Assembly (NCBI RefSeq): GCF_003032475.1
Contig: NZ_CP028369.1
Coordinates: 2,852,001 to 2,916,000, forward strand
Direction of reading: 5' to 3'
DNA length: 64,000 nt
DNA from: Streptomyces sp. P3
Lineage (GTDB): Bacteria > Actinomycetota > Actinomycetes > Streptomycetales > Streptomycetaceae
Positions 1-64,000 of this stretch are shown piece by piece. A model generated the notes under the pieces. That model did not search any database. It saw nothing but the letters and a program-made list of their open reading frames with translations, and was not told where the DNA came from. The position numbers and the translations under genes were made by a program. Each line of letters begins with the position of its first letter. Position 1 is the stretch's first letter.

Positions 1-688
1 TGTCGGGGGTGGCGTGCCGGATCGCCAGCTCGACGCCCGGCGTCCCGCCCGCCTTCGCCCCGTACTTCGTGCGCAGCTGGTCCAGGACCGGTCCCAGGGA
101 GGGGTACTTCTCCTTCGTCAGCACCTTGCCGTCCCGGTCCACCGCCTCGATCGACGGCGCCGACGAGTCGCCCGTGACCAGGGTGTCGTCCATGCTCTTG
201 AGCGCGGGATGGACGACCGACGGCTGCCAGTCGACCAGCGCCCTGCCGGTGGTGACGCCCCGCACGACCGTCAGCCGGCTCCGGTAGGCGAGCGGCTTGG
301 ACTTCCCGTCGTAGGACACCGTCGCCTTCACGGAGAAGGGCACACTGTCGCCGACCGGGCTGCCCGGTGTGATCTGCACGCCCGTGATGTGCGCGGCCTG
401 GCCGTACGAGGTCAGCAGCGGCCCGGCCTTCGCCGCGTTGTCGGTGAGATCGGCGGCGGCCGAGGCCTGCCCCTTCTCCCAGGCCGCGAAGAACGCGGCG
501 CTGGTGTCCTTCACCTCGGAGTCGCTCGGTGGTCCGCTCTTCACGGCCACCGGCTCGGCGCCTCCCGGCCCGCCGCTCCCGTCGGTGTCGCTGAGCGCGC
601 TCACGATGTTGAAGGCTCCATAGCCGGCCCCGCCCACCATCACCGCTAACGCCGAGCCGACTATGGCCGCCTTGGCCCCCTTGCGCAT
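1..688 (-). CDS. Penicillin-binding protein, N-terminal part (cut by window edge)
   Basis: About 229 N-terminal residues are visible and the C-terminus lies outside the window. After MRKGAKAA comes one membrane anchor (about residues 7-28, rich in A/V/G/I). Then follows an extracytoplasmic segment resembling the NTF2-like N-terminal domain of MecA-type penicillin-binding proteins (AAFFAAWEKGQ near the start, then WQPSVVHPAL). Family knowledge places a dimerisation domain and a transpeptidase domain (SxxK, SxN, KTG) further on, where they cannot be checked here. The likely role is peptidoglycan cross-linking on the outer face of the membrane. The ATG at 688 was chosen because the hydrophobic anchor follows directly. 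A perfect 22-bp palindrome lies 44-65 bp upstream. Identification is fairly good, but the catalytic domain is unseen. Confidence 0.75.
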   Translation of the reverse strand, partial: MRKGAKAAIVGSALAVMVGGAGYGAFNIVSALSDTDGSGGPGGAEPVAVKSGPPSDSEVKDTSAAFFAAWEKGQASAAADLTDNAAKAGPLLTSYGQAAHITGVQITPGSPVGDSVPFSVKATVSYDGKSKPLAYRSRLTVVRGVTTGRALVDWQPSVVHPALKSMDDTLVTGDSSAPSIEAVDRDGKVLTKEKYPSLGPVLDQLRTKYGAKAGGTPGVELAIRHATPD

Positions 689-731
689 GGTCCGCGTCCT
701 CCCCGTATCCCCGTGGCGACCCTCCCGGGCC

Positions 732-753
732 TTTTCTGAACGCGTTCAGAAAA
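732..753. promoter_or_regulatory. Perfect 22-bp palindrome upstream of the PBP gene
   Basis: Each half-site reads TTTTCTGAACG, joined to its exact reverse complement with no spacer. It lies 44 bp upstream of the PBP start codon and 60 bp after the pmt stop, and both genes run on the minus strand. The lack of a loop and the AT-rich flanks in GC-rich DNA fit a dimeric-repressor operator better than a terminator, though it could also help end pmt transcription. The regulator is not identifiable from this window. Confidence 0.5.
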
Positions 754-813
754 CCGCGCTCAGCCTCACAGTAAGCGCTAACCGGGCGGACGGGGCGGGA
801 GTTTCCGCAATCG

Positions 814-2565
814 TTAGACCCACGTGTCCAGCCACATCCGTGAACGCCAGTCGTCGATCGGGATGGCCTGGCCGGTGTAGAGGGGCCAGAAGTAGATGAA
901 GTTCCAGGCGATCAGCAGGACCAGGACGCCCGCGCCCGTGGCGCCCGCCACCCGGCGGGTGTCGCTGGAGCCCGGTGGGCCGACGAGGGCGCCGATCATC
1001 ATCGCCACCGCCAGACACAGGAACGGCAGGAAGACCACGGCGTAGAAGAGGAAGATCGTGCGTTCCTGGTACATGAACCACGGCAGGTAGCCGGCCGCGA
1101 CGGCGCAGACGATCGCGCCCGCCCGCCAGTCACGGCGGAACAGCCAGCGCCACAGCACGAACAGCACCGCGAAGCAGGCCGCCCACCACAGCAGCGGGGT
1201 GCCGATGGCCAGCACCTCCCGCGCGCACTTCTCGCCCGCGTCCGCCGGGCAGCCGTCCACACCGGGCGCCGGCGACTCGTAGAAGTAGGAGACCGGGCGG
1301 CCGAGGACGAGCCAGCTCCACGGGTTCGACTGGTACGTGTGCGGCGACGTCAGGTGGGTGTGGAACTCGTAGACCTCGTGCTCGTAGTGCCACAGGCTGC
1401 GCCACCAGTCGGGGAACAGCCACGTCCAGCTGCCGCCCCTGCCGTCGGTCGCCGCCCAGTTGCGGTAGTAGCCGCCCCTGCCGTCCGCGGCGGACAGGAT
1501 CCAGCCCGTCCACGACACCAGGTACGTGACCAGCGCGACCGGCACCGTCGCCAGGAACGCGAAGCCCGTGTCCCGCTTCAGCACCGCCAGGTACGGACGC
1601 CGGGCGCCCGCCACCTTGCGCGAGCCGACGTCCCACAACACCGTCATCAGGCAGAACGCCACCATGATGTACAGGCCGTTCCACTTCGTGCCGATGGCCA
1701 GGCCCAGCATCAGGCCCGCCCCCCAGCGCCAGGGGCGCCACCCGATGCGGGTCGTCTCCGCGAGGTGCGCGTCCGGACGGCAGCGGCCGTCGGCGTCCGG
1801 CTCGAGCGCCGCGGCGAGTCGCGCGCGGGCCCAGTCCCGGTCGGCGACCAGACAGCCGAACGCCGCCAGCACGAAGAACATCAGCACCCCGTCGAGCAGG
1901 GCCGTGCGGCTCATCACGAAGTGCAGGCCGTCCACCGCCATCAGCGCGCCCGCGAGACAGCCGAGGAACGTGGAGCGGAAGAGGCGGCGGCCGATCCGGC
2001 ACAGCATCAGCACGCTGAGCGTGCCGAGCACCGCCGTCATGAACCGCCAGCCGAACGGATCGAACCCGAAGAGCAGTTCGCCCAGCCCGATCACGTACTT
2101 GCCGACGGGCGGATGCACGACGTACGCCGCGTTCCCCGAGATCGGGACATGGCCGCCCGAGGACAGGATGGCGTCGTTGGCGTTCTTGTCCCAGTTGACC
2201 TCGAACCCGCGGTGGACGAGCGCCCACGCGTCCTTCGCGTAGTACGTCTCGTCGAATATCACCGCCCTGGGGCTGCCCAGGTGCCAGAACCGCAGCACCC
2301 CCGCCACCAGCGTGACCAGCAGCGGCCCCAGCCAGGAAGACCAGCGGACGATCCGGTCCGCCCACCCGTACGGGACGCCGAGCGCCTGCCACAGCCGCGG
2401 GCCCGGCTGTGCGAACGGCGGCAGCAGACGCTCCCGGACGTCGGCGGAGGGCTGCGCCGGGTAGCCGAAACGGCGCAGCCGCTGCTGCCACGACGGCCGC
2501 CGGTCGTGCGGCGCCGGGCCCTGCCGGTAGTCCGTGGAGTCCATGGAGGACGCGGTACTGGTCAC
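814..2565 (-). CDS. pmt: Dolichyl-phosphate-mannose-protein mannosyltransferase (Pmt, GT39)
   Basis: A 583-residue polytopic membrane protein. It transfers mannose from polyprenyl phosphomannose to secreted proteins at the outer membrane face (family knowledge for bacterial PMT/GT39). After a cytoplasmic N-terminus of about 70 residues, the first hydrophobic segment (GPLLVTLVAGVLRFWHL) is followed by AVIFDETYYAKDAW, the conserved loop with the catalytic Asp-Glu pair. Further motifs include HPPVGKY and many aromatic-rich membrane spans up to YFWPLYTG near the end. The GTG at 2565 is preferred; an ATG at 2544 is an alternative. The open frame continues upstream to 4677, but that part runs antisense to rsmI and tatD. 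The gene is divergent from rsmI, with 63 bp between the starts. Confidence 0.9.
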   Translation of the reverse strand: MTSTASSMDSTDYRQGPAPHDRRPSWQQRLRRFGYPAQPSADVRERLLPPFAQPGPRLWQALGVPYGWADRIVRWSSWLGPLLVTLVAGVLRFWHLGSPRAVIFDETYYAKDAWALVHRGFEVNWDKNANDAILSSGGHVPISGNAAYVVHPPVGKYVIGLGELLFGFDPFGWRFMTAVLGTLSVLMLCRIGRRLFRSTFLGCLAGALMAVDGLHFVMSRTALLDGVLMFFVLAAFGCLVADRDWARARLAAALEPDADGRCRPDAHLAETTRIGWRPWRWGAGLMLGLAIGTKWNGLYIMVAFCLMTVLWDVGSRKVAGARRPYLAVLKRDTGFAFLATVPVALVTYLVSWTGWILSAADGRGGYYRNWAATDGRGGSWTWLFPDWWRSLWHYEHEVYEFHTHLTSPHTYQSNPWSWLVLGRPVSYFYESPAPGVDGCPADAGEKCAREVLAIGTPLLWWAACFAVLFVLWRWLFRRDWRAGAIVCAVAAGYLPWFMYQERTIFLFYAVVFLPFLCLAVAMMIGALVGPPGSSDTRRVAGATGAGVLVLLIAWNFIYFWPLYTGQAIPIDDWRSRMWLDTWV

Positions 2566-2628
2566 CGCGCCATCGTAGGGAACACGTCTGTGTGAGTCCC
2601 GCGTCTCTCCCCCTGCGAGGATGGAAAC

Positions 2629-3501
2629 GTGACAGCTACGACCCGAACCGCCCCCGGAGTCCTCGTCCTCGCCGGCACGCCGATCGGCGACGTCGCGGAC
2701 GCCCCGCCGCGCCTCGCCGAGGAACTGACGGTCGCCGACGTCATCGCCGCCGAGGACACCCGCAGACTGCGCCGGCTGACGCAGTCCCTGGGCGTGACGC
2801 CCAAGGGGCGGGTGGTGTCCTACTTCGAGGGCAACGAGTCCGCCCGCACACCCGAGCTGGTCGAGGAACTCGTCGGCGGCGCACGGGTGCTGCTGGTCAC
2901 CGACGCCGGGATGCCCTCGGTCTCCGACCCCGGCTACCGGCTGGTCGCCGCCGCCGTCGAGCGGGACGTCCGCGTCACCGCCGTCCCCGGCCCGTCCGCC
3001 GTGCTCACCGCGCTGGCCCTGTCCGGGCTGCCCGTCGACCGGTTCTGCTTCGAGGGGTTCCTGCCGCGCAAGGCGGGCGAACGGCTGTCGCGGCTGCGCG
3101 ACGTCGCCGACGAGCGCCGCACGCTCGTCTACTTCGAGGCCCCCCACCGGCTCGACGACACCCTCGCCGCGATGGCCGAGGTGTTCGGCGCGGACCGGCG
3201 GGCCGCCGTCTGCCGCGAACTGACCAAGACCTACGAAGAGGTGAAGCGCGGCCCGCTCGGCGAACTGGCCCGGTGGGCGGCCGAGGGCGTGCGGGGCGAG
3301 ATCACCGTCGTCGTCACCGGCGCGCCGGAACGCGGGCCCGAGGAACTCGACGCCGCGGAACTGGTCCGGCGCGTACGGGTGCGCGAGGAGGCGGGCGAGC
3401 GCCGCAAGGAGGCCATCGCGGCCGTCGCCGCGGAAGCCGGACTGCCCAAGCGCGAGGTGTTCGACGCGGTGGTGGCGGCGAAGAACTCCGGTGCGCTGTG
3501 A
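2629..3501 (+). CDS. rsmI: 16S rRNA (cytidine(1402)-2'-O)-methyltransferase RsmI
   Basis: A 290-residue SAM-dependent tetrapyrrole-methylase-fold enzyme that 2'-O-methylates C1402 in the ribosomal P site. Family signatures are all present: LAGTPIGD near the N-terminus (LVVATPIGN in E. coli), AEDTRRLRRL, LVTDAGMPSVSDPG, VPGPSA, FEAPHRL and CRELTKTYEE. The length matches the family. The GTG at 2629 is preceded by a GCGAGG ribosome-binding site about 9 bp upstream. It is divergent from pmt and followed by a hairpin at 3549-3575. Confidence 0.95.
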   Translation: MTATTRTAPGVLVLAGTPIGDVADAPPRLAEELTVADVIAAEDTRRLRRLTQSLGVTPKGRVVSYFEGNESARTPELVEELVGGARVLLVTDAGMPSVSDPGYRLVAAAVERDVRVTAVPGPSAVLTALALSGLPVDRFCFEGFLPRKAGERLSRLRDVADERRTLVYFEAPHRLDDTLAAMAEVFGADRRAAVCRELTKTYEEVKRGPLGELARWAAEGVRGEITVVVTGAPERGPEELDAAELVRRVRVREEAGERRKEAIAAVAAEAGLPKREVFDAVVAAKNSGAL

Positions 3502-3548
3502 CGGCTGGTACCAGGGTGTTGTGAAGGAGCTCACACCCCCTCTGAGCA

Positions 3549-3575
3549 GGGCGCATGTCGTCTGAGCGTGCGCCC
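3549..3575 (+). terminator. Hairpin after rsmI
   Basis: GGGCGCATG pairs with CGTGCGCCC (nine pairs, one of them G-T) around the loop TCGTCTGAG, 48 bp after the rsmI stop. No U tract follows, as is usual for actinobacterial terminators. Confidence 0.5.
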
Positions 3576-3723
3576 CATGCGCGGGCAAAGGACCCCGGGC
3601 CCTGGGGCAAGGGACACCCAAATCGCCTTCAACAGTGCACAGGTCGAGTGCATTCGCCACCGGGGAGGCGTCCACTGGACGACGGGACGTGAGGCGTCCC
3701 ACCAGCGGACCACGGGAGCGGCC

Positions 3724-4119
3724 ATGAGTGACATCACAGGGCAGACCGGCCTCCGCGGCGGTGCGAGCGCCGTCGTCAACGAGTCGTACTCCTTCGCCTG
3801 CATGCGCTGCGGGCACGGCTGGGAACAGTCGTACGAGATCGAGCACCACACCGACGCCGACGGACACGAGTTCGTCCTCTACGTGGCGAACGGGCGTGTC
3901 GTACCGTCGCCGCTGAGCCGGCCGGCCTGCCAGAACTGCGACGGGCACATCGTGCGCATCATGCGGGCGGGTCAGGTCTCCTCGGTGCTGAGCGCGGCCC
4001 GTCAGCGCAAGGCGCCTCCGGCCGGACCGGTCCGGGCGCCGGTGACGGCGGCCGAGGGACAGCCGCAGCACCACTGGCACCTGTCCGACCTGCTGCACCC
4101 CTTCCGCAAGGCGAGCTAG
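3724..4119 (+). CDS. Small zinc-ribbon-like protein, function unknown
   Basis: A 131-residue soluble protein with two cysteine pairs in its first half, CMRCGHGW (about residues 26-33) and CQNCDG further on. This spacing is typical of a zinc ribbon that binds one metal ion. The C-terminal part is basic and ends in HHWHLSDLLHPFRKAS. No enzymatic motif is visible. The frame is open further upstream, but the ATG at 3724 has a GGGAG ribosome-binding site and marks where the protein-like sequence begins. It lies between rsmI and tatD on the same strand. A DNA- or protein-binding role is only inferred from the cysteine motif. Confidence 0.75.
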   Translation: MSDITGQTGLRGGASAVVNESYSFACMRCGHGWEQSYEIEHHTDADGHEFVLYVANGRVVPSPLSRPACQNCDGHIVRIMRAGQVSSVLSAARQRKAPPAGPVRAPVTAAEGQPQHHWHLSDLLHPFRKAS

Positions 4120-4165
4120 CCGGGAGCAGGCCGGGCGAGGGCGGCCCCTTCCGTAGGATCGGGGC

Positions 4166-5059
4166 ATGTCTTCGAACGCCGGCGACCGCGCCGACAAGAG
4201 TGCCGCGCCGCCGCTTCCGGCCCCCCTCGGGGTGCCGGTCGCGGACTCCCACACCCACCTCGACATGCAGTCGGGCACGGTGGCGGAGGCCCTCGCCAAA
4301 GCCGCGTCGGTCGGCGTGACCACGGTCGTCCAGGTCGGCTGCGACGTCCGCGGCTCCCGGTGGGCGGCCGAGACGGCGGCGGCGCACGACAGCGTGCACG
4401 CCGCCGTCGCCCTGCACCCGAACGAGGCGCCGCGCATCGTGCACGGCGACCCCGGGGGAGGGGGGTCCCGGCAGGGGGCGCGCGGGGCGGGCGGCATGGC
4501 GGCGCTCGACGAGGCGCTCGCCGAGATCGACCGCCTCGCCGCGCTCCCGCACGTCAAGGGCGTCGGCGAGACGGGCCTCGACTTCTTCCGCACCGGCCCC
4601 GAGGGCAAGGAAGCCCAGGAGAGCTCCTTCCGCGCCCACATCGAGATGGCCAAACGGCACGGCAAGGCCCTGGTCATCCACGACCGCGACGCGCACGCCG
4701 ACGTGCTGCGCGTCCTGAAGGAGGAGGGCGCCCCCGAGCGGACCGTCTTCCACTGCTATTCCGGCGACGCCGAGATGGCCGGGGTCTGCGCCCGCGCCGG
4801 CTACTTCATGTCCTTCGCCGGCAACGTCACCTTCAAGAACGCCCAGAACCTCAGGGACGCCGTCGCCGTGGCCCCCGCGGAGCTGCTCCTGGTGGAGACC
4901 GACGCCCCGTTCCTGACCCCGGCGCCCTACCGCGGACGGCCCAACGCCCCCTACCTCATCCCCGTCACCGTGCGCGCCCTGGCCGCCGTGCGGGGCGTCG
5001 ACGAGGACGTCCTGGCCGCCGCGCTCGCCGCCAACACGGCACGCGCGTTCGGATACTGA
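4166..5059 (+). CDS. tatD: TatD-family metal-dependent deoxyribonuclease
   Basis: A 297-residue metallohydrolase of the amidohydrolase-like TIM-barrel fold. Visible TatD motifs are SHTHLD (metal ligands H29 and H31), GVGETGLDF (bridging Glu), FRAHIEMAKRHGKALVIHDRDAH, HCYSG, FAGNVTFKN and ETDAPFLTP. TatD proteins are Mg-dependent DNases linked to repair and DNA turnover. A Gly/Arg-rich stretch of roughly 15 residues (about 94-108) interrupts the usual loop after HPNEA and may be a lineage-specific insertion. The ATG at 4166 lies just after GGGGC. RpfB, RsmA and IspE follow on the same strand, an order common near metG/tatD in Gram-positive bacteria. Confidence 0.92.
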   Translation: MSSNAGDRADKSAAPPLPAPLGVPVADSHTHLDMQSGTVAEALAKAASVGVTTVVQVGCDVRGSRWAAETAAAHDSVHAAVALHPNEAPRIVHGDPGGGGSRQGARGAGGMAALDEALAEIDRLAALPHVKGVGETGLDFFRTGPEGKEAQESSFRAHIEMAKRHGKALVIHDRDAHADVLRVLKEEGAPERTVFHCYSGDAEMAGVCARAGYFMSFAGNVTFKNAQNLRDAVAVAPAELLLVETDAPFLTPAPYRGRPNAPYLIPVTVRALAAVRGVDEDVLAAALAANTARAFGY

Positions 5060-5171
5060 CCCGCACACGCGCGTCGAACACGACGCTCGGTAGCCGCGCC
5101 ACTTTGGAGAGTGACCGTCGCTCCGCTAGGTTCTGGGGGCCCGATCCGGACCCCACCCCTGGAGTGTCGGC

Positions 5172-6590
5172 GTGAGCAACTCGCAGTACCTCGAGTACGG
5201 GCCGTACGGCGGCGGTACGCAGGTCGACCTGCACAACGCCGAGACGGTCGCGTACGGCGTGTACGCGGCGCCCGGGACGTACGACGACACGTACCGCCCC
5301 TCGTACGAGGAGTACGCGACGGACGACGCGCGCGACGCGTACGAAACGCAGCCGATCCCGGCCGGGCCCGCGCGGACCCTGCAGCTGACCGAGCCGGTGC
5401 TCCCCCTCCCCCTCCCCCTCTCCCAACCGCCGCTGCCGGCGCAGGGCGTGGGGCGGCGGGCCGAGCGCCGGCGCCGGGCCCGTGACGCCGAGCGCCCGGA
5501 GTCCGCGATGCGCCGGCTGCTCCCGCAGGCCCTCGTCGTCGCGTTCCTGGCCGGCGGCACCACCGCGTTCGTCGCCGACGACAAGGCGGTGGAGCTGACC
5601 GTCGACGGCAGGCCGCGCACCCTGCACACCTTCGCCGACGACGTGGGCGAACTCCTCGCGGACGAGGGTGTGCGGGTGGGCGAGCACGACGTGGTCGTAC
5701 CCGCCCCGGGCTCGGACCTCGCGAGCGGCGACGAGATCACCGTGCACTACGGGCGGCCCGTCCGGCTCACCCTGGACGGGCAGCCGCAAGAGTGGTGGAC
5801 GACCGCGCACACCGTCGAGGAGGCGCTCCGGCAGCTCGGGGTGCGGGCGGAGGGCGCGTACATGTCCGTGTCGCGCTCCCAGCGCATCGGACGCGCGGGG
5901 CTGGCGATGGACGTGCGCACCGAGCGCTCCGTGACCGTCATGGCCGACGGCCGGGCCCGCACCATCCGCACCAACGCGGCGACCGTGCGCGAGGCGGTCG
6001 CGGCGGCCGGGATCACCCTGCGCGGCGAGGACACCACCTCCGTGGAGCCCGGCAGTTTCCCGCGCGACGGCCAGACGGTCACGGTGCTGCGGATCACCGG
6101 CTCCCAGGAGGTCCGCGAGGAGCAGATCCCGTTCGGCGTACGCCGCACCGCGGACCCGTCGCTGTTCCAGGGCGCGGAGGTGGTGGAGCGGGCCGGTCGG
6201 CCCGGACTGCGGCGCATCACCTACGCCCTGCGCTCCGTCAACGGCGTGCGGCAGAAGCCCCGGCGGCTCCGCGAGGAGATCGTGCGCGAGCCGCGCGAGC
6301 AGCGGGTGAGGGTCGGGACGAAGCCGCTGCCGTCGTCGGTGCGGGGAGCGGACGGCCTGGACTGGCGCGGCCTCGCGGCCTGTGAGTCGGGCGGCCGGCC
6401 CGGCGCCGTCGACCCGTCGGGCACCTACGGCGGGCTCTACCAGTTCGACACCCGAACCTGGCAGAGCCTCGGCGGCCGCGGACGGCCGCAGGACGCCCCG
6501 GCGGCGGAGCAGACGTACCGCGCGAAGAAGCTCTACGTGCGACGCGGCGCGAGCCCCTGGCCGCACTGCGGACGGCGCCTGCACGGCTGA
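5172..6590 (+). CDS. rpfB: Resuscitation-promoting factor RpfB (DUF348-G5-Rpf)
   Basis: A 472-residue secreted or membrane-anchored muralytic protein. It has a long Tyr/Asp-rich cytoplasmic N-terminus, one hydrophobic segment near residues 115-135, three DUF348-type repeats (starting ELTVDG, RLTLDG and SVTVMADG), a G5 domain (about 300-375) and a C-terminal Rpf transglycosylase domain beginning GLDWRGLAACESGG. E405 in ACESGG is the expected catalytic glutamate. Paired cysteines (CESGG and the final WPHCGRR) could form the family disulfide. Rpf proteins cleave peptidoglycan to trigger germination or resuscitation. The GTG at 5172 follows GGAGTGTCGG. A proline/leucine run (LPLPLPL) lies ahead of the anchor. 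Confidence 0.93.
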   Translation: MSNSQYLEYGPYGGGTQVDLHNAETVAYGVYAAPGTYDDTYRPSYEEYATDDARDAYETQPIPAGPARTLQLTEPVLPLPLPLSQPPLPAQGVGRRAERRRRARDAERPESAMRRLLPQALVVAFLAGGTTAFVADDKAVELTVDGRPRTLHTFADDVGELLADEGVRVGEHDVVVPAPGSDLASGDEITVHYGRPVRLTLDGQPQEWWTTAHTVEEALRQLGVRAEGAYMSVSRSQRIGRAGLAMDVRTERSVTVMADGRARTIRTNAATVREAVAAAGITLRGEDTTSVEPGSFPRDGQTVTVLRITGSQEVREEQIPFGVRRTADPSLFQGAEVVERAGRPGLRRITYALRSVNGVRQKPRRLREEIVREPREQRVRVGTKPLPSSVRGADGLDWRGLAACESGGRPGAVDPSGTYGGLYQFDTRTWQSLGGRGRPQDAPAAEQTYRAKKLYVRRGASPWPHCGRRLHG

Positions 6591-6643
6591 CCGCGTCGCA
6601 CGGCGGCGGAGAGGGCGGCGGTGCCGCGGTCGGACCCGGGTCA

Positions 6644-6697
6644 CGGCGGCCGCCCCGGATACGGCGGCCGCCCCGGATACGGCGGTCGCCCCGGATA
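6644..6697 (+). repeat. Three tandem 18-bp units between rpfB and rsmA
   Basis: Three head-to-tail copies of CGGCGGCCGCCCCGGATA (the third has one C-to-T change) begin at 6644, 6662 and 6680. Each holds the self-complementary core GGCGGCCGCC, so each unit can fold on itself. The array is bracketed by two copies of GGGTCACGGCGG. It ends about 60 bp before the rsmA start and may act as terminator DNA after rpfB. An open frame reads it as repeated GRPGY, but that frame has no good start. Confidence 0.7.
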
Positions 6698-6758
6698 CGG
6701 CGCCCCCGGGTCACGGCGGCGGTGCGGGGGCGTCCTCGCAGCCCCGTACCCTTGTTCC

Positions 6759-7634
6759 GTGAGCAGCAGCCCCCCTTCCGACGCCCTCCTGAGCCCCGCC
6801 GACATCCGTGAGCTGGCGGCCGTCCTCGGCGTGCGGCCCACCAAGCAGCGCGGCCAGAACTTCGTGATCGACGGGAACACCGTCCGCCGGATCGTCCGCA
6901 CCGCGGGGGTGCGGCCCGACGACGTGGTCGTCGAGGTCGGTCCCGGGCTCGGCTCCCTCACTCTCGCGCTGCTGGAGGTCGCCGACCGGGTCACGGCCGT
7001 CGAGATCGACGACGTCCTGGCCGGCGCGCTGCCCGCGACGATCGCCGCCCGCATGCCGCGGCGCGCGGAGCGGTTCGCGCTGGTGCACTCCGACGCGATG
7101 CACGTGACCGAGCTGCCGGGCCCCGCTCCCACCGCTCTCGTCGCGAACCTGCCGTACAACGTGGCCGTGCCCGTGCTGCTGCACATGCTGGAGATGTTCC
7201 CGAGCATCGAACGCACCCTGGTCATGGTCCAGTCGGAGGTCGCCGACCGGCTCGCCGCGGGCCCCGGCTCGAAGGTGTACGGCGTGCCGTCCGTGAAGGC
7301 GAACTGGTACGCCGACGTCAAGCGGGCCGGCGCCATCGGCCGCAACGTCTTCTGGCCGGCGCCGAACGTGGACAGCGGGCTGGTCTCGCTGGTGCGGCGG
7401 TCCGAGCCGATCAGGACCACGGCCTCCCGGCGCGAGGTCTTCGCCGTCGTCGACGCGGCCTTCGCCCAGCGCCGCAAGACCCTGCGGGCCGCGCTCGCCG
7501 GATGGGCGGGGTCGGCGGCCGCCGCCGAAACGGCCCTGGTCGCCGCCGGGGTGTCCCCGCAGGCGCGCGGCGAGGCCCTCACCGTCGAGGAGTTCGCCCG
7601 GATCGCCGAGCACCGGCAGAAGGACTCCGCGTGA
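6759..7634 (+). CDS. rsmA: 16S rRNA dimethyladenosine transferase RsmA (KsgA)
   Basis: A 291-residue enzyme that dimethylates A1518 and A1519 in helix 45 of 16S rRNA using SAM. Signatures: [10 protein letters not shown], the SAM-binding [20 protein letters not shown], the catalytic [15 protein letters not shown], and [12 protein letters not shown]. The frame opens at 6621, but that upstream part only translates the 18-bp repeats, so the GTG at 6759 ([13 protein letters not shown]) was taken as the start. The stop overlaps the ispE GTG by four bases (GTGA), implying translational coupling. Confidence 0.95.
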
Positions 7635-8530
7635 GCGCCCGCGTCACCGTGCGGGTGCCCGCCAAGGTCAACGTGCAGCTCGCGGTGGGCGCGGCCCGCC
7701 CGGACGGCTTCCACGACCTGGCCAACGTGTTCCTGGCGGTCGGCCTGTACGACGAGGTCACGGTGACCCCGGCCGACGCGCTCCGCGTCACCTGCGAGGG
7801 CCCGGACGCGGGGCAGGTGCCCCTGGACCGCACGAACCTGGCGGCACGGGCCGCGATCGCCCTCGCCGAGCGGTACGGCCGCACCCCCGACGTGCATCTG
7901 CACATCGCCAAGGACATCCCGGTCGCCGGGGGCATGGCGGGCGGCAGCGCGGACGGCGCGGGCGCGCTGCTGGCCTGCGACGCGCTGTGGGGAACCGGTG
8001 CCACCCGGGACGAACTCCTCGACATCTGCGCCGAGTTGGGCAGCGATGTGCCGTTCAGTCTGGTCGGCGGGGCAGCCCTCGGCACCGGGCGAGGCGAGAA
8101 GCTGACGGCCCTGGAGACCGGCGGCGCCTTCCACTGGGTGTTCGCCATGGCCGGGCGGGGGCTGTCGACGCCGGCGGTGTTCCGCGAGTTCGACCGGCTC
8201 ACCCGGGGTACGGACGTTCCCGAGCCGGTCGCCTCGAACGCGCTCCTGGACGCCCTCTCCGCGGGCGACCCCGACGCCCTCGCGGCCACCGTCTCCAACG
8301 ACCTCCAGCCCGCCGCGCTGTCGCTCTTCCCGGAACTCGCCGGCACTCTGGGCGCGGGGCGCGGGGCGGGAGCGCTGGCCGCGCTGGTCTCGGGCTCGGG
8401 CCCGACGACGGCGTTCCTCGTCCGTGATCCGGGGGCGGCACGGACAGTGGCCGAGGCCCTGCGCGCCTCCGGCACCTGCCGAGCGGCGCGGGTGGCCTCG
8501 GCGCCGGCGGCGGGGGCGACGGTGCTCTGA
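7631..8530 (+). CDS. ispE: 4-diphosphocytidyl-2-C-methyl-D-erythritol kinase IspE
   Basis: A 299-residue GHMP kinase that phosphorylates the 2-hydroxyl of CDP-methylerythritol in the MEP isoprenoid pathway. Motifs: [12 protein letters not shown] at the N-terminus, the ATP-binding loop [26 protein letters not shown], and a C-terminal [12 protein letters not shown]. The GTG start overlaps the rsmA stop. The ksgA-ispE pairing is widespread in bacteria and supports the call. Confidence 0.95.
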
Positions 8531-8542
8531 GGGCGGCCGTGG

Positions 8543-9136
8543 TCAGAGTTCGTCGATGGCGGTCAGGTCGATGACGATGTCATAGGGCTTGTCGACCTTG
8601 ACCTGGTCCCGATGCATCCCTGTGTGAACGTACGCCTGGGTGAGCGGGTCCAGCTCGTACACATGGATGACAGCCCTGTTGCTGGTCCCGCTCTGCTCGA
8701 CTCGCCAGAAATTCGGGATTCCGGCGGCCGCGTACTTCTGTGGCTTGGTCGTGCGGTCCCGGGATTCCGAGTCCGGTGAGACGACCTCCACGGCGAGGAG
8801 CACGTCCTCGGCCCGGTAACTCGTCTGATCCGGGCCGGTGACCGCGTCGGCGCGGATCACGCTGACGTCCGGTTCGGGGCCGTTGCGGGTGTCGAGGACG
8901 ATGGTCATCTCGCGTTTGACCTTGAACTCGGCCGGCAGCCCACCGCGCAGACCAGTGACCAGCAGGTCGATCGCATCGGCGTGGAAAGCTCGCTGGGGAC
9001 TCACGAAGACCAGGCTCCCGTCGATCAGCTCGGTGTGCGGCGGGAGATCAGGCAGCGTGAACAGGTCGTCCACGGTGTAACCGTCCTGCGGCGGCACCGG
9101 CCACTGGACGCGGCGCTTGACGGACTCGGCGGTCAT
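8543..9136 (-). CDS. Uma2-family (DUF820) endonuclease-like protein
   Basis: A 197-residue protein with the Uma2/DUF820 pattern: the N-terminal DLPPHTELIDGSLVF, then PEPDVSVI, then LLAVEVVSPDSESRDRTTKPQKYAAAGIPNFWRVE. These give the D...E-x-V metal-binding core of a PD-(D/E)XK-like fold. Members are abundant in Streptomyces and their true role is unsettled. The ATG at 9136 was chosen over 9148 because GGGAGG lies directly upstream at ideal spacing. It is convergent with ispE (12 bp apart) and divergent from the ABC-F gene. Confidence 0.88.
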   Translation of the reverse strand: MTAESVKRRVQWPVPPQDGYTVDDLFTLPDLPPHTELIDGSLVFVSPQRAFHADAIDLLVTGLRGGLPAEFKVKREMTIVLDTRNGPEPDVSVIRADAVTGPDQTSYRAEDVLLAVEVVSPDSESRDRTTKPQKYAAAGIPNFWRVEQSGTSNRAVIHVYELDPLTQAYVHTGMHRDQVKVDKPYDIVIDLTAIDEL

Positions 9137-9293
9137 GGTTCCTCCCATGGACGGGATCCTGCTGCCCGACCTTCACGGTAGCGGCCCGATCCCGATCACG
9201 TCATCACAAAGAGTGATGGGACCCTCGCGCCCGGTGCCTCACCCGTCAGGCCGTAGGCTTAAAGGCTGTCCGACCCCGATGCGCAGGAGTGAA

Positions 9294-11102
9294 ATGGCCG
9301 TCAATCTGGTCAATGTCGAGAACGTCAGCAAGGTGTACGGGACCCGTGCGCTGCTCGACGGCATCTCGCTCGGCGTGTCCGAAGGGGACCGGATCGGTGT
9401 CGTCGGCCGCAACGGCGACGGGAAGACCACGCTGATCCGCATGCTCGCCAAGCTGGAGGAGGCGGACTCCGGCCGGGTCACGCACTCCGGCGGGGTGCGC
9501 CTCGGCGTGCTCACCCAGCACGACTCGCTGGACTCGACAGCGACCGTCCGCCACGAGGTCATCCGGGACATGGCCGACCACGAGTGGGCCGGCAACGCCA
9601 AGGTCCGGGACGTGCTCACCGGGCTCTTCGGCGGGCTCGACCTGCCCGGCTTCCCGCAGGGCCTGGACACCGTCATCGGCCCGCTCTCCGGTGGTGAGCG
9701 CCGCCGTATCGCGCTCGCCAAGCTGCTGATCGAGGAGCAGGACCTCATCGTCCTGGACGAGCCGACCAACCACCTCGACGTCGAGGGCATCTCCTGGCTC
9801 GCCCGGCATCTGCGCGAGCGCCGCTCCGCGCTCGTCTGCGTCACCCACGACCGCTGGTTCCTCGACCAGGTCTGCACCCGCATGTGGGACGTGCAGCGCG
9901 GCGCCGTCCACGAGTACGAGGGCGGGTACTCCGACTACGTCTTCGCGCGCGCGGAGCGTGAGCGCATCGCCGCCACCGAGGAGACCAAACGGCAGAACCT
10001 GGTCCGCAAGGAGCTGGCCTGGCTGCGCCGCGGCGCGCCCGCGCGCACGTCCAAGCCGCGTTTCCGCGTCGAGGCCGCCAACGAGCTCATCGCGGACGTG
10101 CCTCCGCCGCGCGACAGCAGCGAGCTGATGAAGTTCGCCTCCTCGCGGCTCGGCCGGACGGTCTTCGACCTCGAGGACGTCACCGTCCAGGCCGGACCCA
10201 AGGTGCTGCTGCGGCACATCACCTGGCACCTCGGCCCCGGTGACCGCATCGGCCTGGTCGGCGTCAACGGCGCCGGCAAGACCTCCTTGCTGAGGGCCCT
10301 GGCCGAGGCCGCGCGCAGCGAGGGCGAGGTGCAGCCCGTGGCCGGCCGGGTCGTCGTAGGCAAGACCGTCAAACTCGCCTACCTGTCCCAGGAGGTCGCC
10401 GAACTCGACCCGAACCTGCGGGTGCTGGAGGCCGTGCAGCAGGTGCGCGAACGCGTCGACCTCGGCAAGGGGCGGGAGATGACCGCCGGGCAGCTCTGCG
10501 AGACGTTCGGCTTCAACAAGGACAAGCAGTGGACGCCGGTCGGCGACCTGTCCGGCGGCGAGCGCCGCCGACTGCAGATCCTGCGGCTGCTGATGGACGA
10601 GCCCAACGTCCTCTTCCTCGACGAGCCCACCAACGACCTGGACATCGAGACCCTCACCCAGCTCGAGGACCTGCTCGACGGCTGGCCCGGCTCGATGATC
10701 GTCATTTCCCACGACCGGTTCTTCGTCGAGCGCACGACGGACCGCGTCTTCGCCCTCCTCGGCGACGCCGCACTGCGGATGCTCCCGCGCGGCATCGACG
10801 AGTACATCGAGCGCCGGCAGCGCATGGAGGAGGCCGCGGCCGCCTCCGCCGCCCCGTCGGTCACGCAGAAGACCGCGCCCGAGAGGAGCGCCGCCGACCA
10901 GCGCGCCGCCAAGAAGGAACTCCAGAAGATCGAGCGGCAGTTGGACAAGGTCTCCGAGAAGGAGACCAAGCTGCACGACCGGATCGCCGCCCACGCCACC
11001 GACTTCGCGAAGGTGGCCGAACTCGACGCCGAACTGCGTGCGCTGGCCGGTGAGCGCGAGGAACTGGAGCTGCGATGGCTGGATCTCGCCGAGGACGCGT
11101 GA
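9294..11102 (+). CDS. ABC-F family ATPase, Uup-like
   Basis: A 602-residue soluble protein with two ABC domains and no membrane segments. Domain 1 has GRNGDGKTT (Walker A), LSGGERRRIALAKLL and VLDEPTNHLD. Domain 2 has GVNGAGKTS, LSGGERRRLQILRLL and FLDEPTNDLD. A charged linker lies between them, and the C-terminus (about 535-600) is a predicted coiled coil of Lys/Glu heptads like the DNA/RNA-binding tail of Uup. ABC-F proteins act on translating ribosomes. This one lacks the context of an antibiotic-resistance protein and is probably a housekeeping Uup/EttA relative. The open frame begins at 9117, but the ATG at 9294 has AGGAG five bases upstream. Confidence 0.9.
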   Translation: MAVNLVNVENVSKVYGTRALLDGISLGVSEGDRIGVVGRNGDGKTTLIRMLAKLEEADSGRVTHSGGVRLGVLTQHDSLDSTATVRHEVIRDMADHEWAGNAKVRDVLTGLFGGLDLPGFPQGLDTVIGPLSGGERRRIALAKLLIEEQDLIVLDEPTNHLDVEGISWLARHLRERRSALVCVTHDRWFLDQVCTRMWDVQRGAVHEYEGGYSDYVFARAERERIAATEETKRQNLVRKELAWLRRGAPARTSKPRFRVEAANELIADVPPPRDSSELMKFASSRLGRTVFDLEDVTVQAGPKVLLRHITWHLGPGDRIGLVGVNGAGKTSLLRALAEAARSEGEVQPVAGRVVVGKTVKLAYLSQEVAELDPNLRVLEAVQQVRERVDLGKGREMTAGQLCETFGFNKDKQWTPVGDLSGGERRRLQILRLLMDEPNVLFLDEPTNDLDIETLTQLEDLLDGWPGSMIVISHDRFFVERTTDRVFALLGDAALRMLPRGIDEYIERRQRMEEAAAASAAPSVTQKTAPERSAADQRAAKKELQKIERQLDKVSEKETKLHDRIAAHATDFAKVAELDAELRALAGEREELELRWLDLAEDA

Positions 11103-11202
11103 AGGGTGCGTGAAGACGCATAACGACGGCATCACGGGGCGGTCCTCCCTTGGGAACAGGGGTGGAGCGGCCCCGGAAGCCGTCGGCACCGGGTGATAGA
11201 AA

Positions 11203-11233
11203 GAGCCGTCCGAGAACCTTCTGAGGACGGCTC
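11203..11233 (+). terminator. Hairpin after the ABC-F gene
   Basis: GAGCCGTCC pairs perfectly with GGACGGCTC around a 13-nt loop, 100 bp after the ABC-F stop. Confidence 0.65.
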
Positions 11234-11237
11234 CGGG

Positions 11238-11277
11238 TGGTCACTGGCCCGGGGGCGTGGCTAAAAATCAGTGACCA
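11238..11277 (+). promoter_or_regulatory. 9-bp inverted repeat in the leader of the first PQQ-propeller gene
   Basis: TGGTCACTG (11238-11246) and CAGTGACCA (11269-11277) flank a 22-bp spacer that includes TAAAAAT, an unusually AT-rich stretch that could be a -10 element. The right arm ends just before the gene's AGGGGGA ribosome-binding site. It could be a repressor operator spanning the promoter or an RNA hairpin that hides the ribosome-binding site. Confidence 0.4.
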
Positions 11278-11291
11278 GGGGGAACACGCCG

Positions 11292-13112
11292 ATGGCCCAG
11301 CCGCCCAGTCAGCCGCCGCAGCCCGGCGGTTTCGGAGCACCGCAGGACCAGCCGCAGCAGCCGTCGCAGCAGCAGCCGCCGCCGCAGGGCGGCTTCGGCG
11401 CTCCGCAGATGCCGCCGCAGCCGCCCCAGGGCCCGCCCGCCCAGGCGCCGCAGCCCGGCTACGGCTACCCACAACAGCCGGGCCCCTACGGGCAGCAGTC
11501 CCCGCAGCCGGGCCCCTACGGGCAGCCCCAGCAGCCCGGCCCCTACGGGCAGTCGGGTCAGCCCGGCCCCTACGGGCAACCGGGCCCGTACGGGCAGGCC
11601 GGCGGCCCCTACGCCCCGCAGCCCGGCTACGGCTACCCGCAGCAGCCCCCGTTCTCCGGCGCGCCCGGCGCCCCGGCGGGCGGACGTAACCCCTTCAAGG
11701 GGCGGCCCGCACTGGTCGTCGGGGCCGCGGTCGTGGCGCTGCTGGTGATCGGCGGCGCGGTGTTCGCGGTCACGAACGGCGACGACAAGGACCCGAAGAA
11801 GCCCGTCGCCGGACCGAGCGGCGACGGCAAGGCCACGAGCGCGGCGCCGGTCAACCCCGGTGACGGCGGCGGCGACGGCGGCGAGGACGACCAGGACTTC
11901 AACGCCGGGCGCAAGTCCGGTGAGGCGAAGGTGCTCTGGTACAAGGAGGCGCCCGACGCACCCGCCTCCGGCGCCGACGCCCCCGGCATGTGGATCACGT
12001 CGAAGGCGGCCGTGAAAGCCGCCTACAAGCAGGTCGTCGCGTACAACACGGCGGACGGCAGGCCGACCTGGCCCGCCCTCACGTTCCCTCAGAAGATCTG
12101 CGCGGTCACCCCGCAGCGGACCGCCGACGACAAAATCGTCGTCGCGTACATGAGCGGCACCAGCGACCGCGCCAAGTGCAACCAGCTCCAGCAGGTCGAC
12201 CTCGGCACCGGCGCCAAGGGCTGGACGGGCGTGGTCGCGGACGGCGCGCTGTTCGACAGCGCGATCAGCGTCGAACTGTCGCTGGCCGGCAACACGCTGA
12301 TGGTGGGCCGCTCGCAGTCCGGCACGGCCTACGACGTCCGCACGGGCAAGAAGCTGTACGACAAGCAGAAGTACGGCGACTCGTGCTTCCCGACGGCGTT
12401 CGCGGGCGGAACCCGGCTCCTCTCGGTGGCGTCCTGCGACGCGACCAAGGCCACCGAGCACGACGAGCTCCAGGAGCTGGACCCGGCCACCGGCAAGGTC
12501 AAGTGGACCCAGAAGTTCGACAAGGGGTGGAGCGTCGGCAAGACGTACTCCGTCGACCCGCTGGTCGTCTACAGCACCAACAAGGACAAGAACTCCTGGA
12601 ACATCTCGACGTTCAAGGCGAACGGCTCCTACCGCTCGCAGGTCGGCTTCGACGAGGACTTCGCTCCCGACTGCGACTCCGGCTTCCTGCAGCGCAACCT
12701 CACCGGCTGCCAGGGCACCGCGTCCGACGCCAACACGCTCTACCTGCCGACCGACGCGAAGAGCGGTCCCAACGAGATCGTGGCGATCGACCTGGCCACC
12801 GGCAAGGAGAAGTGGCGGGTGAAGTCCCCGACCGACGAGGCCATGCAGCCGGTGCGGGTCGACGGCGGGAACCTCGTGGCGTACGTCCAGCCGTCGTACG
12901 ACGCGCCCGGTCAGGTCGTGGCGATCCCCACGGCGGGGTCCGCGCACACGCCCACGAAGCTGCTCCAACTGCCCGAGAGCACGGTCAAGATCGAGGACGG
13001 CTTCTACTCCCGTGACGTCGACTGGGTCGGCGGGCGGTTCTACATCTCCACCACCCGGCTGACGGGCAACGACGACACGAAGGAGAAGCTGATGCTCGCC
13101 TACGGCAAGTGA
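11292..13112 (+). CDS. PQQ-binding-like beta-propeller membrane protein (paralogue 1)
   Basis: A 606-residue protein. Residues 1-130 are Pro/Gln/Gly/Tyr-rich with repeated PGPYGQ and PGYGYPQQ units. One transmembrane helix follows (about 138-160), then a Gly/Asp-rich linker and an extracytoplasmic domain of about 430 residues. The domain holds repeats typical of PQQ-like propeller blades (LDPATGKVKWTQ, IDLATGKEKWRVK) and several cysteines. The topology (disordered cytoplasmic N-terminus, outer propeller) suggests a sensor or scaffold at the cell surface. There is no sign of quinoprotein catalysis. The ATG at 11292 follows AGGGGGA; an in-frame GTG at 11271 lies within the inverted repeat. A close paralogue follows 155 bp downstream. 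Confidence 0.85.
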   Translation: MAQPPSQPPQPGGFGAPQDQPQQPSQQQPPPQGGFGAPQMPPQPPQGPPAQAPQPGYGYPQQPGPYGQQSPQPGPYGQPQQPGPYGQSGQPGPYGQPGPYGQAGGPYAPQPGYGYPQQPPFSGAPGAPAGGRNPFKGRPALVVGAAVVALLVIGGAVFAVTNGDDKDPKKPVAGPSGDGKATSAAPVNPGDGGGDGGEDDQDFNAGRKSGEAKVLWYKEAPDAPASGADAPGMWITSKAAVKAAYKQVVAYNTADGRPTWPALTFPQKICAVTPQRTADDKIVVAYMSGTSDRAKCNQLQQVDLGTGAKGWTGVVADGALFDSAISVELSLAGNTLMVGRSQSGTAYDVRTGKKLYDKQKYGDSCFPTAFAGGTRLLSVASCDATKATEHDELQELDPATGKVKWTQKFDKGWSVGKTYSVDPLVVYSTNKDKNSWNISTFKANGSYRSQVGFDEDFAPDCDSGFLQRNLTGCQGTASDANTLYLPTDAKSGPNEIVAIDLATGKEKWRVKSPTDEAMQPVRVDGGNLVAYVQPSYDAPGQVVAIPTAGSAHTPTKLLQLPESTVKIEDGFYSRDVDWVGGRFYISTTRLTGNDDTKEKLMLAYGK

Positions 13113-13267
13113 GGCGAGCCCGCCGTCCTCCCGGCTTCCGTCGTCCTCCCGGCTTCCGCCGTCGTCCCGGCCCGTCACCGCGGGCCGTCCGGGCCCGCCT
13201 TCCACGGGCTTCCCCGTCTTCTCCGCCTTTCCGGGCTTCCCGAGCTTTCTCCTGAGGTACCCACACC

Positions 13268-15391
13268 ATGACCCAGCCGCCGCCCCCGCCCCCGACCCAG
13301 CCCCCGGGCCAGCAGCCCCCGCAGCAGGGCGGCTTCGGCCCGCCCCAGCCGCCGCAGGACGCGACGCCCCCGGACTCCGTTCCGCAGGACGCCGTGCCCC
13401 AGGACGCCGTGCCCCCGGACTCCGTTCCGCAGGACGCTCCGCCGCAGGCGCCCGCACCGAACCTGTCGAAGGCCCCGGAGCCGCAGTCCCCGCCCCAGGC
13501 CCCGGCCCCGGTGCAGCCCCAGCCCCCGGCTCCGGGGCAGGCGCCGCAGGCTTCCCCGACGCCTCCGCCGCCGGCTCCGTCCGGGCCGCCGCAGCCCCAG
13601 CCGGGCTACGGCTACCCGCAGGCCCCGGCCGGACCGGGCGGGCCCGCCGCGCCGCCGGCAGCCCCCGGCTACGGCTACCCGGCCCAGCCCGGCGCTCCCG
13701 CTCCCGGCCCTTCCGCGTACGGTCAGCCGCAGCCGAACCCCTACGGTCAGCCGCAACCGAACCCCTACGGCCAGCCGCAGCCCTCTTACGGTCAGCCGCA
13801 GACGAACCCCTACGGCCAGCAGCCCGGTTACGGCTACCCGGGCCAGCCGGGGCAGCCCGGTCACGGCTACCCGGGGCAGCCGACCGTGCCCATGCAGCCG
13901 CAGGTCATGGGCAGCGGCGGCCCGGCGGGTTCCGGCCGGAAGATCAACGCACAGGTGGCGATCATCGTCGCGGCGGTCGTCGCGATCGCGCTGATCGTCG
14001 GCGGCGGCGTCTGGTACGCGAACTCCGACAGCGGCGGCAAGAAGGAGGAGGCGAGCTCCGGCGGCGCGAACGGCGGCGGGGGCGACAAGGGGGACACGGG
14101 GGGAGGCACCGGCGGCACGACCTCCGGCGGCAGCGAGAAGGCGCCGGCCGACCCCTCCTCCGACGTGCTCTTCAAGCTGGCGATGCCGGTGGTCAAGAAG
14201 GACGACAGCGTAGGCGTCCGGGGTTCCTGGCTGACCGACAAGGCGTACGTGAAGACCGGCGTCAACAGCATCACCGGCTACGACCCGGCCAAGGGCACCA
14301 AGCTCTGGTCGATCGCGCTGCCGGGCCCGGTGTGCGAGGCCAGCAGGTTCGCCACCGACGACCACCGCACGGCGGTCGTCTTCCAGGCGAGCACCGCGGA
14401 GACGGCCCGCTGCGACCAGATCGCGGCGATCGACCTCGCCGCCGGCAAGCAGTTGTGGAAGAAGACGGTCACTTCCGGCGACTACGCGATCGACTTCGAC
14501 AACGTCACGGTCAGCGCGAACACGGTCGCCGTGGGGAGCACGGAAGGCGGCGCGGCCTTCGACATCGGCTCCGGCAAGGTGCTGTGGTCGCCGAAGCCAG
14601 CCGACACCTGCTACGACGCCGGCTACGGCGGCGGGCCCAAGCTGGTGGCGGTGCGCAAGTGCGGGGCGTACGACAACCCCGAGTTGCACATCCAGACCAT
14701 CGACCCGGCCTCCGGCAAGGTGCTCTCCGAGTACAAGCTGGCCACGGGCATCGACTACGCGTCCGTCGTCTCCACCGAGCCCCTGGTGGTGGCCGCCGAC
14801 GTCGGCGACAGCGCCGGTGACGGCAGCGGCATCTCGGACTTCTTCTCCATCGACAACAAGACCGGCAAGCTGCGCACCCGCATCTCGGTGCCGGGGGCCG
14901 AGTACGCGGCCGACTGCGAGGGCATCACCAGGATCGAGGCCTGCACGGGCCTGGCCGTCGGCAACGACCGCATCTACGTGCCCACCGAGGAGCACGACAG
15001 CAGCGGCACCTACGGCAGGGCGAACGAGATCGTCGCCTTCGACCTGGCCACCGGCAAGCAGACCGGCCAGCGCGCGGACGCCGGTGACGGCTACACGATC
15101 TACCCGCTGCGCATGGACGGCGCCAACCTGATCGCCTACAAGAGGCCGCCCTACGACAAGGGCGGACAGGTCGTCAGCATCGCAGGCGGCTCCTTCAAGG
15201 AGACCGTGCTGCTGCAGAACCCGGCCACGGACGCGGTGCACGACCTGGAGACCAGCCTGTCCCCGGAGTACTCCGAGGTCCTCTTCGCGCAGGGCCGCCT
15301 GTACATGTCGGAGGTGTACGTCGACGACAGCGCCTCCTCGGGCGGCGACCCGGAGTACCTCGCGGTCGGGTTCGGCGGCGCGGGCGGCTGA
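13268..15391 (+). CDS. PQQ-binding-like beta-propeller membrane protein (paralogue 2)
   Basis: A 707-residue paralogue of the preceding gene. The N-terminus is even longer and more proline-rich (about 225 residues), with PQDAVPPDSVPQDA and YGQPQPNP repeats. One transmembrane helix (about 228-250, IIVAAVVAIALIVGG) is followed by a Gly-rich linker and a propeller domain with blade motifs such as TGYDPAKGTKLWS, IDLAAGKQLWKK and IDPASGKVL. Cysteines occur at positions similar to paralogue 1. The ATG at 13268 is preceded by CCTGAGG. The two genes probably arose by tandem duplication; the tails have diverged while the blade repeats are kept. Function is unknown beyond a surface-exposed binding domain. 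Confidence 0.85.
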   Translation: MTQPPPPPPTQPPGQQPPQQGGFGPPQPPQDATPPDSVPQDAVPQDAVPPDSVPQDAPPQAPAPNLSKAPEPQSPPQAPAPVQPQPPAPGQAPQASPTPPPPAPSGPPQPQPGYGYPQAPAGPGGPAAPPAAPGYGYPAQPGAPAPGPSAYGQPQPNPYGQPQPNPYGQPQPSYGQPQTNPYGQQPGYGYPGQPGQPGHGYPGQPTVPMQPQVMGSGGPAGSGRKINAQVAIIVAAVVAIALIVGGGVWYANSDSGGKKEEASSGGANGGGGDKGDTGGGTGGTTSGGSEKAPADPSSDVLFKLAMPVVKKDDSVGVRGSWLTDKAYVKTGVNSITGYDPAKGTKLWSIALPGPVCEASRFATDDHRTAVVFQASTAETARCDQIAAIDLAAGKQLWKKTVTSGDYAIDFDNVTVSANTVAVGSTEGGAAFDIGSGKVLWSPKPADTCYDAGYGGGPKLVAVRKCGAYDNPELHIQTIDPASGKVLSEYKLATGIDYASVVSTEPLVVAADVGDSAGDGSGISDFFSIDNKTGKLRTRISVPGAEYAADCEGITRIEACTGLAVGNDRIYVPTEEHDSSGTYGRANEIVAFDLATGKQTGQRADAGDGYTIYPLRMDGANLIAYKRPPYDKGGQVVSIAGGSFKETVLLQNPATDAVHDLETSLSPEYSEVLFAQGRLYMSEVYVDDSASSGGDPEYLAVGFGGAGG

Positions 15392-15410
15392 CCGTAACGA
15401 TCGTCGTGAC

Positions 15411-15450
15411 GGCCCCGTCCCCGAGCAGATTCGCACTCGGGGGCGGGGCC
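15411..15450 (+). terminator. Strong hairpin after the PQQ-propeller pair
   Basis: GGCCCCGTCCCCGAG pairs with CTCGGGGGCGGGGCC (15 pairs, one G-T) around CAGATTCGCA, 20 bp after the stop codon, followed by ATTTAT. Confidence 0.85.
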
Positions 15451-15672
15451 GCCCATTTATCGCGGACGTCGCCCTCGTGAGAGGAATTTCGGCGATCCGG
15501 GCAGTTCTCGCCGGTAGGGGGAGCGCAACGTCGAACAAGCGTGTAGCTTCCGGGGGCATGAAGACAGGGGTGCCGGGGGGCGCCCTTTGTTCGTCCGCGT
15601 GGGTCGGCGTGGGTGCGTGGGGGTCCGTGTGGATCCGTGTGGGCATCCATGGGGGGACTGGGGGGTTGCTCG

Positions 15673-16377
15673 ATGGGAGTGCGGCTGATGGTGGTCGACG
15701 ACCACCGCCTGCTCGCCGAGGCGCTGGCCTCGGCGCTCAAACTGCGGGGGCACCGGGTGCTCGCCGCGGCGGCGCCGGCCGCGGGGGCGGCGGAACTGGT
15801 GATCACCCGCGCGCCCGAGGTGTGTCTGCTGGGCACGGCGGCTCCGGCCGAACCGGGCGTCTTCGACCCCGTGGTCCGCATCAAGCGGGAGCGCCCGCAG
15901 GTGGCGGTCCTGGTCCTCGGCCCGGTGCCGAGCCCGCGCGGCATCGCCGCGGCCTTCGCGGCCGGCGCCTCCGGCTACGTACGCCACGACGAGCGCATAG
16001 AGGGCGTGGAGCGGGCCATCATGAAGGCACGGGCGGGTGAGGCGGCGGTGGCGCCGCAGCTGTTGCAGGGCGCGTTCGGCGAACTGCTGAACCCGACGGC
16101 CCAGCCGGACGACGAGGGCCAGCGCCTGCTGCAGATGCTCACCCCGCGCGAGGTGGAGGTCCTGGTCCGCGTCGCCGACGGCGAGGACACCCGGCTGATC
16201 GCCGCCGGCATGGGCATCGCCCCTTCCACGGCACGCACCCACGTCCAGCGGGTCCTGATGAAACTCGGCGTGGGCTCCCGCCTGGAGGCGGCCGCGCTCG
16301 CTGCCCGCACGGGTCTCCTGGACCGCGCCGGACCGCTGCCGCACACGTCCCGCGGCCGGGCGACGGAAGCGGAGTAG
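15673..16377 (+). CDS. Atypical LuxR-family response regulator without phospho-acceptor Asp
   Basis: A 234-residue protein with a receiver-like N-terminus and a LuxR/GerE helix-turn-helix at about 155-215 (MLTPREVEVLVRVADGEDTRLIAAGMGI, then TARTHVQRVLMKL). The acidic pair D9-D10 of a receiver is present, but the position expected to hold the phospho-acceptor reads EVCLLGTAAP, with G54 in place of Asp. The usual downstream Lys is replaced in GYVRHDE. Phosphorelay control is therefore unlikely; ligand binding, dimer control or constitutive activity are alternatives. The ATG at 15673 follows a run of G residues; an ATG at 15649 is possible. No histidine kinase is adjacent. A small membrane protein follows 4 bp after the stop. 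Confidence 0.85.
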   Translation: MGVRLMVVDDHRLLAEALASALKLRGHRVLAAAAPAAGAAELVITRAPEVCLLGTAAPAEPGVFDPVVRIKRERPQVAVLVLGPVPSPRGIAAAFAAGASGYVRHDERIEGVERAIMKARAGEAAVAPQLLQGAFGELLNPTAQPDDEGQRLLQMLTPREVEVLVRVADGEDTRLIAAGMGIAPSTARTHVQRVLMKLGVGSRLEAAALAARTGLLDRAGPLPHTSRGRATEAE

Positions 16378-16381
16378 GCGC

Positions 16382-16909
16382 GTGCGTGCACGCACGGTCA
16401 TCTGGCGCGGCGCGCGCCTCGGCGTGTTCATCGGGGCCTGGCCCGCGGGGACGGTCGGCGTTCTGTGCCTGGTGGCGGCGTTCGTCTTCCTGACCGGCGG
16501 CCTGTATGGAACCGCGTGGGAGCTCACGACCGCGGGCGCGTACGCGGCGCTGGCGAGTATGGCGGTGGGCGTCGCCCTGGGCACGGCCACCGGTCTCGCC
16601 CTGGCGGTCGCCCCGCGCTGCCTGCTGGCGCGGGCCCCGCTGCGCGGGCTGCTGGCGGCGCTGACCGCGGGGCTGCCGGTCGCGGCGCTGCACGTCGCCT
16701 TCCTGACCACAGACGGCTACACCCTGGCGAGTTACCCGCTGTCGACGCACTTCGTCGACTGGGCGGTCATCCTGACGATCGCCCTGGTGGCGGCGGCACG
16801 AAGCGGTGAGATCGCCGGGTACGGCACCGATGGGACGACGAACGGGGCGAGAGCCGATACCGGGTCGGCGCAAGCGGAAGCGGAGGGCGGCGCCGACACG
16901 GCGCACTGA
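16382..16909 (+). CDS. Small integral membrane protein, unknown function
   Basis: A 175-residue protein starting at GTG 16382, four bases after the upstream regulator's stop, so probably co-transcribed with it. At least four hydrophobic segments are visible (GVFIGAWPAGTVGVLCLVAA, AYAALASMAVGVALGTATGL, GLLAALTAGLPVAALHVAFL, DWAVILTIALVAAA), followed by a polar Ala/Gly/Thr-rich tail of about 35 residues. No family is recognised. The pairing with an unphosphorylatable LuxR-type regulator hints at a membrane partner, but this is inference. Confidence 0.65.
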   Translation: MRARTVIWRGARLGVFIGAWPAGTVGVLCLVAAFVFLTGGLYGTAWELTTAGAYAALASMAVGVALGTATGLALAVAPRCLLARAPLRGLLAALTAGLPVAALHVAFLTTDGYTLASYPLSTHFVDWAVILTIALVAAARSGEIAGYGTDGTTNGARADTGSAQAEAEGGADTAH

Positions 16910-17161
16910 CGGCCGCTGGGACGTGCTGCTCGAGACGGGGGACCCGTCCGAGCCGCGCGCACTGCCGCTGCGCCTGCGTGCGGAGCAGCCGGGGATGGAC
17001 GCGGCGGCGGCGCGCGTCGACGCGCTGTGCGGCCGCTCGGACCGTCCCACCACGTACCGACTGTGCCTGTTCGTGCCGACGTCCGGTCCTCGCCGCCCGG
17101 ACGGGGCGCGGGCCCGGCGTAATTCGGGGCGGGCCCGGTCCGCGCTCTCTAGGCTCTCTTC

Positions 17162-17926
17162 ATGCCCACCCCGGAACTGCAGCGGATCAACGCCTTCCTG
17201 TCGGCCTTCGCCCGCCGTCAGGCCGCGCGCGTCGTCGACCTCCCGGGCGGGTTCGCCGTGTACGACGACTCCTTCGCGCATTCCCACGCGGACAACCAGG
17301 TCGTCGTCGACGCGGCCGTCGACCCCGAGACGCTGCCCGCCCTCGCGGAGCGGGCTCTGGGGCATCTGCCGTTCCGCATGGTCTCCGTCCTCGACGACGA
17401 CGTCGCCGTCGCGTGCGCGGAGCCGCTGGTCCGGGCCGGGTACACCCACTCCACCCTGCTGGTCATGCTGCACACGGGCCCGGTGCCGACCGACGGCGCA
17501 ACGGCGCGGGAGGTGGACCTCGACGCGCTCCGCGTCCCCCTCGCCCGGCGCTGGCGGGGCTTCCTCCCGGACGTGGACGACGAGGTCGTCCGCCACCTCG
17601 TCGACCGGCGCGAGGCGCGTCGCCGCGGGGCCGACGTCGTCCGGTTCCTCTGTGCCCGCACCCAGGAGGGCGAGGCCGCCTCCTGGGCCGACCTCTATAT
17701 GGACCCGGCGACCGGTACGGCGCAGATCGAGGACCTGGTCACCTCGGAGGCCCACCTCAGGCGCGGCCACGGCGACGCCGTCCTGAGCACCGCCCTGCGC
17801 ATGGCCGCCGACCAGGGCTGTGGGACCCGGTTCCTGACCGCGGACGCGGCGGACTGGCCACGCCACTGGTACGAGCGTCGCGGCTTCCGCGTCGTCGGCC
17901 GCTCGCACTGCTTCGAACGGAGCTGA
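17162..17926 (+). CDS. GNAT-family N-acetyltransferase
   Basis: A 254-residue protein. The C-terminal half has a GNAT-like core: ADLYMDPATGTAQIEDLVTSEAHLRRGHGDAVLSTALRMA resembles beta-4 with the acetyl-CoA loop (R-R-G-H-G-D for Q/RxxGxG/A), and HWYERRGFRVVGR is the typical final strand motif. The N-terminal half (DDSFAHSHADNQVVV) may be a second, degenerate GNAT repeat. The substrate cannot be predicted. The ATG at 17162 was chosen. The 252 bp before it hold no gene I can support. Confidence 0.8.
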   Translation: MPTPELQRINAFLSAFARRQAARVVDLPGGFAVYDDSFAHSHADNQVVVDAAVDPETLPALAERALGHLPFRMVSVLDDDVAVACAEPLVRAGYTHSTLLVMLHTGPVPTDGATAREVDLDALRVPLARRWRGFLPDVDDEVVRHLVDRREARRRGADVVRFLCARTQEGEAASWADLYMDPATGTAQIEDLVTSEAHLRRGHGDAVLSTALRMAADQGCGTRFLTADAADWPRHWYERRGFRVVGRSHCFERS

Positions 17927-18029
17927 CTTCCCGCAGACATCCCGCCCGGTCTCGCCGGTAGACCACGGCCCTGACGTGGGGCGGCCTGGGGTTCCGCATG
18001 CCCGGATCCCCAAGCCGCCCGCCCCGCCG

Positions 18030-18410
18030 CTACCCGCCCCGTGGAGGTTCCCCCTCCACCGCCTCGGGCGGGAGCTTCGGGGTGACCGGCGCCGCGGGCC
18101 GCAGCTTCAGCCAGGCCAGGAAGAAGAGGCCGAGGGCCAGCATCCCGAGGCCCGTCCACAGGTTGATGTTGATTCCCTGGGCCTTGTCGATCTCCGCGTC
18201 ACCGTCCGTGAGGCCGGCGATCGTGACGATCACGCCGTAGAGGACGAACAGGCCGCCGATGATGCGGCGCAGGTCGAAGATGCGGGCCGCGGTCGCCGAC
18301 TTCTCCTCGAGTTCCGTGACCTCGCGCTGGACGTCGGCCTCGGACCAGCCCGCCCGCCGCAGCCGCTCGGCGGCCTCGTCGCGCTCGGACGGTTCGAACT
18401 GCTCGGACAT
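18030..18410 (-). CDS. Small two-helix membrane protein linked to the symporter
   Basis: A 126-residue protein. The soluble N-terminus (MSEQFEPSERDEAAERLRRAGW) has a helical, DNA-J-like look. Two hydrophobic helices follow (IIGGLFVLYGVIVTIAGLT and LWTGLGMLALGLFFLAWLKL), then a short Pro-rich tail. The ATG at 18410 has GGAG upstream and lies 35 bp after the symporter stop, so the two are probably co-transcribed. The open frame extends into the symporter gene but only as a shadow frame. It may be an accessory or stability factor for the transporter; this is inference. Confidence 0.75.
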   Translation of the reverse strand: MSEQFEPSERDEAAERLRRAGWSEADVQREVTELEEKSATAARIFDLRRIIGGLFVLYGVIVTIAGLTDGDAEIDKAQGININLWTGLGMLALGLFFLAWLKLRPAAPVTPKLPPEAVEGEPPRGG

Positions 18411-18445
18411 GGTGTCTCCATCCTCCCGCGAGATGTCGCGAGGGC

Positions 18446-20125
18446 TCAGAACGAGAACGGGATGTAGCAGAGGGCGGCCAGGATCACCGCGCTCCAGCCC
18501 AGCAGCGCGGGCCGGCGGTACCAGGCGTCGTCGCCCGCCGCGGGCGGCTCGGCCATACCGGGCGAGACGGTGCCGTAGACCAGGCCCTGGAGCTCCTCGT
18601 CCGACTTGGGAGCCGTGAACAGCGACACCGCCACCATCACGACCGCGCCCGCCACGAAGCCCGCGATCGCGGAGACGAAGTTGGCGCCCTGGTCGGTGGG
18701 GATGCCGATGACGTCCTGCTTGTAGAGGACGAAGTAGTTCACCATCGCCGCCGTGGTGCCCGCCAGCAGCCCCCAGAAGCCCGACTTCTTCGACGCCCGC
18801 TTCCAGAACATGCCGACGATGAAGACCACGAACATCGGCACGTTGAAGAAGCTGAACAGCGTCTGCAGGTAACTCATGATGTTCGAGAAGGACGACGCCA
18901 GGAACGCCGTGCCCACCGAGGCCGCCACGCCGATCGCCGTGATCAGCCGCCCGAAGCGCACGTAGTACGCGTCCTCCCGCCCCCGCACCACGTACTTCGC
19001 CCAGATGTCGGTGGTGAACACCGTGTTGAACGACGACACGTTCGCCGCCATGCCGGCCATGAACGCCGCCAGCAGACCCGTCACCGCGATGCCCAGCACG
19101 CCGTTCGGCAGAAGCTGCTCCATCAGGTACGGGATGGCGTCGTTGTACTGGAGGTCGGAGTCCGCGGTGCCGATCTTCGGCACCAGCACGGCCGCCACCA
19201 GGCCCGGGATCATCACCAGGAAGACGATGAAGATCTTCGGGAAGGCCGCGATGAGCGGGGTGCGCTGGGCCGCCGAGAGGTTCTTCGCCGACAGCGCGCG
19301 CTGCACCTCCGCGAAGTTCGTCGTCCAGTAGCCGAAGGACAGCACGAAGCCGAGGCCCAGCACGATGGTCAGCCAGTTCGCGCCGAGCGGGTTGGCGCTG
19401 CCGATGCCGGTGCCGCCCCAGGCGGTGACGAAGTCGTCCCCGTGGGTCGCGGTCAGCTTGTCGGTCAGGCCGTCCCAGCCGCCCACCTTCTTCAGGCCCA
19501 GCACGGACAGCGGGATGAGGGCCGCCAGGATCACGAAGAACTGGAGGACCTCGTTGTAGATCGCCGAGGAGAGGCCGCCGAGAGTGATGTACGCCAGCAC
19601 GAAGAAGCCGGCCACCACGATCGCCACCCACTGCGGCCAGCCCAGCAGCGCCTCGACGACGATGGCCAGCGCGTACAGGTTCACCCCGGCGATCAGGATG
19701 GCCGCGAACGCGAACAGGATCGAACTCAGCAGGTGGGCCGCCTTGTCGAAGCGCAGCAGCAGCATCTCCGGGACCGAGCGGACCTTGCTGCCGTAGTAGA
19801 ACGGCATCATCACCAGGCCGAGGAACACCATCGCCGGGATGGCGCCGATCCAGTACCAGTGCACGGTGTACGCGCCGTACTGTGCGCTGTTCGCGGCCAT
19901 GCCCAGGATCTCGGTGGCGGCCAGGTTCGCCGAGATGAACGCGAGACCGGTGATCCAGGCGGGCAGCGAGCGGCCCGAGAGGAAGAAGTCGAGGGTGGTC
20001 TTCACCGAGCGCCGGGCGGCGAAGCCGATGCCGAGGACCACGACGAAGTAGATGCCGAGGATCGTGTAGTCGAGCCAGTTCGTGGGGAGCCGTAGCTCTG
20101 CCGCCAGGCAGGTGGGGGTTCGCAT
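18446..20125 (-). CDS. Sodium:solute symporter (SSS family), probable galactose/sugar transporter
   Basis: A 559-residue protein with about 14 hydrophobic segments and the SSS fold. Signatures include FFLSGRSLPAWITGLAFISANLAATEILG near the N-terminus (the region of the Na2 site and sugar gate in vSGLT), YITLGGLSSAIYNEVLQFFVI and GLLAAFMAGMAANVSSFNTVFTTDIW. vSGLT-type proteins couple Na+ entry to galactose uptake. The gene is divergent from galT-galE-galK with a shared 148-bp intergenic region, which supports galactose as the substrate. The ATG at 20125 was used. A small membrane protein follows on the same transcript. Confidence 0.88.
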   Translation of the reverse strand: MRTPTCLAAELRLPTNWLDYTILGIYFVVVLGIGFAARRSVKTTLDFFLSGRSLPAWITGLAFISANLAATEILGMAANSAQYGAYTVHWYWIGAIPAMVFLGLVMMPFYYGSKVRSVPEMLLLRFDKAAHLLSSILFAFAAILIAGVNLYALAIVVEALLGWPQWVAIVVAGFFVLAYITLGGLSSAIYNEVLQFFVILAALIPLSVLGLKKVGGWDGLTDKLTATHGDDFVTAWGGTGIGSANPLGANWLTIVLGLGFVLSFGYWTTNFAEVQRALSAKNLSAAQRTPLIAAFPKIFIVFLVMIPGLVAAVLVPKIGTADSDLQYNDAIPYLMEQLLPNGVLGIAVTGLLAAFMAGMAANVSSFNTVFTTDIWAKYVVRGREDAYYVRFGRLITAIGVAASVGTAFLASSFSNIMSYLQTLFSFFNVPMFVVFIVGMFWKRASKKSGFWGLLAGTTAAMVNYFVLYKQDVIGIPTDQGANFVSAIAGFVAGAVVMVAVSLFTAPKSDEELQGLVYGTVSPGMAEPPAAGDDAWYRRPALLGWSAVILAALCYIPFSF

Positions 20126-20273
20126 GCACTGCTCGCTTCGCTTGGTGTTCTTTGTTTGGTTGTGATGGTGACTCCCGTGGGGGTTTATGGTTTTATGTGT
20201 TCGGTTCTGTTTAAAGCTTCGCTAGGTGTACTGATCCGGGTCCGCGGGCCCGGGGTACGGATGGAGAGTCGCG
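20126..20273. promoter_or_regulatory. Divergent symporter/gal promoter region, AT-rich
   Basis: Between the symporter and galT starts lies a stretch (about 20140-20220) with runs of T and G that is strikingly AT-rich for this genome (TTTGTTTGG, TTTATGGTTTTATG, TCTGTTTAAAG). TGTGAT is present at 20161-20166, resembling hexamers I recall from the Streptomyces lividans galP1 operator. galT has GGAGAG as ribosome-binding site. Co-regulation of uptake and catabolism by galactose is the likely purpose; start points cannot be read from sequence. Confidence 0.55.
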
Positions 20274-21332
20274 GTGAAGAAGACCTCGACCCGGCTGGCC
20301 GACGGTCGTGAGCTGATCTACTACGACCGGCGCGACGACGTGGTGCGCGACGCGGTGGACAAGCGTCCGCTCGAGCCCACGGTCACCACTTCGGAGGTAC
20401 GGCGCGACCCGTTGCTCGGCGATTCCGTCGCCGTCGCCTCGCACCGGCAGGGGCGCACCTACCACCCGCCGGCCGACGAGTGCCCGCTCTGCCCCTCCGA
20501 GGGCGACCGGCTGAGCGAGATCCCGGACTCGTCGTACGACGCCGTCGTCTTCGAGAACCGCTTCCCCTCCCTCGCCGGCGACTCCGGGCGCTGTGAGGTG
20601 GTCTGCTTCACCTCCGACCACAACGCGTCCTTCGCCGACCTCACCGAGGAGCAGGCGGGACTCGTCCTCGATGCGTGGACGGACCGGACGTCCGAGCTGT
20701 CGCATCTGCCCTCCGTGGAACAGGTGTTCTGCTTCGAGAACCGCGGCGCCGAGATCGGTGTGACGCTGGGTCACCCGCACGGGCAGATCTACGCCTACCC
20801 GTTCACCACTCCGCGCACCGCCCTGATGCTGCGTTCGGTCGCGGCGCACAAGGAGGCGACCGGCGGCGAGAACCTCTTCGACGCCGTCCTCGAGCGTGAA
20901 CTCGCCGGGACGCGGGTCGTCCTGGAGGGTGAACACTGGGTCGCGTTCGTGCCGTACGCCGCCCACTGGCCGTACGAGGTGCACCTCTACCCCAAGCGCC
21001 GGGTGCCCGACCTGCTGGGCCTCGACGAGGACGCGCGCACAGAGTTCCCCAAGATGTATCTGGAACTCTTGAGGCGCTTCGACCGGATCTTCGGGGACGG
21101 TGAGTCGCAGACGCCGTACATCTCCGCCTGGCACCAGGCGCCGTTCGGCACGCTCGAGGAGTTCGAGGGCGTCAACCGGGACGACTTCGGGCTGCACCTG
21201 GAGCTTTTCACCATCCGCCGCACGTCCGGCAAGCTGAAGTTCCTCGCGGGCTCCGAGTCCGGCATGAACGTCTTCATCAACGACGTGCCGCCGGAGCGCG
21301 CGGCCGAGCGACTGCGAGAGGTAGCGAGTTGA
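20274..21332 (+). CDS. galT: Galactose-1-phosphate uridylyltransferase GalT
   Basis: A 352-residue enzyme of the Leloir pathway (UDP-glucose + Gal-1-P to Glc-1-P + UDP-galactose). The active-site motif reads [11 protein letters not shown], with the nucleophilic His. [10 protein letters not shown] zinc/iron-type motif lies near residue 65, and VVFENRFPS and [12 protein letters not shown] are family blocks. The GTG at 20274 has GGAGAG upstream. The stop overlaps the galE start (TGATG). It is the first gene of galT-galE-galK. Confidence 0.96.
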
Positions 21333-22315
21333 TGAGCAGCGGCAAGTATCTGGTCACGGGCGGCGCGGGATACGTCGGCAGCGTGGTCGCCCAGCACCTG
21401 CTGGAGGCGGGACACGAGGTCGTCGTCCTGGACAACCTCTCCACCGGCTTCCGCGAGGGCGTCCCCGCCGGCGCCGCGTTCGTCGAGGGCGACATCCGCG
21501 ACGCCGCCGAACACCTCGACGCCTCCTTCGACGCCGTGCTGCACTTCGCCGCGTTCTCGCAGGTCGGCGAGTCCGTCGTGAAGCCCGAGAAGTACTGGGA
21601 CAACAACGTCGGCGGCACCATGGCGCTGCTCGCCGCGATGCGCGAGGCGGGCGTGCGCAAGCTCGTCTTCTCCTCCACGGCGGCCACCTACGGCGAGCCG
21701 GAGCAGGTCCCGATCGTCGAGTCCGCCCCCACGAGGCCGACCAACCCCTATGGCGCCTCCAAGCTGGCCGTCGACCACATGATCAGCGGCGAGGCCGCCG
21801 CGCACGGGCTCGGCGCGGTCTCCCTGCGGTACTTCAACGTGGCGGGCGCGTACGGCGCGCAGGGCGAGCGCCACGACCCCGAGTCGCACCTCATCCCGCT
21901 CGTCCTCCAGGTCGCGCAGGGCCGCCGCGAGGCCATCTCCGTCTTCGGCGACGACTACCCGACCCCCGACGGCACCTGCATCCGCGACTACATCCACGTC
22001 GCCGACCTCGCCGAGGCGCACCTCCTCGCCGTCGCCGCCGCCGAGCCGGGCGAACACCTCATCTGCAACCTCGGCAACGGCAACGGCTTCTCCGTCCGTG
22101 AGGTCGTCGAGACGGTCCGCAAGGTCACCGGCCACGAGATCCCCGAGGTCGTGGCCCCGCGCCGCGGCGGGGACCCGGCCGTCCTGGTCGCCTCCGCGGC
22201 CACCGCCCGCGAACAGCTGGGCTGGAACCCGTCCCGCGCGGACCTCGCGGGCATCGTCGCGGACGCCTGGGCATTCGCCCAGCAGATCGCCGACAGCACG
22301 ACGAGGGAGCGGTAA
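21332..22315 (+). CDS. galE: UDP-glucose 4-epimerase GalE
   Basis: A 327-residue short-chain dehydrogenase-fold enzyme interconverting UDP-galactose and UDP-glucose with bound NAD. Visible: TGGAGYVGS (the G-x-x-G-x-x-G dinucleotide site), LDNLSTG, the [11 protein letters not shown] serine region, [13 protein letters not shown] (YxxxK catalytic pair), [10 protein letters not shown] and [15 protein letters not shown]. The start overlaps the galT stop by one base and the stop overlaps the galK start by one base. An in-frame TTG lies just before the ATG. Confidence 0.96.
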
Positions 22316-23469
22316 TGGGGGCACAGCAGGTCCGGGACGGCTTCGTCGAGCTGTACGGCGCGGAGCCCGAGGGCGTCTGGGCGGCGCCCGGCCGCGTCAA
22401 CCTCATCGGTGAGCACACCGACTACAACGACGGCTTCGTGATGCCGTTCGCGCTGCCGCACACCGCGGTCGCGGCGGTCTCGCGGCGCGAGGACGGCCGG
22501 CTGCGCCTGCACTCGTCCGACATCGAGGGCGGGGTCGTCGAGCTGGAGCCGGACGCCCTGACGCCCGGGTCGGACGCCGGCTGGGCCTCCTACCCCGCCG
22601 GCGTCGTCTGGGCGCTGCGCGAGGCCGGGCACCCCGTCCGGGGCGCGGACATCCACCTCGCCTCGACGGTGCCGACCGGCGCGGGCCTGTCCTCGTCGGC
22701 GGCGTTGGAGGTCGTGGTCGCGCTCGCGCTGAACGACCTGTACGAACTCGGGCTGCCGGGCTGGCAGCTGGCCCGGCTGTGCCAGCGCGCGGAGAACGTC
22801 TACGTCGGTGCGCCCACCGGCATCATGGACCAGACGGCCTCCGCCTGCTGCGAGAGCGGCCACGCGCTGTTCCTCGACACCCGCGACCTCTCCCAGAAGC
22901 AGATCCCGCTCGACCTCGCGGCCGAGGGCATGCGCCTGCTGGTCGTGGACACCCAGGTCACGCACGCGCACAGCGGCGGCGAGTACGGCAAGCGGCGGGC
23001 CGGCTGCGAGAAGGGCGCGGCCCTGCTCGGCGTCGACGCGCTGCGCGACGTCCCCTTCGACGGGCTCGACGCGGCACTGGCCCGTCTCGGCGACGACGAG
23101 GAGGTCCGCCGTCTGGTCCGGCACGTGGTCACCGAGGACGAGCGCGTCGAACGCGTGGTGCGGCTGCTGGAGTCGGGCGACACCCGGGCCGTCGGCCCGG
23201 TCCTCACCGAGGGCCACGCCTCCCTCCGGGACGACTTCCGGGTCTCCTGCCCCGAGCTGGACCTGGTCGTCGAGACCGCCGTCGCGGCCGGCGCCCTCGG
23301 CGCGCGGATGACCGGCGGCGGCTTCGGCGGCTCGGCGATCGTCCTCGCCGACGCCGCCGACGTCGACACCCTGACCAAGGCGGTCGAGGAGGCCTTCGCG
23401 GCCGCCGGGTACAAGGTCCCGCGCGTCTTCGAGGCGGTGCCGTCGGCGGGCGCCCGCCGGCTGGGCTGA
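22315..23469 (+). CDS. galK: Galactokinase GalK
   Basis: A 384-residue GHMP kinase phosphorylating galactose at C1. Motifs: the galactokinase signature GRVNLIGEHTDYNDG near residue 30, the ATP loop TVPTGAGLSSSAALE, and GARMTGGGFGGSAIVL near the C-terminus. The catalytic Asp region GIMDQTASACC is intact. It is the last gene of the overlapping gal operon and is followed by a perfect 17-bp stem terminator. Confidence 0.96.
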   Translation: MGAQQVRDGFVELYGAEPEGVWAAPGRVNLIGEHTDYNDGFVMPFALPHTAVAAVSRREDGRLRLHSSDIEGGVVELEPDALTPGSDAGWASYPAGVVWALREAGHPVRGADIHLASTVPTGAGLSSSAALEVVVALALNDLYELGLPGWQLARLCQRAENVYVGAPTGIMDQTASACCESGHALFLDTRDLSQKQIPLDLAAEGMRLLVVDTQVTHAHSGGEYGKRRAGCEKGAALLGVDALRDVPFDGLDAALARLGDDEEVRRLVRHVVTEDERVERVVRLLESGDTRAVGPVLTEGHASLRDDFRVSCPELDLVVETAVAAGALGARMTGGGFGGSAIVLADAADVDTLTKAVEEAFAAAGYKVPRVFEAVPSAGARRLG

Positions 23470-23485
23470 GCGGCCGGGAGTCACG

Positions 23486-23523
23486 GAACCGGGGTGCGGC
23501 GGTCTCCCGCCGCACCCCGGTTC
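23486..23523 (+). terminator. Perfect 17-bp stem terminator after galK
   Basis: GAACCGGGGTGCGGCGG pairs with its exact complement around the loop TCTC, 16 bp after the galK stop. It also lies just before the stop of the convergent GNAT gene and can serve both. Confidence 0.92.
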
Positions 23524-23530
23524 TCCTGCG

Positions 23531-23986
23531 TCACCCCGGTTGCCGAGTCAGCCGCTTCGTCAGCGTGAATTCCGTGACGCCCGGCGGGTAGTCCTCGATC
23601 ACGCACACCACCTCGTAGCCCTGCCGCCGGTAGAAGTCCGGCGCCTGGAAGTCCCAGGTCTCCAGGCGTACGCGGGTGCAGCCCCGTTCGTCGCGGGCGA
23701 CGCGCTCCGCCTCCGCGAGGAGCCGGGAACCCAGCCCCGCGCCGCGGTGCCGGGTGTCGACCCACAGATGCGCGACGTGCAGCCACGTCGTCCAGGTGTG
23801 GCCCACCAGCCCGCCGGCCAGCCCGCCCGCGCGGTCCGAGGCCCACACGTGCAGCGGGGCCTCGCGTCCGGCCGGGGTGTCGCGCAGCGCGCGCAGGACC
23901 GGGGACGCCTGCGTGTTCGCGTCCAGCAGCCGTGAACGGAGAAGATCGCGCCGGGTCCTGTCGACTTCTGTCTCAAGACGAAACAT
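23531..23986 (-). CDS. GNAT-family N-acetyltransferase
   Basis: A 151-residue single-domain acetyltransferase. Motifs: TTWLHVAHLWVDTRHRGAGLGSRLLAEAERVA (strand beta-4, the RHRGAGLGS acetyl-CoA loop and helix) and the C-terminal LETWDFQAPDFYRRQGYEVVCVIEDYPPG. The ending PPG..EFTLTKRL is common in Streptomyces GNAT proteins of unknown substrate. The start at 23986 (MFRLETEVDRTRR) is preferred; an ATG at 23998 is an alternative. It is convergent with galK across a shared terminator. Confidence 0.88.
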   Translation of the reverse strand: MFRLETEVDRTRRDLLRSRLLDANTQASPVLRALRDTPAGREAPLHVWASDRAGGLAGGLVGHTWTTWLHVAHLWVDTRHRGAGLGSRLLAEAERVARDERGCTRVRLETWDFQAPDFYRRQGYEVVCVIEDYPPGVTEFTLTKRLTRQPG

Positions 23987-24268
23987 GCGGCACACCATAA
24001 ACGCACTGGCCAACCAGTTCTGCCATTTGCCTTCCGCTCTTCGCCCACAGCCCTACCCTGTGAACAGCACCGGTGGGGGCCGGTGTTGATCAGGGGGCGA
24101 GACAGTCGGGTACGACGCCCGTGGTGGGGTAGCAGTCTCTGCACGGCGGCGGCCGGGCGGTCCTGGCCTCCCCGTCGGGGCGTCGTGCCCGCGGCGGTCG
24201 TCCGTTTCCCGTCTCCGGACCTTTGGGGTATCCCCTGCTCCGTCAAGGAGCTCGGGGAAGGGGGTTTC

Positions 24269-25048
24269 GTGGTTCGCATTCGTGTACTGGTCGTCGACGA
24301 CCACCGTATCTTCGCCGAGTCGCTCGCCGCGGCGCTGGCGGCCGAGCCCGACGTCGACGTGTCCGCGGCCGGCAGCGGCCCGGCGGCGCTGCGCAGCCTG
24401 GAGCGCGCGGTCGCCGAGGGGCGCCGGTACGACGTGCTGCTCGTCGACGCCGACCTCGGCGGCCAACTGCCGGGCATACGGCCGGCGGTGCCGGTGCAGG
24501 AGGTGGGGGAGGACGGCCCCGTCGACGGGATCTCCCTGGTCACGGGCGTCCGCGGCGCACAGCCCCACATCCGGATCGTCGTCCTCGCCGAGAAGGACGA
24601 CCCCCGTCGCGCGGCCCTCGCCCTGCAGGCCGGCGCGTCCGGCTGGGTGGCGAAGGACTGCTCGCTGTCGCGTCTGCTGACGGTGATCCGCGGGGTGCTG
24701 CGCGACGAGACGCATCTGCCCGCGGCCCTGCTCACCGGCGTCCTGCGGGAGTTGACGGCCGCCCGCAAGCACCGCACCGAGAGCGAGCGGCTGGTGGAGT
24801 CCCTCACGCCGAGGGAGCGGGAGGTGCTGCGCTGCATGGTCGCGGGCCTGGGCCGCAAGGCGGTCGCCGAACGCCTGTTCCTCTCCCCGCACACCGTCCG
24901 CACCCACATGCAGAACGTGCTCGGCAAGCTGGGCGTGCACTCCACCCTCGCCGCGGTCGCCCTCGCCCGCCGGGCCGGGGTGGGGCCGGCGGACCTGGGG
25001 CAGGCCCTAGCCGGGGATGTTGTCGAACGGGGCGGTCAGCTGGCGTAG
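24269..25048 (+). CDS. LuxR-family response regulator
   Basis: A 259-residue two-domain regulator. The receiver has D10-D11, the phospho-acceptor D60 in YDVLLVDADLGG and the Lys in GWVAKD. A roughly 25-residue Pro/Val/Gly-rich insertion (GIRPAVPVQEVGEDGPVDG) follows the phosphorylation site. The LuxR HTH is SLTPREREVLRCMVAGLGRKAVAERLFLSPHTVRTHMQNVLGKLGV. The GTG at 24269 follows GGGGAAGGGGG. It resembles the regulator at 15673 but keeps the phosphorylation residues. Its 3' end overlaps the convergent marR-type gene by 42 bp. Confidence 0.88.
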   Translation: MVRIRVLVVDDHRIFAESLAAALAAEPDVDVSAAGSGPAALRSLERAVAEGRRYDVLLVDADLGGQLPGIRPAVPVQEVGEDGPVDGISLVTGVRGAQPHIRIVVLAEKDDPRRAALALQAGASGWVAKDCSLSRLLTVIRGVLRDETHLPAALLTGVLRELTAARKHRTESERLVESLTPREREVLRCMVAGLGRKAVAERLFLSPHTVRTHMQNVLGKLGVHSTLAAVALARRAGVGPADLGQALAGDVVERGGQLA

Positions 25049-25504
25049 CAGGCTCGCCAGGTCGCCGCGCTGGGACGGCGAGAGCTCGGCCAGGATCGCC
25101 CGCTCCTGGTCGAGCAGCCCGGCGAGCGCCTGGTCGGCGCGGTCCTTGCCGTCGTCCGTGAGGCGGACCAGCACCCCGCGCCGGTCGCTGGGGTCCGGCA
25201 GCCGCTCCACCAGGCCCTTCTTCGCGAGCCGGTCGATGCGGTTGGTCATCGTGCCCGAGGTGACCAGCGTCTGTGTCAACAGTTGCCCCGGCGAGAGCTG
25301 GTAGGGCGCCCCCGCGCGCCGCAGCGCCGTCAGGACGTCGAACTCCCAGGGCTCGAGCTGGTGCTCGGAGAACGCCAGCCGGCGTGCCCGGTCCAGATGC
25401 CGGGCCAGTCTGCTCACCCGGCTGAGTACCTCCAGCGGCTCCACGTCGAGGTCCGGGCGCTCCCGGCGCCACGCTGCGACCAGCCGATCGACCTCGTCCT
25501 CCAT
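25007..25504 (-). CDS. MarR-family transcriptional regulator
   Basis: A 165-residue winged-helix protein: FSEHQLEPWEFDVLTALRRAGAPYQLSPGQLLTQTLVTSGTMTNRIDRLAKKGLVERLPDPSDRRGVLVRLTDDG contains the recognition helix and the DxRxxxVxLT wing typical of MarR. The ATG at 25504 was chosen; the upstream extension to 25609 would read through the operator-like palindromes. It is divergent from a class I methyltransferase and a VOC protein, with two palindromic sites between them, so it probably represses that pair and itself. Confidence 0.92.
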   Translation of the reverse strand: MEDEVDRLVAAWRRERPDLDVEPLEVLSRVSRLARHLDRARRLAFSEHQLEPWEFDVLTALRRAGAPYQLSPGQLLTQTLVTSGTMTNRIDRLAKKGLVERLPDPSDRRGVLVRLTDDGKDRADQALAGLLDQERAILAELSPSQRGDLASLLRQLTAPFDNIPG

Positions 25505-25540
25505 GACGATCAGTGTAGTGGTTGTGTCGACATGAAGTCT

Positions 25541-25570
25541 CTTGATATCAAGTATCTTGACATCGAGATA
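25541..25570. promoter_or_regulatory. Two adjacent palindromic MarR-type operators
   Basis: CTTGATATCAAG (25541-25552) is a perfect 12-bp palindrome. Immediately beside it TATCTTGACATCGAGATA (25553-25570) is an 18-bp near-palindrome with 7 of 9 pairs matching. Both centre on a TTGAT/ATCAA-like core as MarR sites commonly do, and they sit between the divergent marR-type and methyltransferase genes. Confidence 0.7.
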
Positions 25571-25592
25571 AAACCGCGCGACAGTGACCTGT

Positions 25593-26402
25593 ATGACGAC
25601 CAACCCCACCTGGGACCCCGCCCAGTACCTGCGTCACGCCGCCCACCGCGCCCGCCCCTTCGCCGACCTCCTCGCCCGCGTCCCCGACCTGCCCGGCGAC
25701 CCGCCCCGCATCGCCGACCTCGGCTGCGGCCCCGGCAACGTCACCGCGCTCCTCGCCGACCGCTGGCCCACCGCCCACATCACCGGCTACGACAACTCCC
25801 CGCGGATGCTCGCCGACGCCGCGGCCCACGCCGGCCCGCACCTCGACTTCGCCCACGCCGACCTCACCGACTGGACGCCCCCCGAGACCTACGACCTGCT
25901 CGTGTCGAACGCCGCCCTCCAATGGGTCCCCGGCCACCTCGACGCCCTCCCCGGCTGGCTCGACGCCCTCGCCCCCGGCGGCGCCCTCGCCCTCCAGGTC
26001 CCGTACAACACCGACGCCCCCCTGCACGCCCTCATGCGCGACCTCGCCGACAGCCCCCGCTGGAAGAGCCGCCTCGGCCACGTCCTGCGCCGCGGGGACT
26101 CCGTCCACGCCCCCGGCGCCTATCTCGACCGGCTGACCCGCGCCGGCTGCACCGCCGACGTCTGGACCACCACCTACCTGCACGTCCTCCAGGGCGAGGA
26201 CCCCGTCCTCGACTGGGTCAGCGGCACCGGCCTGCGCCCCGTCCTCGACGCCCTCGCCGACGACCCCGAAGCCCGCGACGCCTTCACCGCCGCCTACCGC
26301 GACCTGCTCCGCGAGGCCTACCCGAGCACGCCCCACGGCACCGTCCTGCCCTTCCGCCGCCTGTTCGCCGTGGCCACGAAGGAAGGCGGCCCGGCATGCT
26401 GA
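25593..26402 (+). CDS. tam: SAM-dependent methyltransferase, trans-aconitate 2-methyltransferase-like
   Basis: A 269-residue class I methyltransferase. SAM motif I is IADLGCGPGNVTALLA, followed by GYDNSPRMLADA (acidic motif II), FAHADLTDW and LLVSNAALQWVPGH. The layout matches Tam (about 250 residues), which methyl-esterifies trans-aconitate produced from the TCA cycle. The ATG at 25593 is 22 bp after the second palindrome; a GTG at 25584 is an alternative and no clear ribosome-binding site is visible for either. The stop overlaps the VOC gene start by 7 bp. Confidence 0.85.
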   Translation: MTTNPTWDPAQYLRHAAHRARPFADLLARVPDLPGDPPRIADLGCGPGNVTALLADRWPTAHITGYDNSPRMLADAAAHAGPHLDFAHADLTDWTPPETYDLLVSNAALQWVPGHLDALPGWLDALAPGGALALQVPYNTDAPLHALMRDLADSPRWKSRLGHVLRRGDSVHAPGAYLDRLTRAGCTADVWTTTYLHVLQGEDPVLDWVSGTGLRPVLDALADDPEARDAFTAAYRDLLREAYPSTPHGTVLPFRRLFAVATKEGGPAC

Positions 26403-26863
26403 CCGCCGTCGACCACGTCCAGCTCGCCGCCCCGCCCGGCTCCGAAGACCTCCTGCGCCCCTTCTACACCGCCGCCCTGGGCATGACCGAGATCCCCAAA
26501 CCGCCGGCGCTCGCGGCACGCGGAGGATGCTGGTTCCAGGCCGGGACCGTCCAGCTCCACCTGGGCGTCGAGCCCGGTTTCCGGCCCGCCCGCAAGGCCC
26601 ACCCCGGGCTGCGGGTCACCGGCATCGAGGCGTACGCGGCCCGGCTGGCGCACCACGGCGTCCGCGTCGAATGGGACGACGCACTGCCCGGACACCGCCG
26701 CTTCTACGCCCTGGACCCCGTCGGCAACCGGCTGGAATTCCTGGAACCCGACCCGCCCGGGCCCGGCGACGAGCCGGGAGAGCGGCACGGGGTGCGAGAA
26801 GCGCACGGGTTTGAGAGGGGCCCGGCGGGTCACTCGCAGGGGACAGACCGCACGCAGACCTGA
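26396..26863 (+). CDS. VOC-family (glyoxalase/dioxygenase-fold) protein
   Basis: A 155-residue protein with one full VOC module: LTAVDHVQLAAPPGSEDLLRPFYTAALGM (first metal-side His region), GCWFQAGTVQLHLGVEP and RRFYALDPVGNRLEFLEP (C-terminal Glu). The last 35 residues are polar and probably disordered. VOC proteins range from glyoxalases to resistance proteins; the substrate is unknown. It overlaps the methyltransferase and so is co-translated and presumably under the same MarR control. Confidence 0.82.
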   Translation: MLTAVDHVQLAAPPGSEDLLRPFYTAALGMTEIPKPPALAARGGCWFQAGTVQLHLGVEPGFRPARKAHPGLRVTGIEAYAARLAHHGVRVEWDDALPGHRRFYALDPVGNRLEFLEPDPPGPGDEPGERHGVREAHGFERGPAGHSQGTDRTQT

Positions 26864-26879
26864 CTGGGAGTGATGGACA

Positions 26880-27053
26880 GTGGCAGGCGAGCAGAAGTCC
26901 AAGGCGAAGATGGAACGGGCCAAGGGCAAGGCGAAGGAAACGGTCGGGCGCGCCGTGGGCAACGAGAGGCTCGAGGCCGAGGGCCGCGCCGACCAGGCGA
27001 AGGGCGACGCCCGGCAGGCCAAGGAGAAGACGAAGGACGTCTTCAAGCACTGA
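26880..27053 (+). CDS. CsbD-like stress protein
   Basis: A 57-residue, highly charged Lys/Ala/Glu-rich protein starting at GTG 26880: it opens VAGEQKSKAKMERAKGKAKE and continues GRAVGNERLEAEGRADQAKGDARQ. The pattern K-G-K-x-K-E...G.A.GN..LEAEGRADQ..G is the CsbD family signature, a small sigma-B-type general stress protein in Gram-positive bacteria whose exact role is unknown. GGGAG lies nine bases upstream of the start. It is followed at once by a very strong terminator. Confidence 0.85.
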   Translation: MAGEQKSKAKMERAKGKAKETVGRAVGNERLEAEGRADQAKGDARQAKEKTKDVFKH

Positions 27054-27066
27054 GCCCGTACCGGCA

Positions 27067-27108
27067 TGCGGCAGGCCCCCCGTCCCACGGGACGGGGGGC
27101 CTGCCGCA
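27067..27108. terminator. Perfect 20-bp stem terminator
   Basis: TGCGGCAGGCCCCCC... on the left pairs over 20 bases with the right arm ...GGGGGGCCTGCCGCA with only AC between the arms. It lies between the CsbD gene and the convergent TetR gene and can stop transcription from both sides. Confidence 0.9.
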
Positions 27109-27133
27109 CGGTCGGACCGTGCCGCTCCGCGGC

Positions 27134-27820
27134 TCAGCTCTTGCGGTGCCCGATCAGCCGCGGTTTGGCCTCCAGGCCGTCCAGGCCGTGCCAGGACAGG
27201 TTCACCAGGTGCGCCGCCACCTCGGCCTTCTTCGGCCGCCGCACGTCCAGCCACCACTGGCCGGTCAGCGCGACCATCCCGACCAGGGCCTGCGCGTAGA
27301 GAGGCGCGAGTTTCGGGTCGAAGCCGCGGCTCTTGAACTCGCGGCCCAGGATGTCCTCCACCTGCGTCGCGATGTCCGAGATCAACGACGCGAAGGACCC
27401 CGTCGACTGCGGGATGGGGGAGTCGCGCACCAGAATGCGGAAACCGTCCGTGTACTCCTCGATGTAGTCCAGCAGCGCGAACGCCGCCTGCTCGAGAAGC
27501 TCACGCGGATGTCCCGCCGTCAACGACGACGTGACCATGTCCAGCAGCCGGCGCATCTCCCGGTCCACGACGACCGCGTACAGCCCCTCCTTGCCGCCGA
27601 AGTGCTCGTACACCACCGGCTTGGACACCCCGGCCTTCGCCGCGATCTCCTCCACCGACGTGCCCTCGAAGCCCTTCGCCGCGAACAGGGTGCGACCGAT
27701 CTCCAGCAACTGTTGCCGGCGCTCGGCCCCCGTCATGCGGGTGCGCCGTGCGCGCCGCGGCTTGACATCACTGCTGGGACTGGAGTTACTGCTGGGATCG
27801 GTCGCCACGCCGTCAATCAT
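27134..27820 (-). CDS. TetR-family transcriptional regulator, coupled to the desaturase
   Basis: A 228-residue regulator. The N-terminal HTH reads RRQQLLEIGRTLFAAKGFEGTSVEEIAAKAGVSKPVVYEHFGGKEGLYAVVVDREM, a clear TetR DNA-binding domain. The ligand domain ends GQWWLDVRRPKKAEVAAHLVNLSWHGLDGL, a pattern common in Streptomyces lipid-related TetR proteins. The ATG at 27820 overlaps the desaturase stop (ATGA), so the regulator is translated from the desaturase mRNA; a GTG at 27808 is an alternative. Three inverted repeats upstream of the desaturase are its probable operators, giving negative autoregulation of the pair. Confidence 0.9.
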   Translation of the reverse strand: MIDGVATDPSSNSSPSSDVKPRRARRTRMTGAERRQQLLEIGRTLFAAKGFEGTSVEEIAAKAGVSKPVVYEHFGGKEGLYAVVVDREMRRLLDMVTSSLTAGHPRELLEQAAFALLDYIEEYTDGFRILVRDSPIPQSTGSFASLISDIATQVEDILGREFKSRGFDPKLAPLYAQALVGMVALTGQWWLDVRRPKKAEVAAHLVNLSWHGLDGLEAKPRLIGHRKS

Positions 27821-28827
27821 GCAGCCTCGGCGGCCGCCTTCCCCTGCCGGGAGCCGTCCCCGTCCGTGATACGGCGTGAATCGATACGCGAGCGTGACGG
27901 CCATCGCACGTCGTACGCCCAGCCGAGCATCTCGAACCACCGGATGAACCGGGCCGAGGAGTCCACCTGGCCCCGCATCACCCCGTGCCGCGCCGACGTC
28001 GGATCGGCGTGGTGCAGGTTGTGCCAGGACTCGCCGCAGGACAGGACCGCCAGCCACCACACGTTGCCGGAGCGGTCCCGGGACTTGAACGGGCGCTTGC
28101 CCACCGCGTGACAGATCGAGTTGATGGACCACGTCACGTGGTGCAGCAGGGCCACCCGCACCAGCGAGCCCCAGAAGAACGCCGTGAACGCACCCCACCA
28201 GGACATCGTCACCAGCCCGCCCACCAGCGGCGGAATCGCCAGCGACACCAACGTGAAGAGGATGAAGTTGCGCGAGATCGCACGGATCGCCGGGTCCTTG
28301 ACCAGGTCCGGCGCGTACTTCTCCTGCGAGGTCTGCTCCTCGTCGAACATCCAGGCGATATGGGCCCACCACAGGCCCTTCACCAGCGCCGGGACCGTCT
28401 CCCCGAACCGCCACGGCGAATGCGGGTCGCCCTCCGCGTCGGAGAACTTGTGGTGCTTGCGGTGGTCCGCCACCCAGCGCACCAGCGGTCCCTCGACGGC
28501 CATCGAGCCCATGATCGCCAACGCGATCCGCAGCGGTCGCCTCGCCTTGAACGAGCCGTGCGTGAAGTAGCGGTGGAAGCCGATCGTGATGCCGTGGCAG
28601 CCGAGGAAGTACATGAAGACCATCAGCCCGAGGTCCAGCCAGCTCACCCCCCATCCCCAGGCCAGCGGCAGAGCGGCCAGCACCGCCAGGAACGGGACGA
28701 CGATGAAGAGCAGCAGGGTGATCTGCTCGATCGAACGCTTCTGCTCACCACCGAGGGTGGCGAGCGGCGCGGCCCTGTCGTCGGGTGCCTTGGAAGGATC
28801 TTCGATCACGTTGGAGCCTGTGGTCAT
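27817..28827 (-). CDS. Acyl-CoA delta-9-type fatty acid desaturase
   Basis: A 336-residue membrane di-iron enzyme. The three histidine boxes are HRYFTH, HRKHH and HNLHH, with a fourth His at LLHHVTWSIN. Four long hydrophobic stretches fit the stearoyl-CoA desaturase topology. It would introduce a double bond into saturated acyl chains to keep membranes fluid. The ATG at 28827 follows AGGGGAC; the frame is open to 28947 without a better start. Its stop overlaps the TetR gene. The upstream region carries three TACGG-type inverted repeats. Confidence 0.92.
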   Translation of the reverse strand: MTTGSNVIEDPSKAPDDRAAPLATLGGEQKRSIEQITLLLFIVVPFLAVLAALPLAWGWGVSWLDLGLMVFMYFLGCHGITIGFHRYFTHGSFKARRPLRIALAIMGSMAVEGPLVRWVADHRKHHKFSDAEGDPHSPWRFGETVPALVKGLWWAHIAWMFDEEQTSQEKYAPDLVKDPAIRAISRNFILFTLVSLAIPPLVGGLVTMSWWGAFTAFFWGSLVRVALLHHVTWSINSICHAVGKRPFKSRDRSGNVWWLAVLSCGESWHNLHHADPTSARHGVMRGQVDSSARFIRWFEMLGWAYDVRWPSRSRIDSRRITDGDGSRQGKAAAEAA

Positions 28828-28874
28828 GCGCGTCCCCTGGGGGGTATGGGAATGAGGGAGAAGCCGTACCGCCG

Positions 28875-28919
28875 GTACCGCACGGTACTTCCTACGGTCC
28901 CGTAACCTACGGCATCGTA
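28875..28919. promoter_or_regulatory. Three inverted repeats, probable TetR operators of the desaturase
   Basis: GTACCG-CA-CGGTAC (28875-28888), TACGG-TC-CCGTA (28893-28904) and TACG-GCAT-CGTA (28908-28919) follow each other 48-92 bp upstream of the desaturase start. CCTACGG is directly repeated at 28891 and 28906. The TACCG/CGGTA theme is typical of TetR-type operators, and the only TetR gene nearby is the one coupled to this desaturase. Confidence 0.6.
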
Positions 28920-29118
28920 AGTATGGCAGTGCGCCGCCTCGCGGCAAGAGCCCGCCGACCTGCGCGTCCCCGCGGACACCTATCCTTGGACTCGGTCGGA
29001 CAGCGCGGTCCGCTTAGTTTTCTTCCCGGATGTCCGACCCCGTATGCGACGCCTGCCCGCGGGGAGGATGTCCGAGTTCCCTCTTGGACGAGCTTCAACA
29101 CTGCAAGGAGCCGCACCT

Positions 29119-31848
<2,730 letters not shown>

Positions 31849-31864
31849 CCCCACCCCACACCAC

Positions 31865-31906
31865 GAGGGGCGCCCCCGAGTCCGTACGGACCCGGCGGCG
31901 CCCCTC
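31865..31906. terminator. Hairpin between ppc and a convergent gene
   Basis: GAGGGGCGCC pairs with GGCGCCCCTC; the internal TCCGTACGGA is itself palindromic. It lies 16 bp after the ppc stop and 12 bp from the stop of the convergent gene. Confidence 0.8.
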
Positions 31907-31918
31907 ACCCGTCCCCGC

Positions 31919-32581
31919 TCACACCGTCAGGAACGCCGCCGTCAGCAACGCCACCCCCGACCCAGCCAGCACCCAGCCCGCCCGCACCCGGCCCAGACCC
32001 CCCGCCACCACCACCGACGCCAACAACAACGCCCCGCCGAACGGCACCCACGCGTACAACACCCCCGCAGGCCCCGAACGCACCGCACGATCACCGCCCG
32101 GCTTCAGCACCACCGTGTACGTCCGCCCCTTGCGCACCGCCACCGACTGATCCAGCACCACCCGCGCCCGCGGCGTCGACCCCGCCGACAACGGCGTGTA
32201 CGGCCCCGCGCACCTGCCCCCGGCACACCCCGTCACCTCGACCGTGCCCCGCTCCCGCCCCTTCGTCAGCATCACGTGCTGCGCCGAACCCCAGGAACCC
32301 CACACCCCCGCCACCAGGATCAGCACCGCCACCGCACCCATCGCCGCGAACCGCCCGAACCGCAGCACCGCCACGGAACCCCCCGCCGCACCCCCGCCGG
32401 ACCCCGACCCTCTGGCCGACCCCGGGCCCTTGGCCGACCCCGGGCCCTTGGCCGACCCAGGGCCCTCGGCGGACCCGGACCCCGTGGCCGCACCCCTGGC
32501 GGACCCCTTGGCCGAGTGCTTCCGTGACGGACCCCCACGGCGGTGCGACGAGACTGCAGAGCCAGACATGGCCGGGATCAT
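31919..32581 (-). CDS. Membrane protein with GSAKGP repeats, unknown function
   Basis: A 220-residue protein. The first 65 residues are basic and Gly/Ser-rich with tandem six-residue units (GPGSAK/GPGSAR). A membrane helix (MGAVAVLILVAGVWGSWGSA), an extracytoplasmic domain with a CAGGRC cysteine pair (likely disulfide) and two C-terminal helices (LYAWVPFGGALLLASVVVAGG and AGWVLAGSGVALLTAAFLTV) follow. No family is recognised. The ATG at 32581 was taken; 32569 is equally possible. The DNA under the repeats is an 18-bp tandem repeat, so the length of this tail probably varies between strains. Confidence 0.7.
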   Translation of the reverse strand: MIPAMSGSAVSSHRRGGPSRKHSAKGSARGAATGSGSAEGPGSAKGPGSAKGPGSARGSGSGGGAAGGSVAVLRFGRFAAMGAVAVLILVAGVWGSWGSAQHVMLTKGRERGTVEVTGCAGGRCAGPYTPLSAGSTPRARVVLDQSVAVRKGRTYTVVLKPGGDRAVRSGPAGVLYAWVPFGGALLLASVVVAGGLGRVRAGWVLAGSGVALLTAAFLTV

Positions 32582-32622
32582 CAGCCATCACTGAACCAAC
32601 GTCAACCTCTGCGGGTGACAAG

Positions 32623-33225
32623 TCAGGAGTTGTACGTGCTTTGCGCCCGCTCCAACCCCTCCAGCACCAACGCCTCCACCGCGTCCGCAGCCCGGTCCAC
32701 GAAGTAGTCCAGCTCCTTGCGCTCCGCCGACGAGAAGTCCTTCAGCACGAAATCCGCCACCTGCATCCGCCCCGGCGGCCGCCCGATCCCGAACCGCACC
32801 CGGTGGTACTCCGCACCCATCGCCTTCGTCATCGACTTCAGACCGTTGTGCCCGTTGTCCCCGCCGCCCAGCTTCAGCCGCAGCACGCCGTAGTCGATGT
32901 CCAGCTCGTCGTGCACCGCCACCACGTTCGCCAGAGGCACCTTGTAGAAGTCCCGCAACGCGTTCACCGGACCGCCCGACAGGTTCATGAACGACATCGG
33001 CTTCGCCAGCACCACCCGCCGGCTCCCCGCACCCGGCGGACCGATCCGGCCCTCCACCACCTGCGCCTGCGCCTTCCCCGCCCGCTTGAACCGCCCCCCG
33101 ATCCGCGTCGCCAGCAGATCGGCGGCCATGAAACCCACGTTGTGCCGGTTCATGGCGTACTCCGGGCCCGGATTGCCGAGACCCACGATCAGCCACGGCG
33201 CGTTCGCATCGGTCGTCACCTGCAT
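32623..33225 (-). CDS. pth: Peptidyl-tRNA hydrolase
   Basis: A 200-residue enzyme that releases peptides from drop-off peptidyl-tRNAs. Motifs: [22 protein letters not shown] (catalytic H28), [41 protein letters not shown] and [18 protein letters not shown]. All residues expected for activity are present. It lies downstream of rplY on the same strand, the typical actinobacterial rplY-pth pairing, with 72 bp between them. Confidence 0.96.
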
Positions 33226-33297
33226 GTCTCCTCACATACGCGCAGACCGCCGCCCCCCGAAGGGAGCGGCGGCCGACGAAACGGGATACCGGGAAAA

Positions 33298-33882
33298 TCA
33301 GGCCTCGGTGGCCTCGGCCTCGGCGTCCGCCGGAGCCTCCTCCGCCTGAGCCGCCAGGACCTGAAGGACGACCGCGTCCTCGTCGATCGCCAGCGTCGTG
33401 CCCTTGGGCAGCGGGATGTCCTTGGCCAGGATGGAGGCACCGGCCTCGAGACCCTCGATGGAGACCGTGACCGACTCCGGGATGTGCGTCGCCTCGGCCT
33501 CGACCGTCAGCGTGCTCAGCACGTGCTCGAGCAGGTAGGCGCCCGGCGCCAGGTCGCCCTCGGTGTGCACGAAGACCTCGACGTTGACCTTCTCGCCGCG
33601 CTTCACGAGCAGCAGGTCGACGTGGTCCAGGAAGCCCTTGATCGCGTCACGCTGCACGGCCTTCGGGATCGCCAGCTGCGTCTTGCCCTCGAGCTCCAGG
33701 CTGAGCAGCACGTTCGGGGTACGCAGCGCGAGCTGGAGCTCGTGGCCCGGCAGCGTGATGTGCACCGGGTCGGCACCGTGGCCGTACACCACGGCCGGAA
33801 CCTTGTTGGCGCGACGGATACGACGGGCGGCGCCCTTGCCGAACTCGGTCCGGGACTCGGCGGCAAGCTTCAGCTCAGCCAT
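33298..33882 (-). CDS. rplY: Ribosomal protein L25/general stress protein Ctc
   Basis: A 194-residue long-form L25 (TL5/CTC type) that binds 5S rRNA. It starts MAELKLAAESRTEFGKGAARRIRRANKVPAVVYGHG, the N-terminal 5S-binding domain. The C-terminal beta domain contains IPESVTVSIEGLEAGASILAKDIPLPKG, and an acidic Glu/Ala tail completes the protein. The ATG at 33882 follows GGAG at seven bases; a GTG two codons upstream is less likely. It precedes pth and follows prs, an order conserved in actinobacteria. Confidence 0.96.
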   Translation of the reverse strand: MAELKLAAESRTEFGKGAARRIRRANKVPAVVYGHGADPVHITLPGHELQLALRTPNVLLSLELEGKTQLAIPKAVQRDAIKGFLDHVDLLLVKRGEKVNVEVFVHTEGDLAPGAYLLEHVLSTLTVEAEATHIPESVTVSIEGLEAGASILAKDIPLPKGTTLAIDEDAVVLQVLAAQAEEAPADAEAEATEA

Positions 33883-34081
33883 GTTCACTCCTCGTAGAAC
33901 GGGGGAAAGGTGGTCACCCGGCCAACCATCGGCCTGCTACGAAGAGCGCGTCGATAACGGACCGCCGTACACACGCGCCACACACACGCGTACGGCCTCC
34001 CTCGCCGAGCAACTGTGACAGCTTACGCAGCGGGAAGGCCGTACACGAAATCGATCTAGAACCTGTCTCTGACGGCAGCCG

Positions 34082-35056
34082 TCACTGCTCGTCGAACAGG
34101 CTCGTCACCGAACCGTCCTCGAACACCTCACGCACCGCGTTCGCGATCGTCGGCGCGATCGACAACACCGTGATCTTGTCGACTTCCAGCTCGCCCGGCG
34201 TCGGAAGCGTGTTCGTGAACACGAACTCGCTCACCTTCGAGTTCTTCAGACGGTCCGCCGCCGGACCCGACAGCACACCGTGCGTCGCCGTCACTATGAC
34301 GTCCTCCGCACCGTGCGCGAACAACGCGTCCGCGGCCGCGCAGATCGTGCCACCCGTGTCGATCATGTCGTCCACGAGAACACAGACACGGCCCTTGACC
34401 TCGCCCACGACCTCGTGGACCGTCACCTGGTTCGCCACGTCCTTGTCGCGCCGCTTGTGCACGATCGCCAGCGGCGCGCCCAGACGGTCGCACCAGCGGT
34501 CCGCCACCCGCACCCGGCCCGCGTCCGGCGACACCACCGTGAGCTTGTCGCGGTCCACCTTCTGCGCCACGTAGTCCGCCAGCAGCGGCAGCGCGAACAG
34601 GTGGTCCACCGGACCGTCGAAGAACCCCTGGATCTGGTCCGTGTGCAGATCGACGGTCAGGATCCGGTGCGCACCCGCCGTCTTCATCAGATCGGCGATC
34701 AGCCGCGCCGAGATCGGCTCACGCCCACGGTGCTTCTTGTCCTGACGCGCATAACCGTAGAACGGCACGATGACGGTGATCGAACGCGCCGAAGCCCGCT
34801 TCAGCGCGTCGATCATGATCAACTGCTCCATGATCCACTTGTTGATCGGAGCCGTGTGGCTCTGGATCAGGAAACAGTCAGCACCGCGAGCCGACTCCTG
34901 GTAGCGAACATAGATCTCACCGTTGGCGAAATCGAAGGCCTTCGTCGGGACGACCCCGACACCCAGCTGGTGGGCGACCTCCTCGGCAAGCTCGGGGTGG
35001 GCGCGGCCGGAGAAGAACATCATCTTCTTCTCGCCGGTCGTCTTGATCCCGGTCAC
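34082..35056 (-). CDS. prs: Ribose-phosphate pyrophosphokinase (PRPP synthetase)
   Basis: A 324-residue enzyme making PRPP from ribose-5-phosphate and ATP for nucleotide, His and Trp synthesis. Motifs: FANGEIYVRYQESARGADCFLIQS, VPFYGYARQDKKHRGREPIS (ATP and regulatory flap), TVDLHTDQIQGFF, SPDAGRVRVADRW and the PRPP-binding loop VLVDDMIDTGGTI. The GTG at 35056 was used. It lies 134 bp after glmU, whose mRNA it may share; that gap holds an 11-bp direct repeat. Confidence 0.96.
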   Translation of the reverse strand: MTGIKTTGEKKMMFFSGRAHPELAEEVAHQLGVGVVPTKAFDFANGEIYVRYQESARGADCFLIQSHTAPINKWIMEQLIMIDALKRASARSITVIVPFYGYARQDKKHRGREPISARLIADLMKTAGAHRILTVDLHTDQIQGFFDGPVDHLFALPLLADYVAQKVDRDKLTVVSPDAGRVRVADRWCDRLGAPLAIVHKRRDKDVANQVTVHEVVGEVKGRVCVLVDDMIDTGGTICAAADALFAHGAEDVIVTATHGVLSGPAADRLKNSKVSEFVFTNTLPTPGELEVDKITVLSIAPTIANAVREVFEDGSVTSLFDEQ

Positions 35057-35076
35057 AGCACTGTCTCCTCAGAGGT

Positions 35077-35135
35077 GTCTCAGCTGGATGTCGAGAACCC
35101 TTCGCCGCTGGGCGCGACAAGGACGTCTCAGCTGG
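35077..35135. repeat. 11-bp direct repeat in the prs leader
   Basis: GTCTCAGCTGG occurs at 35077-35087 and 35125-35135, 48 bp apart, between glmU and prs. Each copy contains CAGCTG, a short palindrome. It could be a protein-binding pair in the prs promoter or leader. Confidence 0.5.
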
Positions 35136-35190
35136 TAGGTGCGGGTGTGCACTTATCACGGTACGCCGTGTTCGACGTGCCCGTTTCCGG

Positions 35191-36639
35191 TCAGCTTCCG
35201 CTTTCGTCCTGGCGGGACGCCGTCTCGGCCGCCTTCGCCGCCGCGCTGCCCGGACGCTTACGGGCCACCCAGCCCTCGATATTCCGCTGCTGACCACGGG
35301 CCACGGCCAGCGAACCGGGCGGCACATCCTTCGTGATCACGGACCCGGCCGCGGTGTACGCGCCGTCCCCGACCGTGACCGGAGCCACAAACATGTTGTC
35401 CGAACCCGTCTTGCAGTGCGAGCCGACGGTGGTGTGGTGCTTGCTCTCCCCGTCGTAGTTCACGAACACACTCGCCGCGCCGATGTTGCTGTACTCGCCG
35501 ATCGTCGCGTCACCCACGTACGACAGGTGCGGAACCTTCGTCCCCTCGCCGAGCGACGCGTTCTTCGCCTCCACGAACGTACCGATCTTGCTCTTCGTCC
35601 CCAGCCGGGTGCCGGGACGCAGATACGCGAACGGCCCCACCGACGCGCCCGCCCCGATCTCCGAGTCGTTGGACACCGTGTTGTCGACCCGGGCCCCCGC
35701 ACCGACCACCGTGTCCTTCAGCCGGCTGTTCGGACCGACCTCGGCGCCCTCGCCCACGTGCGTGCTGCCGTGCAGCTGCGTACCCGGGTGCACCACCGCG
35801 TCCCGCCCGAACGTCACCGTGACGTCCACCCACGTCGTCGCCGGGTCGATCACCGTCACCCCCGACAGCATCGCCGCGGTCAGCAACCGGTCGTTCAGTG
35901 TCCGGCGCGCCTCGCTCAGCTGCACCCGGTTGTTGATCCCGGCGATCTCACGGTGATCGGCGGCCACGGACGCGCCCACCCGGTGACCGGCCTCGCGCAG
36001 AATCCCCAGGACGTCCGTCAGGTACTCCTCGCCCTGGCTGTTGTCCGTGCGCACCTTCTTCAGCGCGTCCGCGAGCAGCGGTCCGTCGAACGCGAACACC
36101 CCGGAGTTGATCTCCCGGATCGACAGCACCGCGTCATCCGCGTCCTTGTGCTCGACGATCGCCGTCACGGCGCCGGACGTCTCGTCCCGGACGATCCGCC
36201 CGTACCCCGTCGCGTCCGGCACCTCGGCGGTCAGCACGGTGACCGCGTTGCCGTCCGCGTGATGCGTCGCGGCCAGCTCCGCCAGCGTCGCACCCGTCAG
36301 CAGCGGGGTGTCGCCGCACACGACCACCACCGTGCCGTCCACACCGCCGCCCAGCTGCTCGAGCCCCATCCGCACGGCGTGCCCGGTGCCGTTCTGCTCC
36401 TCCTGCACGGCGGTGCGCACGGCGGCGTCCACCTCGGCGAGGTGCGTGGTGACCTTCTCGCGTGCGTGTCCGACCACCACGACCAGGTTCTCGGGGTCCA
36501 GCTCACGGGCGGCGGCCAGCACGTGGCCCACGAGGCTGCGGCCGCAGAGCTCGTGAAGGACCTTCGGTATGTCCGACTTCATACGGGTGCCCTCACCCGC
36601 TGCGAGTACGACGACGGCTGCCGGGCGAATGGCGCTCAC
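35191..36639 (-). CDS. glmU: Bifunctional GlcNAc-1-P uridyltransferase/GlcN-1-P acetyltransferase GlmU
   Basis: A 482-residue enzyme that finishes UDP-GlcNAc synthesis for peptidoglycan. The N-terminal pyrophosphorylase domain shows VVVLAAGEGTRMKSDIPKVLH, QNGTGHAV, VCGDTPLL and GYGRIVRD. The C-terminal left-handed beta-helix has hexapeptide repeats and the acetyltransferase site (KIGTFVEAKNASLGEGTKVPHLSYVGDA, then NYDGESKHHTTVG). It is slightly longer than E. coli GlmU, with a charged Ala/Lys tail. The GTG at 36639 (VSAIRPAAVVVLAAGEG) was chosen; the open upstream frame overlaps the tRNA terminator region and lacks family similarity. Confidence 0.96.
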   Translation of the reverse strand: MSAIRPAAVVVLAAGEGTRMKSDIPKVLHELCGRSLVGHVLAAARELDPENLVVVVGHAREKVTTHLAEVDAAVRTAVQEEQNGTGHAVRMGLEQLGGGVDGTVVVVCGDTPLLTGATLAELAATHHADGNAVTVLTAEVPDATGYGRIVRDETSGAVTAIVEHKDADDAVLSIREINSGVFAFDGPLLADALKKVRTDNSQGEEYLTDVLGILREAGHRVGASVAADHREIAGINNRVQLSEARRTLNDRLLTAAMLSGVTVIDPATTWVDVTVTFGRDAVVHPGTQLHGSTHVGEGAEVGPNSRLKDTVVGAGARVDNTVSNDSEIGAGASVGPFAYLRPGTRLGTKSKIGTFVEAKNASLGEGTKVPHLSYVGDATIGEYSNIGAASVFVNYDGESKHHTTVGSHCKTGSDNMFVAPVTVGDGAYTAAGSVITKDVPPGSLAVARGQQRNIEGWVARKRPGSAAAKAAETASRQDESGS

Positions 36640-36713
36640 GGAGTTGCCCTTCGGCTGTGGAGAGGTGGGGACATCCGAAGGATACCGGGGCGTTTCCCGG
36701 CGGACATGAGAGC

Positions 36714-36739
36714 GGGCCCTGACGGTGATGTCAGGGCCC
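36714..36739 (-). terminator. Terminator of tRNA-Gln
   Basis: GGGCCCTGAC pairs perfectly with GTCAGGGCCC around a GGTGAT loop, 14 bp beyond the 3' end of the tRNA on its transcribed strand. Confidence 0.8.
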
Positions 36740-36752
36740 GGATCGTGTACGG

Positions 36753-36824
36753 CTCCCCCGCCAGGACTCGAACCCGGACATATGGCACCAAAAGCCACAG
36801 TGCTGCCAATTACACCACAGGGGA
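36753..36824 (-). tRNA. tRNA-Gln (anticodon UUG)
   Basis: Read on the minus strand, a 72-nt cloverleaf is complete. The acceptor stem is TCCCCTG/CGGGGGA with one G-T, followed by discriminator G and no encoded CCA. The D arm is GTGTAATTGGCAGCAC. The anticodon stem is GTGGC/GCCAT with loop TTTTGGT, giving anticodon UUG for CAA codons. The T arm is CCGGGTTCGAGTCCTGG. It stands alone, followed by a terminator. Its 5' end overlaps the end of the adjacent HTH protein's reading frame by 15 bases. Confidence 0.97.
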
Positions 36825-37550
36825 ATATTCTCGCCCAATCCGGACATTTGCTCCGGCTGTCGAGTGGCGGTTCCTACTATGCCGTACCACCAGCCCTCGA
36901 TGCGACGGTGTAGGTCGGCGCTTTGGAGTACGGCCCACCCGTAGGCAACCGTGGTAGCCCTCTCCGGTGTTGGTGCGGTTGGTCTGGGGGTTGTGTTTCT
37001 TGAGGCTCGTTTTCAGAAGGTCGTCGACCTTGATGCCGACCCGGTTCGCCCAGTAGGCCTCGGCTGCTGGGACGTTCGCTGATTCGTGGATGGCGACGGA
37101 GAGTCGTCGGCGTTCAGAACTCACCCCCAGAAGCTCGAGCCAGGCGAGGAACAGCGCGATCATGCCGGCGTCGCTGTTCACGAAGATGACCCGTCGGTTG
37201 GAGCTGGGTTCGGCCTTCGCTCCCTCGGCCCAGTAGAGCCCCACGCCGATGAGGAACAGTTCCCGGTCGCTGATCGACCCGATCTCCGCATACGCCTTGT
37301 CGCGTAGCTCGGCCCCCGCTGCGGCGCGACTCTTCACGGCGCGCTGCAATCCCTGCTGTGCCGCCGATGTGTCGGCGGGGCGCGTCCGCTCCGGGCGGGG
37401 CAGGTCCCGCACCCGGAGCGACACCGAGCTCTTGGAGCATCCCAGCTCGGCCTGGATCTCGTTGTACGTCCAGCCTTGCTGTCGCAGCTCTCGCGCCCTC
37501 TCTCGGAGATGGCTCTTCGCGCGCTTGCCGTTCGCATGTGTCATACGCAT
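36810..37550 (-). CDS. HTH protein with LAGLIDADG-like C-terminal domain, frameshifted near its 3' end
   Basis: As read, 246 residues. The N-terminus has a resolvase-like helix-turn-helix (RELRQQGWTYNEIQAELGCSKSSVSLRVRDL). The middle (LFLIGVGLYWAEGAK, VIFVNSDAGMIALFLAWLELLGV, IHESANVPAAEAYWANRVGI, KHNPQTNRTNTGEGYHGCLRV) resembles single-motif LAGLIDADG/homing-endonuclease-like proteins seen beside actinobacterial tRNAs. After GCLRV the frame becomes Arg/Pro-rich and unlike a protein. One base over, the same DNA reads AVLQSADLHRRIEGWWYGIVG, the natural continuation. One extra base (or two missing) within 36932-36941 therefore breaks the gene. The corrected frame runs on through the whole tRNA to a TGA at 36731-36733. 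It may be a pseudogene or a sequence error. Confidence 0.65.
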   Translation of the reverse strand: MRMTHANGKRAKSHLRERARELRQQGWTYNEIQAELGCSKSSVSLRVRDLPRPERTRPADTSAAQQGLQRAVKSRAAAGAELRDKAYAEIGSISDRELFLIGVGLYWAEGAKAEPSSNRRVIFVNSDAGMIALFLAWLELLGVSSERRRLSVAIHESANVPAAEAYWANRVGIKVDDLLKTSLKKHNPQTNRTNTGEGYHGCLRVGRTPKRRPTPSHRGLVVRHSRNRHSTAGANVRIGREYSPVV

Positions 37551-37710
37551 ACCGTCCGGGCGGAATGCGGGGTTCCGGGGTCGAACGGGGGTGGTTCAGC
37601 CGTTCGAGGGATGTCGGTGGGTTTCGAGGCTGTCCGGTTACGGTGCGTGGTGTGGGGCGGGCGCGGAAAGTCGCCGGAAAAGGCGGGGGGTGCGCCCGTA
37701 GGCTGGAGGC

Positions 37711-38994
37711 ATGACCATGACGGGGGCAGAGGACACGGCGGTCCGGGGAGGGCCGCTGTGGTGGGCCAGACGGCGCAGCGCGGTGTTCGACTCGGGCCTG
37801 GGGCTCGTGTCGGCTGTGGAGTGTGCGGTGGAGGGGGTGCCGTTCGCGCGGGACGCGGGGATCCCGGTGGCGGTGGGGGTGGTGTTCGGCCTGCTGGCCG
37901 GTTCGGTGCTGGTGGTGCGGCGTGGGTGGCCGATCGCGGTGGTGCTGGTGGCGATCGCGATCACGCCGGCGCAGATGGGTTACCTGATGGGCATCGTGGG
38001 GCTGTACACGCTGGCGGCGTCGGAGCTGCCGCGGCGGATCATCGCCTCGTTGGCGGGGATGCAGTTGGTGGGGACGTTGATCGTGACGTTCGTGCGGGTG
38101 CGGCAGAGCCTGGATCAGGGGCGTCTGACGATCGGGGACTGGTTCATTCCGTTCGCGGCGATCACCACGTCGCTGGGGTTGACGGCTCCGCCGCTGCTGC
38201 TCGGGCTGTATGCGGGGGCGCGGCGGCGGTTGATGGAGAGCCTGCGGGAGCGCGCGGACAGTCTTGAGCGGGAGTTGCAGTTGCTCGCGGAGCGGGCGGA
38301 GGAGCGGGCGGAGTGGGCGCGTAACGAGGAGCGGACGCGGATCGCGCGGGAGATGCACGACGTGGTGGCTCATCGGGTGAGTCTGATGGTGGTGCATGCG
38401 GCGGCGTTGCAGGCGGTGGCGCGGAAGGATCCGGAGAAGGCGGTGCGCAACGCGGCGCTGGTGGGTGACATGGGGCGGCAGGCGTTGACCGAGTTGCGGG
38501 AGATGCTCGGGGTGTTGCGCAGTGGGGTCGGGGTGGAGCGGGCGGCGTCCGCGTCGGTGGCGGTGGGGGTGGCCGCGGTGGTGGTGGAGGAGGGGGAGGG
38601 GCCGTGTCTGGAGGAGTTGGAGGAGTTGGTGGGGCAGTCGGCGGCTGCGGGGATGGTGGTGGATCTGACGGTGGAGGGTGAGGTGCGGTCGTATGCGCCG
38701 GAGGTGGAGCAGACGGCGTACCGGGTGGTGCAGGAGGCGTTGACGAACGTCCACAAGCACGCGGGGGGTGCGAAGGCGCAGGTGCGGTTGGCGCATCGGG
38801 TGGGGGAGATCGCGATGCAGGTGGAGAACGGGGCGCCGCCGGAGGCGGGGTCGGCGTCGTCGGCGGGGTTGCCGTCGGGGGGCAATGGGCTGGTGGGGAT
38901 GAGGGAGCGGGTGGTGGCGCTCGGCGGGGTGTTCGTGTCCGGGCCGACGGAGGCGGGTGGTTTTCGGGTGTCGGCGGTGATTCCGGCGTCGTAG
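37711..38994 (+). CDS. Sensor histidine kinase (HisKA_3, NarL/DesK type), orphan
   Basis: A 427-residue kinase. Four to five N-terminal membrane helices (to about residue 175) are followed by a coiled coil (SLRERADSLERELQLLAERAEERAEWARNEE), the dimerisation/phosphoacceptor motif IAREMHDVVAHRVSLMVVHA (H216) and the HATPase core (EVEQTAYRVVQEALTNVHKHA, NGLVGMRERVVALGG). No response regulator lies next to it, although this class is usually paired with a NarL-type regulator. The LuxR-type regulators at 15673 and 24269 are 13 kb or more away. Third codon positions favour G and T, unlike the C-ending codons of ppc. Confidence 0.9.
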   Translation: MTMTGAEDTAVRGGPLWWARRRSAVFDSGLGLVSAVECAVEGVPFARDAGIPVAVGVVFGLLAGSVLVVRRGWPIAVVLVAIAITPAQMGYLMGIVGLYTLAASELPRRIIASLAGMQLVGTLIVTFVRVRQSLDQGRLTIGDWFIPFAAITTSLGLTAPPLLLGLYAGARRRLMESLRERADSLERELQLLAERAEERAEWARNEERTRIAREMHDVVAHRVSLMVVHAAALQAVARKDPEKAVRNAALVGDMGRQALTELREMLGVLRSGVGVERAASASVAVGVAAVVVEEGEGPCLEELEELVGQSAAAGMVVDLTVEGEVRSYAPEVEQTAYRVVQEALTNVHKHAGGAKAQVRLAHRVGEIAMQVENGAPPEAGSASSAGLPSGGNGLVGMRERVVALGGVFVSGPTEAGGFRVSAVIPAS

Positions 38995-39072
38995 GCGGGG
39001 GTGGGGGGGGCGGCCGTCCCGTCCGTCGTGTGGTGGGGGTGGTGCGGCGGGGTCCGGGGGCCGGGGTTCGGG

Positions 39073-39567
39073 TCAGCCTGCGGTGAGGCGGGTGGGTTCG
39101 GCGCCGGAGGTGAGGGTGTTGAGGGCGTGGTCGATGTCGGGGCCGAGGTACCAGTCGCCGGTGTGGTCGAGGGCGTAGACGCGGCCTTCGGCGTCTATGG
39201 CGAGGAGGGCCCGGTCGTCGGCCTCGGCGCCGAGGGGGGCGACTTCGGTGTCGAGGGCGCGGCCGAGGTCGGCGAGGGTGCGGGCGAGGTGGAGGCCGTG
39301 CAGAGGGTCGATGTGGAAGGTGGTGGGGGCGATCTGGCGGCCGGGCCCGGTGGGGGTGATGGTGAGCCCGCCGAATTCGGCCCAGGCTTCGACTGCGGCG
39401 GGGAAGACGGCGTGGCGGTGGCCGGCCGGTGAGGTGTGTTCGCGGAGGGTGTCGGCCCAGATTTCGGCTTGTTTGATGTCCCAGCGTCCGGGTTGCCAGC
39501 CGGCGGCGCGCAGGGCGGCGTCGACGGGTACGGGGAAGCGCGTGGTGGAGGTGCGGTCGGGGTGCAT
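39073..39567 (-). CDS. SUKH-3-type immunity-like protein
   Basis: A 164-residue protein with the SUKH-3 pattern: FPVPVDAALRAAGWQPGRWDIKQAEIWADTL, then FPAAVEAWAEFGGLTI, GPGRQIAPTTFHIDPLHGL, VAPLGAEADDRALLAIDAEGRVYALDHTGDWYLGPDIDHALNTL. In SUKH proteins the W..FGG region is the hallmark. Members neutralise nuclease or deaminase toxins in bacterial polymorphic toxin systems. It lies 65 bp downstream of a YwqJ-like deaminase gene on the same strand, exactly the toxin-immunity order expected. Confidence 0.85.
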   Translation of the reverse strand: MHPDRTSTTRFPVPVDAALRAAGWQPGRWDIKQAEIWADTLREHTSPAGHRHAVFPAAVEAWAEFGGLTITPTGPGRQIAPTTFHIDPLHGLHLARTLADLGRALDTEVAPLGAEADDRALLAIDAEGRVYALDHTGDWYLGPDIDHALNTLTSGAEPTRLTAG

Positions 39568-39631
39568 CTGCCCTTCGTCCGTGCTGTGTCGGGGTGGTGC
39601 GGGTGTGCCGGTGGGCTGCTGGGGGTGGGGT

Positions 39632-40168
39632 TCAGGAGCCGGTCGCGGGGTCGACGACGCGGACGCCGAAGTGGGCGCTGAGGGCGGAGCAGGCGCGGCA
39701 GGGGGTGGCGAAGGCGCCGTGGAGGGGGTCGCCGTCCTCGCGGATGTGGCGGGTGGTGAGTTTGGCTTGTTTGAGGGTTTTCCGGGCTTCGCCGTTGGTC
39801 ATGGGGCGGCGGGCGGCGCGTCTGCTGCGGGCGGCGTCGGCGGTGGTGATGTGGCGGGAGATGAGCAGGGCTTCGGCGCAGCGGCCGGTGGAGCGGTCGC
39901 GTTGGGCGCTGGTGAGGGTGTCGAGGAAGTCCTGGACGAGTGGGTGCAGGGGTGGCGGCTGGTCGCCGCGGGCGGCGGTGCCGGTGAGGGTGGCGCCGCG
40001 GACGGAGAGGGCGGCGGCGACGGTGGGGAGTATGCCGTCGCGGCGGTGGAGGAGGGCGGGGATGGGGGGTGTGGTGGTGGCGGACCAGCCGATGCGGGGG
40101 TCGCCGGTGTGGGCGGTGTGCAGGTTGTCCGGCCTGCCGGTGTGTGGCCCCGTCTGTGTGGTGTTCAT
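39632..40168 (-). CDS. YwqJ-like deaminase domain protein
   Basis: A 178-residue protein. The zinc-dependent deaminase site is intact: GRCAEALLISRH (C97, A98, E99) and ATPCRACSALSAHFGVRVVD (C157, C160), the pattern of YwqJ-type deaminases found as toxin domains. Residues 1-85 form a short N-terminal region with no secretion signal or pre-toxin trafficking domain. The substrate is probably a nucleobase in nucleic acid or a nucleotide, inferred from the family. The ATG at 40168 follows GGGGAAACG. The SUKH-3 gene is the likely cognate immunity factor. Confidence 0.82.
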   Translation of the reverse strand: MNTTQTGPHTGRPDNLHTAHTGDPRIGWSATTTPPIPALLHRRDGILPTVAAALSVRGATLTGTAARGDQPPPLHPLVQDFLDTLTSAQRDRSTGRCAEALLISRHITTADAARSRRAARRPMTNGEARKTLKQAKLTTRHIREDGDPLHGAFATPCRACSALSAHFGVRVVDPATGS

Positions 40169-40474
40169 GATCGTTTCCCCTCCGTGCATCCCCCCGGAGG
40201 TCACAGAGTGCCAAACGGCGGGGCCGGTGCGGAAGCTGGGGCGGTGCGACACGCCCGGGGCGGGGTGGGTCGTCACGGCGGGGTGACGGCTGGTCACGGA
40301 AGTGGAGGGCCGGTGACCGCTGTCGTCGTACCGCATAGGCTGTCGCACCGTGAGCGCGCGGTTGACGCGCGTCGGAGATCGTTGGAGACAGTCGATACGG
40401 GTCGTGGCGGGTCGGGTCCGGAAGCGGAACCGGCTGTCGCGGGCCGTACAGAGTGCCGCAGGGGGCAAACCGCC
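40169..40474. promoter_or_regulatory. 306-bp divergent intergenic region with phased GTCAC/GTGAC sites
   Basis: No gene is seen here. It holds CGTCAC (40271-40276), GTGACG (40283-40288), GGTCAC (40292-40297) and GGTGACC (40312-40318). The GTCAC/GTGAC cores begin about 10, 10 and 20 bp apart, i.e. on one face of the helix, and pair as two nested inverted repeats. Another GTCAC starts at 40200. CCTCCG/CGGAGG forms a small hairpin near 40180-40200. This is a plausible regulatory region for both the deaminase and the WHH-SUKH genes. Confidence 0.45.
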
Positions 40475-41503
40475 ATGACGACAGGTCGGCTCGGGCTGGG
40501 GGCGCCTCCCGGCCGCCAGGTGGGGGGACAGGGCACGCCGCCGAACGCGGCCTACGCCGGGCAGGTCGTGCATTTCCCGGATCCGGTCCGGGCCGCGCGG
40601 CACCCGAGGGGTGTGCGGGTGGACGAGCGGGGTTATCCGGACTTCTCGCCGTATGCGCGGGCGGCCGCGGAGATCGCGGATCCGCCGGAGGGCTTCGGCG
40701 TGGACGAGTTGCGGTTGACGGACTACGTGTCGGCGAACGCGGCGTCGGCGGCTTCGGGGCACGAGTTGTGGGACACGGTGCCGGCGGTGGCGACTCCGCA
40801 CGGCTGGACGTGGCATCACGTGGTGGGTTCGCGGCGGCTGGAGTTGGTTCCGGTCGAGGTGAAGGCGTTGCTGCGGCATCACGGTGGGGTGTCGACGGCG
40901 TTGGTGGACCAGGCGAAGCGGGGGACGCGGCCGTTGCAGGAGACGCGTCCGGCGCATTTCGGTCTGCCGAAGTCGGGTGTGGCGGTGTCGGAGCAGCAGG
41001 TGCAGGGGGTGGAGGAGGACCTGGGGTATCGGCTGCCGGGGGCGTACCGGTCGTTCCTGAAGGCGGCGGGCGGGTGTGCGCCGGTGGGCGCGGCGCTGGA
41101 CGCGGAGCTGGGCCTGCTGGTGGATCAGCCGTTCTTCACGGTGCGTGACGAGGCGGCGGTCAACGACCTGGTGTATGTGAACAAGTGTCTGCGGGACCAT
41201 CTGACGAAGGACTATCTGAGCGTCGGTTTCGTGCAGGGCGGGTTGCTGGCCGTGAAGGTGCGGGGCGAGCGGGCCGGTTCGGTGTGGTTCTGCTCGTACG
41301 ACGATGTGCGGGACGTGGATCCCGGGTGGTCGCCGGCGGAGCGGATGGAGCGGTTGTTGTTGCCGTGCGGTGAGGACTTCGACGTCTTCCTGTCGCGGTT
41401 GGCGGGCAATCCGCCGGAGTTGGCGACGGTGGCGAATCTGATGGTGGACGGCGGGTTCGCGCGGGCGGTGCCGGCGTCTTCGGCGTCTTCGGCGGGGGAG
41501 TGA
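40475..41503 (+). CDS. WHH/HNH-type nuclease-like domain fused to a SMI1/KNR4 (SUKH-1) domain
   Basis: A 342-residue protein. The first part (GQVVHFPDPVRAARHPRGVRVDERGYPDFSPYARA, then GWTWHHVVGSRRLELVPVEVKALLRHHGGVST) matches the end of WHH nucleases of the HNH/EndoVII superfamily, with W113-H114-H115 and the later HHGG. Such domains are normally toxin warheads. From about residue 170 a SUKH-1 domain follows (EQQVQGVEEDLGYRLPGAYRSFLKAAGGCAP through LPCGEDFDVFLSRL). Toxin- and immunity-type modules are thus in one chain. The ATG at 40475 was chosen from a longer open frame. The last four bases contain the GTGA where the next frame can begin. Confidence 0.78.
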   Translation: MTTGRLGLGAPPGRQVGGQGTPPNAAYAGQVVHFPDPVRAARHPRGVRVDERGYPDFSPYARAAAEIADPPEGFGVDELRLTDYVSANAASAASGHELWDTVPAVATPHGWTWHHVVGSRRLELVPVEVKALLRHHGGVSTALVDQAKRGTRPLQETRPAHFGLPKSGVAVSEQQVQGVEEDLGYRLPGAYRSFLKAAGGCAPVGAALDAELGLLVDQPFFTVRDEAAVNDLVYVNKCLRDHLTKDYLSVGFVQGGLLAVKVRGERAGSVWFCSYDDVRDVDPGWSPAERMERLLLPCGEDFDVFLSRLAGNPPELATVANLMVDGGFARAVPASSASSAGE

Positions 41504-41511
41504 GCTGGACG

Positions 41512-44340
41512 ATGGTGACGTTCGCGCAGGCGCAGGAGCGCGCCGAGGAGTGGGTCAACGGGGATGTGCCGGCGTATCAGCACCGTGAGGTGCGGGTGCG
41601 GGAGTTCGAGCTCGGGTTCGTGGTGTGGGCCGAGGACCGTGCGGAGGGCCCGCGTTCGGACGGGGGCGCACAGCGGCTGGTGATCGCCCGGGACAGCGGG
41701 GAGGCCACGTTGTGGCCTTCGGTGCCGGTGGGCGAGGTGATTCGCCGGTACGAGGAGGAGTACGGCCGTCCGGAGGGTCCTGCGGACGCGGTGCCGGCGC
41801 CCGCGGCGCGGGTGGATCTGAATCAGACGTCGTTCCTGTTGTCGCCGCCGGAGTGGTTGCAGGAGGCGGCGGACAAGCTGGGGATTCCCGACCGGCGGGA
41901 GTCCGGTTCGGGGTCCGGGGACGCCGCGTCGACGTCCGGGGCGGCTTCCGGCGCCGGGTCGGGTTCGGGAGCGTCGTCGGGCGCGGGTGCGGGCTCGTTC
42001 GGTGCGGGTGCGGGTGCGGGTGCGGGTGCGGGTGCGGGTGTCGGTGGTGATCCGTCGCTGCCTCGGACGCAGGGCGGTGTGCCGGGGAGCCGGCTGCCCG
42101 AGACACAGGCCGGGGTGCCGACGGGTCCGGCGGCGGCTGCTCCGGTTGCCGCTCCGGCCGGCGCGACGCCGTGGGCGGGGACGGACACCAACGCCGACGC
42201 CGGTGACGACCGTTCGGTACCGCTGCCGGCGACCGTGTTCGCGCCGCCGCTGAGCGGGTCCGACGACGAGGAGGCGGGGCCTCCGACGGCCGCGCCGGAC
42301 GCCAAGACGGCGTTGATGTCCGGTGGCAGTCAGCTTCCGCCGACGGCGGTCGCCCCCGCGCTCGGTGATTCGGGTGCGCCGGGCGAGCAGGGTGTGCGGC
42401 AGACGTCCGGGAGCGGGTCGGCCGGACCGTCCGCGACGCCTCCGCCGGCGGGTCCGACGCCTCCGCCGGCGGGTCCGCCCGGATCGTCGTACGGCTATCC
42501 GCAGGGTGTGGGTGCCCCAGGTGCCCCAGGTGCTGCGGGGGCTCCGCAGCCGCAGGCCGGTCCGGGGGCTCCGGCGCGGCCGCTCGCGCCGAACGCCGGT
42601 GACATCGCCGACGCGGCGACCAGCAAGGCCGCGCCGCCTCCGCGCCGCAACCGCGGTGCGGGAGCCCCTCCGCCTCCGCCGGGCGTCCCCGGAGCGCCGG
42701 GCGCGCGGCCGGGCGGCACGCCTCCGCCGCCGGCCGCGCCGTCCGGCCCGGGTGTGCCGGGCACTCCGGCGGGCGGCTACGTGCCGACACAGCTGATCTC
42801 GGCCCTGGAGCCGGGTGCTCCGGGTGGCCCGGCGGCTCCCGGTGCTCCCGCCGCGCCGCAGGTGCCCGGTGCGCCGAACCCGCCCGGGGGGACGCCTCCC
42901 GGCGCGGTCCATCACGCCGCGACGATGTTCGCCGACCCGGGTCGGATGGGTCCGGGCGCCGCTCCGCATCCGCCGGGGGCCCATGGCGCACCCGGTGCCC
43001 CCGGCGCGCCGCAGGTTCCGGGTGCCGCCCCTGGCGCTCCGGGCGCTCCGGGCGGGAACGGCTCGGCGGGCGGCGGACAGGGCGCTGTCCACCATGCCGC
43101 GACGATGCTGGCCGGCCCGTCGGCGGGCGGGCCGGGCGCGCCCCCGCCGCCGCAGGCTCCCGGGGCGCACGGGGTCCCCGGGGCGCCTGGTGCTCCCGGT
43201 TTCCCGGGTGGTGCTCCCGGTGTGCCGCCGGGGCCTCCCGGGATGGCTCCGGGCGTCCCGCGGCCGCCGATGCCGCAGCCGCCGATGCCGCCGGGCGCGA
43301 TGCCGCCGCCGGGCGGGCCGGTACCGGGGCAGCCGCCGTCGTACGGGTACCCGCAGCAGCAGGGGCTGCCGACGGTCGGGCCCGGCTATCAGGCCGTGCT
43401 GCGCTTCCGGGCGCAGGACGGTTCGGAGCAGCAGCTGATCCGGCGTTCGGCGCCGGGCACCCCGCACCCGGAGTGGCAGATCTTCCACGAGCTCCGGGCG
43501 ATGAACGTGCCGCCGGACCAGGTGCTCGAGCTGCACACGGAGCTGGAGTCGTGTGAGCTGCCGGGTGCCTACTGTGCGCGGATGATCCGCGAGCAGTGGC
43601 CGCAGGCGCGGATCACGAGCATCGCGCCGTACGGCACGGATCACGCGAGCCGGCAGCAGGGCATGCAGCAGTTGTTGGCGCATCAGGGCGAGTTGCACCA
43701 GGTGGCGGACGGTCCCGCGCGTCCGGGGCCGGTGCGGGCGCCGCTGACCGCGGTGCCGCCGGTGCCGCCGGTGCCGCCGGAGGCGATCGGGCAGGAGCTG
43801 GCGGCGGTGTTCGGGCCGGCGGTGTTCCGGTTCGAGCAGGCGGCGGTGTCCCGGCAGGGTGTGCCGCCGGTGGTGGCGCACACCCTGGTGGTGGCGGGTC
43901 TGCCGGCGGACATGGGGCCGTTCTTCTGGGCGCAGGCCCAGCCGGGGCGGCCGGTGCCGACGCTGGCGGAGCTGGCGGCGGAGCGCGGTGTGCAGCCGGC
44001 CTCGGACGCGGGTTCGTACCTCGTCATGGGCAGCGACTTCGGCAAGGCGATCTGCGTGCAGTACGGGACGGCGAACATCGTCGCGGTGCCGGTGGAGGCA
44101 GGTCTGGGCGGTGCTCCGGTGCCGCCGCAGTTCGTGAACACGGGGCTGCCGGAGTTCGCGCGCTGTCTGGCGCTGCTGGGGCGGATGTGGCGGCTGCGGT
44201 TCGGTCTGAACCAGGAGCAGGCGGGCCGCTGGACCGTCGACTTCCAGGCCCAGCTGGCCTCGCTCGACCCGGCGGCGCTCGGTTCGCCGGAGAGCTGGTG
44301 GTCGGTGCTGCTGGAGCAGATGTGGGACGGACTGCTGTGA
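41512..44340 (+). CDS. Nucleic-acid deaminase domain fused to SUKH-4, with long Gly/Ala/Pro linker
   Basis: A 942-residue protein. Residues 1-120 (TFAQAQERAEEWVNGDVPAYQHREVRVREFELGFVVWAEDR) form an N-terminal YrhB-like fold. Residues 125-620 are a low-complexity Gly/Ala/Pro linker with collagen-like GAPGAPG stretches. Residues 625-720 are a deaminase-like domain (YQAVLRFRAQDGSEQQLIRRSAP, WQIFHELRAMN, then LHTELESCELPGAYC, with H675-T-E677, C681 and C688 as presumed zinc and catalytic residues). Residues 745-942 match SUKH-4 (GPFFWAQAQPGRPVPTLAELA, FVNTGLPEFARCLALL). No signal peptide is seen. The ATG at 41512 has a G-rich ribosome-binding site; a GTG at 41500 overlapping the previous stop is the alternative. 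Confidence 0.78.
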   Translation: MVTFAQAQERAEEWVNGDVPAYQHREVRVREFELGFVVWAEDRAEGPRSDGGAQRLVIARDSGEATLWPSVPVGEVIRRYEEEYGRPEGPADAVPAPAARVDLNQTSFLLSPPEWLQEAADKLGIPDRRESGSGSGDAASTSGAASGAGSGSGASSGAGAGSFGAGAGAGAGAGAGVGGDPSLPRTQGGVPGSRLPETQAGVPTGPAAAAPVAAPAGATPWAGTDTNADAGDDRSVPLPATVFAPPLSGSDDEEAGPPTAAPDAKTALMSGGSQLPPTAVAPALGDSGAPGEQGVRQTSGSGSAGPSATPPPAGPTPPPAGPPGSSYGYPQGVGAPGAPGAAGAPQPQAGPGAPARPLAPNAGDIADAATSKAAPPPRRNRGAGAPPPPPGVPGAPGARPGGTPPPPAAPSGPGVPGTPAGGYVPTQLISALEPGAPGGPAAPGAPAAPQVPGAPNPPGGTPPGAVHHAATMFADPGRMGPGAAPHPPGAHGAPGAPGAPQVPGAAPGAPGAPGGNGSAGGGQGAVHHAATMLAGPSAGGPGAPPPPQAPGAHGVPGAPGAPGFPGGAPGVPPGPPGMAPGVPRPPMPQPPMPPGAMPPPGGPVPGQPPSYGYPQQQGLPTVGPGYQAVLRFRAQDGSEQQLIRRSAPGTPHPEWQIFHELRAMNVPPDQVLELHTELESCELPGAYCARMIREQWPQARITSIAPYGTDHASRQQGMQQLLAHQGELHQVADGPARPGPVRAPLTAVPPVPPVPPEAIGQELAAVFGPAVFRFEQAAVSRQGVPPVVAHTLVVAGLPADMGPFFWAQAQPGRPVPTLAELAAERGVQPASDAGSYLVMGSDFGKAICVQYGTANIVAVPVEAGLGGAPVPPQFVNTGLPEFARCLALLGRMWRLRFGLNQEQAGRWTVDFQAQLASLDPAALGSPESWWSVLLEQMWDGLL

Positions 44341-44419
44341 CGGGTGGTCACTGAACCCGCGGGCGCGGGCGCGGGCGCAGGCAACGGCGCCGGACCTGAC
44401 GCGTAGGGCGGAGAACGGG

Positions 44420-44447
44420 CCGGGCCCGGTCGGAAGACCGGGTCCGG
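44420..44447 (+). terminator. Hairpin after the SUKH block
   Basis: CCGGGCCCGGTC pairs with GACCGGGTCCGG (12 pairs, one G-T) around GGAA, followed by TCTTGTC, 79 bp after the stop. Confidence 0.8.
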
Positions 44448-44596
44448 TCTTGTCGTGTCCGGGTGAGGCCCGCGGTGGTGCCGACCGTCGGCGTGACCTG
44501 AACGCGGAGTGTCGCGTTATGAACACTTACACCCGATACATCAAGATATGCGCGAAATCATCATGTCGTGTCCGTCGGGTGGCGAGGGGTTCAAGG

Positions 44597-45481
44597 ATGA
44601 GCAGCGCATCGGTGTCACCGCCGGGGTTCGTGACCGTTCGCGGTCGCGGCTACCGCCCTGAGCAGGTAGAGGCGTACACGGCAGCGCTCTGCGCCGACCG
44701 GGACGCGGCGTGGGAGCGGGCCGCGCGGCTCACCGTCCTCGCCCGGCAGACGGAGGAGGAGGCCGAGCGGTTGCGCGAGGTCGTGACGGGGCTCGCGCCG
44801 CAGACCTACGAGGTGCTGGGAGAGCGTGCGCAGCGCGTTCTCCAGCTCGCGACCGAAGAGGCGGAGGACGTTCGCGCGTGTGCGCGGCGTGCGGCGGCGG
44901 ACGAGGTCGCACACGCCCGGACGTGCGCCCTCCACGCGCGTGGGGCGGCGCAGGAGGAGGCGGACGCGCTGCGCGAGGAGGCCGAGGAGTGCGCGCGTCG
45001 GCTGCTGCTCGCGGCGCGCGCCGAGGCCGACGAGATCCGCATCGGCGCGCGCCGCGAGGTGAAGGAGTACCGGGGCGAGGCGCTGGCCGCCCTGCGCGAG
45101 GTGCGGCAGCGCACCGCCGCGATGCTCGACGAGCAGCACAAGGAGCATGCCGAGCGGTGGGCCGCGGTGGAGCACGAGGCCGCCGAGCAGGCCGCCGGCC
45201 TCGACGCGCGGCACGCGGACGCGGTGGCGCGCGCCGAGGCGGCGCTGTCCGCGGCGAAGCAGGCGTTCGCCGAGGCCGAGGAGTCGGCCCGCCGCGGTCA
45301 GGAGGAGGCACACACGCGTGCGGCCGGCATCCTCACCGAGGCGCGCGCCCGGGAGGAGCGCACCGAGCGGGAGACGGAGCGCGTCCTGCGGGAGCACGCC
45401 ACGCGCGGGGAGGACGTCCAGGCGCACATGGATCACGTCCGCAACAGCTTGACCGCCCTCACCGGCCGCGCGGTCGACTGA
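44597..45481 (+). CDS. Long coiled-coil protein of the DivIVA/Scy-like ('cellulose-binding') type
   Basis: A 294-residue protein. The N-terminal block GFVTVRGRGYRPEQVEAYTAALCADRDAAWERAARL resembles the DivIVA-like crown found in Streptomyces polarity and cytoskeletal coiled-coil proteins historically annotated as cellulose-binding. The rest is an almost uninterrupted Ala/Glu/Arg coiled coil with many cysteines (RACARRA, ARTCAL, EECARR). It probably self-assembles in the cytoplasm and may scaffold apical growth, by analogy with Scy and FilP; this is inference. The ATG at 44597 has GAGGGG upstream. The preceding 150 bp contain an AT-rich stretch (44519-44575) that could be a promoter. Confidence 0.8.
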   Translation: MSSASVSPPGFVTVRGRGYRPEQVEAYTAALCADRDAAWERAARLTVLARQTEEEAERLREVVTGLAPQTYEVLGERAQRVLQLATEEAEDVRACARRAAADEVAHARTCALHARGAAQEEADALREEAEECARRLLLAARAEADEIRIGARREVKEYRGEALAALREVRQRTAAMLDEQHKEHAERWAAVEHEAAEQAAGLDARHADAVARAEAALSAAKQAFAEAEESARRGQEEAHTRAAGILTEARAREERTERETERVLREHATRGEDVQAHMDHVRNSLTALTGRAVD

Positions 45482-46058
45482 CGTTCGCCCGGCAGCCCGC
45501 CCGAAAGCCCGGCAGCCCGCCCGGCGGGCGGATCGTCCTTCCCCCCGCCCTTCGGGCCCCCGCCCTTCGGCCCGCCCGCCCGTCCTTCCGCCCGACAGCC
45601 CGTCCGACCGCCTGTGTGCTCGTTCGTGGCACCCGCGCGCGTGAGGGGGCGTCGGTCGTGGTGTCAGTGGCCCCTGCGGACGGCGCCCGCCGGGACCCGG
45701 CCCTCCACCTCCTCGTACCGGCAGTGCTGTTGCTCCGCCTTGCGGCGGCCCGAGAGCACCCTCCCCGGCCGGCCGAGGGCCAAGCCCAGCGGGAGGGTGA
45801 CGATGCCGGTGGAGGTGAACGGGAACCAGTCGAAGTCGGTCTCGGGGAAGGCGGACACGGGCGAGCCGGAGACCAGGTTCGCGCGCCCGCGATTGCCGCC
45901 TCCCGAGCGGATGACGACGCGGTGGCCCTCGCGTCCTCCGCGTGGCCGTGGGCCCTCGCGTCCCCGAGCGTCTGCGTGCCCCTTGCATCCATCTGTCGGA
46001 ACCCCGCTTTCCACTTGATCCTCACGCGACGGGAGGGCCCAGCCTGGGTGGGGCCGAG

Positions 46059-46118
46059 GGTGGAGAGACCCCCGAGTGTCTCTCCACCTGGCGGTGGACA
46101 GCCCCTAAGGGTCTCTCC
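46059..46118 (+). promoter_or_regulatory. Two mutually exclusive stems, attenuator-like, upstream of the ABC genes
   Basis: Stem A: GGTGGAGAGAC (46059-46069) with GTCTCTCCACC (46078-46088), 11 perfect pairs around CCCCGAGT. Stem B: GGAGAGACCC (46062-46071) with GGGTCTCTCC (46109-46118), 10 perfect pairs. They share the same left arm, so only one can form. A third small stem, CCACC (46084-46088) with GGTGG (46093-46097), would break stem A. This is the layout of an RNA switch or attenuator about 300 bases before the ATPase start. Confidence 0.5.
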
Positions 46119-46231
46119 GTACTACGGCCGGGGGCGGGTTCGTTCCGGCGGAGGAGGAGAACCCCCCTGCGCCGTCCTTAACCTGGCTTTACGCCGTCGA
46201 CGGGGGGCGGACGGGGACCGGCGGGGCGGCC

Positions 46232-46256
46232 AACCCCACCCACGGGGGGTGGGGTT
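46232..46256 (+). terminator. Hairpin in the leader of the ABC genes
   Basis: AACCCCACCC pairs perfectly with GGGTGGGGTT around ACGGG, 164 bp before the ATPase start. It could be the terminator half of the leader control or the end of an upstream transcript. Confidence 0.5.
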
Positions 46257-46419
46257 AACCCCCCGGGAAGACGGGCCCGGGCACCAGCGCGCGGGCCCAC
46301 CTCCCGCAGACACACTTCTCGACGTGGCGCTTCACCGTCCGGCGTCGCCGGCACACCATCCGGCGACACCGGGGGCGAAGCGCTCGTCCACCGCAGATTT
46401 TCGACTGAGGAGACTGACC

Positions 46420-47208
46420 GTGACTTCGGCTGTGACCATTCCCAGGCACGGGGGCACTGGAGGGCGTACGGCCGTTGCCGCGCGAGCGCGACAGGTCGTC
46501 AAGGCGTACGGGTCCGGGGAGACCCGGGTCGTCGCCCTCGACCACGTCGACGTGGACATCACCCGTGGCCAGTTCACCGCGATCATGGGCCCCTCGGGGT
46601 CCGGCAAGTCCACGCTGATGCACTGCCTCGCCGGTCTCGACACCGTCTCGTCGGGCCAGATCTACCTGGACGAGACCGAGATCACCGGGCTGAAGGACAA
46701 GAAGCTCACCAAGCTGCGCCGGGACCGGATCGGGTTCATCTTCCAGGCGTTCAACCTGCTGCCCACCCTGAACGCGCTCGAGAACATCACGCTGCCCATG
46801 GACATAGCCGGCCGCAAGCCCGACAGGGCGTGGCTGAGCCAGGTCGTGGAGACCGTGGGGCTCGCCGACCGCCTCAAGCACCGTCCCACCCAGCTCTCCG
46901 GCGGTCAGCAGCAGCGTGTCGCGGTGGCCCGCGCCCTCGCCGCCCGCCCGGAGATCATCTTCGGGGACGAGCCCACCGGAAACCTCGACTCGCGCGCCGG
47001 CGCCGAGGTCCTGGGCTTCCTGCGCCGCTCGGTGGACGACCTGGGCCAGACCATCGTGATGGTCACGCACGACCCGGTGGCCGCCTCCTACGCGGACCGG
47101 GTGCTGTACCTCGCGGACGGCAGGATCGTCGACGAGATGTTCAAGCCGACCGCCGAGACCGTCCTCGACCGCATGAAGGACTTCGACGCGCGGGGGCGTA
47201 CGTCATGA
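46420..47208 (+). CDS. ABC transporter ATP-binding protein, MacB/LolD type
   Basis: A 262-residue ATPase. Walker A is GPSGSGKST, the Q-loop FIFQAFNLLPTL, the signature LSGGQQQRVAVARAL, Walker B IIFGDEPTGNLDS and the H-loop VMVTHDPVAASYADRVLYLADGRIV. The whole pattern is the MacB/LolD/FtsE subfamily used for export or mechanotransmission. The GTG at 46420 follows TGAGGAG. The stop overlaps the permease start (ATGA), so the two are one transport unit. Confidence 0.95.
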   Translation: MTSAVTIPRHGGTGGRTAVAARARQVVKAYGSGETRVVALDHVDVDITRGQFTAIMGPSGSGKSTLMHCLAGLDTVSSGQIYLDETEITGLKDKKLTKLRRDRIGFIFQAFNLLPTLNALENITLPMDIAGRKPDRAWLSQVVETVGLADRLKHRPTQLSGGQQQRVAVARALAARPEIIFGDEPTGNLDSRAGAEVLGFLRRSVDDLGQTIVMVTHDPVAASYADRVLYLADGRIVDEMFKPTAETVLDRMKDFDARGRTS

Positions 47209-49784
47209 CCGTGCTGAAGACCTCCATGCGCAACTTCTTCGCGCACAAGGGACGCATGGCCCTGTCGGCCGTGGCGGTCCTGCTGTCCGTGGCGTTCGTC
47301 TGCGGGACGCTCGTGTTCACCGACACGATGAACACGACGTTCGACAAGCTCTTCGCCGCCACCTCCTCCGATGTGACGGTGAGCGCGAAGGGCGCCTCGG
47401 ACACCGGTGAGACGACCGCCGACAACGGCAAGCCGCCGGTCATGCCGGCCTCCGTGCTCGACCGGGTCCGCAGGGTGCAGGGCGTGAAGTCCGCGGAGGG
47501 CTCGGTCTTCACCAGCGCGGCGACCGTCGTCGACGCCGACAAGGACAGCCTGTCGCCGTCCAGCGGCGCGCCCACCATCGTCGGCGGCTGGAACGCCAAC
47601 GAAGCCCGCACCATGAAGATCACCGAAGGCGCGGCGCCCAAGGGTTCCGACCAGGTCATGGTCGACGAGGACACCGCCGACAAGCACCACCTGAAGCTCG
47701 GCGACGAGATCGGCGTGATCACCGCGGTCGGCACGCACACCGCGAAGATCTCCGGCATCGCCGCCTTCCAGGTCACCAACCCCGGCGCGGCGATCTTCTA
47801 CCTGGACACCGCGACCGCCCAGAAGGCGCTGGTCGGCGAGTCGAACGTCTACACGAACGTCAACGTCACGGCCGCGGCCGGGGTCAGCGACGAACAGCTG
47901 AAGAAGAACGTGGCGGCCGGGATCGGCGCCGACTACAAGGTGCAGACCGCCAAGGAGACCGCGGACGCCAACCGCGAGGACGTCGGCAGCTTCCTGGACG
48001 TGATGAAGTACGCGATGCTCGGCTTCGCCGGGATCGCCTTCCTCGTCGGCATCTTCCTGATCATCAACACCTTCTCGATGCTGGTCGCGCAGCGCACCCG
48101 TGAGATCGGCCTGCTGCGGGCCATCGGCTCCAGCCGCAAGCAGGTCAACCGGTCCGTGCTCGCGGAGGCCCTGCTCCTGGGCGTGGTCGGCTCCGTCCTC
48201 GGCGTCGGCGCGGGTGTCGGCATCGCCGTCGGCCTGATGAAGCTCATGAGCATGACCGGCATGAACCTCTCCACCGACGACCTGACGGTCGCCTGGACGA
48301 CCCCGGTGGTCGGCATGGTCCTCGGCATCGTCGTCACGGTGCTGGCGGCCTACCTCCCGGCCCGCCGCGCAGGCAAGGTCTCCCCGATGGCCGCGCTGCG
48401 CGACGCGGGCGCCCCGGCCGACGCCAAGGCGGGCGTCGTACGGGCCGTCGTCGGTCTGCTGCTCACCGTCGGCGGCGGCGCGGGCCTCTACCTCGCCTCC
48501 GTCGCCGACAAGGCCGCCGAGGGCTCGATGTGGCTGGGCCTCGGCGTGGTGCTGAGCCTGATCGGCTTCGTGGTGATCGGCCCGCTGCTGGCCGGCGGCG
48601 TGGTGCGGGTGCTGGGCGCGGTCCTGCTGAGGGCGTTCGGCCCGGTCGGACGGATGGCGGAGCGCAACGCGCTGCGCAACCCGCGCCGCACCGGCGCCAC
48701 CGGCGCGGCCCTCATGATCGGCCTCGCGCTGGTCGCCTGCCTGTCGGTGGTCGGCTCGTCCATGGTCGCCTCGGCCACCGAGGAACTCGACAAAAGCGTC
48801 GGCACGGACTTCATCATCCAGAGCGACAAGGGCCAGCGCATGACCGCCGACGCGGTGACGGCCGTCAAGTCGGTCCCGGCTCTGGAGCGGGTCACCGAGT
48901 ACAAGGGGACCCGGGCCGACTTCACCACCCCCGACGGCAAGACCCTCGACGACACGTCGATCACGGCGGCCGACCCGACCTACGCGACCGACCTGCGCGT
49001 CGAGACCGTCGCCGGCCGGCTCGCCGACGCCTACCGGCCCGACTCCATGTCCGTCCACGAGAAGTTCGCCGAGGACCACCGGATCAAGCTCGGCTCCCAG
49101 ATCTCCGTGGCCTTCAAGGACGGATCCACCGCCCGGCTCACGGTCCGTGCCATCACCAGCAGCGACGGCGTCATCGACAAGGGCGCGATGTACACCTCCA
49201 TCGCCACCCTCAAGAAGTACGTCCCGGCCGACAAGGTGCCGCTGGACCAGCTGGTCTTCGCCTCGGCGAAGGAAGGGCAGCAGGACGCCGCGTACACGGC
49301 CCTGAAGTCGGCGCTGCACGACTACCCGCAGTACGTCGTGCGCGACCAGACCGACTACAAGCAGGAGCTGAAGGACCAGATCGGTCAGCTGCTGAACCTG
49401 ATCTACGGCCTGCTCGCCCTCGCGATCATCGTCGCCGTCCTCGGCGTGGTGAACACCCTGGCCCTGTCGGTGGTGGAGCGCACCAGGGAGATCGGCCTGA
49501 TGCGGGCGATCGGTCTCTCCCGCCGCCAGCTGCGCCGCATGATCCGCATGGAGTCGGTCGTCATCGCCCTGTTCGGCGCTCTGCTCGGCCTCGGGCTGGG
49601 CATGGGCTGGGGCGCGACCGCCCAGCAGCTCCTCGCCCTGCAGGGCCTGGACGTCCTCGACATCCCGTGGCCGACCATCATTGGCGTGTTCATCGGCTCC
49701 GCGTTCGTGGGCCTGTTCGCGGCGCTGATCCCGGCGTTCCGCGCGGGCCGTATGAACGTCCTCAACGCGATCGCGACGGACTAG
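47205..49784 (+). CDS. ABC transporter permease, duplicated FtsX/MacB type
   Basis: An 859-residue permease with two FtsX domains in one chain. Each half has a large extracytoplasmic domain and a C-terminal three- to four-helix bundle: LGFAGIAFLVGIFLIINTFSMLVAQRTREIGLLRAIGSSRKQV near the middle and IVAVLGVVNTLALSVVERTREIGLMRAIGLSRRQL at the end. The E-x-GLLRAIG motif in both halves is the FtsX coupling loop. Such permeases move lipoproteins, peptides or antibiotics outward, or convey mechanical signals; the substrate is unknown. There is no adjacent two-component system. It is translated with the ATPase. Confidence 0.93.
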   Translation: MTVLKTSMRNFFAHKGRMALSAVAVLLSVAFVCGTLVFTDTMNTTFDKLFAATSSDVTVSAKGASDTGETTADNGKPPVMPASVLDRVRRVQGVKSAEGSVFTSAATVVDADKDSLSPSSGAPTIVGGWNANEARTMKITEGAAPKGSDQVMVDEDTADKHHLKLGDEIGVITAVGTHTAKISGIAAFQVTNPGAAIFYLDTATAQKALVGESNVYTNVNVTAAAGVSDEQLKKNVAAGIGADYKVQTAKETADANREDVGSFLDVMKYAMLGFAGIAFLVGIFLIINTFSMLVAQRTREIGLLRAIGSSRKQVNRSVLAEALLLGVVGSVLGVGAGVGIAVGLMKLMSMTGMNLSTDDLTVAWTTPVVGMVLGIVVTVLAAYLPARRAGKVSPMAALRDAGAPADAKAGVVRAVVGLLLTVGGGAGLYLASVADKAAEGSMWLGLGVVLSLIGFVVIGPLLAGGVVRVLGAVLLRAFGPVGRMAERNALRNPRRTGATGAALMIGLALVACLSVVGSSMVASATEELDKSVGTDFIIQSDKGQRMTADAVTAVKSVPALERVTEYKGTRADFTTPDGKTLDDTSITAADPTYATDLRVETVAGRLADAYRPDSMSVHEKFAEDHRIKLGSQISVAFKDGSTARLTVRAITSSDGVIDKGAMYTSIATLKKYVPADKVPLDQLVFASAKEGQQDAAYTALKSALHDYPQYVVRDQTDYKQELKDQIGQLLNLIYGLLALAIIVAVLGVVNTLALSVVERTREIGLMRAIGLSRRQLRRMIRMESVVIALFGALLGLGLGMGWGATAQQLLALQGLDVLDIPWPTIIGVFIGSAFVGLFAALIPAFRAGRMNVLNAIATD

Positions 49785-49798
49785 CCTTCCCCGAACGG

Positions 49799-49837
49799 CC
49801 CGGCATCGAGAAGGACGGGGGTCTTCTCGATGCCGGG
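49799..49837 (+). terminator. Perfect 15-bp stem terminator after the permease gene
   Basis: CCCGGCATCGAGAAG pairs with CTTCTCGATGCCGGG around a 9-nt G-rich loop, 14 bp after the stop. Confidence 0.92.
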
Positions 49838-49840
49838 CTC

Positions 49841-49922
49841 CCGCATGTTCCCGGCCCGTCCGCCGGCGCCGGCGCCCCTCCGCGGGGCACGGGGTCCGGC
49901 GAGGCGGGCCGGGAACATGCGG
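49841..49922. repeat. Long inverted repeat, 18-bp perfect arms
   Basis: CCGCATGTTCCCGGCCCG (49841-49858) is matched exactly by its complement at 49905-49922, with a 46-nt GC-rich loop between. It begins four bases after the permease terminator. It could be a small non-autonomous element, a structured RNA or a second terminator. No target-site repeat is evident. Confidence 0.7.
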
Positions 49923-49985
49923 TCCTGCGGGCGAAAAGCCTCCGCGGGCGCGGGGCGAAGGGACCGCGGGGCGGGAAGGATCGGA

Positions 49986-50089
49986 GCCGGGAAGGCCGTG
50001 GGACGGGAAGGGCCGGGCGGGCCGGGAAGGCCGTGGGGCGGAAGGACCGGTCGGGCCGGGAAGGCCGTGCGGCCGAAAGGATCCGGTCA
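49986..50089. repeat. Three ~35-bp degenerate tandem units upstream of mfd
   Basis: Units beginning GCCGGGAAGGCCGTG start at 49986, 50021 and 50055 (periods 35 and 34); the second and third share the GGA(A)AGGA-CCGGTC ending. The surrounding 49838-50284 interval (447 bp) contains no gene I can support; its last part is the mfd upstream region. Confidence 0.6.
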
Positions 50090-50284
50090 TCGCCCCACAC
50101 CGGCACCCGAGGTTGTCCACAGCCCCCGGCGAACGGCCCCGCCCCGTCGTACCCTGGACACCCCCGGCCCGTGACACGCGTCGGGCCCTTCGCGTTGCCC
50201 ACCCCGGACCCGGCGCACCCGTGTCACCGCGAGAGACATCCCGCGAGAAACGGACGTGCCCGGGCCCTCGACGGAAAGCCCTTC

Positions 50285-53200
50285 ATGAGCCTGCACGGTC
50301 TGCTCGACGCCGTCGTCAAGGACGCCGCCCTCGCGGAAGCCATCCCCGCGGCCGCCGACGGCAACCGCATGCACGTCGACCTGGTCGGTCCTCCGGCGGC
50401 CCGCCCCTTCGCGATCGCCGCCCTCGCCCGCGAGACCGGCCGCACCGTGCTCGCGGTGACGGCCACCGGCCGCGAGGCCGAGGACCTCGCCGCCGCCCTG
50501 CGCTCGCTGCTCCCGCCGGACGGCGTCGTCGAGTACCCCTCCTGGGAGACGCTCCCGCACGAGCGCCTCAGCCCGCGCAGCGACACCGTGGGCCGCCGCC
50601 TCGCCGTGCTGCGCCGGCTGGCCCACCCGCGCCCCGACGACCCGGAGACCGGCCCCGTCTCGGTGGTCGTCGCACCCGTCCGCTCGGTGCTCCAGCCGCA
50701 GGTCAAGGGACTCGGCGACCTGGAACCGGTGGCGCTGCGCTCCGGTGGGACCGCCGACCTGGACGAGATCGTCGAAGCGCTCGCCGCAGCCGCCTACGCG
50801 CGCGTGGAACTCGTCGAGAAGCGCGGCGAGTTCGCCGTCCGCGGCGGCATCCTGGACGTGTTCCCGCCCACCGAGGAACACCCGCTGCGCGTCGAGTTCT
50901 GGGGCGACGACGTCGAGGAGATCCGCTACTTCAAGGTCGCCGACCAGCGCTCCCTGGAGGTCGCCGAGCACGGCCTGTGGGCCCCGCCCTGCCGTGAACT
51001 GCTGCTGACGGACGACGTGCGCACCCGTGCGGGCGTCCTCGCCGAACAGCACCCCGAGCTGGGCGAACTGCTCGGGAAGATCGCTGAGGGCATCGCGGTC
51101 GAGGGCATGGAGTCCCTGGCCCCGGTGCTCGTCGACGACATGGAGCTGCTGATCGACGTCCTGCCCAAGGGCGCGATGGCCGTCGTCTGCGACCCGGAGC
51201 GGGTGCGCACGCGTGCGGCCGACCTGGTGGCCACCTCGCACGAGTTCCTGCAGGCCTCCTGGGCGGCGACGGCCGGAGGCGGCGAGGCGCCCATCGACGT
51301 CGGCGCGGCCTCCCTGTGGTCGATCGCCGACGTGCGCGAACACGCGCGCGAGCTGGACATGATGTGGTGGTCGGTGTCGCCGTTCGCGGCCGACGACGAA
51401 CTGGACGACGCCACGCTGAAGCTCGGCATGCACGCACCCGAGACCTACCGCGGCGACACCGCGAAGGCCCTCGCGGACACCAAGGGCTGGCTGGCCGACG
51501 GCTGGCGTGTCGCCTTCGTCACCGAGGCGCACGGCCCGGCCGCCCGCACGGTCGAGGTGCTCGGCGGCGAGGGCGTCGCAGCCCGTCTCGACGGCGACCT
51601 GACCGGGCTGAGCCCCTCCGTCGTGCACGTCTCCTGCGGCTCGATCGACTACGGGTTCGTCGACCACGCGCTGCGCCTCGCCGTCCTCACCGAGACCGAC
51701 CTGACCGGCCAGAAGGCGGCCGGCAAGGACGGCGCGCGCATGCCCGCGCGCCGCCGCAAGACCATCGACCCGCTCACCCTGGAGGCCGGCGACTACATCG
51801 TCCACGAGCAGCACGGCGTGGGCCGCTACATCGAGATGGTGCAGCGCACCGTCCAGAGCGCCACGCGTGAGTACCTGGTCGTGGAGTACGCGCCCGCCAA
51901 GCGCGGCCAGCCCGGCGACCGCCTCTACATCCCCACCGACCAGCTGGAACAGATCACCAAGTACGTCGGCGGCGAGGCGCCCACGCTGCACCGGCTCGGC
52001 GGCGCCGACTGGACCAAGACCAAGGCGCGCGCGAAGAAGGCCGTCAAGGAGATCGCCGCCGACCTGATCAAGCTGTACAGCGCGCGGATGGCGGCCCCCG
52101 GCCACGCCTTCGGCACCGACACCCCCTGGCAGCGCGAACTGGAGGACGCCTTCCCCTACGCGGAGACGCCCGACCAGCTCACCACCATCGCCGAGGTCAA
52201 GGACGACATGGAGAAGACGGTCCCCATGGACCGCCTGATCTGCGGCGACGTCGGCTACGGCAAGACGGAGATCGCGGTGCGCGCCGCCTTCAAGGCCGTC
52301 CAGGACGGCAAGCAGGTCGCCGTCCTCGTGCCGACGACGCTGCTGGTGCAGCAGCACTTCGGCACGTTCAGCGAGCGGTACGCGCAGTTCCCGGTGAAGG
52401 TCCGCGCCCTCTCCCGCTTCCAGACGGACGCGGAGGCGAAGGCCACCCTGGAGGGACTGCGCGAGGGTTCCGTGGACGTCGTCATCGGCACCCACCGGCT
52501 GTTCTCCTCCGAGACGAAGTTCAAGGACCTCGGACTGGTCATCGTCGACGAGGAGCAGCGCTTCGGCGTCGAGCACAAGGAGCAGCTGAAGAAGCTCCGC
52601 GCGAACGTGGACGTCCTGACGATGTCGGCCACCCCGATCCCGAGGACCCTGGAGATGGCGGTGACGGGCATCCGCGAGATGTCGACGATCACCACGCCCC
52701 CGGAGGAGCGCCACCCGGTGCTCACCTTCGTCGGCCCCTACGAGCAGAAGCAGATCGGCGCCGCCGTCCGCCGCGAACTGCTGCGCGAGGGCCAGGTCTT
52801 CTACATCCACAACCGGGTCGAGTCGATCGACCGGGCGGCCGCGCGACTGCGCGAGATCGTCCCCGAGGCGCGCATCGCCACCGCGCACGGCCAGATGTCG
52901 GAGTCGGCGCTGGAGCAGGTCGTCGTCGACTTCTGGGAGAAGAAGTTCGACGTGCTCGTCTCGACGACGATCGTCGAGTCCGGCATCGACATCTCCAACG
53001 CCAACACGCTGATCGTGGAGCGCGGCGACACCTTCGGCCTGTCCCAGCTGCACCAGTTGCGCGGCCGGGTGGGCCGGGGCAGGGAGCGCGGCTACGCCTA
53101 CTTCCTCTATCCGCCGGAGAAGCCGCTCACGGAGACCGCCCACGAGCGGCTCGCCACCATCGCCCAGCACACCGAGATGGGCGCGGGCATGTACGTGGCG

Positions 53201-53818
53201 ATGAAGGACCTGGAGATCCGCGGCGCGGGCAACCTGCTCGGCGGCGAGCAGTCCGGCCATATCGCGGGCGTCGGCTTCGACCTGTACGTGCGGATGGTCG
53301 GCGAGGCCGTCGCGGACTACCGGCGTCAGCTGGAGACCGGCGAGATCGAGGAGGAGCCGCCGCTCGAGGTCAAGATCGAGCTGCCGGTCGACGCGCACGT
53401 CCCGCACGACTACGCGCCGGGCGAGCGGCTGCGCCTGCAGGCCTACCGGGCCATCGCCTCCGCCAACTCGGAGGACGACGTCCGGGCGGTCCGTGAGGAA
53501 CTCGTCGACCGGTACGGCAAGTTGCCCGAGCCGGTGGAGAACCTGCTGCTGGTGGCGGGACTGCGGATGCTGGCACGCGCGTGCGGCGTCGGCGAGATCG
53601 TGCTCCAGGGCGCCAACATCCGCTTCGCGCCGGTGGAGTTGCGCGAGTCGCAGGAACTGCGCCTGAAGCGGCTGTACCCGGGTTCCGTCATCAAGCCCGC
53701 CGCGCACCAGGTCCTCGTACCCCGCCCGAAGACCGCGAAGGTCGGCGGCAAGCCGCTGGTCGGACGGGAACTCCTCGGCTGGGTGGGCGAGTTCCTGGCG
53801 ACGGTGCTCGGCTCTTGA
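50285..53818 (+). CDS. mfd: Transcription-repair coupling factor Mfd
   Basis: A 1177-residue SF2 translocase that removes stalled RNA polymerase and recruits UvrA to lesions. The N-terminal UvrB-like part ends with EFAVRGGILDVFPPTEEHPLRVEFWGDDVEEIR. The RNAP-interacting domain follows (about 490-560, ...AGDYIVHEQHGVGRYIEM). Helicase motifs: GDVGYGKTEIAVRAAFKA (Walker A), IVDEEQRFGVEHKE (DEEQ), TMSATPIPRTL, and IVESGIDISNANTLIVERGD through QLRGRVGRGRERGYAYFLYP. A C-terminal TRCF domain completes it. The length matches the family. The ATG at 50285 was chosen from a much longer open frame that overlaps the upstream permease gene. Confidence 0.96.
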   Translation: MSLHGLLDAVVKDAALAEAIPAAADGNRMHVDLVGPPAARPFAIAALARETGRTVLAVTATGREAEDLAAALRSLLPPDGVVEYPSWETLPHERLSPRSDTVGRRLAVLRRLAHPRPDDPETGPVSVVVAPVRSVLQPQVKGLGDLEPVALRSGGTADLDEIVEALAAAAYARVELVEKRGEFAVRGGILDVFPPTEEHPLRVEFWGDDVEEIRYFKVADQRSLEVAEHGLWAPPCRELLLTDDVRTRAGVLAEQHPELGELLGKIAEGIAVEGMESLAPVLVDDMELLIDVLPKGAMAVVCDPERVRTRAADLVATSHEFLQASWAATAGGGEAPIDVGAASLWSIADVREHARELDMMWWSVSPFAADDELDDATLKLGMHAPETYRGDTAKALADTKGWLADGWRVAFVTEAHGPAARTVEVLGGEGVAARLDGDLTGLSPSVVHVSCGSIDYGFVDHALRLAVLTETDLTGQKAAGKDGARMPARRRKTIDPLTLEAGDYIVHEQHGVGRYIEMVQRTVQSATREYLVVEYAPAKRGQPGDRLYIPTDQLEQITKYVGGEAPTLHRLGGADWTKTKARAKKAVKEIAADLIKLYSARMAAPGHAFGTDTPWQRELEDAFPYAETPDQLTTIAEVKDDMEKTVPMDRLICGDVGYGKTEIAVRAAFKAVQDGKQVAVLVPTTLLVQQHFGTFSERYAQFPVKVRALSRFQTDAEAKATLEGLREGSVDVVIGTHRLFSSETKFKDLGLVIVDEEQRFGVEHKEQLKKLRANVDVLTMSATPIPRTLEMAVTGIREMSTITTPPEERHPVLTFVGPYEQKQIGAAVRRELLREGQVFYIHNRVESIDRAAARLREIVPEARIATAHGQMSESALEQVVVDFWEKKFDVLVSTTIVESGIDISNANTLIVERGDTFGLSQLHQLRGRVGRGRERGYAYFLYPPEKPLTETAHERLATIAQHTEMGAGMYVAMKDLEIRGAGNLLGGEQSGHIAGVGFDLYVRMVGEAVADYRRQLETGEIEEEPPLEVKIELPVDAHVPHDYAPGERLRLQAYRAIASANSEDDVRAVREELVDRYGKLPEPVENLLLVAGLRMLARACGVGEIVLQGANIRFAPVELRESQELRLKRLYPGSVIKPAAHQVLVPRPKTAKVGGKPLVGRELLGWVGEFLATVLGS

Positions 53819-53870
53819 CCTGCTCCTCGGGCTGAAGCCCCGGCCGCGGCGGGGGCGGCGCCGACGTGAC

Positions 53871-53903
53871 ACCGTCCGCGGAGCGGCCTGCTCCGCGGAC
53901 GGT
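53871..53903. terminator. Perfect 14-bp stem terminator after mfd
   Basis: ACCGTCCGCGGAGC pairs with GCTCCGCGGACGGT around GGCCT, 53 bp after the mfd stop; outer GTGAC/GTCAC bases can extend it. GCGGACGGTCGC recurs just downstream. Confidence 0.88.
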
Positions 53904-53982
53904 CGCGTCACACCTGCGGACGGTCGCCTCGGGCTTGCGGACAGCCCCGGGGCGATCGGAGGGGTCCCGGAAGGGTTCCCGG

Positions 53983-54168
53983 CTACGGGTTCTCGGGCCG
54001 GTCCTCGTCCATCCCCATGCGCTCGTGCAGCTGCTGCTGCCCGGAGTCGACCTGGGACTCGTACTTGTTGCCCGTCTTCTCGTTGACCCGCCGCTCCGCG
54101 GCGTCGGACATGTCCCTGGCTTTGTGCTGTGCCGCCTTGTTGCTCTTGAACCTGTCGAAGATGCCCAT
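53983..54168 (-). CDS. Small MT0933-type antitoxin-like protein
   Basis: A 61-residue charged protein: MGIFDRFKSNKAAQHKARDM at the start, then VNEKTGNKYESQVDSGQQQL. The MGIFD.FK start and the KTG.KY...VD.G motif match the short actinobacterial family named after mycobacterial MT0933 (Rv0909), annotated as antitoxin-like. No toxin partner is adjacent, so it may be a general small stress protein rather than a true antitoxin. The ATG at 54168 has GGGAAGGGAG upstream. Confidence 0.72.
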   Translation of the reverse strand: MGIFDRFKSNKAAQHKARDMSDAAERRVNEKTGNKYESQVDSGQQQLHERMGMDEDRPENP

Positions 54169-54358
54169 GCAGAGCTCCCTTCCCGGAGGTGACTCTCCAC
54201 CGACGATATTCCCGTGATGTACGAGATGCCCACTTGGGGCCGTTGTGGTCTGGACCTCCCGGCTGCCTCCGAACGCCCCTCGCTAGGGTGTGTGCCAGTC
54301 CGCGCCAGGGGAATCCGCCCTGTGCGGGGTGGGTAGCGGCCAGGCAGGGGAGGGGCGC

Positions 54359-54620
54359 GTGAGGCGTCTGAGGGGTGGGGCGGCGGTCGCCGTCGCGTTG
54401 GTGTGCGCCGTGACGGCGGCGGGCTGCAAGGAACAGACCTCCGGCGCGGGCTCCGGCGGCGCGGGCGCCACGGCGGGCGCCGGAAAGGCGGGCGGCGGGG
54501 CGGCCCTCGCGGCGGCCGAGTCGCTGCCGGTGAAGGGCCGCGCCCCCAAGACCGGTTACGACCGCGAGCAGTTCGGTTCCGCCTGGGCGGACACCGACTC
54601 CAACTCCTGCGACACTCGCG
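54359..54620 (+). pseudogene. HNH-nuclease lipoprotein gene, 5' fragment (interrupted by the transposon)
   Basis: The first 87 codons of a secreted HNH protein. A lipoprotein signal ends VCAVTAAGC (lipobox), a Gly/Ala linker follows, then GRAPKTGYDREQFGSAWADT and SNSCDTR. The coding sequence stops making sense at 54621, where TTATCTCTAT begins the inserted element; the frame then ends at a TGA at 54692-54694. Joining 54620 to 60832 restores an uninterrupted 246-residue frame (SCDTR-DDILKRDLEKVKF...). The GTG at 54359 has GGGGAGGGG upstream. The intact protein would be a surface lipoprotein with a DHV-type HNH nuclease fold (GmrSD C-terminal/DUF1524-like). Confidence 0.9.
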
Positions 54621-54630
54621 TTATCTCTAT
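54621..54630. repeat. Left terminal inverted repeat of the transposon
   Basis: TTATCTCTAT, exact inverse of 60816-60825. Directly preceded by the core ACTCGCG. Confidence 0.85.
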
Positions 54631-54701
54631 GCTTCGCCGAGCGATCGAGCCGTTTGCGCAGTTCATAGGGGGAGTGGTGGGTTGTGCTCATTGAGAGGGA
54701 C

Positions 54702-55475
54702 ATGAGGCACAGGGGCGCTGGCAACACACGATTCCTTCGCGTCGCAGTGGTGGCAGCCGCCGCCGCGCTCCTTGTCTCGGGATGCGAAGGTCTCGACGAA
54801 GGCGCCTCCTCGACCGGATCGGGGCCCGCTGCACCGGATGGACGGGCGGTCAGTCCGCTCAACAATCCGGACGGTACGAAACCGGGACTCGCACCCGTGA
54901 CGACGGACGCGGACCAGGCTGCCGCCCGCAAGCTCATAGAGGAGGTTTCCACCAAGGGGCGGGGGCCCAAGACGGGCTACGCCCGGGACAAGTTCGGCTA
55001 TGCCTGGATGGACACGGCCGACGGAGTGCCGCTCGCGAGGAACGGATGTGACACGCGAAACGATCTCATCCACCGCGACGGTCAGAACCTCCGCCTCCGA
55101 GCCGGCTCCGACTGTGTGGTCACCGCGATGACGCTGCACGATCCGTACACCGGGACGACCATCGAATGGCGCAAGGCGAAGGCGTCCGAGGTACAGATAG
55201 ACCATGTGGTGCCGTTGTCGTACAGCTGGCAGATGGGCTCTTCGCGCTGGCCGGTGAGCAAGCGCAAGCAGCTCGCGAACGACGTGCTCAATCTGATCCC
55301 GGTCGAGGGGCGCGCCAACAGCGCCAAGGGCGATTCCGGACCCGCCTCCTGGCTGCCGCCGAACAAGCAGATCAGGTGCGCGTACGCGGTCAGGTTCGCC
55401 CAGGTCGCCGTCAAGTACGAGATGCCGGTGACGATGGCGGACAAGGCGATGATGCTGAAGCAGTGCCAGGGCTGA
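54702..55475 (+). CDS. HNH-nuclease lipoprotein carried by the transposon (homologue of the interrupted gene)
   Basis: A 257-residue secreted protein. The lipoprotein signal ends AAALLVSGC. Then follow KTGYARDKFGYAWMDT, RNGCDTRNDLIHRD, the HNH core VQIDHVVPLSYSW, ANDVLNLIPVEGRANSAKGD and WLPPNKQIRC. Each block has its counterpart in the disrupted host gene (KTGYDREQFGSAWADT, SNSCDTRDDILKRD, VDIDHVVALSDAW, ANDPLNLLAVDASTNRSKGD, WVPPNKAYRC). All presumed catalytic residues are present. At the site matching the insertion point the codons differ (TGT GAC ACG CGA AAC GAT against TGC GAC ACT CGC GAC GAC), so the ACTCGCG core is absent there. The ATG at 54702 has GAGAGG upstream; a GTG at 54684 would lengthen the signal. 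Confidence 0.88.
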   Translation: MRHRGAGNTRFLRVAVVAAAAALLVSGCEGLDEGASSTGSGPAAPDGRAVSPLNNPDGTKPGLAPVTTDADQAAARKLIEEVSTKGRGPKTGYARDKFGYAWMDTADGVPLARNGCDTRNDLIHRDGQNLRLRAGSDCVVTAMTLHDPYTGTTIEWRKAKASEVQIDHVVPLSYSWQMGSSRWPVSKRKQLANDVLNLIPVEGRANSAKGDSGPASWLPPNKQIRCAYAVRFAQVAVKYEMPVTMADKAMMLKQCQG

Positions 55476-55521
55476 CAGCGTCCTGCGGCCTGAGGAAACG
55501 CGTTCGATCCAGGGCTGCCGG

Positions 55522-56667
55522 ATGCGTACGCTCCATGCCGTGGCTGATCGCATAGAGAAGATCGTGACGAAGCTGCCGGGTTTGAAGAGCGTCACCGACC
55601 TCTGGAAGGTGGCCGACCGTAGTCTCGCGGAGGGGGACGCTGCCTTCCTCGCGGACCTCGGCATCGCGCTCGCCGGGACCTACGGCTCCGACCCCAGGCC
55701 GATCTGGCAGTACAGGAGCGTTTTCGACCACCTGCTCCGGCTGCTGGCCACCACCCCCGGCCCCGGGAACGTCGCCCAGGCGCTGCGGCTGGTTTCCTCG
55801 GTGGAGGCCGCCGACAGGAAGCTGGACCGCTACGCAGCCTCGTTGCTGGCCTCCAGCCAACCGGCAGAGGAACTCGCCGCGGCGTTCACCGGGAACGCCT
55901 CTGAGGAACTGCGTGCCTGCCTGGTCCATGAGCTCGTGCTCAGGGGCGTCGCAGTCGCGGAGACGCCGGGGATCGCAGGGTGGGCGACGTCGCCGCACTG
56001 GAAGCACCATCCGCTGGGATGGCTGCCGTTGGCGTTGTCGGACGTGGAGGGGCAGCCGGATCTGCCGAGCTACAGCACCCGGGGCAGCAGCCATTCGATG
56101 CCGTACGGCCCGTCGGAGAACGGTCGCGTGGCGGTCGAACGCGGGGCGCACGTGCCGCCGGTCGAGGAGACGACGACCCCTGCTGTTGCCAAGGGCATCA
56201 GCGCGGCCGTGGCGAACTGGGCAGAGGACTCGAACGGCCGGGTCGAGGCACGAGTCTTCGCCCTGGCAGCTTCTCTGGACATCGAATCGGTACCGAGCGC
56301 GTTGCTGGCGTTGGGGCTGGAGTGCCTGAAGGATTCGGGGAGAAAGACTGCCTTCTCGGTCGTGGTCTGTCCGCCAGACCAGGCATGGCGGGTGCTCTTT
56401 GCCGCCGCCTCCTCGGGAGGGGCCTACAACTCCGGTGCTCGCGGTGCCTACGGCCGACTGGCCGCGTGGCAGTCCCTGGCCTGCCTCGCCGGGGCCACGG
56501 AGGGTGTCCCTGCCGAGGTGGTCGAGGCACGTGTACGGGAGTGTGCCTGGTACGGCTTCGACGTCGACACCAAGTGGTTCGAGCGCGTGGCCTGGGACAT
56601 CGGCCTGGCCTCGGTCTCTCTGGACGGACGACGACTTGCCGTGTTGGCCGCGACGGACACCGACTGA
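55522..56667 (+). CDS. Cargo protein of unknown function (probably DUF6183 family)
   Basis: A 381-residue, largely helical soluble protein with no signal peptide. Recognisable stretches are DLGIALAGTYGSDPRPIWQY, then RVFALAASLDIESVPSALLA, WRVLFAAASSGGAYNSGARG, CAWYGFDVDTKWFERVAWDI and the C-terminal RLAVLAATDTD. These resemble, from memory, the actinobacterial DUF6183 family, whose role is unknown; this assignment needs a profile search. No catalytic motif stands out. It lies 46 bp after the HNH gene and points towards tnpC; a hairpin separates them. The ATG at 55522 was used; a GTG at 55540 is an alternative. Confidence 0.7.
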   Translation: MRTLHAVADRIEKIVTKLPGLKSVTDLWKVADRSLAEGDAAFLADLGIALAGTYGSDPRPIWQYRSVFDHLLRLLATTPGPGNVAQALRLVSSVEAADRKLDRYAASLLASSQPAEELAAAFTGNASEELRACLVHELVLRGVAVAETPGIAGWATSPHWKHHPLGWLPLALSDVEGQPDLPSYSTRGSSHSMPYGPSENGRVAVERGAHVPPVEETTTPAVAKGISAAVANWAEDSNGRVEARVFALAASLDIESVPSALLALGLECLKDSGRKTAFSVVVCPPDQAWRVLFAAASSGGAYNSGARGAYGRLAAWQSLACLAGATEGVPAEVVEARVRECAWYGFDVDTKWFERVAWDIGLASVSLDGRRLAVLAATDTD

Positions 56668-56721
56668 GCAAGCCCCGCAATTGCCTCGGTGAAGCTTGAC
56701 CACTGGGCAGACGTTCCTCGT

Positions 56722-56760
56722 GGCTGTCCGGCTGACGGCATGGGAGCCGGTCGGACAGCC
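56722..56760. terminator. Hairpin between the cargo gene and tnpC
   Basis: GGCTGTCCG pairs perfectly with CGGACAGCC; an alternative inner stem CCGGCT/AGCCGG overlaps it. It lies between two convergent genes and can stop both transcripts. Confidence 0.7.
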
Positions 56761-56785
56761 CCGAGACGCGGTCGTGCAGAGCGGG

Positions 56786-57385
56786 CTACGGGGACGGAAC
56801 GGCCCGCATGGCGCGGCGGAGACTGGCCCGTGCGGCCGTGAGATCGTCTTCCGTCTCACGCAGGCGGCCCTCCAGGGCGGCGATCCGCTCCCTGGCCTCT
56901 GACAATTCCTCGTTCAGGGCGGTGTTCCGCTGCTCCAGTTGTTGCACCCGCTGGATCAGCTCGTTCTGGTCCACTCCGTCCAACTCGGCACCGAGAGACA
57001 GCCGAACCCGGTTCAGGAGCCGGTCGCGTTCCCTCTTGAGATCCTTGATCTCTTCGCGTGCCAGGGCGAGGTCCGTCCGCAGCCCGGCAGGAGACACCTG
57101 TCGCGCCGCCGGAACCGAGGGGTCCTGGCGTACGTGTTCTCGCTGAGCGATGATGCCGTCCTGAACGGCTTGGTGCACCTGGGGCTGGTTGTAGACGAAC
57201 CACGGGGACACCGCCGCGTCCCGCGCCACCTGGCTGACGGTGATGCGCCGTCCCGAGCGGAGAAGGCCGTCCACTGCATCGATCGCCCGCCTGGTCTTCT
57301 CCTCGCTGTCTTTGGCACGGCTGGCGCGCAGGCGCTCGACCCGTGCGTTCCGGTCATTGCTGCCGGAAGGGGCGGGACTTTTCAT
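56786..57385 (-). CDS. tnpC: TnpC-like transposition protein (DUF6262 type)
   Basis: A 199-residue protein. The N-terminus is basic, with an HTH-like stretch (RRITVSQVARDAAVSPWFVYNQPQVHQAV). From about residue 115 it is one long coiled coil (LAREEIKDLKRERDRLLNRVRLSLG, then QQLEQRNTALNEELSEARERIAALEGRLRETEDDL). This matches the small third protein of Tn554-type elements, which influences orientation and efficiency of transposition rather than cutting DNA. The ATG at 57385 overlaps the tnpB stop (ATGA). Confidence 0.82.
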   Translation of the reverse strand: MKSPAPSGSNDRNARVERLRASRAKDSEEKTRRAIDAVDGLLRSGRRITVSQVARDAAVSPWFVYNQPQVHQAVQDGIIAQREHVRQDPSVPAARQVSPAGLRTDLALAREEIKDLKRERDRLLNRVRLSLGAELDGVDQNELIQRVQQLEQRNTALNEELSEARERIAALEGRLRETEDDLTAARASLRRAMRAVPSP

Positions 57386-59583
57386 TCGGGGCTCCGTGTC
57401 GTCAGTGCCTGCAAGGGGACGAAGGCCGCTGCGGATCGGGCCTTGCGCAGCTCGCGCGAGGCGGATTCGACGACGGCCCGCTCCTCGGGAGGCAGCGCGT
57501 TGAGCTTCCTCCGCATCTCGTCGGCCGACTTCGAATACGCACGGATCTGGTCGTCGAGATTGCGGACGACCCAGTCCGCGGTCTCCATCGCCAGAGCGGC
57601 CTCCTTGTCGGCCCGCAGGTCCGCGATCTGCTGTTCCAGGGCCGGTAGGTAGGAGGGATCGGGCCGGTAGAAGTCGCATCCGGCGCACTGGAAGCGGATG
57701 CGGCAGTGCCCCCCTCCGGCCTTGACGTTGCTCGGTTCGGTGCAGCCGCCGTAGGGAACCGCGACGCTCTCCACTTCGTAGGCCAGTGGGTCGCTGAAGC
57801 CACGGGATTCTCCGTGCCGGTCGACGGCGAGTGCCGCGACCGTCCGCACGGCTTCCTGTTTCCGGCTGAGGGAGACCTTGTAGTACCCCATGGTGACGTC
57901 CAGCGACCGGTGATCCATGAGTTCCCGGAGGACGTCCGGCCGGGTTCCGGCGTCCGCGTGGCGCTGGGCGTAGGCGTGGCGGAAGCCGTAGGGAACGATC
58001 TTGGTGCGGTCGTATGCGAGTGGTTCGCCGTTGTTGTCCAGGCGCTCGTCCCAGATGCTGGGGATGAGCTCGTCGACCCAGATGCGGAAGATGCGACTGC
58101 AGAACTGTGCCGAGGTGAGGTGGCGACGGCGGGGGCGGTTGCGTTGACCGGGGGAGGGGAACAGCCACTGGGTGCAGGCCGGTACCGGAGGGAGAGCCTC
58201 CAGTTCCTTCTGCCAAGCCTCGATCTCCCGGGCGGTGCTCTCGGAGAGCGGCAGGCGGCGGCCATGTCGGCGCCGTTTGTGGTTGTCGTAGATCAGCGTC
58301 GGTTTGCCGTCGATCCACTCCAGGCAGTCTCGCCGTAGGCTGGTGACCTCGCCCGGTCGGCGACCTGTGTCCCTCAGGACTGTGTAGACCACCTGGTACA
58401 TGCGGGCGAAGTCAGCAGTGCTCCAACCGCCGTTTTCGTAGGCCGTGGAAGTGCCCAGCAGATCGATGTGCGCATCGAGTTGGGCGATGACATGCTCGGG
58501 AACTGCCCGGCCGATGTCGTCCTCAGTCACCTCGATCGCCGCGATGGTGTGAAAGCGGGGATTCACGGCGAACCCGCCGGGGATGTGGTCCATCATCCCG
58601 GCTTGCCGGGCGAACTCCAGGAACGCCCGCCAGCGTCGCAGCAGTGCTCGCCTGTGGCTCGTCGAGTGGTCGTGCCCGTCCTCGGGGCGTTTGGTGATGC
58701 GGAAGTGGTCCACTACGGCGTTCATGTCCGCCATCGACAGCCGATCAGGGTCGTCCCCCTCGGGGCGTTGAGACAGCGCGGCCGACGCGATTGTCGCGGC
58801 GTACACGGTCTGCCTCAGCTCCAGAACATCGGGTCGTGTAGCGCGCCCGTACTCCTTGACGAGTTCCCGCAGCCACGTCTGTCGTACGGGCCGGAAATCG
58901 ATCACACCATGAACGGCTTTGTACTTCCTGCCCCGACCTGCAGTGAGGCCCACCAGCGCGCATTCCCAGACGTCGCCCGAGGTGGGGTCGGCGCCTTCGA
59001 ACTCGGCCCGGGCACATCGGATGTGAAGGAGGACGCTATTGAGAACGCCTCTGGCAGCAGCGGGGAGTTCGGAGGAGAAGCCGGAGTCAAGGCTCAGGAG
59101 GGAGTCGAGCTCCTGCGGGAGGCTGGCCACGATGCGGCGCATGCGTTGAGGGACGAGGCTGATTCCGGCGTCGTCGCGTTGTTGAAGCCCATACAGAATC
59201 TCGTGTCGCACGGCCGGCGAAACCCGTGCCAGAGAGAACTGGGAGACCCCCGGCTTCACTCCGTCCGTGACGTTCGGCCGTCGACGAGCCACCACCGGGG
59301 CGTACGTCGTGTCGAAGTTCGCAGGGTTTCCCCTGAGCAGACGGGCCTTGCGGCAGGCGTCGCAGCGACTTCCATTACTTCCGACGTGCGTCGAGCAAGC
59401 CGCGACCACGCAGGTGAACACGTGGGTCGTCGGATTGTCTGGATCAGCTGTGAACAGTGCCTTGGCCGGATCCCATTCAGTCGTTCGCCAACCGGAAGCG
59501 AGGCGTTCTGCGAGGCAGGCGGACCAGGCGGTGAGCGCGGTTGAGGGCGAGGGGACCGTGACGAGGGCGGTGCTCGATGTCAT
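57382..59583 (-). CDS. tnpB: TnpB-like tyrosine recombinase
   Basis: A 733-residue recombinase with the large N-terminal DNA-binding part seen in TnpB of Tn554. A Cys cluster ([20 protein letters not shown]) near residue 60 may bind zinc. The catalytic domain has the Arg-I motif [19 protein letters not shown], the Lys-bearing beta-hairpin [15 protein letters not shown], the box [15 protein letters not shown] and the C-terminal [16 protein letters not shown] with the nucleophilic Tyr. A second Cys group ([20 protein letters not shown], then CAGCDFYRP) precedes a C-terminal coiled coil. It overlaps tnpA upstream and tnpC downstream by four bases each. Confidence 0.9.
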
Positions 59584-60701
59584 CGCGCGATTTCCAGGGT
59601 GAGGCTGTCGACGGCCGATCGAAGGTCCTCGTCCTGAGCGTGGAGATAGACAGCCGTGCTGGCCGACGACGCATGCCCCAGCAAGGTCTGTACGACATCG
59701 GGCGCCACGCCGCTGCGGATCCAGCGGGTTGCCGCTGTGTGCCGCATCATGTGCGGCCGGGCGCGCAGGCCGCAACGGTCACCGATGCGCTCGATGACCT
59801 GTTTCGCGTTCGAGTACGACATCGGACGGCCCGCCCAGCCGCCGACGAGATTCACGAATACGTAGTCACAGCCTGCCGCTCCGGGTACATCTTCCCGCTC
59901 GGCCAGATACTCGCGGTACCGGTGAACGGCGGTCTGAGCGAGGGGCACTGCACGGTGCCGGCCGGCCTTCGCACGTGCCCCGTTCTCGTTGTTCTGGCGG
60001 GGGCGGACGTGCAGGTGGGCGCCACCTGTCCGGCAGCCGAGGTGCGTGGAGTCGGGGAGCAGATGCATGTCCTCGCGCCGCAGTCCGAGGGCTTCGCCGA
60101 TACGGAGGCCCGCTTCCACCAGGACGGTCAGCAGCAGCCGGTCACGCGCAGTGTGAGCGGCGTCGATGACCTGCTCCGTCTGGACGCCGGTGAGCGTCTG
60201 TGGTGCCCGCTCGATCTCCGGCGCCTTCAGGACGCGGGCTTTGACCATCAGGTGCTGGCCGCCCTCGCCAGGATCGAAGCCGACCGGGGCGTGGGCGAGG
60301 AAGCGCGGCTCGCTGAGACGCGCCGCGACCTCGTGATCCACATGTCCCTGGACCGCGCAGTAGCGGAGGAACTCGCACACCGCGGTGAGTGTGGCGTTGA
60401 CCGTCTTGCCGGACGGAGGCCGCCCGTACTGGGTCGGTGTCCGTTCGACGTAGAACTTGAACAGACTCAAGTCCCCGAGCCGGACGGTCCTCCAGTCGAT
60501 GCCTCGATCCGCGCACCAGTTGAGGAAGCGGCCGATTCTGGGGATGTACGCGCGCTGTGTCTGTGGCGATCGACCGGCTCCGCGCAGATACAGGGAGAAC
60601 TCGCGGGCCTCGGGATGAGGCGCGTACGTCTCCTCGTCGACCAGGAGCCAGGTGATGTCGCCGGTGGTGGGCGATACGGCCTTCTCTGTGTGTAACGTCA
60701 T
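59580..60701 (-). CDS. tnpA: TnpA-like tyrosine recombinase
   Basis: A 373-residue integrase-family protein. The SAM-like core-binding domain ([30 protein letters not shown]) precedes the catalytic domain with [20 protein letters not shown] (Arg I), [19 protein letters not shown] (H-x-x-R) and [20 protein letters not shown] (His/Tyr). Length and order match TnpA of Tn554-type elements. It is first in the tnpABC operon; its ATG at 60701 lies 124 bp inside the right end of the element. Confidence 0.92.
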
Positions 60702-60733
60702 GGGATTTACTTCCTGTCTCCGATGTCACTCAT

Positions 60734-60794
60734 GTGCCTCATGGCGTGACTGATAACGGCGAGGGACAGGACTGGGTTACGGCTGTGCCTCATG
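60734..60794. repeat. Subterminal recombinase-site repeats, right end
   Basis: GTGCCTCATG occurs at 60734-60743 and 60785-60794. Its inverse, CATGAGGCAC, lies at 54701-54710 near the left end; the match extends to 12 bases for 54701-54712 against 60783-60794. The left copy starts 80 bp from its terminus and the inner right copy ends 82 bp from its own. These are likely recombinase arm-binding sites. The left copy contains the start codon of the cargo HNH gene. Confidence 0.65.
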
Positions 60795-60815
60795 TGCATC
60801 GCGTTGAGGAGGGAG

Positions 60816-60825
60816 ATAGAGATAA
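60816..60825. repeat. Right terminal inverted repeat of the transposon
   Basis: ATAGAGATAA, exact inverse of 54621-54630, immediately followed by the core CTCGCG and the resumed host coding sequence. Confidence 0.85.
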
Positions 60826-60831
60826 CTCGCG

Positions 60832-61310
60832 ACGACATCCTCAAGCGGGATCTGGAGAAGGTGAAGTTCACCGGCGGCGTCTGCAAGGTGTCCGCCGGGA
60901 TCCTGGAGTCGGATCCGTACTCGGGGAAGACCGTGACCTACCGGCGCGGCAGCAGCAAGGTCGACATCGACCATGTCGTCGCCCTCTCGGACGCCTGGCA
61001 GAAGGGCGCCAAGTACTGGGACGCCGCCAAGCGGATAGCGCTCGCCAACGACCCGCTCAACCTGCTGGCCGTCGACGCGAGCACCAACCGTTCCAAGGGG
61101 GACGGTGACACGGCGACATGGGTGCCGCCCAACAAGGCCTACCGCTGCACGTACGTCGCGGCGCAGGTCGCCGTGAAGAAGAAGTACCAGCTGTGGGTCA
61201 CCGCGGCGGAGAAGTCCGCGATGGAGAAGGTGCTGTCGGCCTGCCCCGGGCAGCGACTGCCCGTCGGGGGCAACCCGACCAAGGCTCCGGACCGCTTCCA
61301 CGCGGGGTGA
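60832..61310 (+). pseudogene. HNH-nuclease lipoprotein gene, 3' fragment (interrupted by the transposon)
   Basis: The C-terminal 159 codons of the gene begun at 54359: DDILKRDLEKVKFTGGVCKV, then the HNH core VDIDHVVALSDAWQKG, ANDPLNLLAVDASTNRSKGD, WVPPNKAYRC and a tail ending DRFHAG. An ATG at 60792 inside the element could allow translation of a leaderless fragment starting MCIALRREIEITRDD, without the lipoprotein signal, but no good ribosome-binding site is seen. Reading frame and amino-acid sequence continue exactly from residue 87 of the 5' fragment. Confidence 0.9.
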
Positions 61311-61355
61311 GCGCAGCAGGAATCGGCAACCGGTTCACGGCCGGCGGCCGCACGG

Positions 61356-61748
61356 CTACCGGCCGTACGGGTACCCCTGCTGGTACGGGTTCGGGTGGCC
61401 CGTTCCGTACGCCGGAGCCGTCGCCGGCGCCTTCTTGTCGAACATCGCGAACAGCAGCATGCCCGTCGCCATCAGCAGGGTGATGAGGAACATGCCGCCG
61501 AAGAAGGCGTCCGAGTCGTCGTTGTCGGAGGCCACCGTGCACGTCACGATCGCCACCTCGTACAGCGCGAACGAGCCGAAGGCCGCCCAGTCCGAGGACA
61601 GGCCGCGACGGATCCCCACGTAGAGGAACGGCACCCACGCCAGGAAGCCCAGCGAGAGCCACACCAGCAGCACCCAGGCGAGCCTCTCGAACCAGCCGCC
61701 CTCCAGCCGTCTCACCGTGCCGGTCACGGTCGTCGTCGGCATCGTCAT
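61356..61748 (-). CDS. Small membrane protein, unknown function
   Basis: A 130-residue protein with three or four hydrophobic segments: LAWVLLVWLSLGFLAWVPFLYVG, WAAFGSFALYEVAIVTCTVA and FFGGMFLITLLMATGMLLFAMF, ending in a Pro/Tyr-rich tail (HPNPYQQGYPYGR). The tail echoes the PYGQ repeats of the PQQ-propeller proteins earlier in the window. No family is recognised. The ATG at 61748 has GGGGGG upstream. It is convergent with the HNH 3' fragment. Confidence 0.72.
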   Translation of the reverse strand: MTMPTTTVTGTVRRLEGGWFERLAWVLLVWLSLGFLAWVPFLYVGIRRGLSSDWAAFGSFALYEVAIVTCTVASDNDDSDAFFGGMFLITLLMATGMLLFAMFDKKAPATAPAYGTGHPNPYQQGYPYGR

Positions 61749-62023
61749 GTCGCCCCCCAAGGTCACCAGGGAGCAAGGGTAGGACATGGGCGGCCCACGT
61801 CAGGCCACTGCTTCTTTACCGTGACGTAAGTGAATCTTGTGGCGATGCGGATGCCCCGTTTCCCGTTCGCGGGGGCGCCGCGGGTTACGGTGCCATCCGC
61901 CTCCGGTGCCCGGACGTCGAGTCGACACCGTATCGTCGTACTGGTCAAGGGGAGACGCATGTACGACACGGCCGCGGCAGCGAGGCCACCGTACGCACAG
62001 ACGAACGATGGGGTGGGGATGGC

Positions 62024-62854
62024 ATGGCCGAGCACCGGCAGTCCAGGAAGCGCAGATACATCACGTGGGGCGTCGCCGGCGCGGCCGTCCTCGCGGGGGC
62101 CGGGATAGCGGCTCAGACCTCGATGGCGGCCACCGTCTGGCCCGCCCAGAAGACGTACACCGGGCGCGCCTTCGACGCCTGCACCGCGCCTTCGCTTGCC
62201 GCGATGAAGGCGTGGAAGACCGACGGTTACTACGGGGGCGCCGCCGTCTACATCGGCGGCAAGAACCGCGGTTGCGCGCAGCCCAACCTGACCGCGTCCT
62301 GGGTGAAGTCGGTCAACACGCTCGGCTGGAAGCTCATCCCCCTCTACGTGGGCGCGCAACCGCCGTGCCAGACCGGCTCCAGCCCCGAGAAGATCACCGC
62401 CTCCACGGCCACCTCCCTGGGCGCGACCGACGCGGCGGACGCCGTCACCAAGGCGTCCGCTCTCGGCATGAAGGCGGGCAGCCCGGTCTACCTCGACATG
62501 GAGGCGTACGACATCACGAACAAGTCGTGCAACGACGCCGTGCTGGCCTACGTCCGCTCCTTCAGCAAGACGCTGCGCGCCAAGACGTACCGGGCCGGCT
62601 ACTACGGGTTCAGCAGCTCCAGCGCCAAGGCGATCGCCACCGCGACGAACAAGACGGACCTGCCGGGCAACCTCTGGTACGCGCTGTGGGACAAGAAGGA
62701 CACCACGACCACGGACTGGCCGTGGGGCGCCACCCAGTTCACCGGCCACAGCCGCGGCCACCAGTACCTGGTCAACAGCAAGGAGACCCGCGGCGGTTAC
62801 ACGATCACCGTGGACCGCGACTCCTGGGACGCGCCGGTCGCCCTGGTCGGCTGA
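62024..62854 (+). CDS. Secreted glycoside-hydrolase-like protein (DUF1906, Rv2525c-like)
   Basis: A 276-residue secreted protein. The signal sequence opens with RKRRYITWGVAGAAVLAGAG and ends near TSMAA; the Arg pair suggests Tat export, as for Rv2525c. The mature part fits a DUF1906 TIM-barrel: GRAFDACTAPSLAAMKAWK, YYGGAAVYIGG, GWKLIPLYVGAQ, AGSPVYLDMEAYD (the acidic strand), YRAGYYGFSS and WPWGATQFTGH. The fold is related to GH25 lysozymes, so a wall-directed role is likely. The ATG at 62024 follows GGGGTGGGGAT. Confidence 0.88.
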   Translation: MAEHRQSRKRRYITWGVAGAAVLAGAGIAAQTSMAATVWPAQKTYTGRAFDACTAPSLAAMKAWKTDGYYGGAAVYIGGKNRGCAQPNLTASWVKSVNTLGWKLIPLYVGAQPPCQTGSSPEKITASTATSLGATDAADAVTKASALGMKAGSPVYLDMEAYDITNKSCNDAVLAYVRSFSKTLRAKTYRAGYYGFSSSSAKAIATATNKTDLPGNLWYALWDKKDTTTTDWPWGATQFTGHSRGHQYLVNSKETRGGYTITVDRDSWDAPVALVG

Positions 62855-63034
62855 GAGCGTCCCGGACCCGCCCGGCCGACCGTTCGCACCGACGAGCGGG
62901 CGCGGACGGGCGCGGCGGTGCCGGAAGTCCTGGTGAATCGTTGGTCGAATGGGTTGGCCGCAGCCGCGCCACTGCCTAACATCGATCACCGCAAGACCTT
63001 GTGCACCGCCGCACAATCTCCTCGGGAGGCTTCC

Positions 63035-63679
63035 TTGCACCGCCGTCGTCGCACCGCGCTCCTGCTGTCCGCCGCGATCGCGGCGGCCCCTCTCCTCACC
63101 GCCTGCGGCAACGACGCGCATCCGGGCGCGGCGGCCGTCGTGGGCGGTCAGCGGATCACCGTCGCGCAGCTGGAGAGCCGGGTGGACGAGGTGCGCGCCG
63201 CGCAGCGCGCGGCCGTCACCGACGACACCCAGTACGCGCAGGCCGTCGGTCAGACCGGCGGGCTCGCCCGGGACACCCTGCACGGCATGGTCCTCGACCG
63301 GGTGCTGCACCGCGCCGCCGAGGACGCGGGCATCACGGTCACCCCCCGCGAGGTCCAGGAGATGCGGACCGGCCTGGAACAGCAGGCGGGCGGTGCGAAG
63401 GGCCTGGAGACGGCGTGGCTGCAGCAGTACGGCATCCCGGCGCAGCGCCTCGACGAGAACCTCCGCCTCCAGCTGGAGGCCCAGAAACTCGCCGCCCAGC
63501 TCGGCACGAACACCAGCCAGCCCGCCTTCTGGAACGCCCTGTCCAAGGCGTCCACGTCCCTCGGCGTCGACCTCAACCCGCGCTACGGCAGCTGGGACGA
63601 GCAGAAGGTCGCCCGCGTCGACGCGAAGACCCCGTGGGTGCGGGAGGTCACGGCGACCGGGACCAAGCAGACGACATGA
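63035..63679 (+). CDS. SurA-like N-terminal domain lipoprotein
   Basis: A 214-residue lipoprotein starting at TTG 63035, chosen because GGGAGG lies five bases upstream and the signal sequence (LHRRRRTALLLSAAIAAAPL, then LTACG lipobox) begins there. The mature part AAAVVGGQRITVAQLESRVDEV and the helical DRVLHRAAEDAGITVTPREVQEM resemble the N-terminal chaperone domain of SurA/PrsA without a visible PPIase domain. It probably assists folding of exported proteins at the cell surface. It is followed 165 bp later by mazG. Confidence 0.85.
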   Translation: MHRRRRTALLLSAAIAAAPLLTACGNDAHPGAAAVVGGQRITVAQLESRVDEVRAAQRAAVTDDTQYAQAVGQTGGLARDTLHGMVLDRVLHRAAEDAGITVTPREVQEMRTGLEQQAGGAKGLETAWLQQYGIPAQRLDENLRLQLEAQKLAAQLGTNTSQPAFWNALSKASTSLGVDLNPRYGSWDEQKVARVDAKTPWVREVTATGTKQTT

Positions 63680-63843
63680 CCTGCTTTCGACGTGCCCCCG
63701 CGCCATCCATGTGACGTTGTGCGATCGACGTGAGGTGCGGCCGACGCACCCACGGCCGACGTGACCATGTGATCGTGTGACCGGCGGGCCTGCCCTGTGG
63801 ACGACTCCTGGGGTCGCCGGCGGACGTGGGTTACGTTCGGGGT

Positions 63844-64000
63844 GTGAACGCAATCAGCTCCGCCGATGCCGACGTCGCAGTCCCCGCCCCGGGTCGCGTC
63901 GTCCTGCTCACCACCAGCCACCGCGTCGCCCCCGGTCTGCTCTCCTGGCCCGCCTGGCAGGCCCTGCGCGCGGCGGACCGGGTGCTGTGCGCGGACGGCG
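63844..64000 (+). CDS. mazG: Nucleoside triphosphate pyrophosphohydrolase MazG, 5' end (cut by window edge)
   Basis: Only 52 codons are visible, beginning at GTG 63844 and containing GRVVLLTTSHRVAPGLLSWP and then LRAADRVLCADG. In Streptomyces this TSHRVAPGLLSWPAW start precedes the MazG catalytic domain that hydrolyses NTPs to NMPs. The family call rests on this N-terminal signature and the position after a SurA-like gene; the catalytic residues lie outside the window. Confidence 0.75.
   Translation, partial: MNAISSADADVAVPAPGRVVLLTTSHRVAPGLLSWPAWQALRAADRVLCADG

Follow-up and report, generated by a model that had tools for sequence, protein, structure and literature searches.

A tnpABC element splits an HNH lipoprotein gene beside mfd

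The window analysed, a 64,000 nt stretch of Streptomyces sp. P3 DNA (contig NZ_CP028369.1, positions 2,852,001 to 2,916,000), contains on its forward strand the gene for the transcription-repair coupling factor Mfd (mfd, 50333-53818; TIGR00580, 1050 bits, cut-off 800) and, beside it, an HNH lipoprotein gene that is split in two. The N-terminal part of the latter, comprising 87 codons (54359-54620, forward strand; Arg codon CGC), is separated from the displaced C-terminal part (60826-61310, forward strand; GmrSD_C, E 5.5e-22) by a 6,205 bp tnpABC element (54621-60825). Read base for base, the ends of this element form a perfect 10-bp inverted repeat, sequence comparison placing TTATCTCTAT at 54621-54630 and ATAGAGATAA at 60816-60825. 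Joining 54359-54620 to 60832-61310, that is, removing 54621-60831, restored the 246-aa frame described in the original prediction, whose account of the length and ends of the element, and of a split after codon 87, was also confirmed. Absent from it was a 6-bp direct repeat, CTCGCG, found outside both ends in identical copies (54615-54620 and 60826-60831), the left one lying inside the Thr-Arg-Asp codons of a CDTRD motif.

An intact gene for a second HNH lipoprotein, referred to below as the rescue gene, starts 81 bp inside the left end, as had been predicted (54702-55475, forward strand; 257 aa; GmrSD_C, E 1e-14; HNH_4, E 1.5e-7). A subterminal repeat, ACATGAGGCACAG (54700-54712, forward strand), overlaps its start codon and has inverted copies near the right end (60783-60795, 13 bp; 60733-60743, 11 bp). 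Domain matches identified a DUF6183 passenger gene (55522-56667, forward strand) in a second slot, where relatives differ, followed on the reverse strand by tnpC (DUF6262; 56786-57388), tnpB for a long tyrosine recombinase (57382-59583) and tnpA for a tyrosine recombinase (59580-60701). The order and orientation of tnpA, the long tnpB and a tnpC of the DUF6262 type are those of Tn554-like elements, a class assignment made from domains and gene order. DUF6262 was the sole domain match of TnpC and no recombinase domain was found in it, so the set does not comprise three adjacent tyrosine recombinases (RIT). PADLOC returned weak matches only, and the rescue protein had no sequence relative among solved structures at E 0.1. 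No sigma-70-like promoter was matched in 54150-54720, the consensus used being uninformative for Streptomyces.

The insertion recurs at the same codons across Streptomyces

Searches with TnpB, which ignore the target, identified 14 other elements at a cut-off of at least 300 residues matched at 78% identity or more. As far as the available sequence extends, all 14 were arranged like that of the window, with an HNH lipoprotein gene inside the same ends, as had been anticipated. L041 runs into a contig end, and the right half of L043 is lost. The final set comprised 20 insertions in Streptomyces, of which 15 (window included) have recombinase genes and five are remnants; L047, L048, L050, L148 and L150 were dropped as duplicates, L042, L034, L036, L040 and L038 being kept. 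In every one of the 20 the same Thr-Arg codons of an HNH gene had been hit, indicating high site specificity and bearing out the expectation of a split at a constant codon. A search with the left end, also blind to the target, gave 11 matches in 392 Streptomyces genomes, all 11 in HNH genes and 10 with an intact rescue ORF. In the mismatch-scored search, rows with two mismatches or fewer were followed, plus G082 and G232; the other rows with three mismatches were of a kind that the reversed control gave too. Loci L107, L110, L111, L154 and L155 gave no match to any query.

An intact HNH gene occupied the same slot in 19 of the 20 insertions, the exception being the remnant L156, which keeps the left end and has no rescue gene. 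The original prediction had named a cargo gene at this position without recombinases as evidence against it. Such loci do occur (L101, L151, L152 and L153), yet the left end and the truncated N-terminal portion of the target persist in all four, which are therefore read as decayed insertions. Order, spacing and codon were identical in these four remnants and the 14 other elements.

The target was a conserved protein motif, Cys-Asp/Gly-Thr-Arg, in an HNH lipoprotein gene, mostly adjoining mfd. The latter was present in the fetched stretch for 17 of the 20 insertions (absent from those of L035, L037 and L156), and marks the conserved chromosomal locus of the target. Among 392 Streptomyces genomes, most of those that contain the site pattern have it once. 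Matching cores, of six types, were found at both ends in 13 of 13 Streptomyces elements whose two ends could both be read, a count that excludes L041, L043 and the remnants, which have no readable right end. The Arg codon was CGC in 17 of the 20 targets used, in 98 of 149 uninterrupted sites among the matches listed and in none of the 19 rescue genes; its frequency in targets and in these uninterrupted sites did not differ significantly (p 0.12). The 149 sites consist of 148 among the matches listed, with the rescue gene G124 omitted, plus G072 (CGA), added as a non-CGC site; they still include G272 (remnant L101's rescue gene) together with rescue-type genes from G013 and G099. A strict requirement for CGC was rejected, since insertions were found at CGG (L041), CGT (L149) and AGG (L156).

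The disrupted frame runs on almost to the rescue gene

In the window, the disrupted host frame continues through the left end (54620-54694, forward strand), reading VISMLRRAIEPFAQFIGGVVGCAH before a stop codon 7 nt ahead of the rescue gene start. This held for all 20 insertions (14/14 elements and 6/6 further ones): the host frame was open across the left end, its stop codon lying 7 or 10 nt ahead of the +81 start, which was preceded in 20/20 by an invariant GAGAGG. The +81 start is a chosen one, with in-frame alternatives at +63 (54684 in the window) and elsewhere. Of the other forward frames through the left end, the second was open in 4/14 elements and the third in 11/14. Beyond the junction the host frame reads 23-24 foreign codons before its stop and does not complete the same protein. 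The tail peptide is weakly constrained (305 synonymous against 789 non-synonymous codon differences), and a conserved peptide was not retained as the reason for the continuation. The closeness of the host stop codon to the rescue start suggests translational coupling.

The rescue gene is recoded at its own attachment site

The segment of the window's rescue gene that corresponds, by comparison with the target, to the attachment site (TGTGACACGCGAAACGATCT, 55047-55066, forward strand) is recoded, its amino acids still being CDTRND. The motif was kept in the other rescue copies too, with Thr replaced by Ser in 2/19. The 19 rescue sites had 3-5 mismatches in 20 bp to the nearest of the 13 targets used, mostly silent, and are thus not copies of the attachment site; the 13 targets differed from one another by 0-2 in 20 bp. 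Thirty uninterrupted genes showed 0-3 mismatches, the only two with three being L067 and L093, both of which lie in rescue clades and for that reason were omitted from both divergence tests below. The uninterrupted genes were collected with a pattern modelled on the target, and more divergent ones may be missing from them.

The lineage-wise test compared 19 rescue genes with 14 uninterrupted genes not picked for odd sites. Synonymous divergence at codons -4 to 6 was raised in each of three rescue lineages (permutation p 5e-5, 0.0012 and 0.027); the permutation treats codons as independent, and the lineages amount to about three independent observations of recoding. Contiguous codon windows at least as divergent as the site numbered 1/97, 4/92 and 8/79, so that in the smallest lineage the attachment site was not the single highest. 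In the other test (14 rescue and 22 uninterrupted genes), codons -4 to +3 had the highest divergence (D 0.52, mean 0.25), and codon divergence was somewhat raised over the whole 5′ part of the gene. These 22 genes include eight that were fetched for their odd sites (L099, L102-L106, L108 and L109), and the sample therefore works against the recoding hypothesis.

The rescue gene apparently gains self-immunity through this recoding. As CGG, CGT and AGG targets were used, wobble at the Arg codon alone cannot give immunity, and several positions would be needed. The suggestion in the original prediction that the site could be used repeatedly looks unlikely to hold, the rescue copy being recoded there (3-5 mismatches in 20).

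Rescue gene lineages and selection

The HNH slot was filled in 15/15 elements, by genes of the three lineages, while the second passenger slot held different genes among relatives (their identities were read from translations, except for L033, a TPR gene by Pfam; at L149 the segment compared with Pfam lay within a recombinase gene). In the TnpB tree, the sister pairs formed by the window with L041 and by L036 with L049 (both 100/100) hold different rescue lineages, and that of L039 differs from those of six others in its 100/100 clade; at least three exchanges of the HNH gene must therefore have occurred. Judged from codon substitutions, the rescue gene is under purifying selection: median dN/dS within lineages was 0.112, 0.167 and 0.099 (the last from one pair), and each of four remnants, compared with its nearest element copy, gave 0.05-0.18.

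Two further loci were read by eye. L093/L098 looks like a chimera of a host N-terminus and a rescue gene, with a sequence resembling the start of the DUF6183 gene downstream; L067/L097 looks like a rescue gene joined to the 5′ region of a host gene.

Relatives in Rhodococcus and other tnpABC elements

Relatives of the element were present on Rhodococcus plasmids. A divergent recombinase lineage of this genus inserts at a DHV motif of HNH genes and carries an HNH gene of its own. At L169, L170 and L174 the ATG of the HNH gene overlaps the host-frame stop codon (GTGATG); the host frame of Rhodococcus el2 is closed early, and the cores of el2 differed in 4/4 loci read, three of which are near-copies. 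An R. koreensis relative occupies the DHV site but carries no intact HNH gene as cargo, and on the R. erythropolis plasmid of L174 one lineage is inserted within the rescue gene of the other. The plasmid loci L173, L175 and L176, searched for HNH genes only, gave no HNH match.

More distant tnpABC sets were sampled from 77 genomes with a TnpB match, 20 stretches being fetched from 19 genomes. In Streptomyces, the tnpABC elements L061 and L064 rebuild a helicase gene at its 3′ end. L053, L055-L058, L060, L062, L063 and L065, searched for HNH and helicase genes over the stretch fetched, gave no case of a split target accompanied by a rescue gene; L054, a short stretch, was left out of this tally. 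L063 has two HNH homologues at least 4 kb beyond tnpA, L056 and L060 contain repeated ORFs, and L058 has a helicase fragment. In L059 a helicase gene adjoins tnpC, with no proven split target. The stretches of the divergent or decayed relatives L044-L046, L052 and L066 contained no HNH gene, L046 holding a 44-residue TnpB piece at 89%. That rescue is common to all tnpABC elements was thus rejected for those examined, several being without a split target and rescue gene.

A candidate disrupt-and-rescue transposon

The arrangement described above is, with good probability, that of a Tn554-like site-specific transposon carrying a coupled, apparently self-immune replacement HNH gene. Insertion of tnpABC splits the HNH lipoprotein gene at its Cys-Asp/Gly-Thr-Arg motif in every case found, and ribosomes ending the truncated host frame would re-initiate on the rescue gene, which would thereby inherit promoter and dosage from the gene replaced. 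Recoding would shield the rescue gene from the element's own recombinases. The host would retain a working nuclease lipoprotein, so that residence in a conserved gene would cost little and the element could displace the resident allele. The tnp genes may later be lost, the rescue gene remaining as the resident gene.

In a single genome, a transposon that landed by chance within one of two tandem HNH paralogues would look much the same. Such an accident has a negligible probability, being refuted by the 14 other elements and four remnants with identical order, spacing and codon, by the 11/11 target-blind matches in HNH genes, and by the single site that most genomes with the pattern contain. 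An improbable reading, though a far less remote one, is that the HNH gene is an ordinary passenger useful by itself, as a nuclease against competitors or incoming DNA, with the HNH target a relic of the element's birthplace and any rescue incidental. GmrSD_C is named after restriction enzymes, a neighbouring gene could have been captured when the element arose, and loss of the HNH gene may be free for the host, 112 of the 392 Streptomyces genomes lacking the site pattern in its strict form. An ordinary passenger would, however, sit poorly with a slot that stayed filled in 15/15 elements through at least three gene exchanges while the second slot changed, with the fixed 81-bp leader and the frame continuation across it, and with recoding concentrated at the attachment site.

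The recoding itself might have another origin, in that it lowers the identity between rescue gene and split target and so opposes deletion of the element by homologous recombination, the recombinase being irrelevant. Rescue and host genes do seem to recombine (L093/L098 and L067/L097, read by eye), but the excess of synonymous divergence is greatest at the attachment site, not in the shared 3′ region (D 0.52 against a mean of 0.25), and we rate this origin as unlikely, slightly more so than the passenger reading.

A broader formulation, to which we give an even chance, is that these are natural disrupt-and-rescue elements, which place a whole, largely silently recoded and recombinase-resistant replacement under the expression signals of their victim, in at least two divergent tnpABC lineages (CDTR and DHV). 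Each invasion would thus swap the resident allele for that of the element. Such elements would parallel, in nature, the synthetic disrupt-and-rescue design and would give a transposon a route to chromosomal allele replacement. Insertions carrying a rescue gene would also explain the intact and split HNH lipoprotein genes found side by side in these genomes. The 20 insertions and three rescue lineages provide a comparative system for self-immunity by silent recoding, for translational hand-over and for the fate of a rescue gene after recombinase loss.

Comparison with known systems

Site-specific elements usually insert where disruption does no harm, or else mend the end of the gene. Some integrative elements and prophages rebuild one end of their target gene, 3′ or 5′, sparing its function; they supply an in-frame gene part at the junction, whereas the Streptomyces element brings a complete, independent gene that has a start codon of its own. 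Synthetic cleave-and-rescue and home-and-rescue gene drives inactivate a useful gene while providing a rescue copy that is recoded and resistant. The element resembles them in both respects; those drives, however, are nuclease systems in eukaryotes, while this is a bacterial transposon, and population drive is no part of the claim.

In Tn554 the target is not duplicated and the donor core lies at the right end, whereas the Streptomyces cores were identical at both ends (13/13); the element is therefore named Tn554-like, not a Tn554. Actinobacterial Tn554-related transposons likewise pair a long tyrosine recombinase with one of normal length, some families adding a TnpC-like partner, and the accessible portion of their description mentions neither a target gene nor a homologue of one (Van Houdt et al. 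2012, PMC3414803). Features shared with Tn554 and with the strand-biased circularizing integrative elements, as far as the available part of that report describes them, are a pair of tyrosine recombinases of which one is large, site specificity, a 6-bp core and short inverted ends (Idola et al. 2023, PMC10214605). Those elements mark one end with a 6-bp footprint taken from the donor and have a second gene, tfp (PMC10214605); the Streptomyces cores match, and no counterpart of tfp was seen between tnpA and tnpB.

The closest parallel is Tn552-II, a staphylococcal Tn554-like tnpABC element with a target-gene-like gene, tgl, which enters a yolD-like gene on the chromosome and CDS40 on a plasmid, and for which a circular intermediate was shown by PCR (Wan et al. 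2025, PMC12486829). Both combine tnpABC with an intact homologue of the disrupted gene, carried in 19/20 of the Streptomyces insertions, and the sections available to us propose tgl as a possible rescue of the disrupted gene (PMC12486829). The novelty of the present case is tempered by this, and the original prediction went too far in treating it as undescribed, a rescue role having already been suggested in 2025 (PMC12486829). To the extent covered by those sections, tgl holds a copy of the attachment site (i-att2), the donor att lies at the right end with differing ends, and one element is described at two sites (PMC12486829). The 20 Streptomyces insertions have a recoded site in the rescue gene, identical cores (13/13) and a leader coupled to the host frame, and they differ from Tn552-II also in target family and in phylum.

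A tnpABC element that splits an HNH gene and carries another

The transposon of Streptomyces sp. P3 (a genome of one contig, 9.85 Mb) measures 6,205 bp (54621-60825), has 10-bp inverted ends (TTATCTCTAT and ATAGAGATAA) and is flanked on both sides by the 6-bp direct repeat CTCGCG. It interrupts its target, an HNH lipoprotein gene (GmrSD_C, PF07510), behind codon 87, and the C-terminal half thereby displaced still has an open reading frame. From the left, the element contains an intact GmrSD_C lipoprotein gene (257 aa; the rescue gene), a DUF6183 gene and, on the opposite strand, tnpC (DUF6262) and two tyrosine recombinase genes, a long one (733 aa) followed by one of 373 aa.

A search of 392 Streptomyces genomes with TnpB (E-values up to 1e-20) gave matches in 77 of them, six showing 78-100% identity (the window's own included). 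Scanning named genomes yielded 14 loci, the window's relatives there all being Streptomyces, and three further genomes, one with a new element, came from searching 293 genomes at the order level. After dropping duplicates, 15 elements with recombinase genes were retained: that of the window, L033-L043 (a contig end truncates L041, and the right half of L043 is gone), L049, L051 and L149. In all 15 the target is an HNH lipoprotein gene and another such gene lies at the element's left end, as the original prediction for relatives had it. This arrangement was absent from the examined stretches of 18 other loci (L044-L046 and L052-L066) of lower identity or with decayed recombinases; that of L054 is too short for a verdict, and TnpB of L046 is reduced to 44 residues (89%).

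A target-blind search for the left end matched 11 of the 392 genomes, in HNH genes in every case (11/11). It also detected remnants lacking the tnpABC set. Those at L101, L151, L152 and L153 keep intact rescue ORFs (257-260 codons), while the left end at L156 lies inside a third HNH gene (34%-similar) and its rescue gene has been lost. In total, 19 of the 20 insertions have an intact rescue gene.

The insertion site and its recoding in the rescue gene

All 20 insertions lie after Cys-Asp/Gly-Thr-Arg codons. Between elements, the 6-bp core found at each end varies in codon-wobble bases and in the base that opens the following codon; wherever both ends could be read (13 elements), left and right cores were identical. 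With six core types, independent pairing would produce this identity with a probability of ~1e-7. The site pattern is uninterrupted in 280/392 genomes, mostly once per genome (rescue genes counted in). The mfd gene lies near the target in 17 of the 20 insertions, and is absent from the examined stretches of L035 (contig end), L037 and L156.

The Arg codon of the motif was CGC in 17/20 targets and in 98/149 uninterrupted sites; in the 19 rescue genes it was CGA (10) or CGG (9), never CGC. No single base is decisive, since CGG, CGT and AGG targets exist. Over 20 bases, rescue sites showed 3-5 mismatches to whichever of 13 used targets was closest, targets differed from one another by 0-2, and 30 uninterrupted genes showed 0-3; the only uninterrupted genes with three mismatches, L067 and L093, were both placed in rescue clades. 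The synonymous divergence separating rescue genes from uninterrupted ones peaked at the site, where the scored window (-4 to +3) exceeded all others. It was elevated there in every rescue lineage (p = 5e-5, 0.0012 and 0.027), and contiguous windows equalling or exceeding the site's divergence numbered 1/97, 4/92 and 8/79 in the three lineages. The L041/L151 lineage was filled separately and shows the effect nonetheless, there along with a Thr to Ser change. Judging from these sequences, the simplest cause of the recoding would be selection against self-insertion.

Exchange of the rescue gene and possible loss of the element

In a C-terminal domain tree, the 14 rescue genes then known fell in three places among chromosomal relatives; those of four remnants and L149 were assigned by motif to the same three types. 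The TnpB tree conflicts with the rescue-gene tree, indicating at least three exchanges of the HNH gene: the window's element and L041 have 95% identical TnpB and different rescue lineages, the rescue lineages of L036 and L049 also differ, and L039 is unlike the rest of its TnpB clade. Despite these exchanges, none of the 15 recombinase-bearing elements has an empty HNH slot. What fills the second slot is variable: DUF6183 in seven insertions, TPR-like or other genes elsewhere. Rescue genes, including the remnants' copies, are under purifying selection.

By eye, L093/L098 has a host-type N-terminus fused to a rescue-type C-terminal part, with an apparent DUF6183 gene start downstream, and L067/L097 a rescue-type gene at the host gene's own 5' region. 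Both adjoin mfd. They look like sites from which the element was deleted by recombination, its allele being left as the resident one. Separately, L100 (genome G171; 6053-7406) contains a host-type HNH gene whose C-terminus is partial and, behind it, a rescue-like gene, with no recombinase match at the locus.

A proposed hand-over from the host frame to the rescue gene

The rescue start was taken as the ATG or GTG following GAGAGG, a sequence invariant in 20/20 insertions; with this choice, 81 bp separate the left end from the start of the gene in 19/19. The host frame stays open for 23-24 codons past the left end and stops 7 or 10 nt upstream of that start (20/20), which we read as possible translational coupling. 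Against this, alternative in-frame starts are present and other forward frames are open too (the second in 4/14 elements, the third in 11/14). Changes in the tail codons are mostly non-synonymous, yet synonymous changes exceed those in other frames.

Related elements in Rhodococcus and distant Streptomyces elements

On Rhodococcus plasmids, elements with 51% identical TnpB show this arrangement too: the split falls at the same codon, and an HNH rescue gene is present. In this first lineage the leader (left end to rescue start) is 309 bp long, the host frame stops early, and left and right cores differ in all four loci read. The Rhodococcus loci with unequal cores are L171 and L168-L170; cores of the Streptomyces elements match. 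A second lineage in Rhodococcus, its TnpA 26% identical to that of the window, targets the Asp-His-Val motif in HNH genes and likewise brings an HNH gene of its own. In L169, L170 and L174 the TGA ending the host frame overlaps the ATG of the carried gene, and the rescue protein has Glu-His-Val at that motif. In R. koreensis, a related element (L172) lies at Asp-His-Val with no intact HNH cargo, and another in M. adipatum (L173) gave no HNH match.

Two different tnpABC elements lie in tandem within one HNH gene in the Rhodococcus plasmid loci L168, L169 and L170, each with a separate HNH gene and at two different target motifs. The second-lineage element of L174 (R. erythropolis KB1) has on its left the rescue gene of the first lineage (96.6% identical, residues 1-147) and on its right a different HNH fragment (38%); at 9610-10901, one rescue element sits in another's rescue gene, and an annotated 'hypothetical protein' is a truncated gene whose end lies on the next gene's start.

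More distant Streptomyces tnpABC elements (L061 and L064; TnpB ~43%) enter a helicase gene instead, whose 3' end they restore. They lie at QGL-RSH in a gene with helicase-associated repeats (L061:4663-17836; L064:989-13271), and supply in-frame coding sequence for its last ~390 residues, with the old 3' part shifted to the right end. Elsewhere, L063:16131-18549 contains two divergent HNH proteins side by side, a few kb past another tnpABC set, and in L056:7776-11618 a near-identical segment of ~0.9 kb or more is duplicated around tnpB.

Comparison with known systems

Actinobacterial Tn554-related transposons were defined by Van Houdt et al. 2012 (PMC3414803), and the 6-bp footprint is summarized in Idola et al. 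2023 (PMC10214605). The cores of Tn554, as published, differ from each other, as they do in the first Rhodococcus lineage. Among the matches listed, where subscription papers and preprints are thinly covered, no title or abstract opening described an HNH-targeting or recoded-rescue element. In Wan et al. 2025 (PMC12486829), a staphylococcal tnpABC element carries a gene resembling its target gene, and a rescue role is suggested. The general kind of element thus appears to be known, and its HNH-targeting, recoded form to be new.
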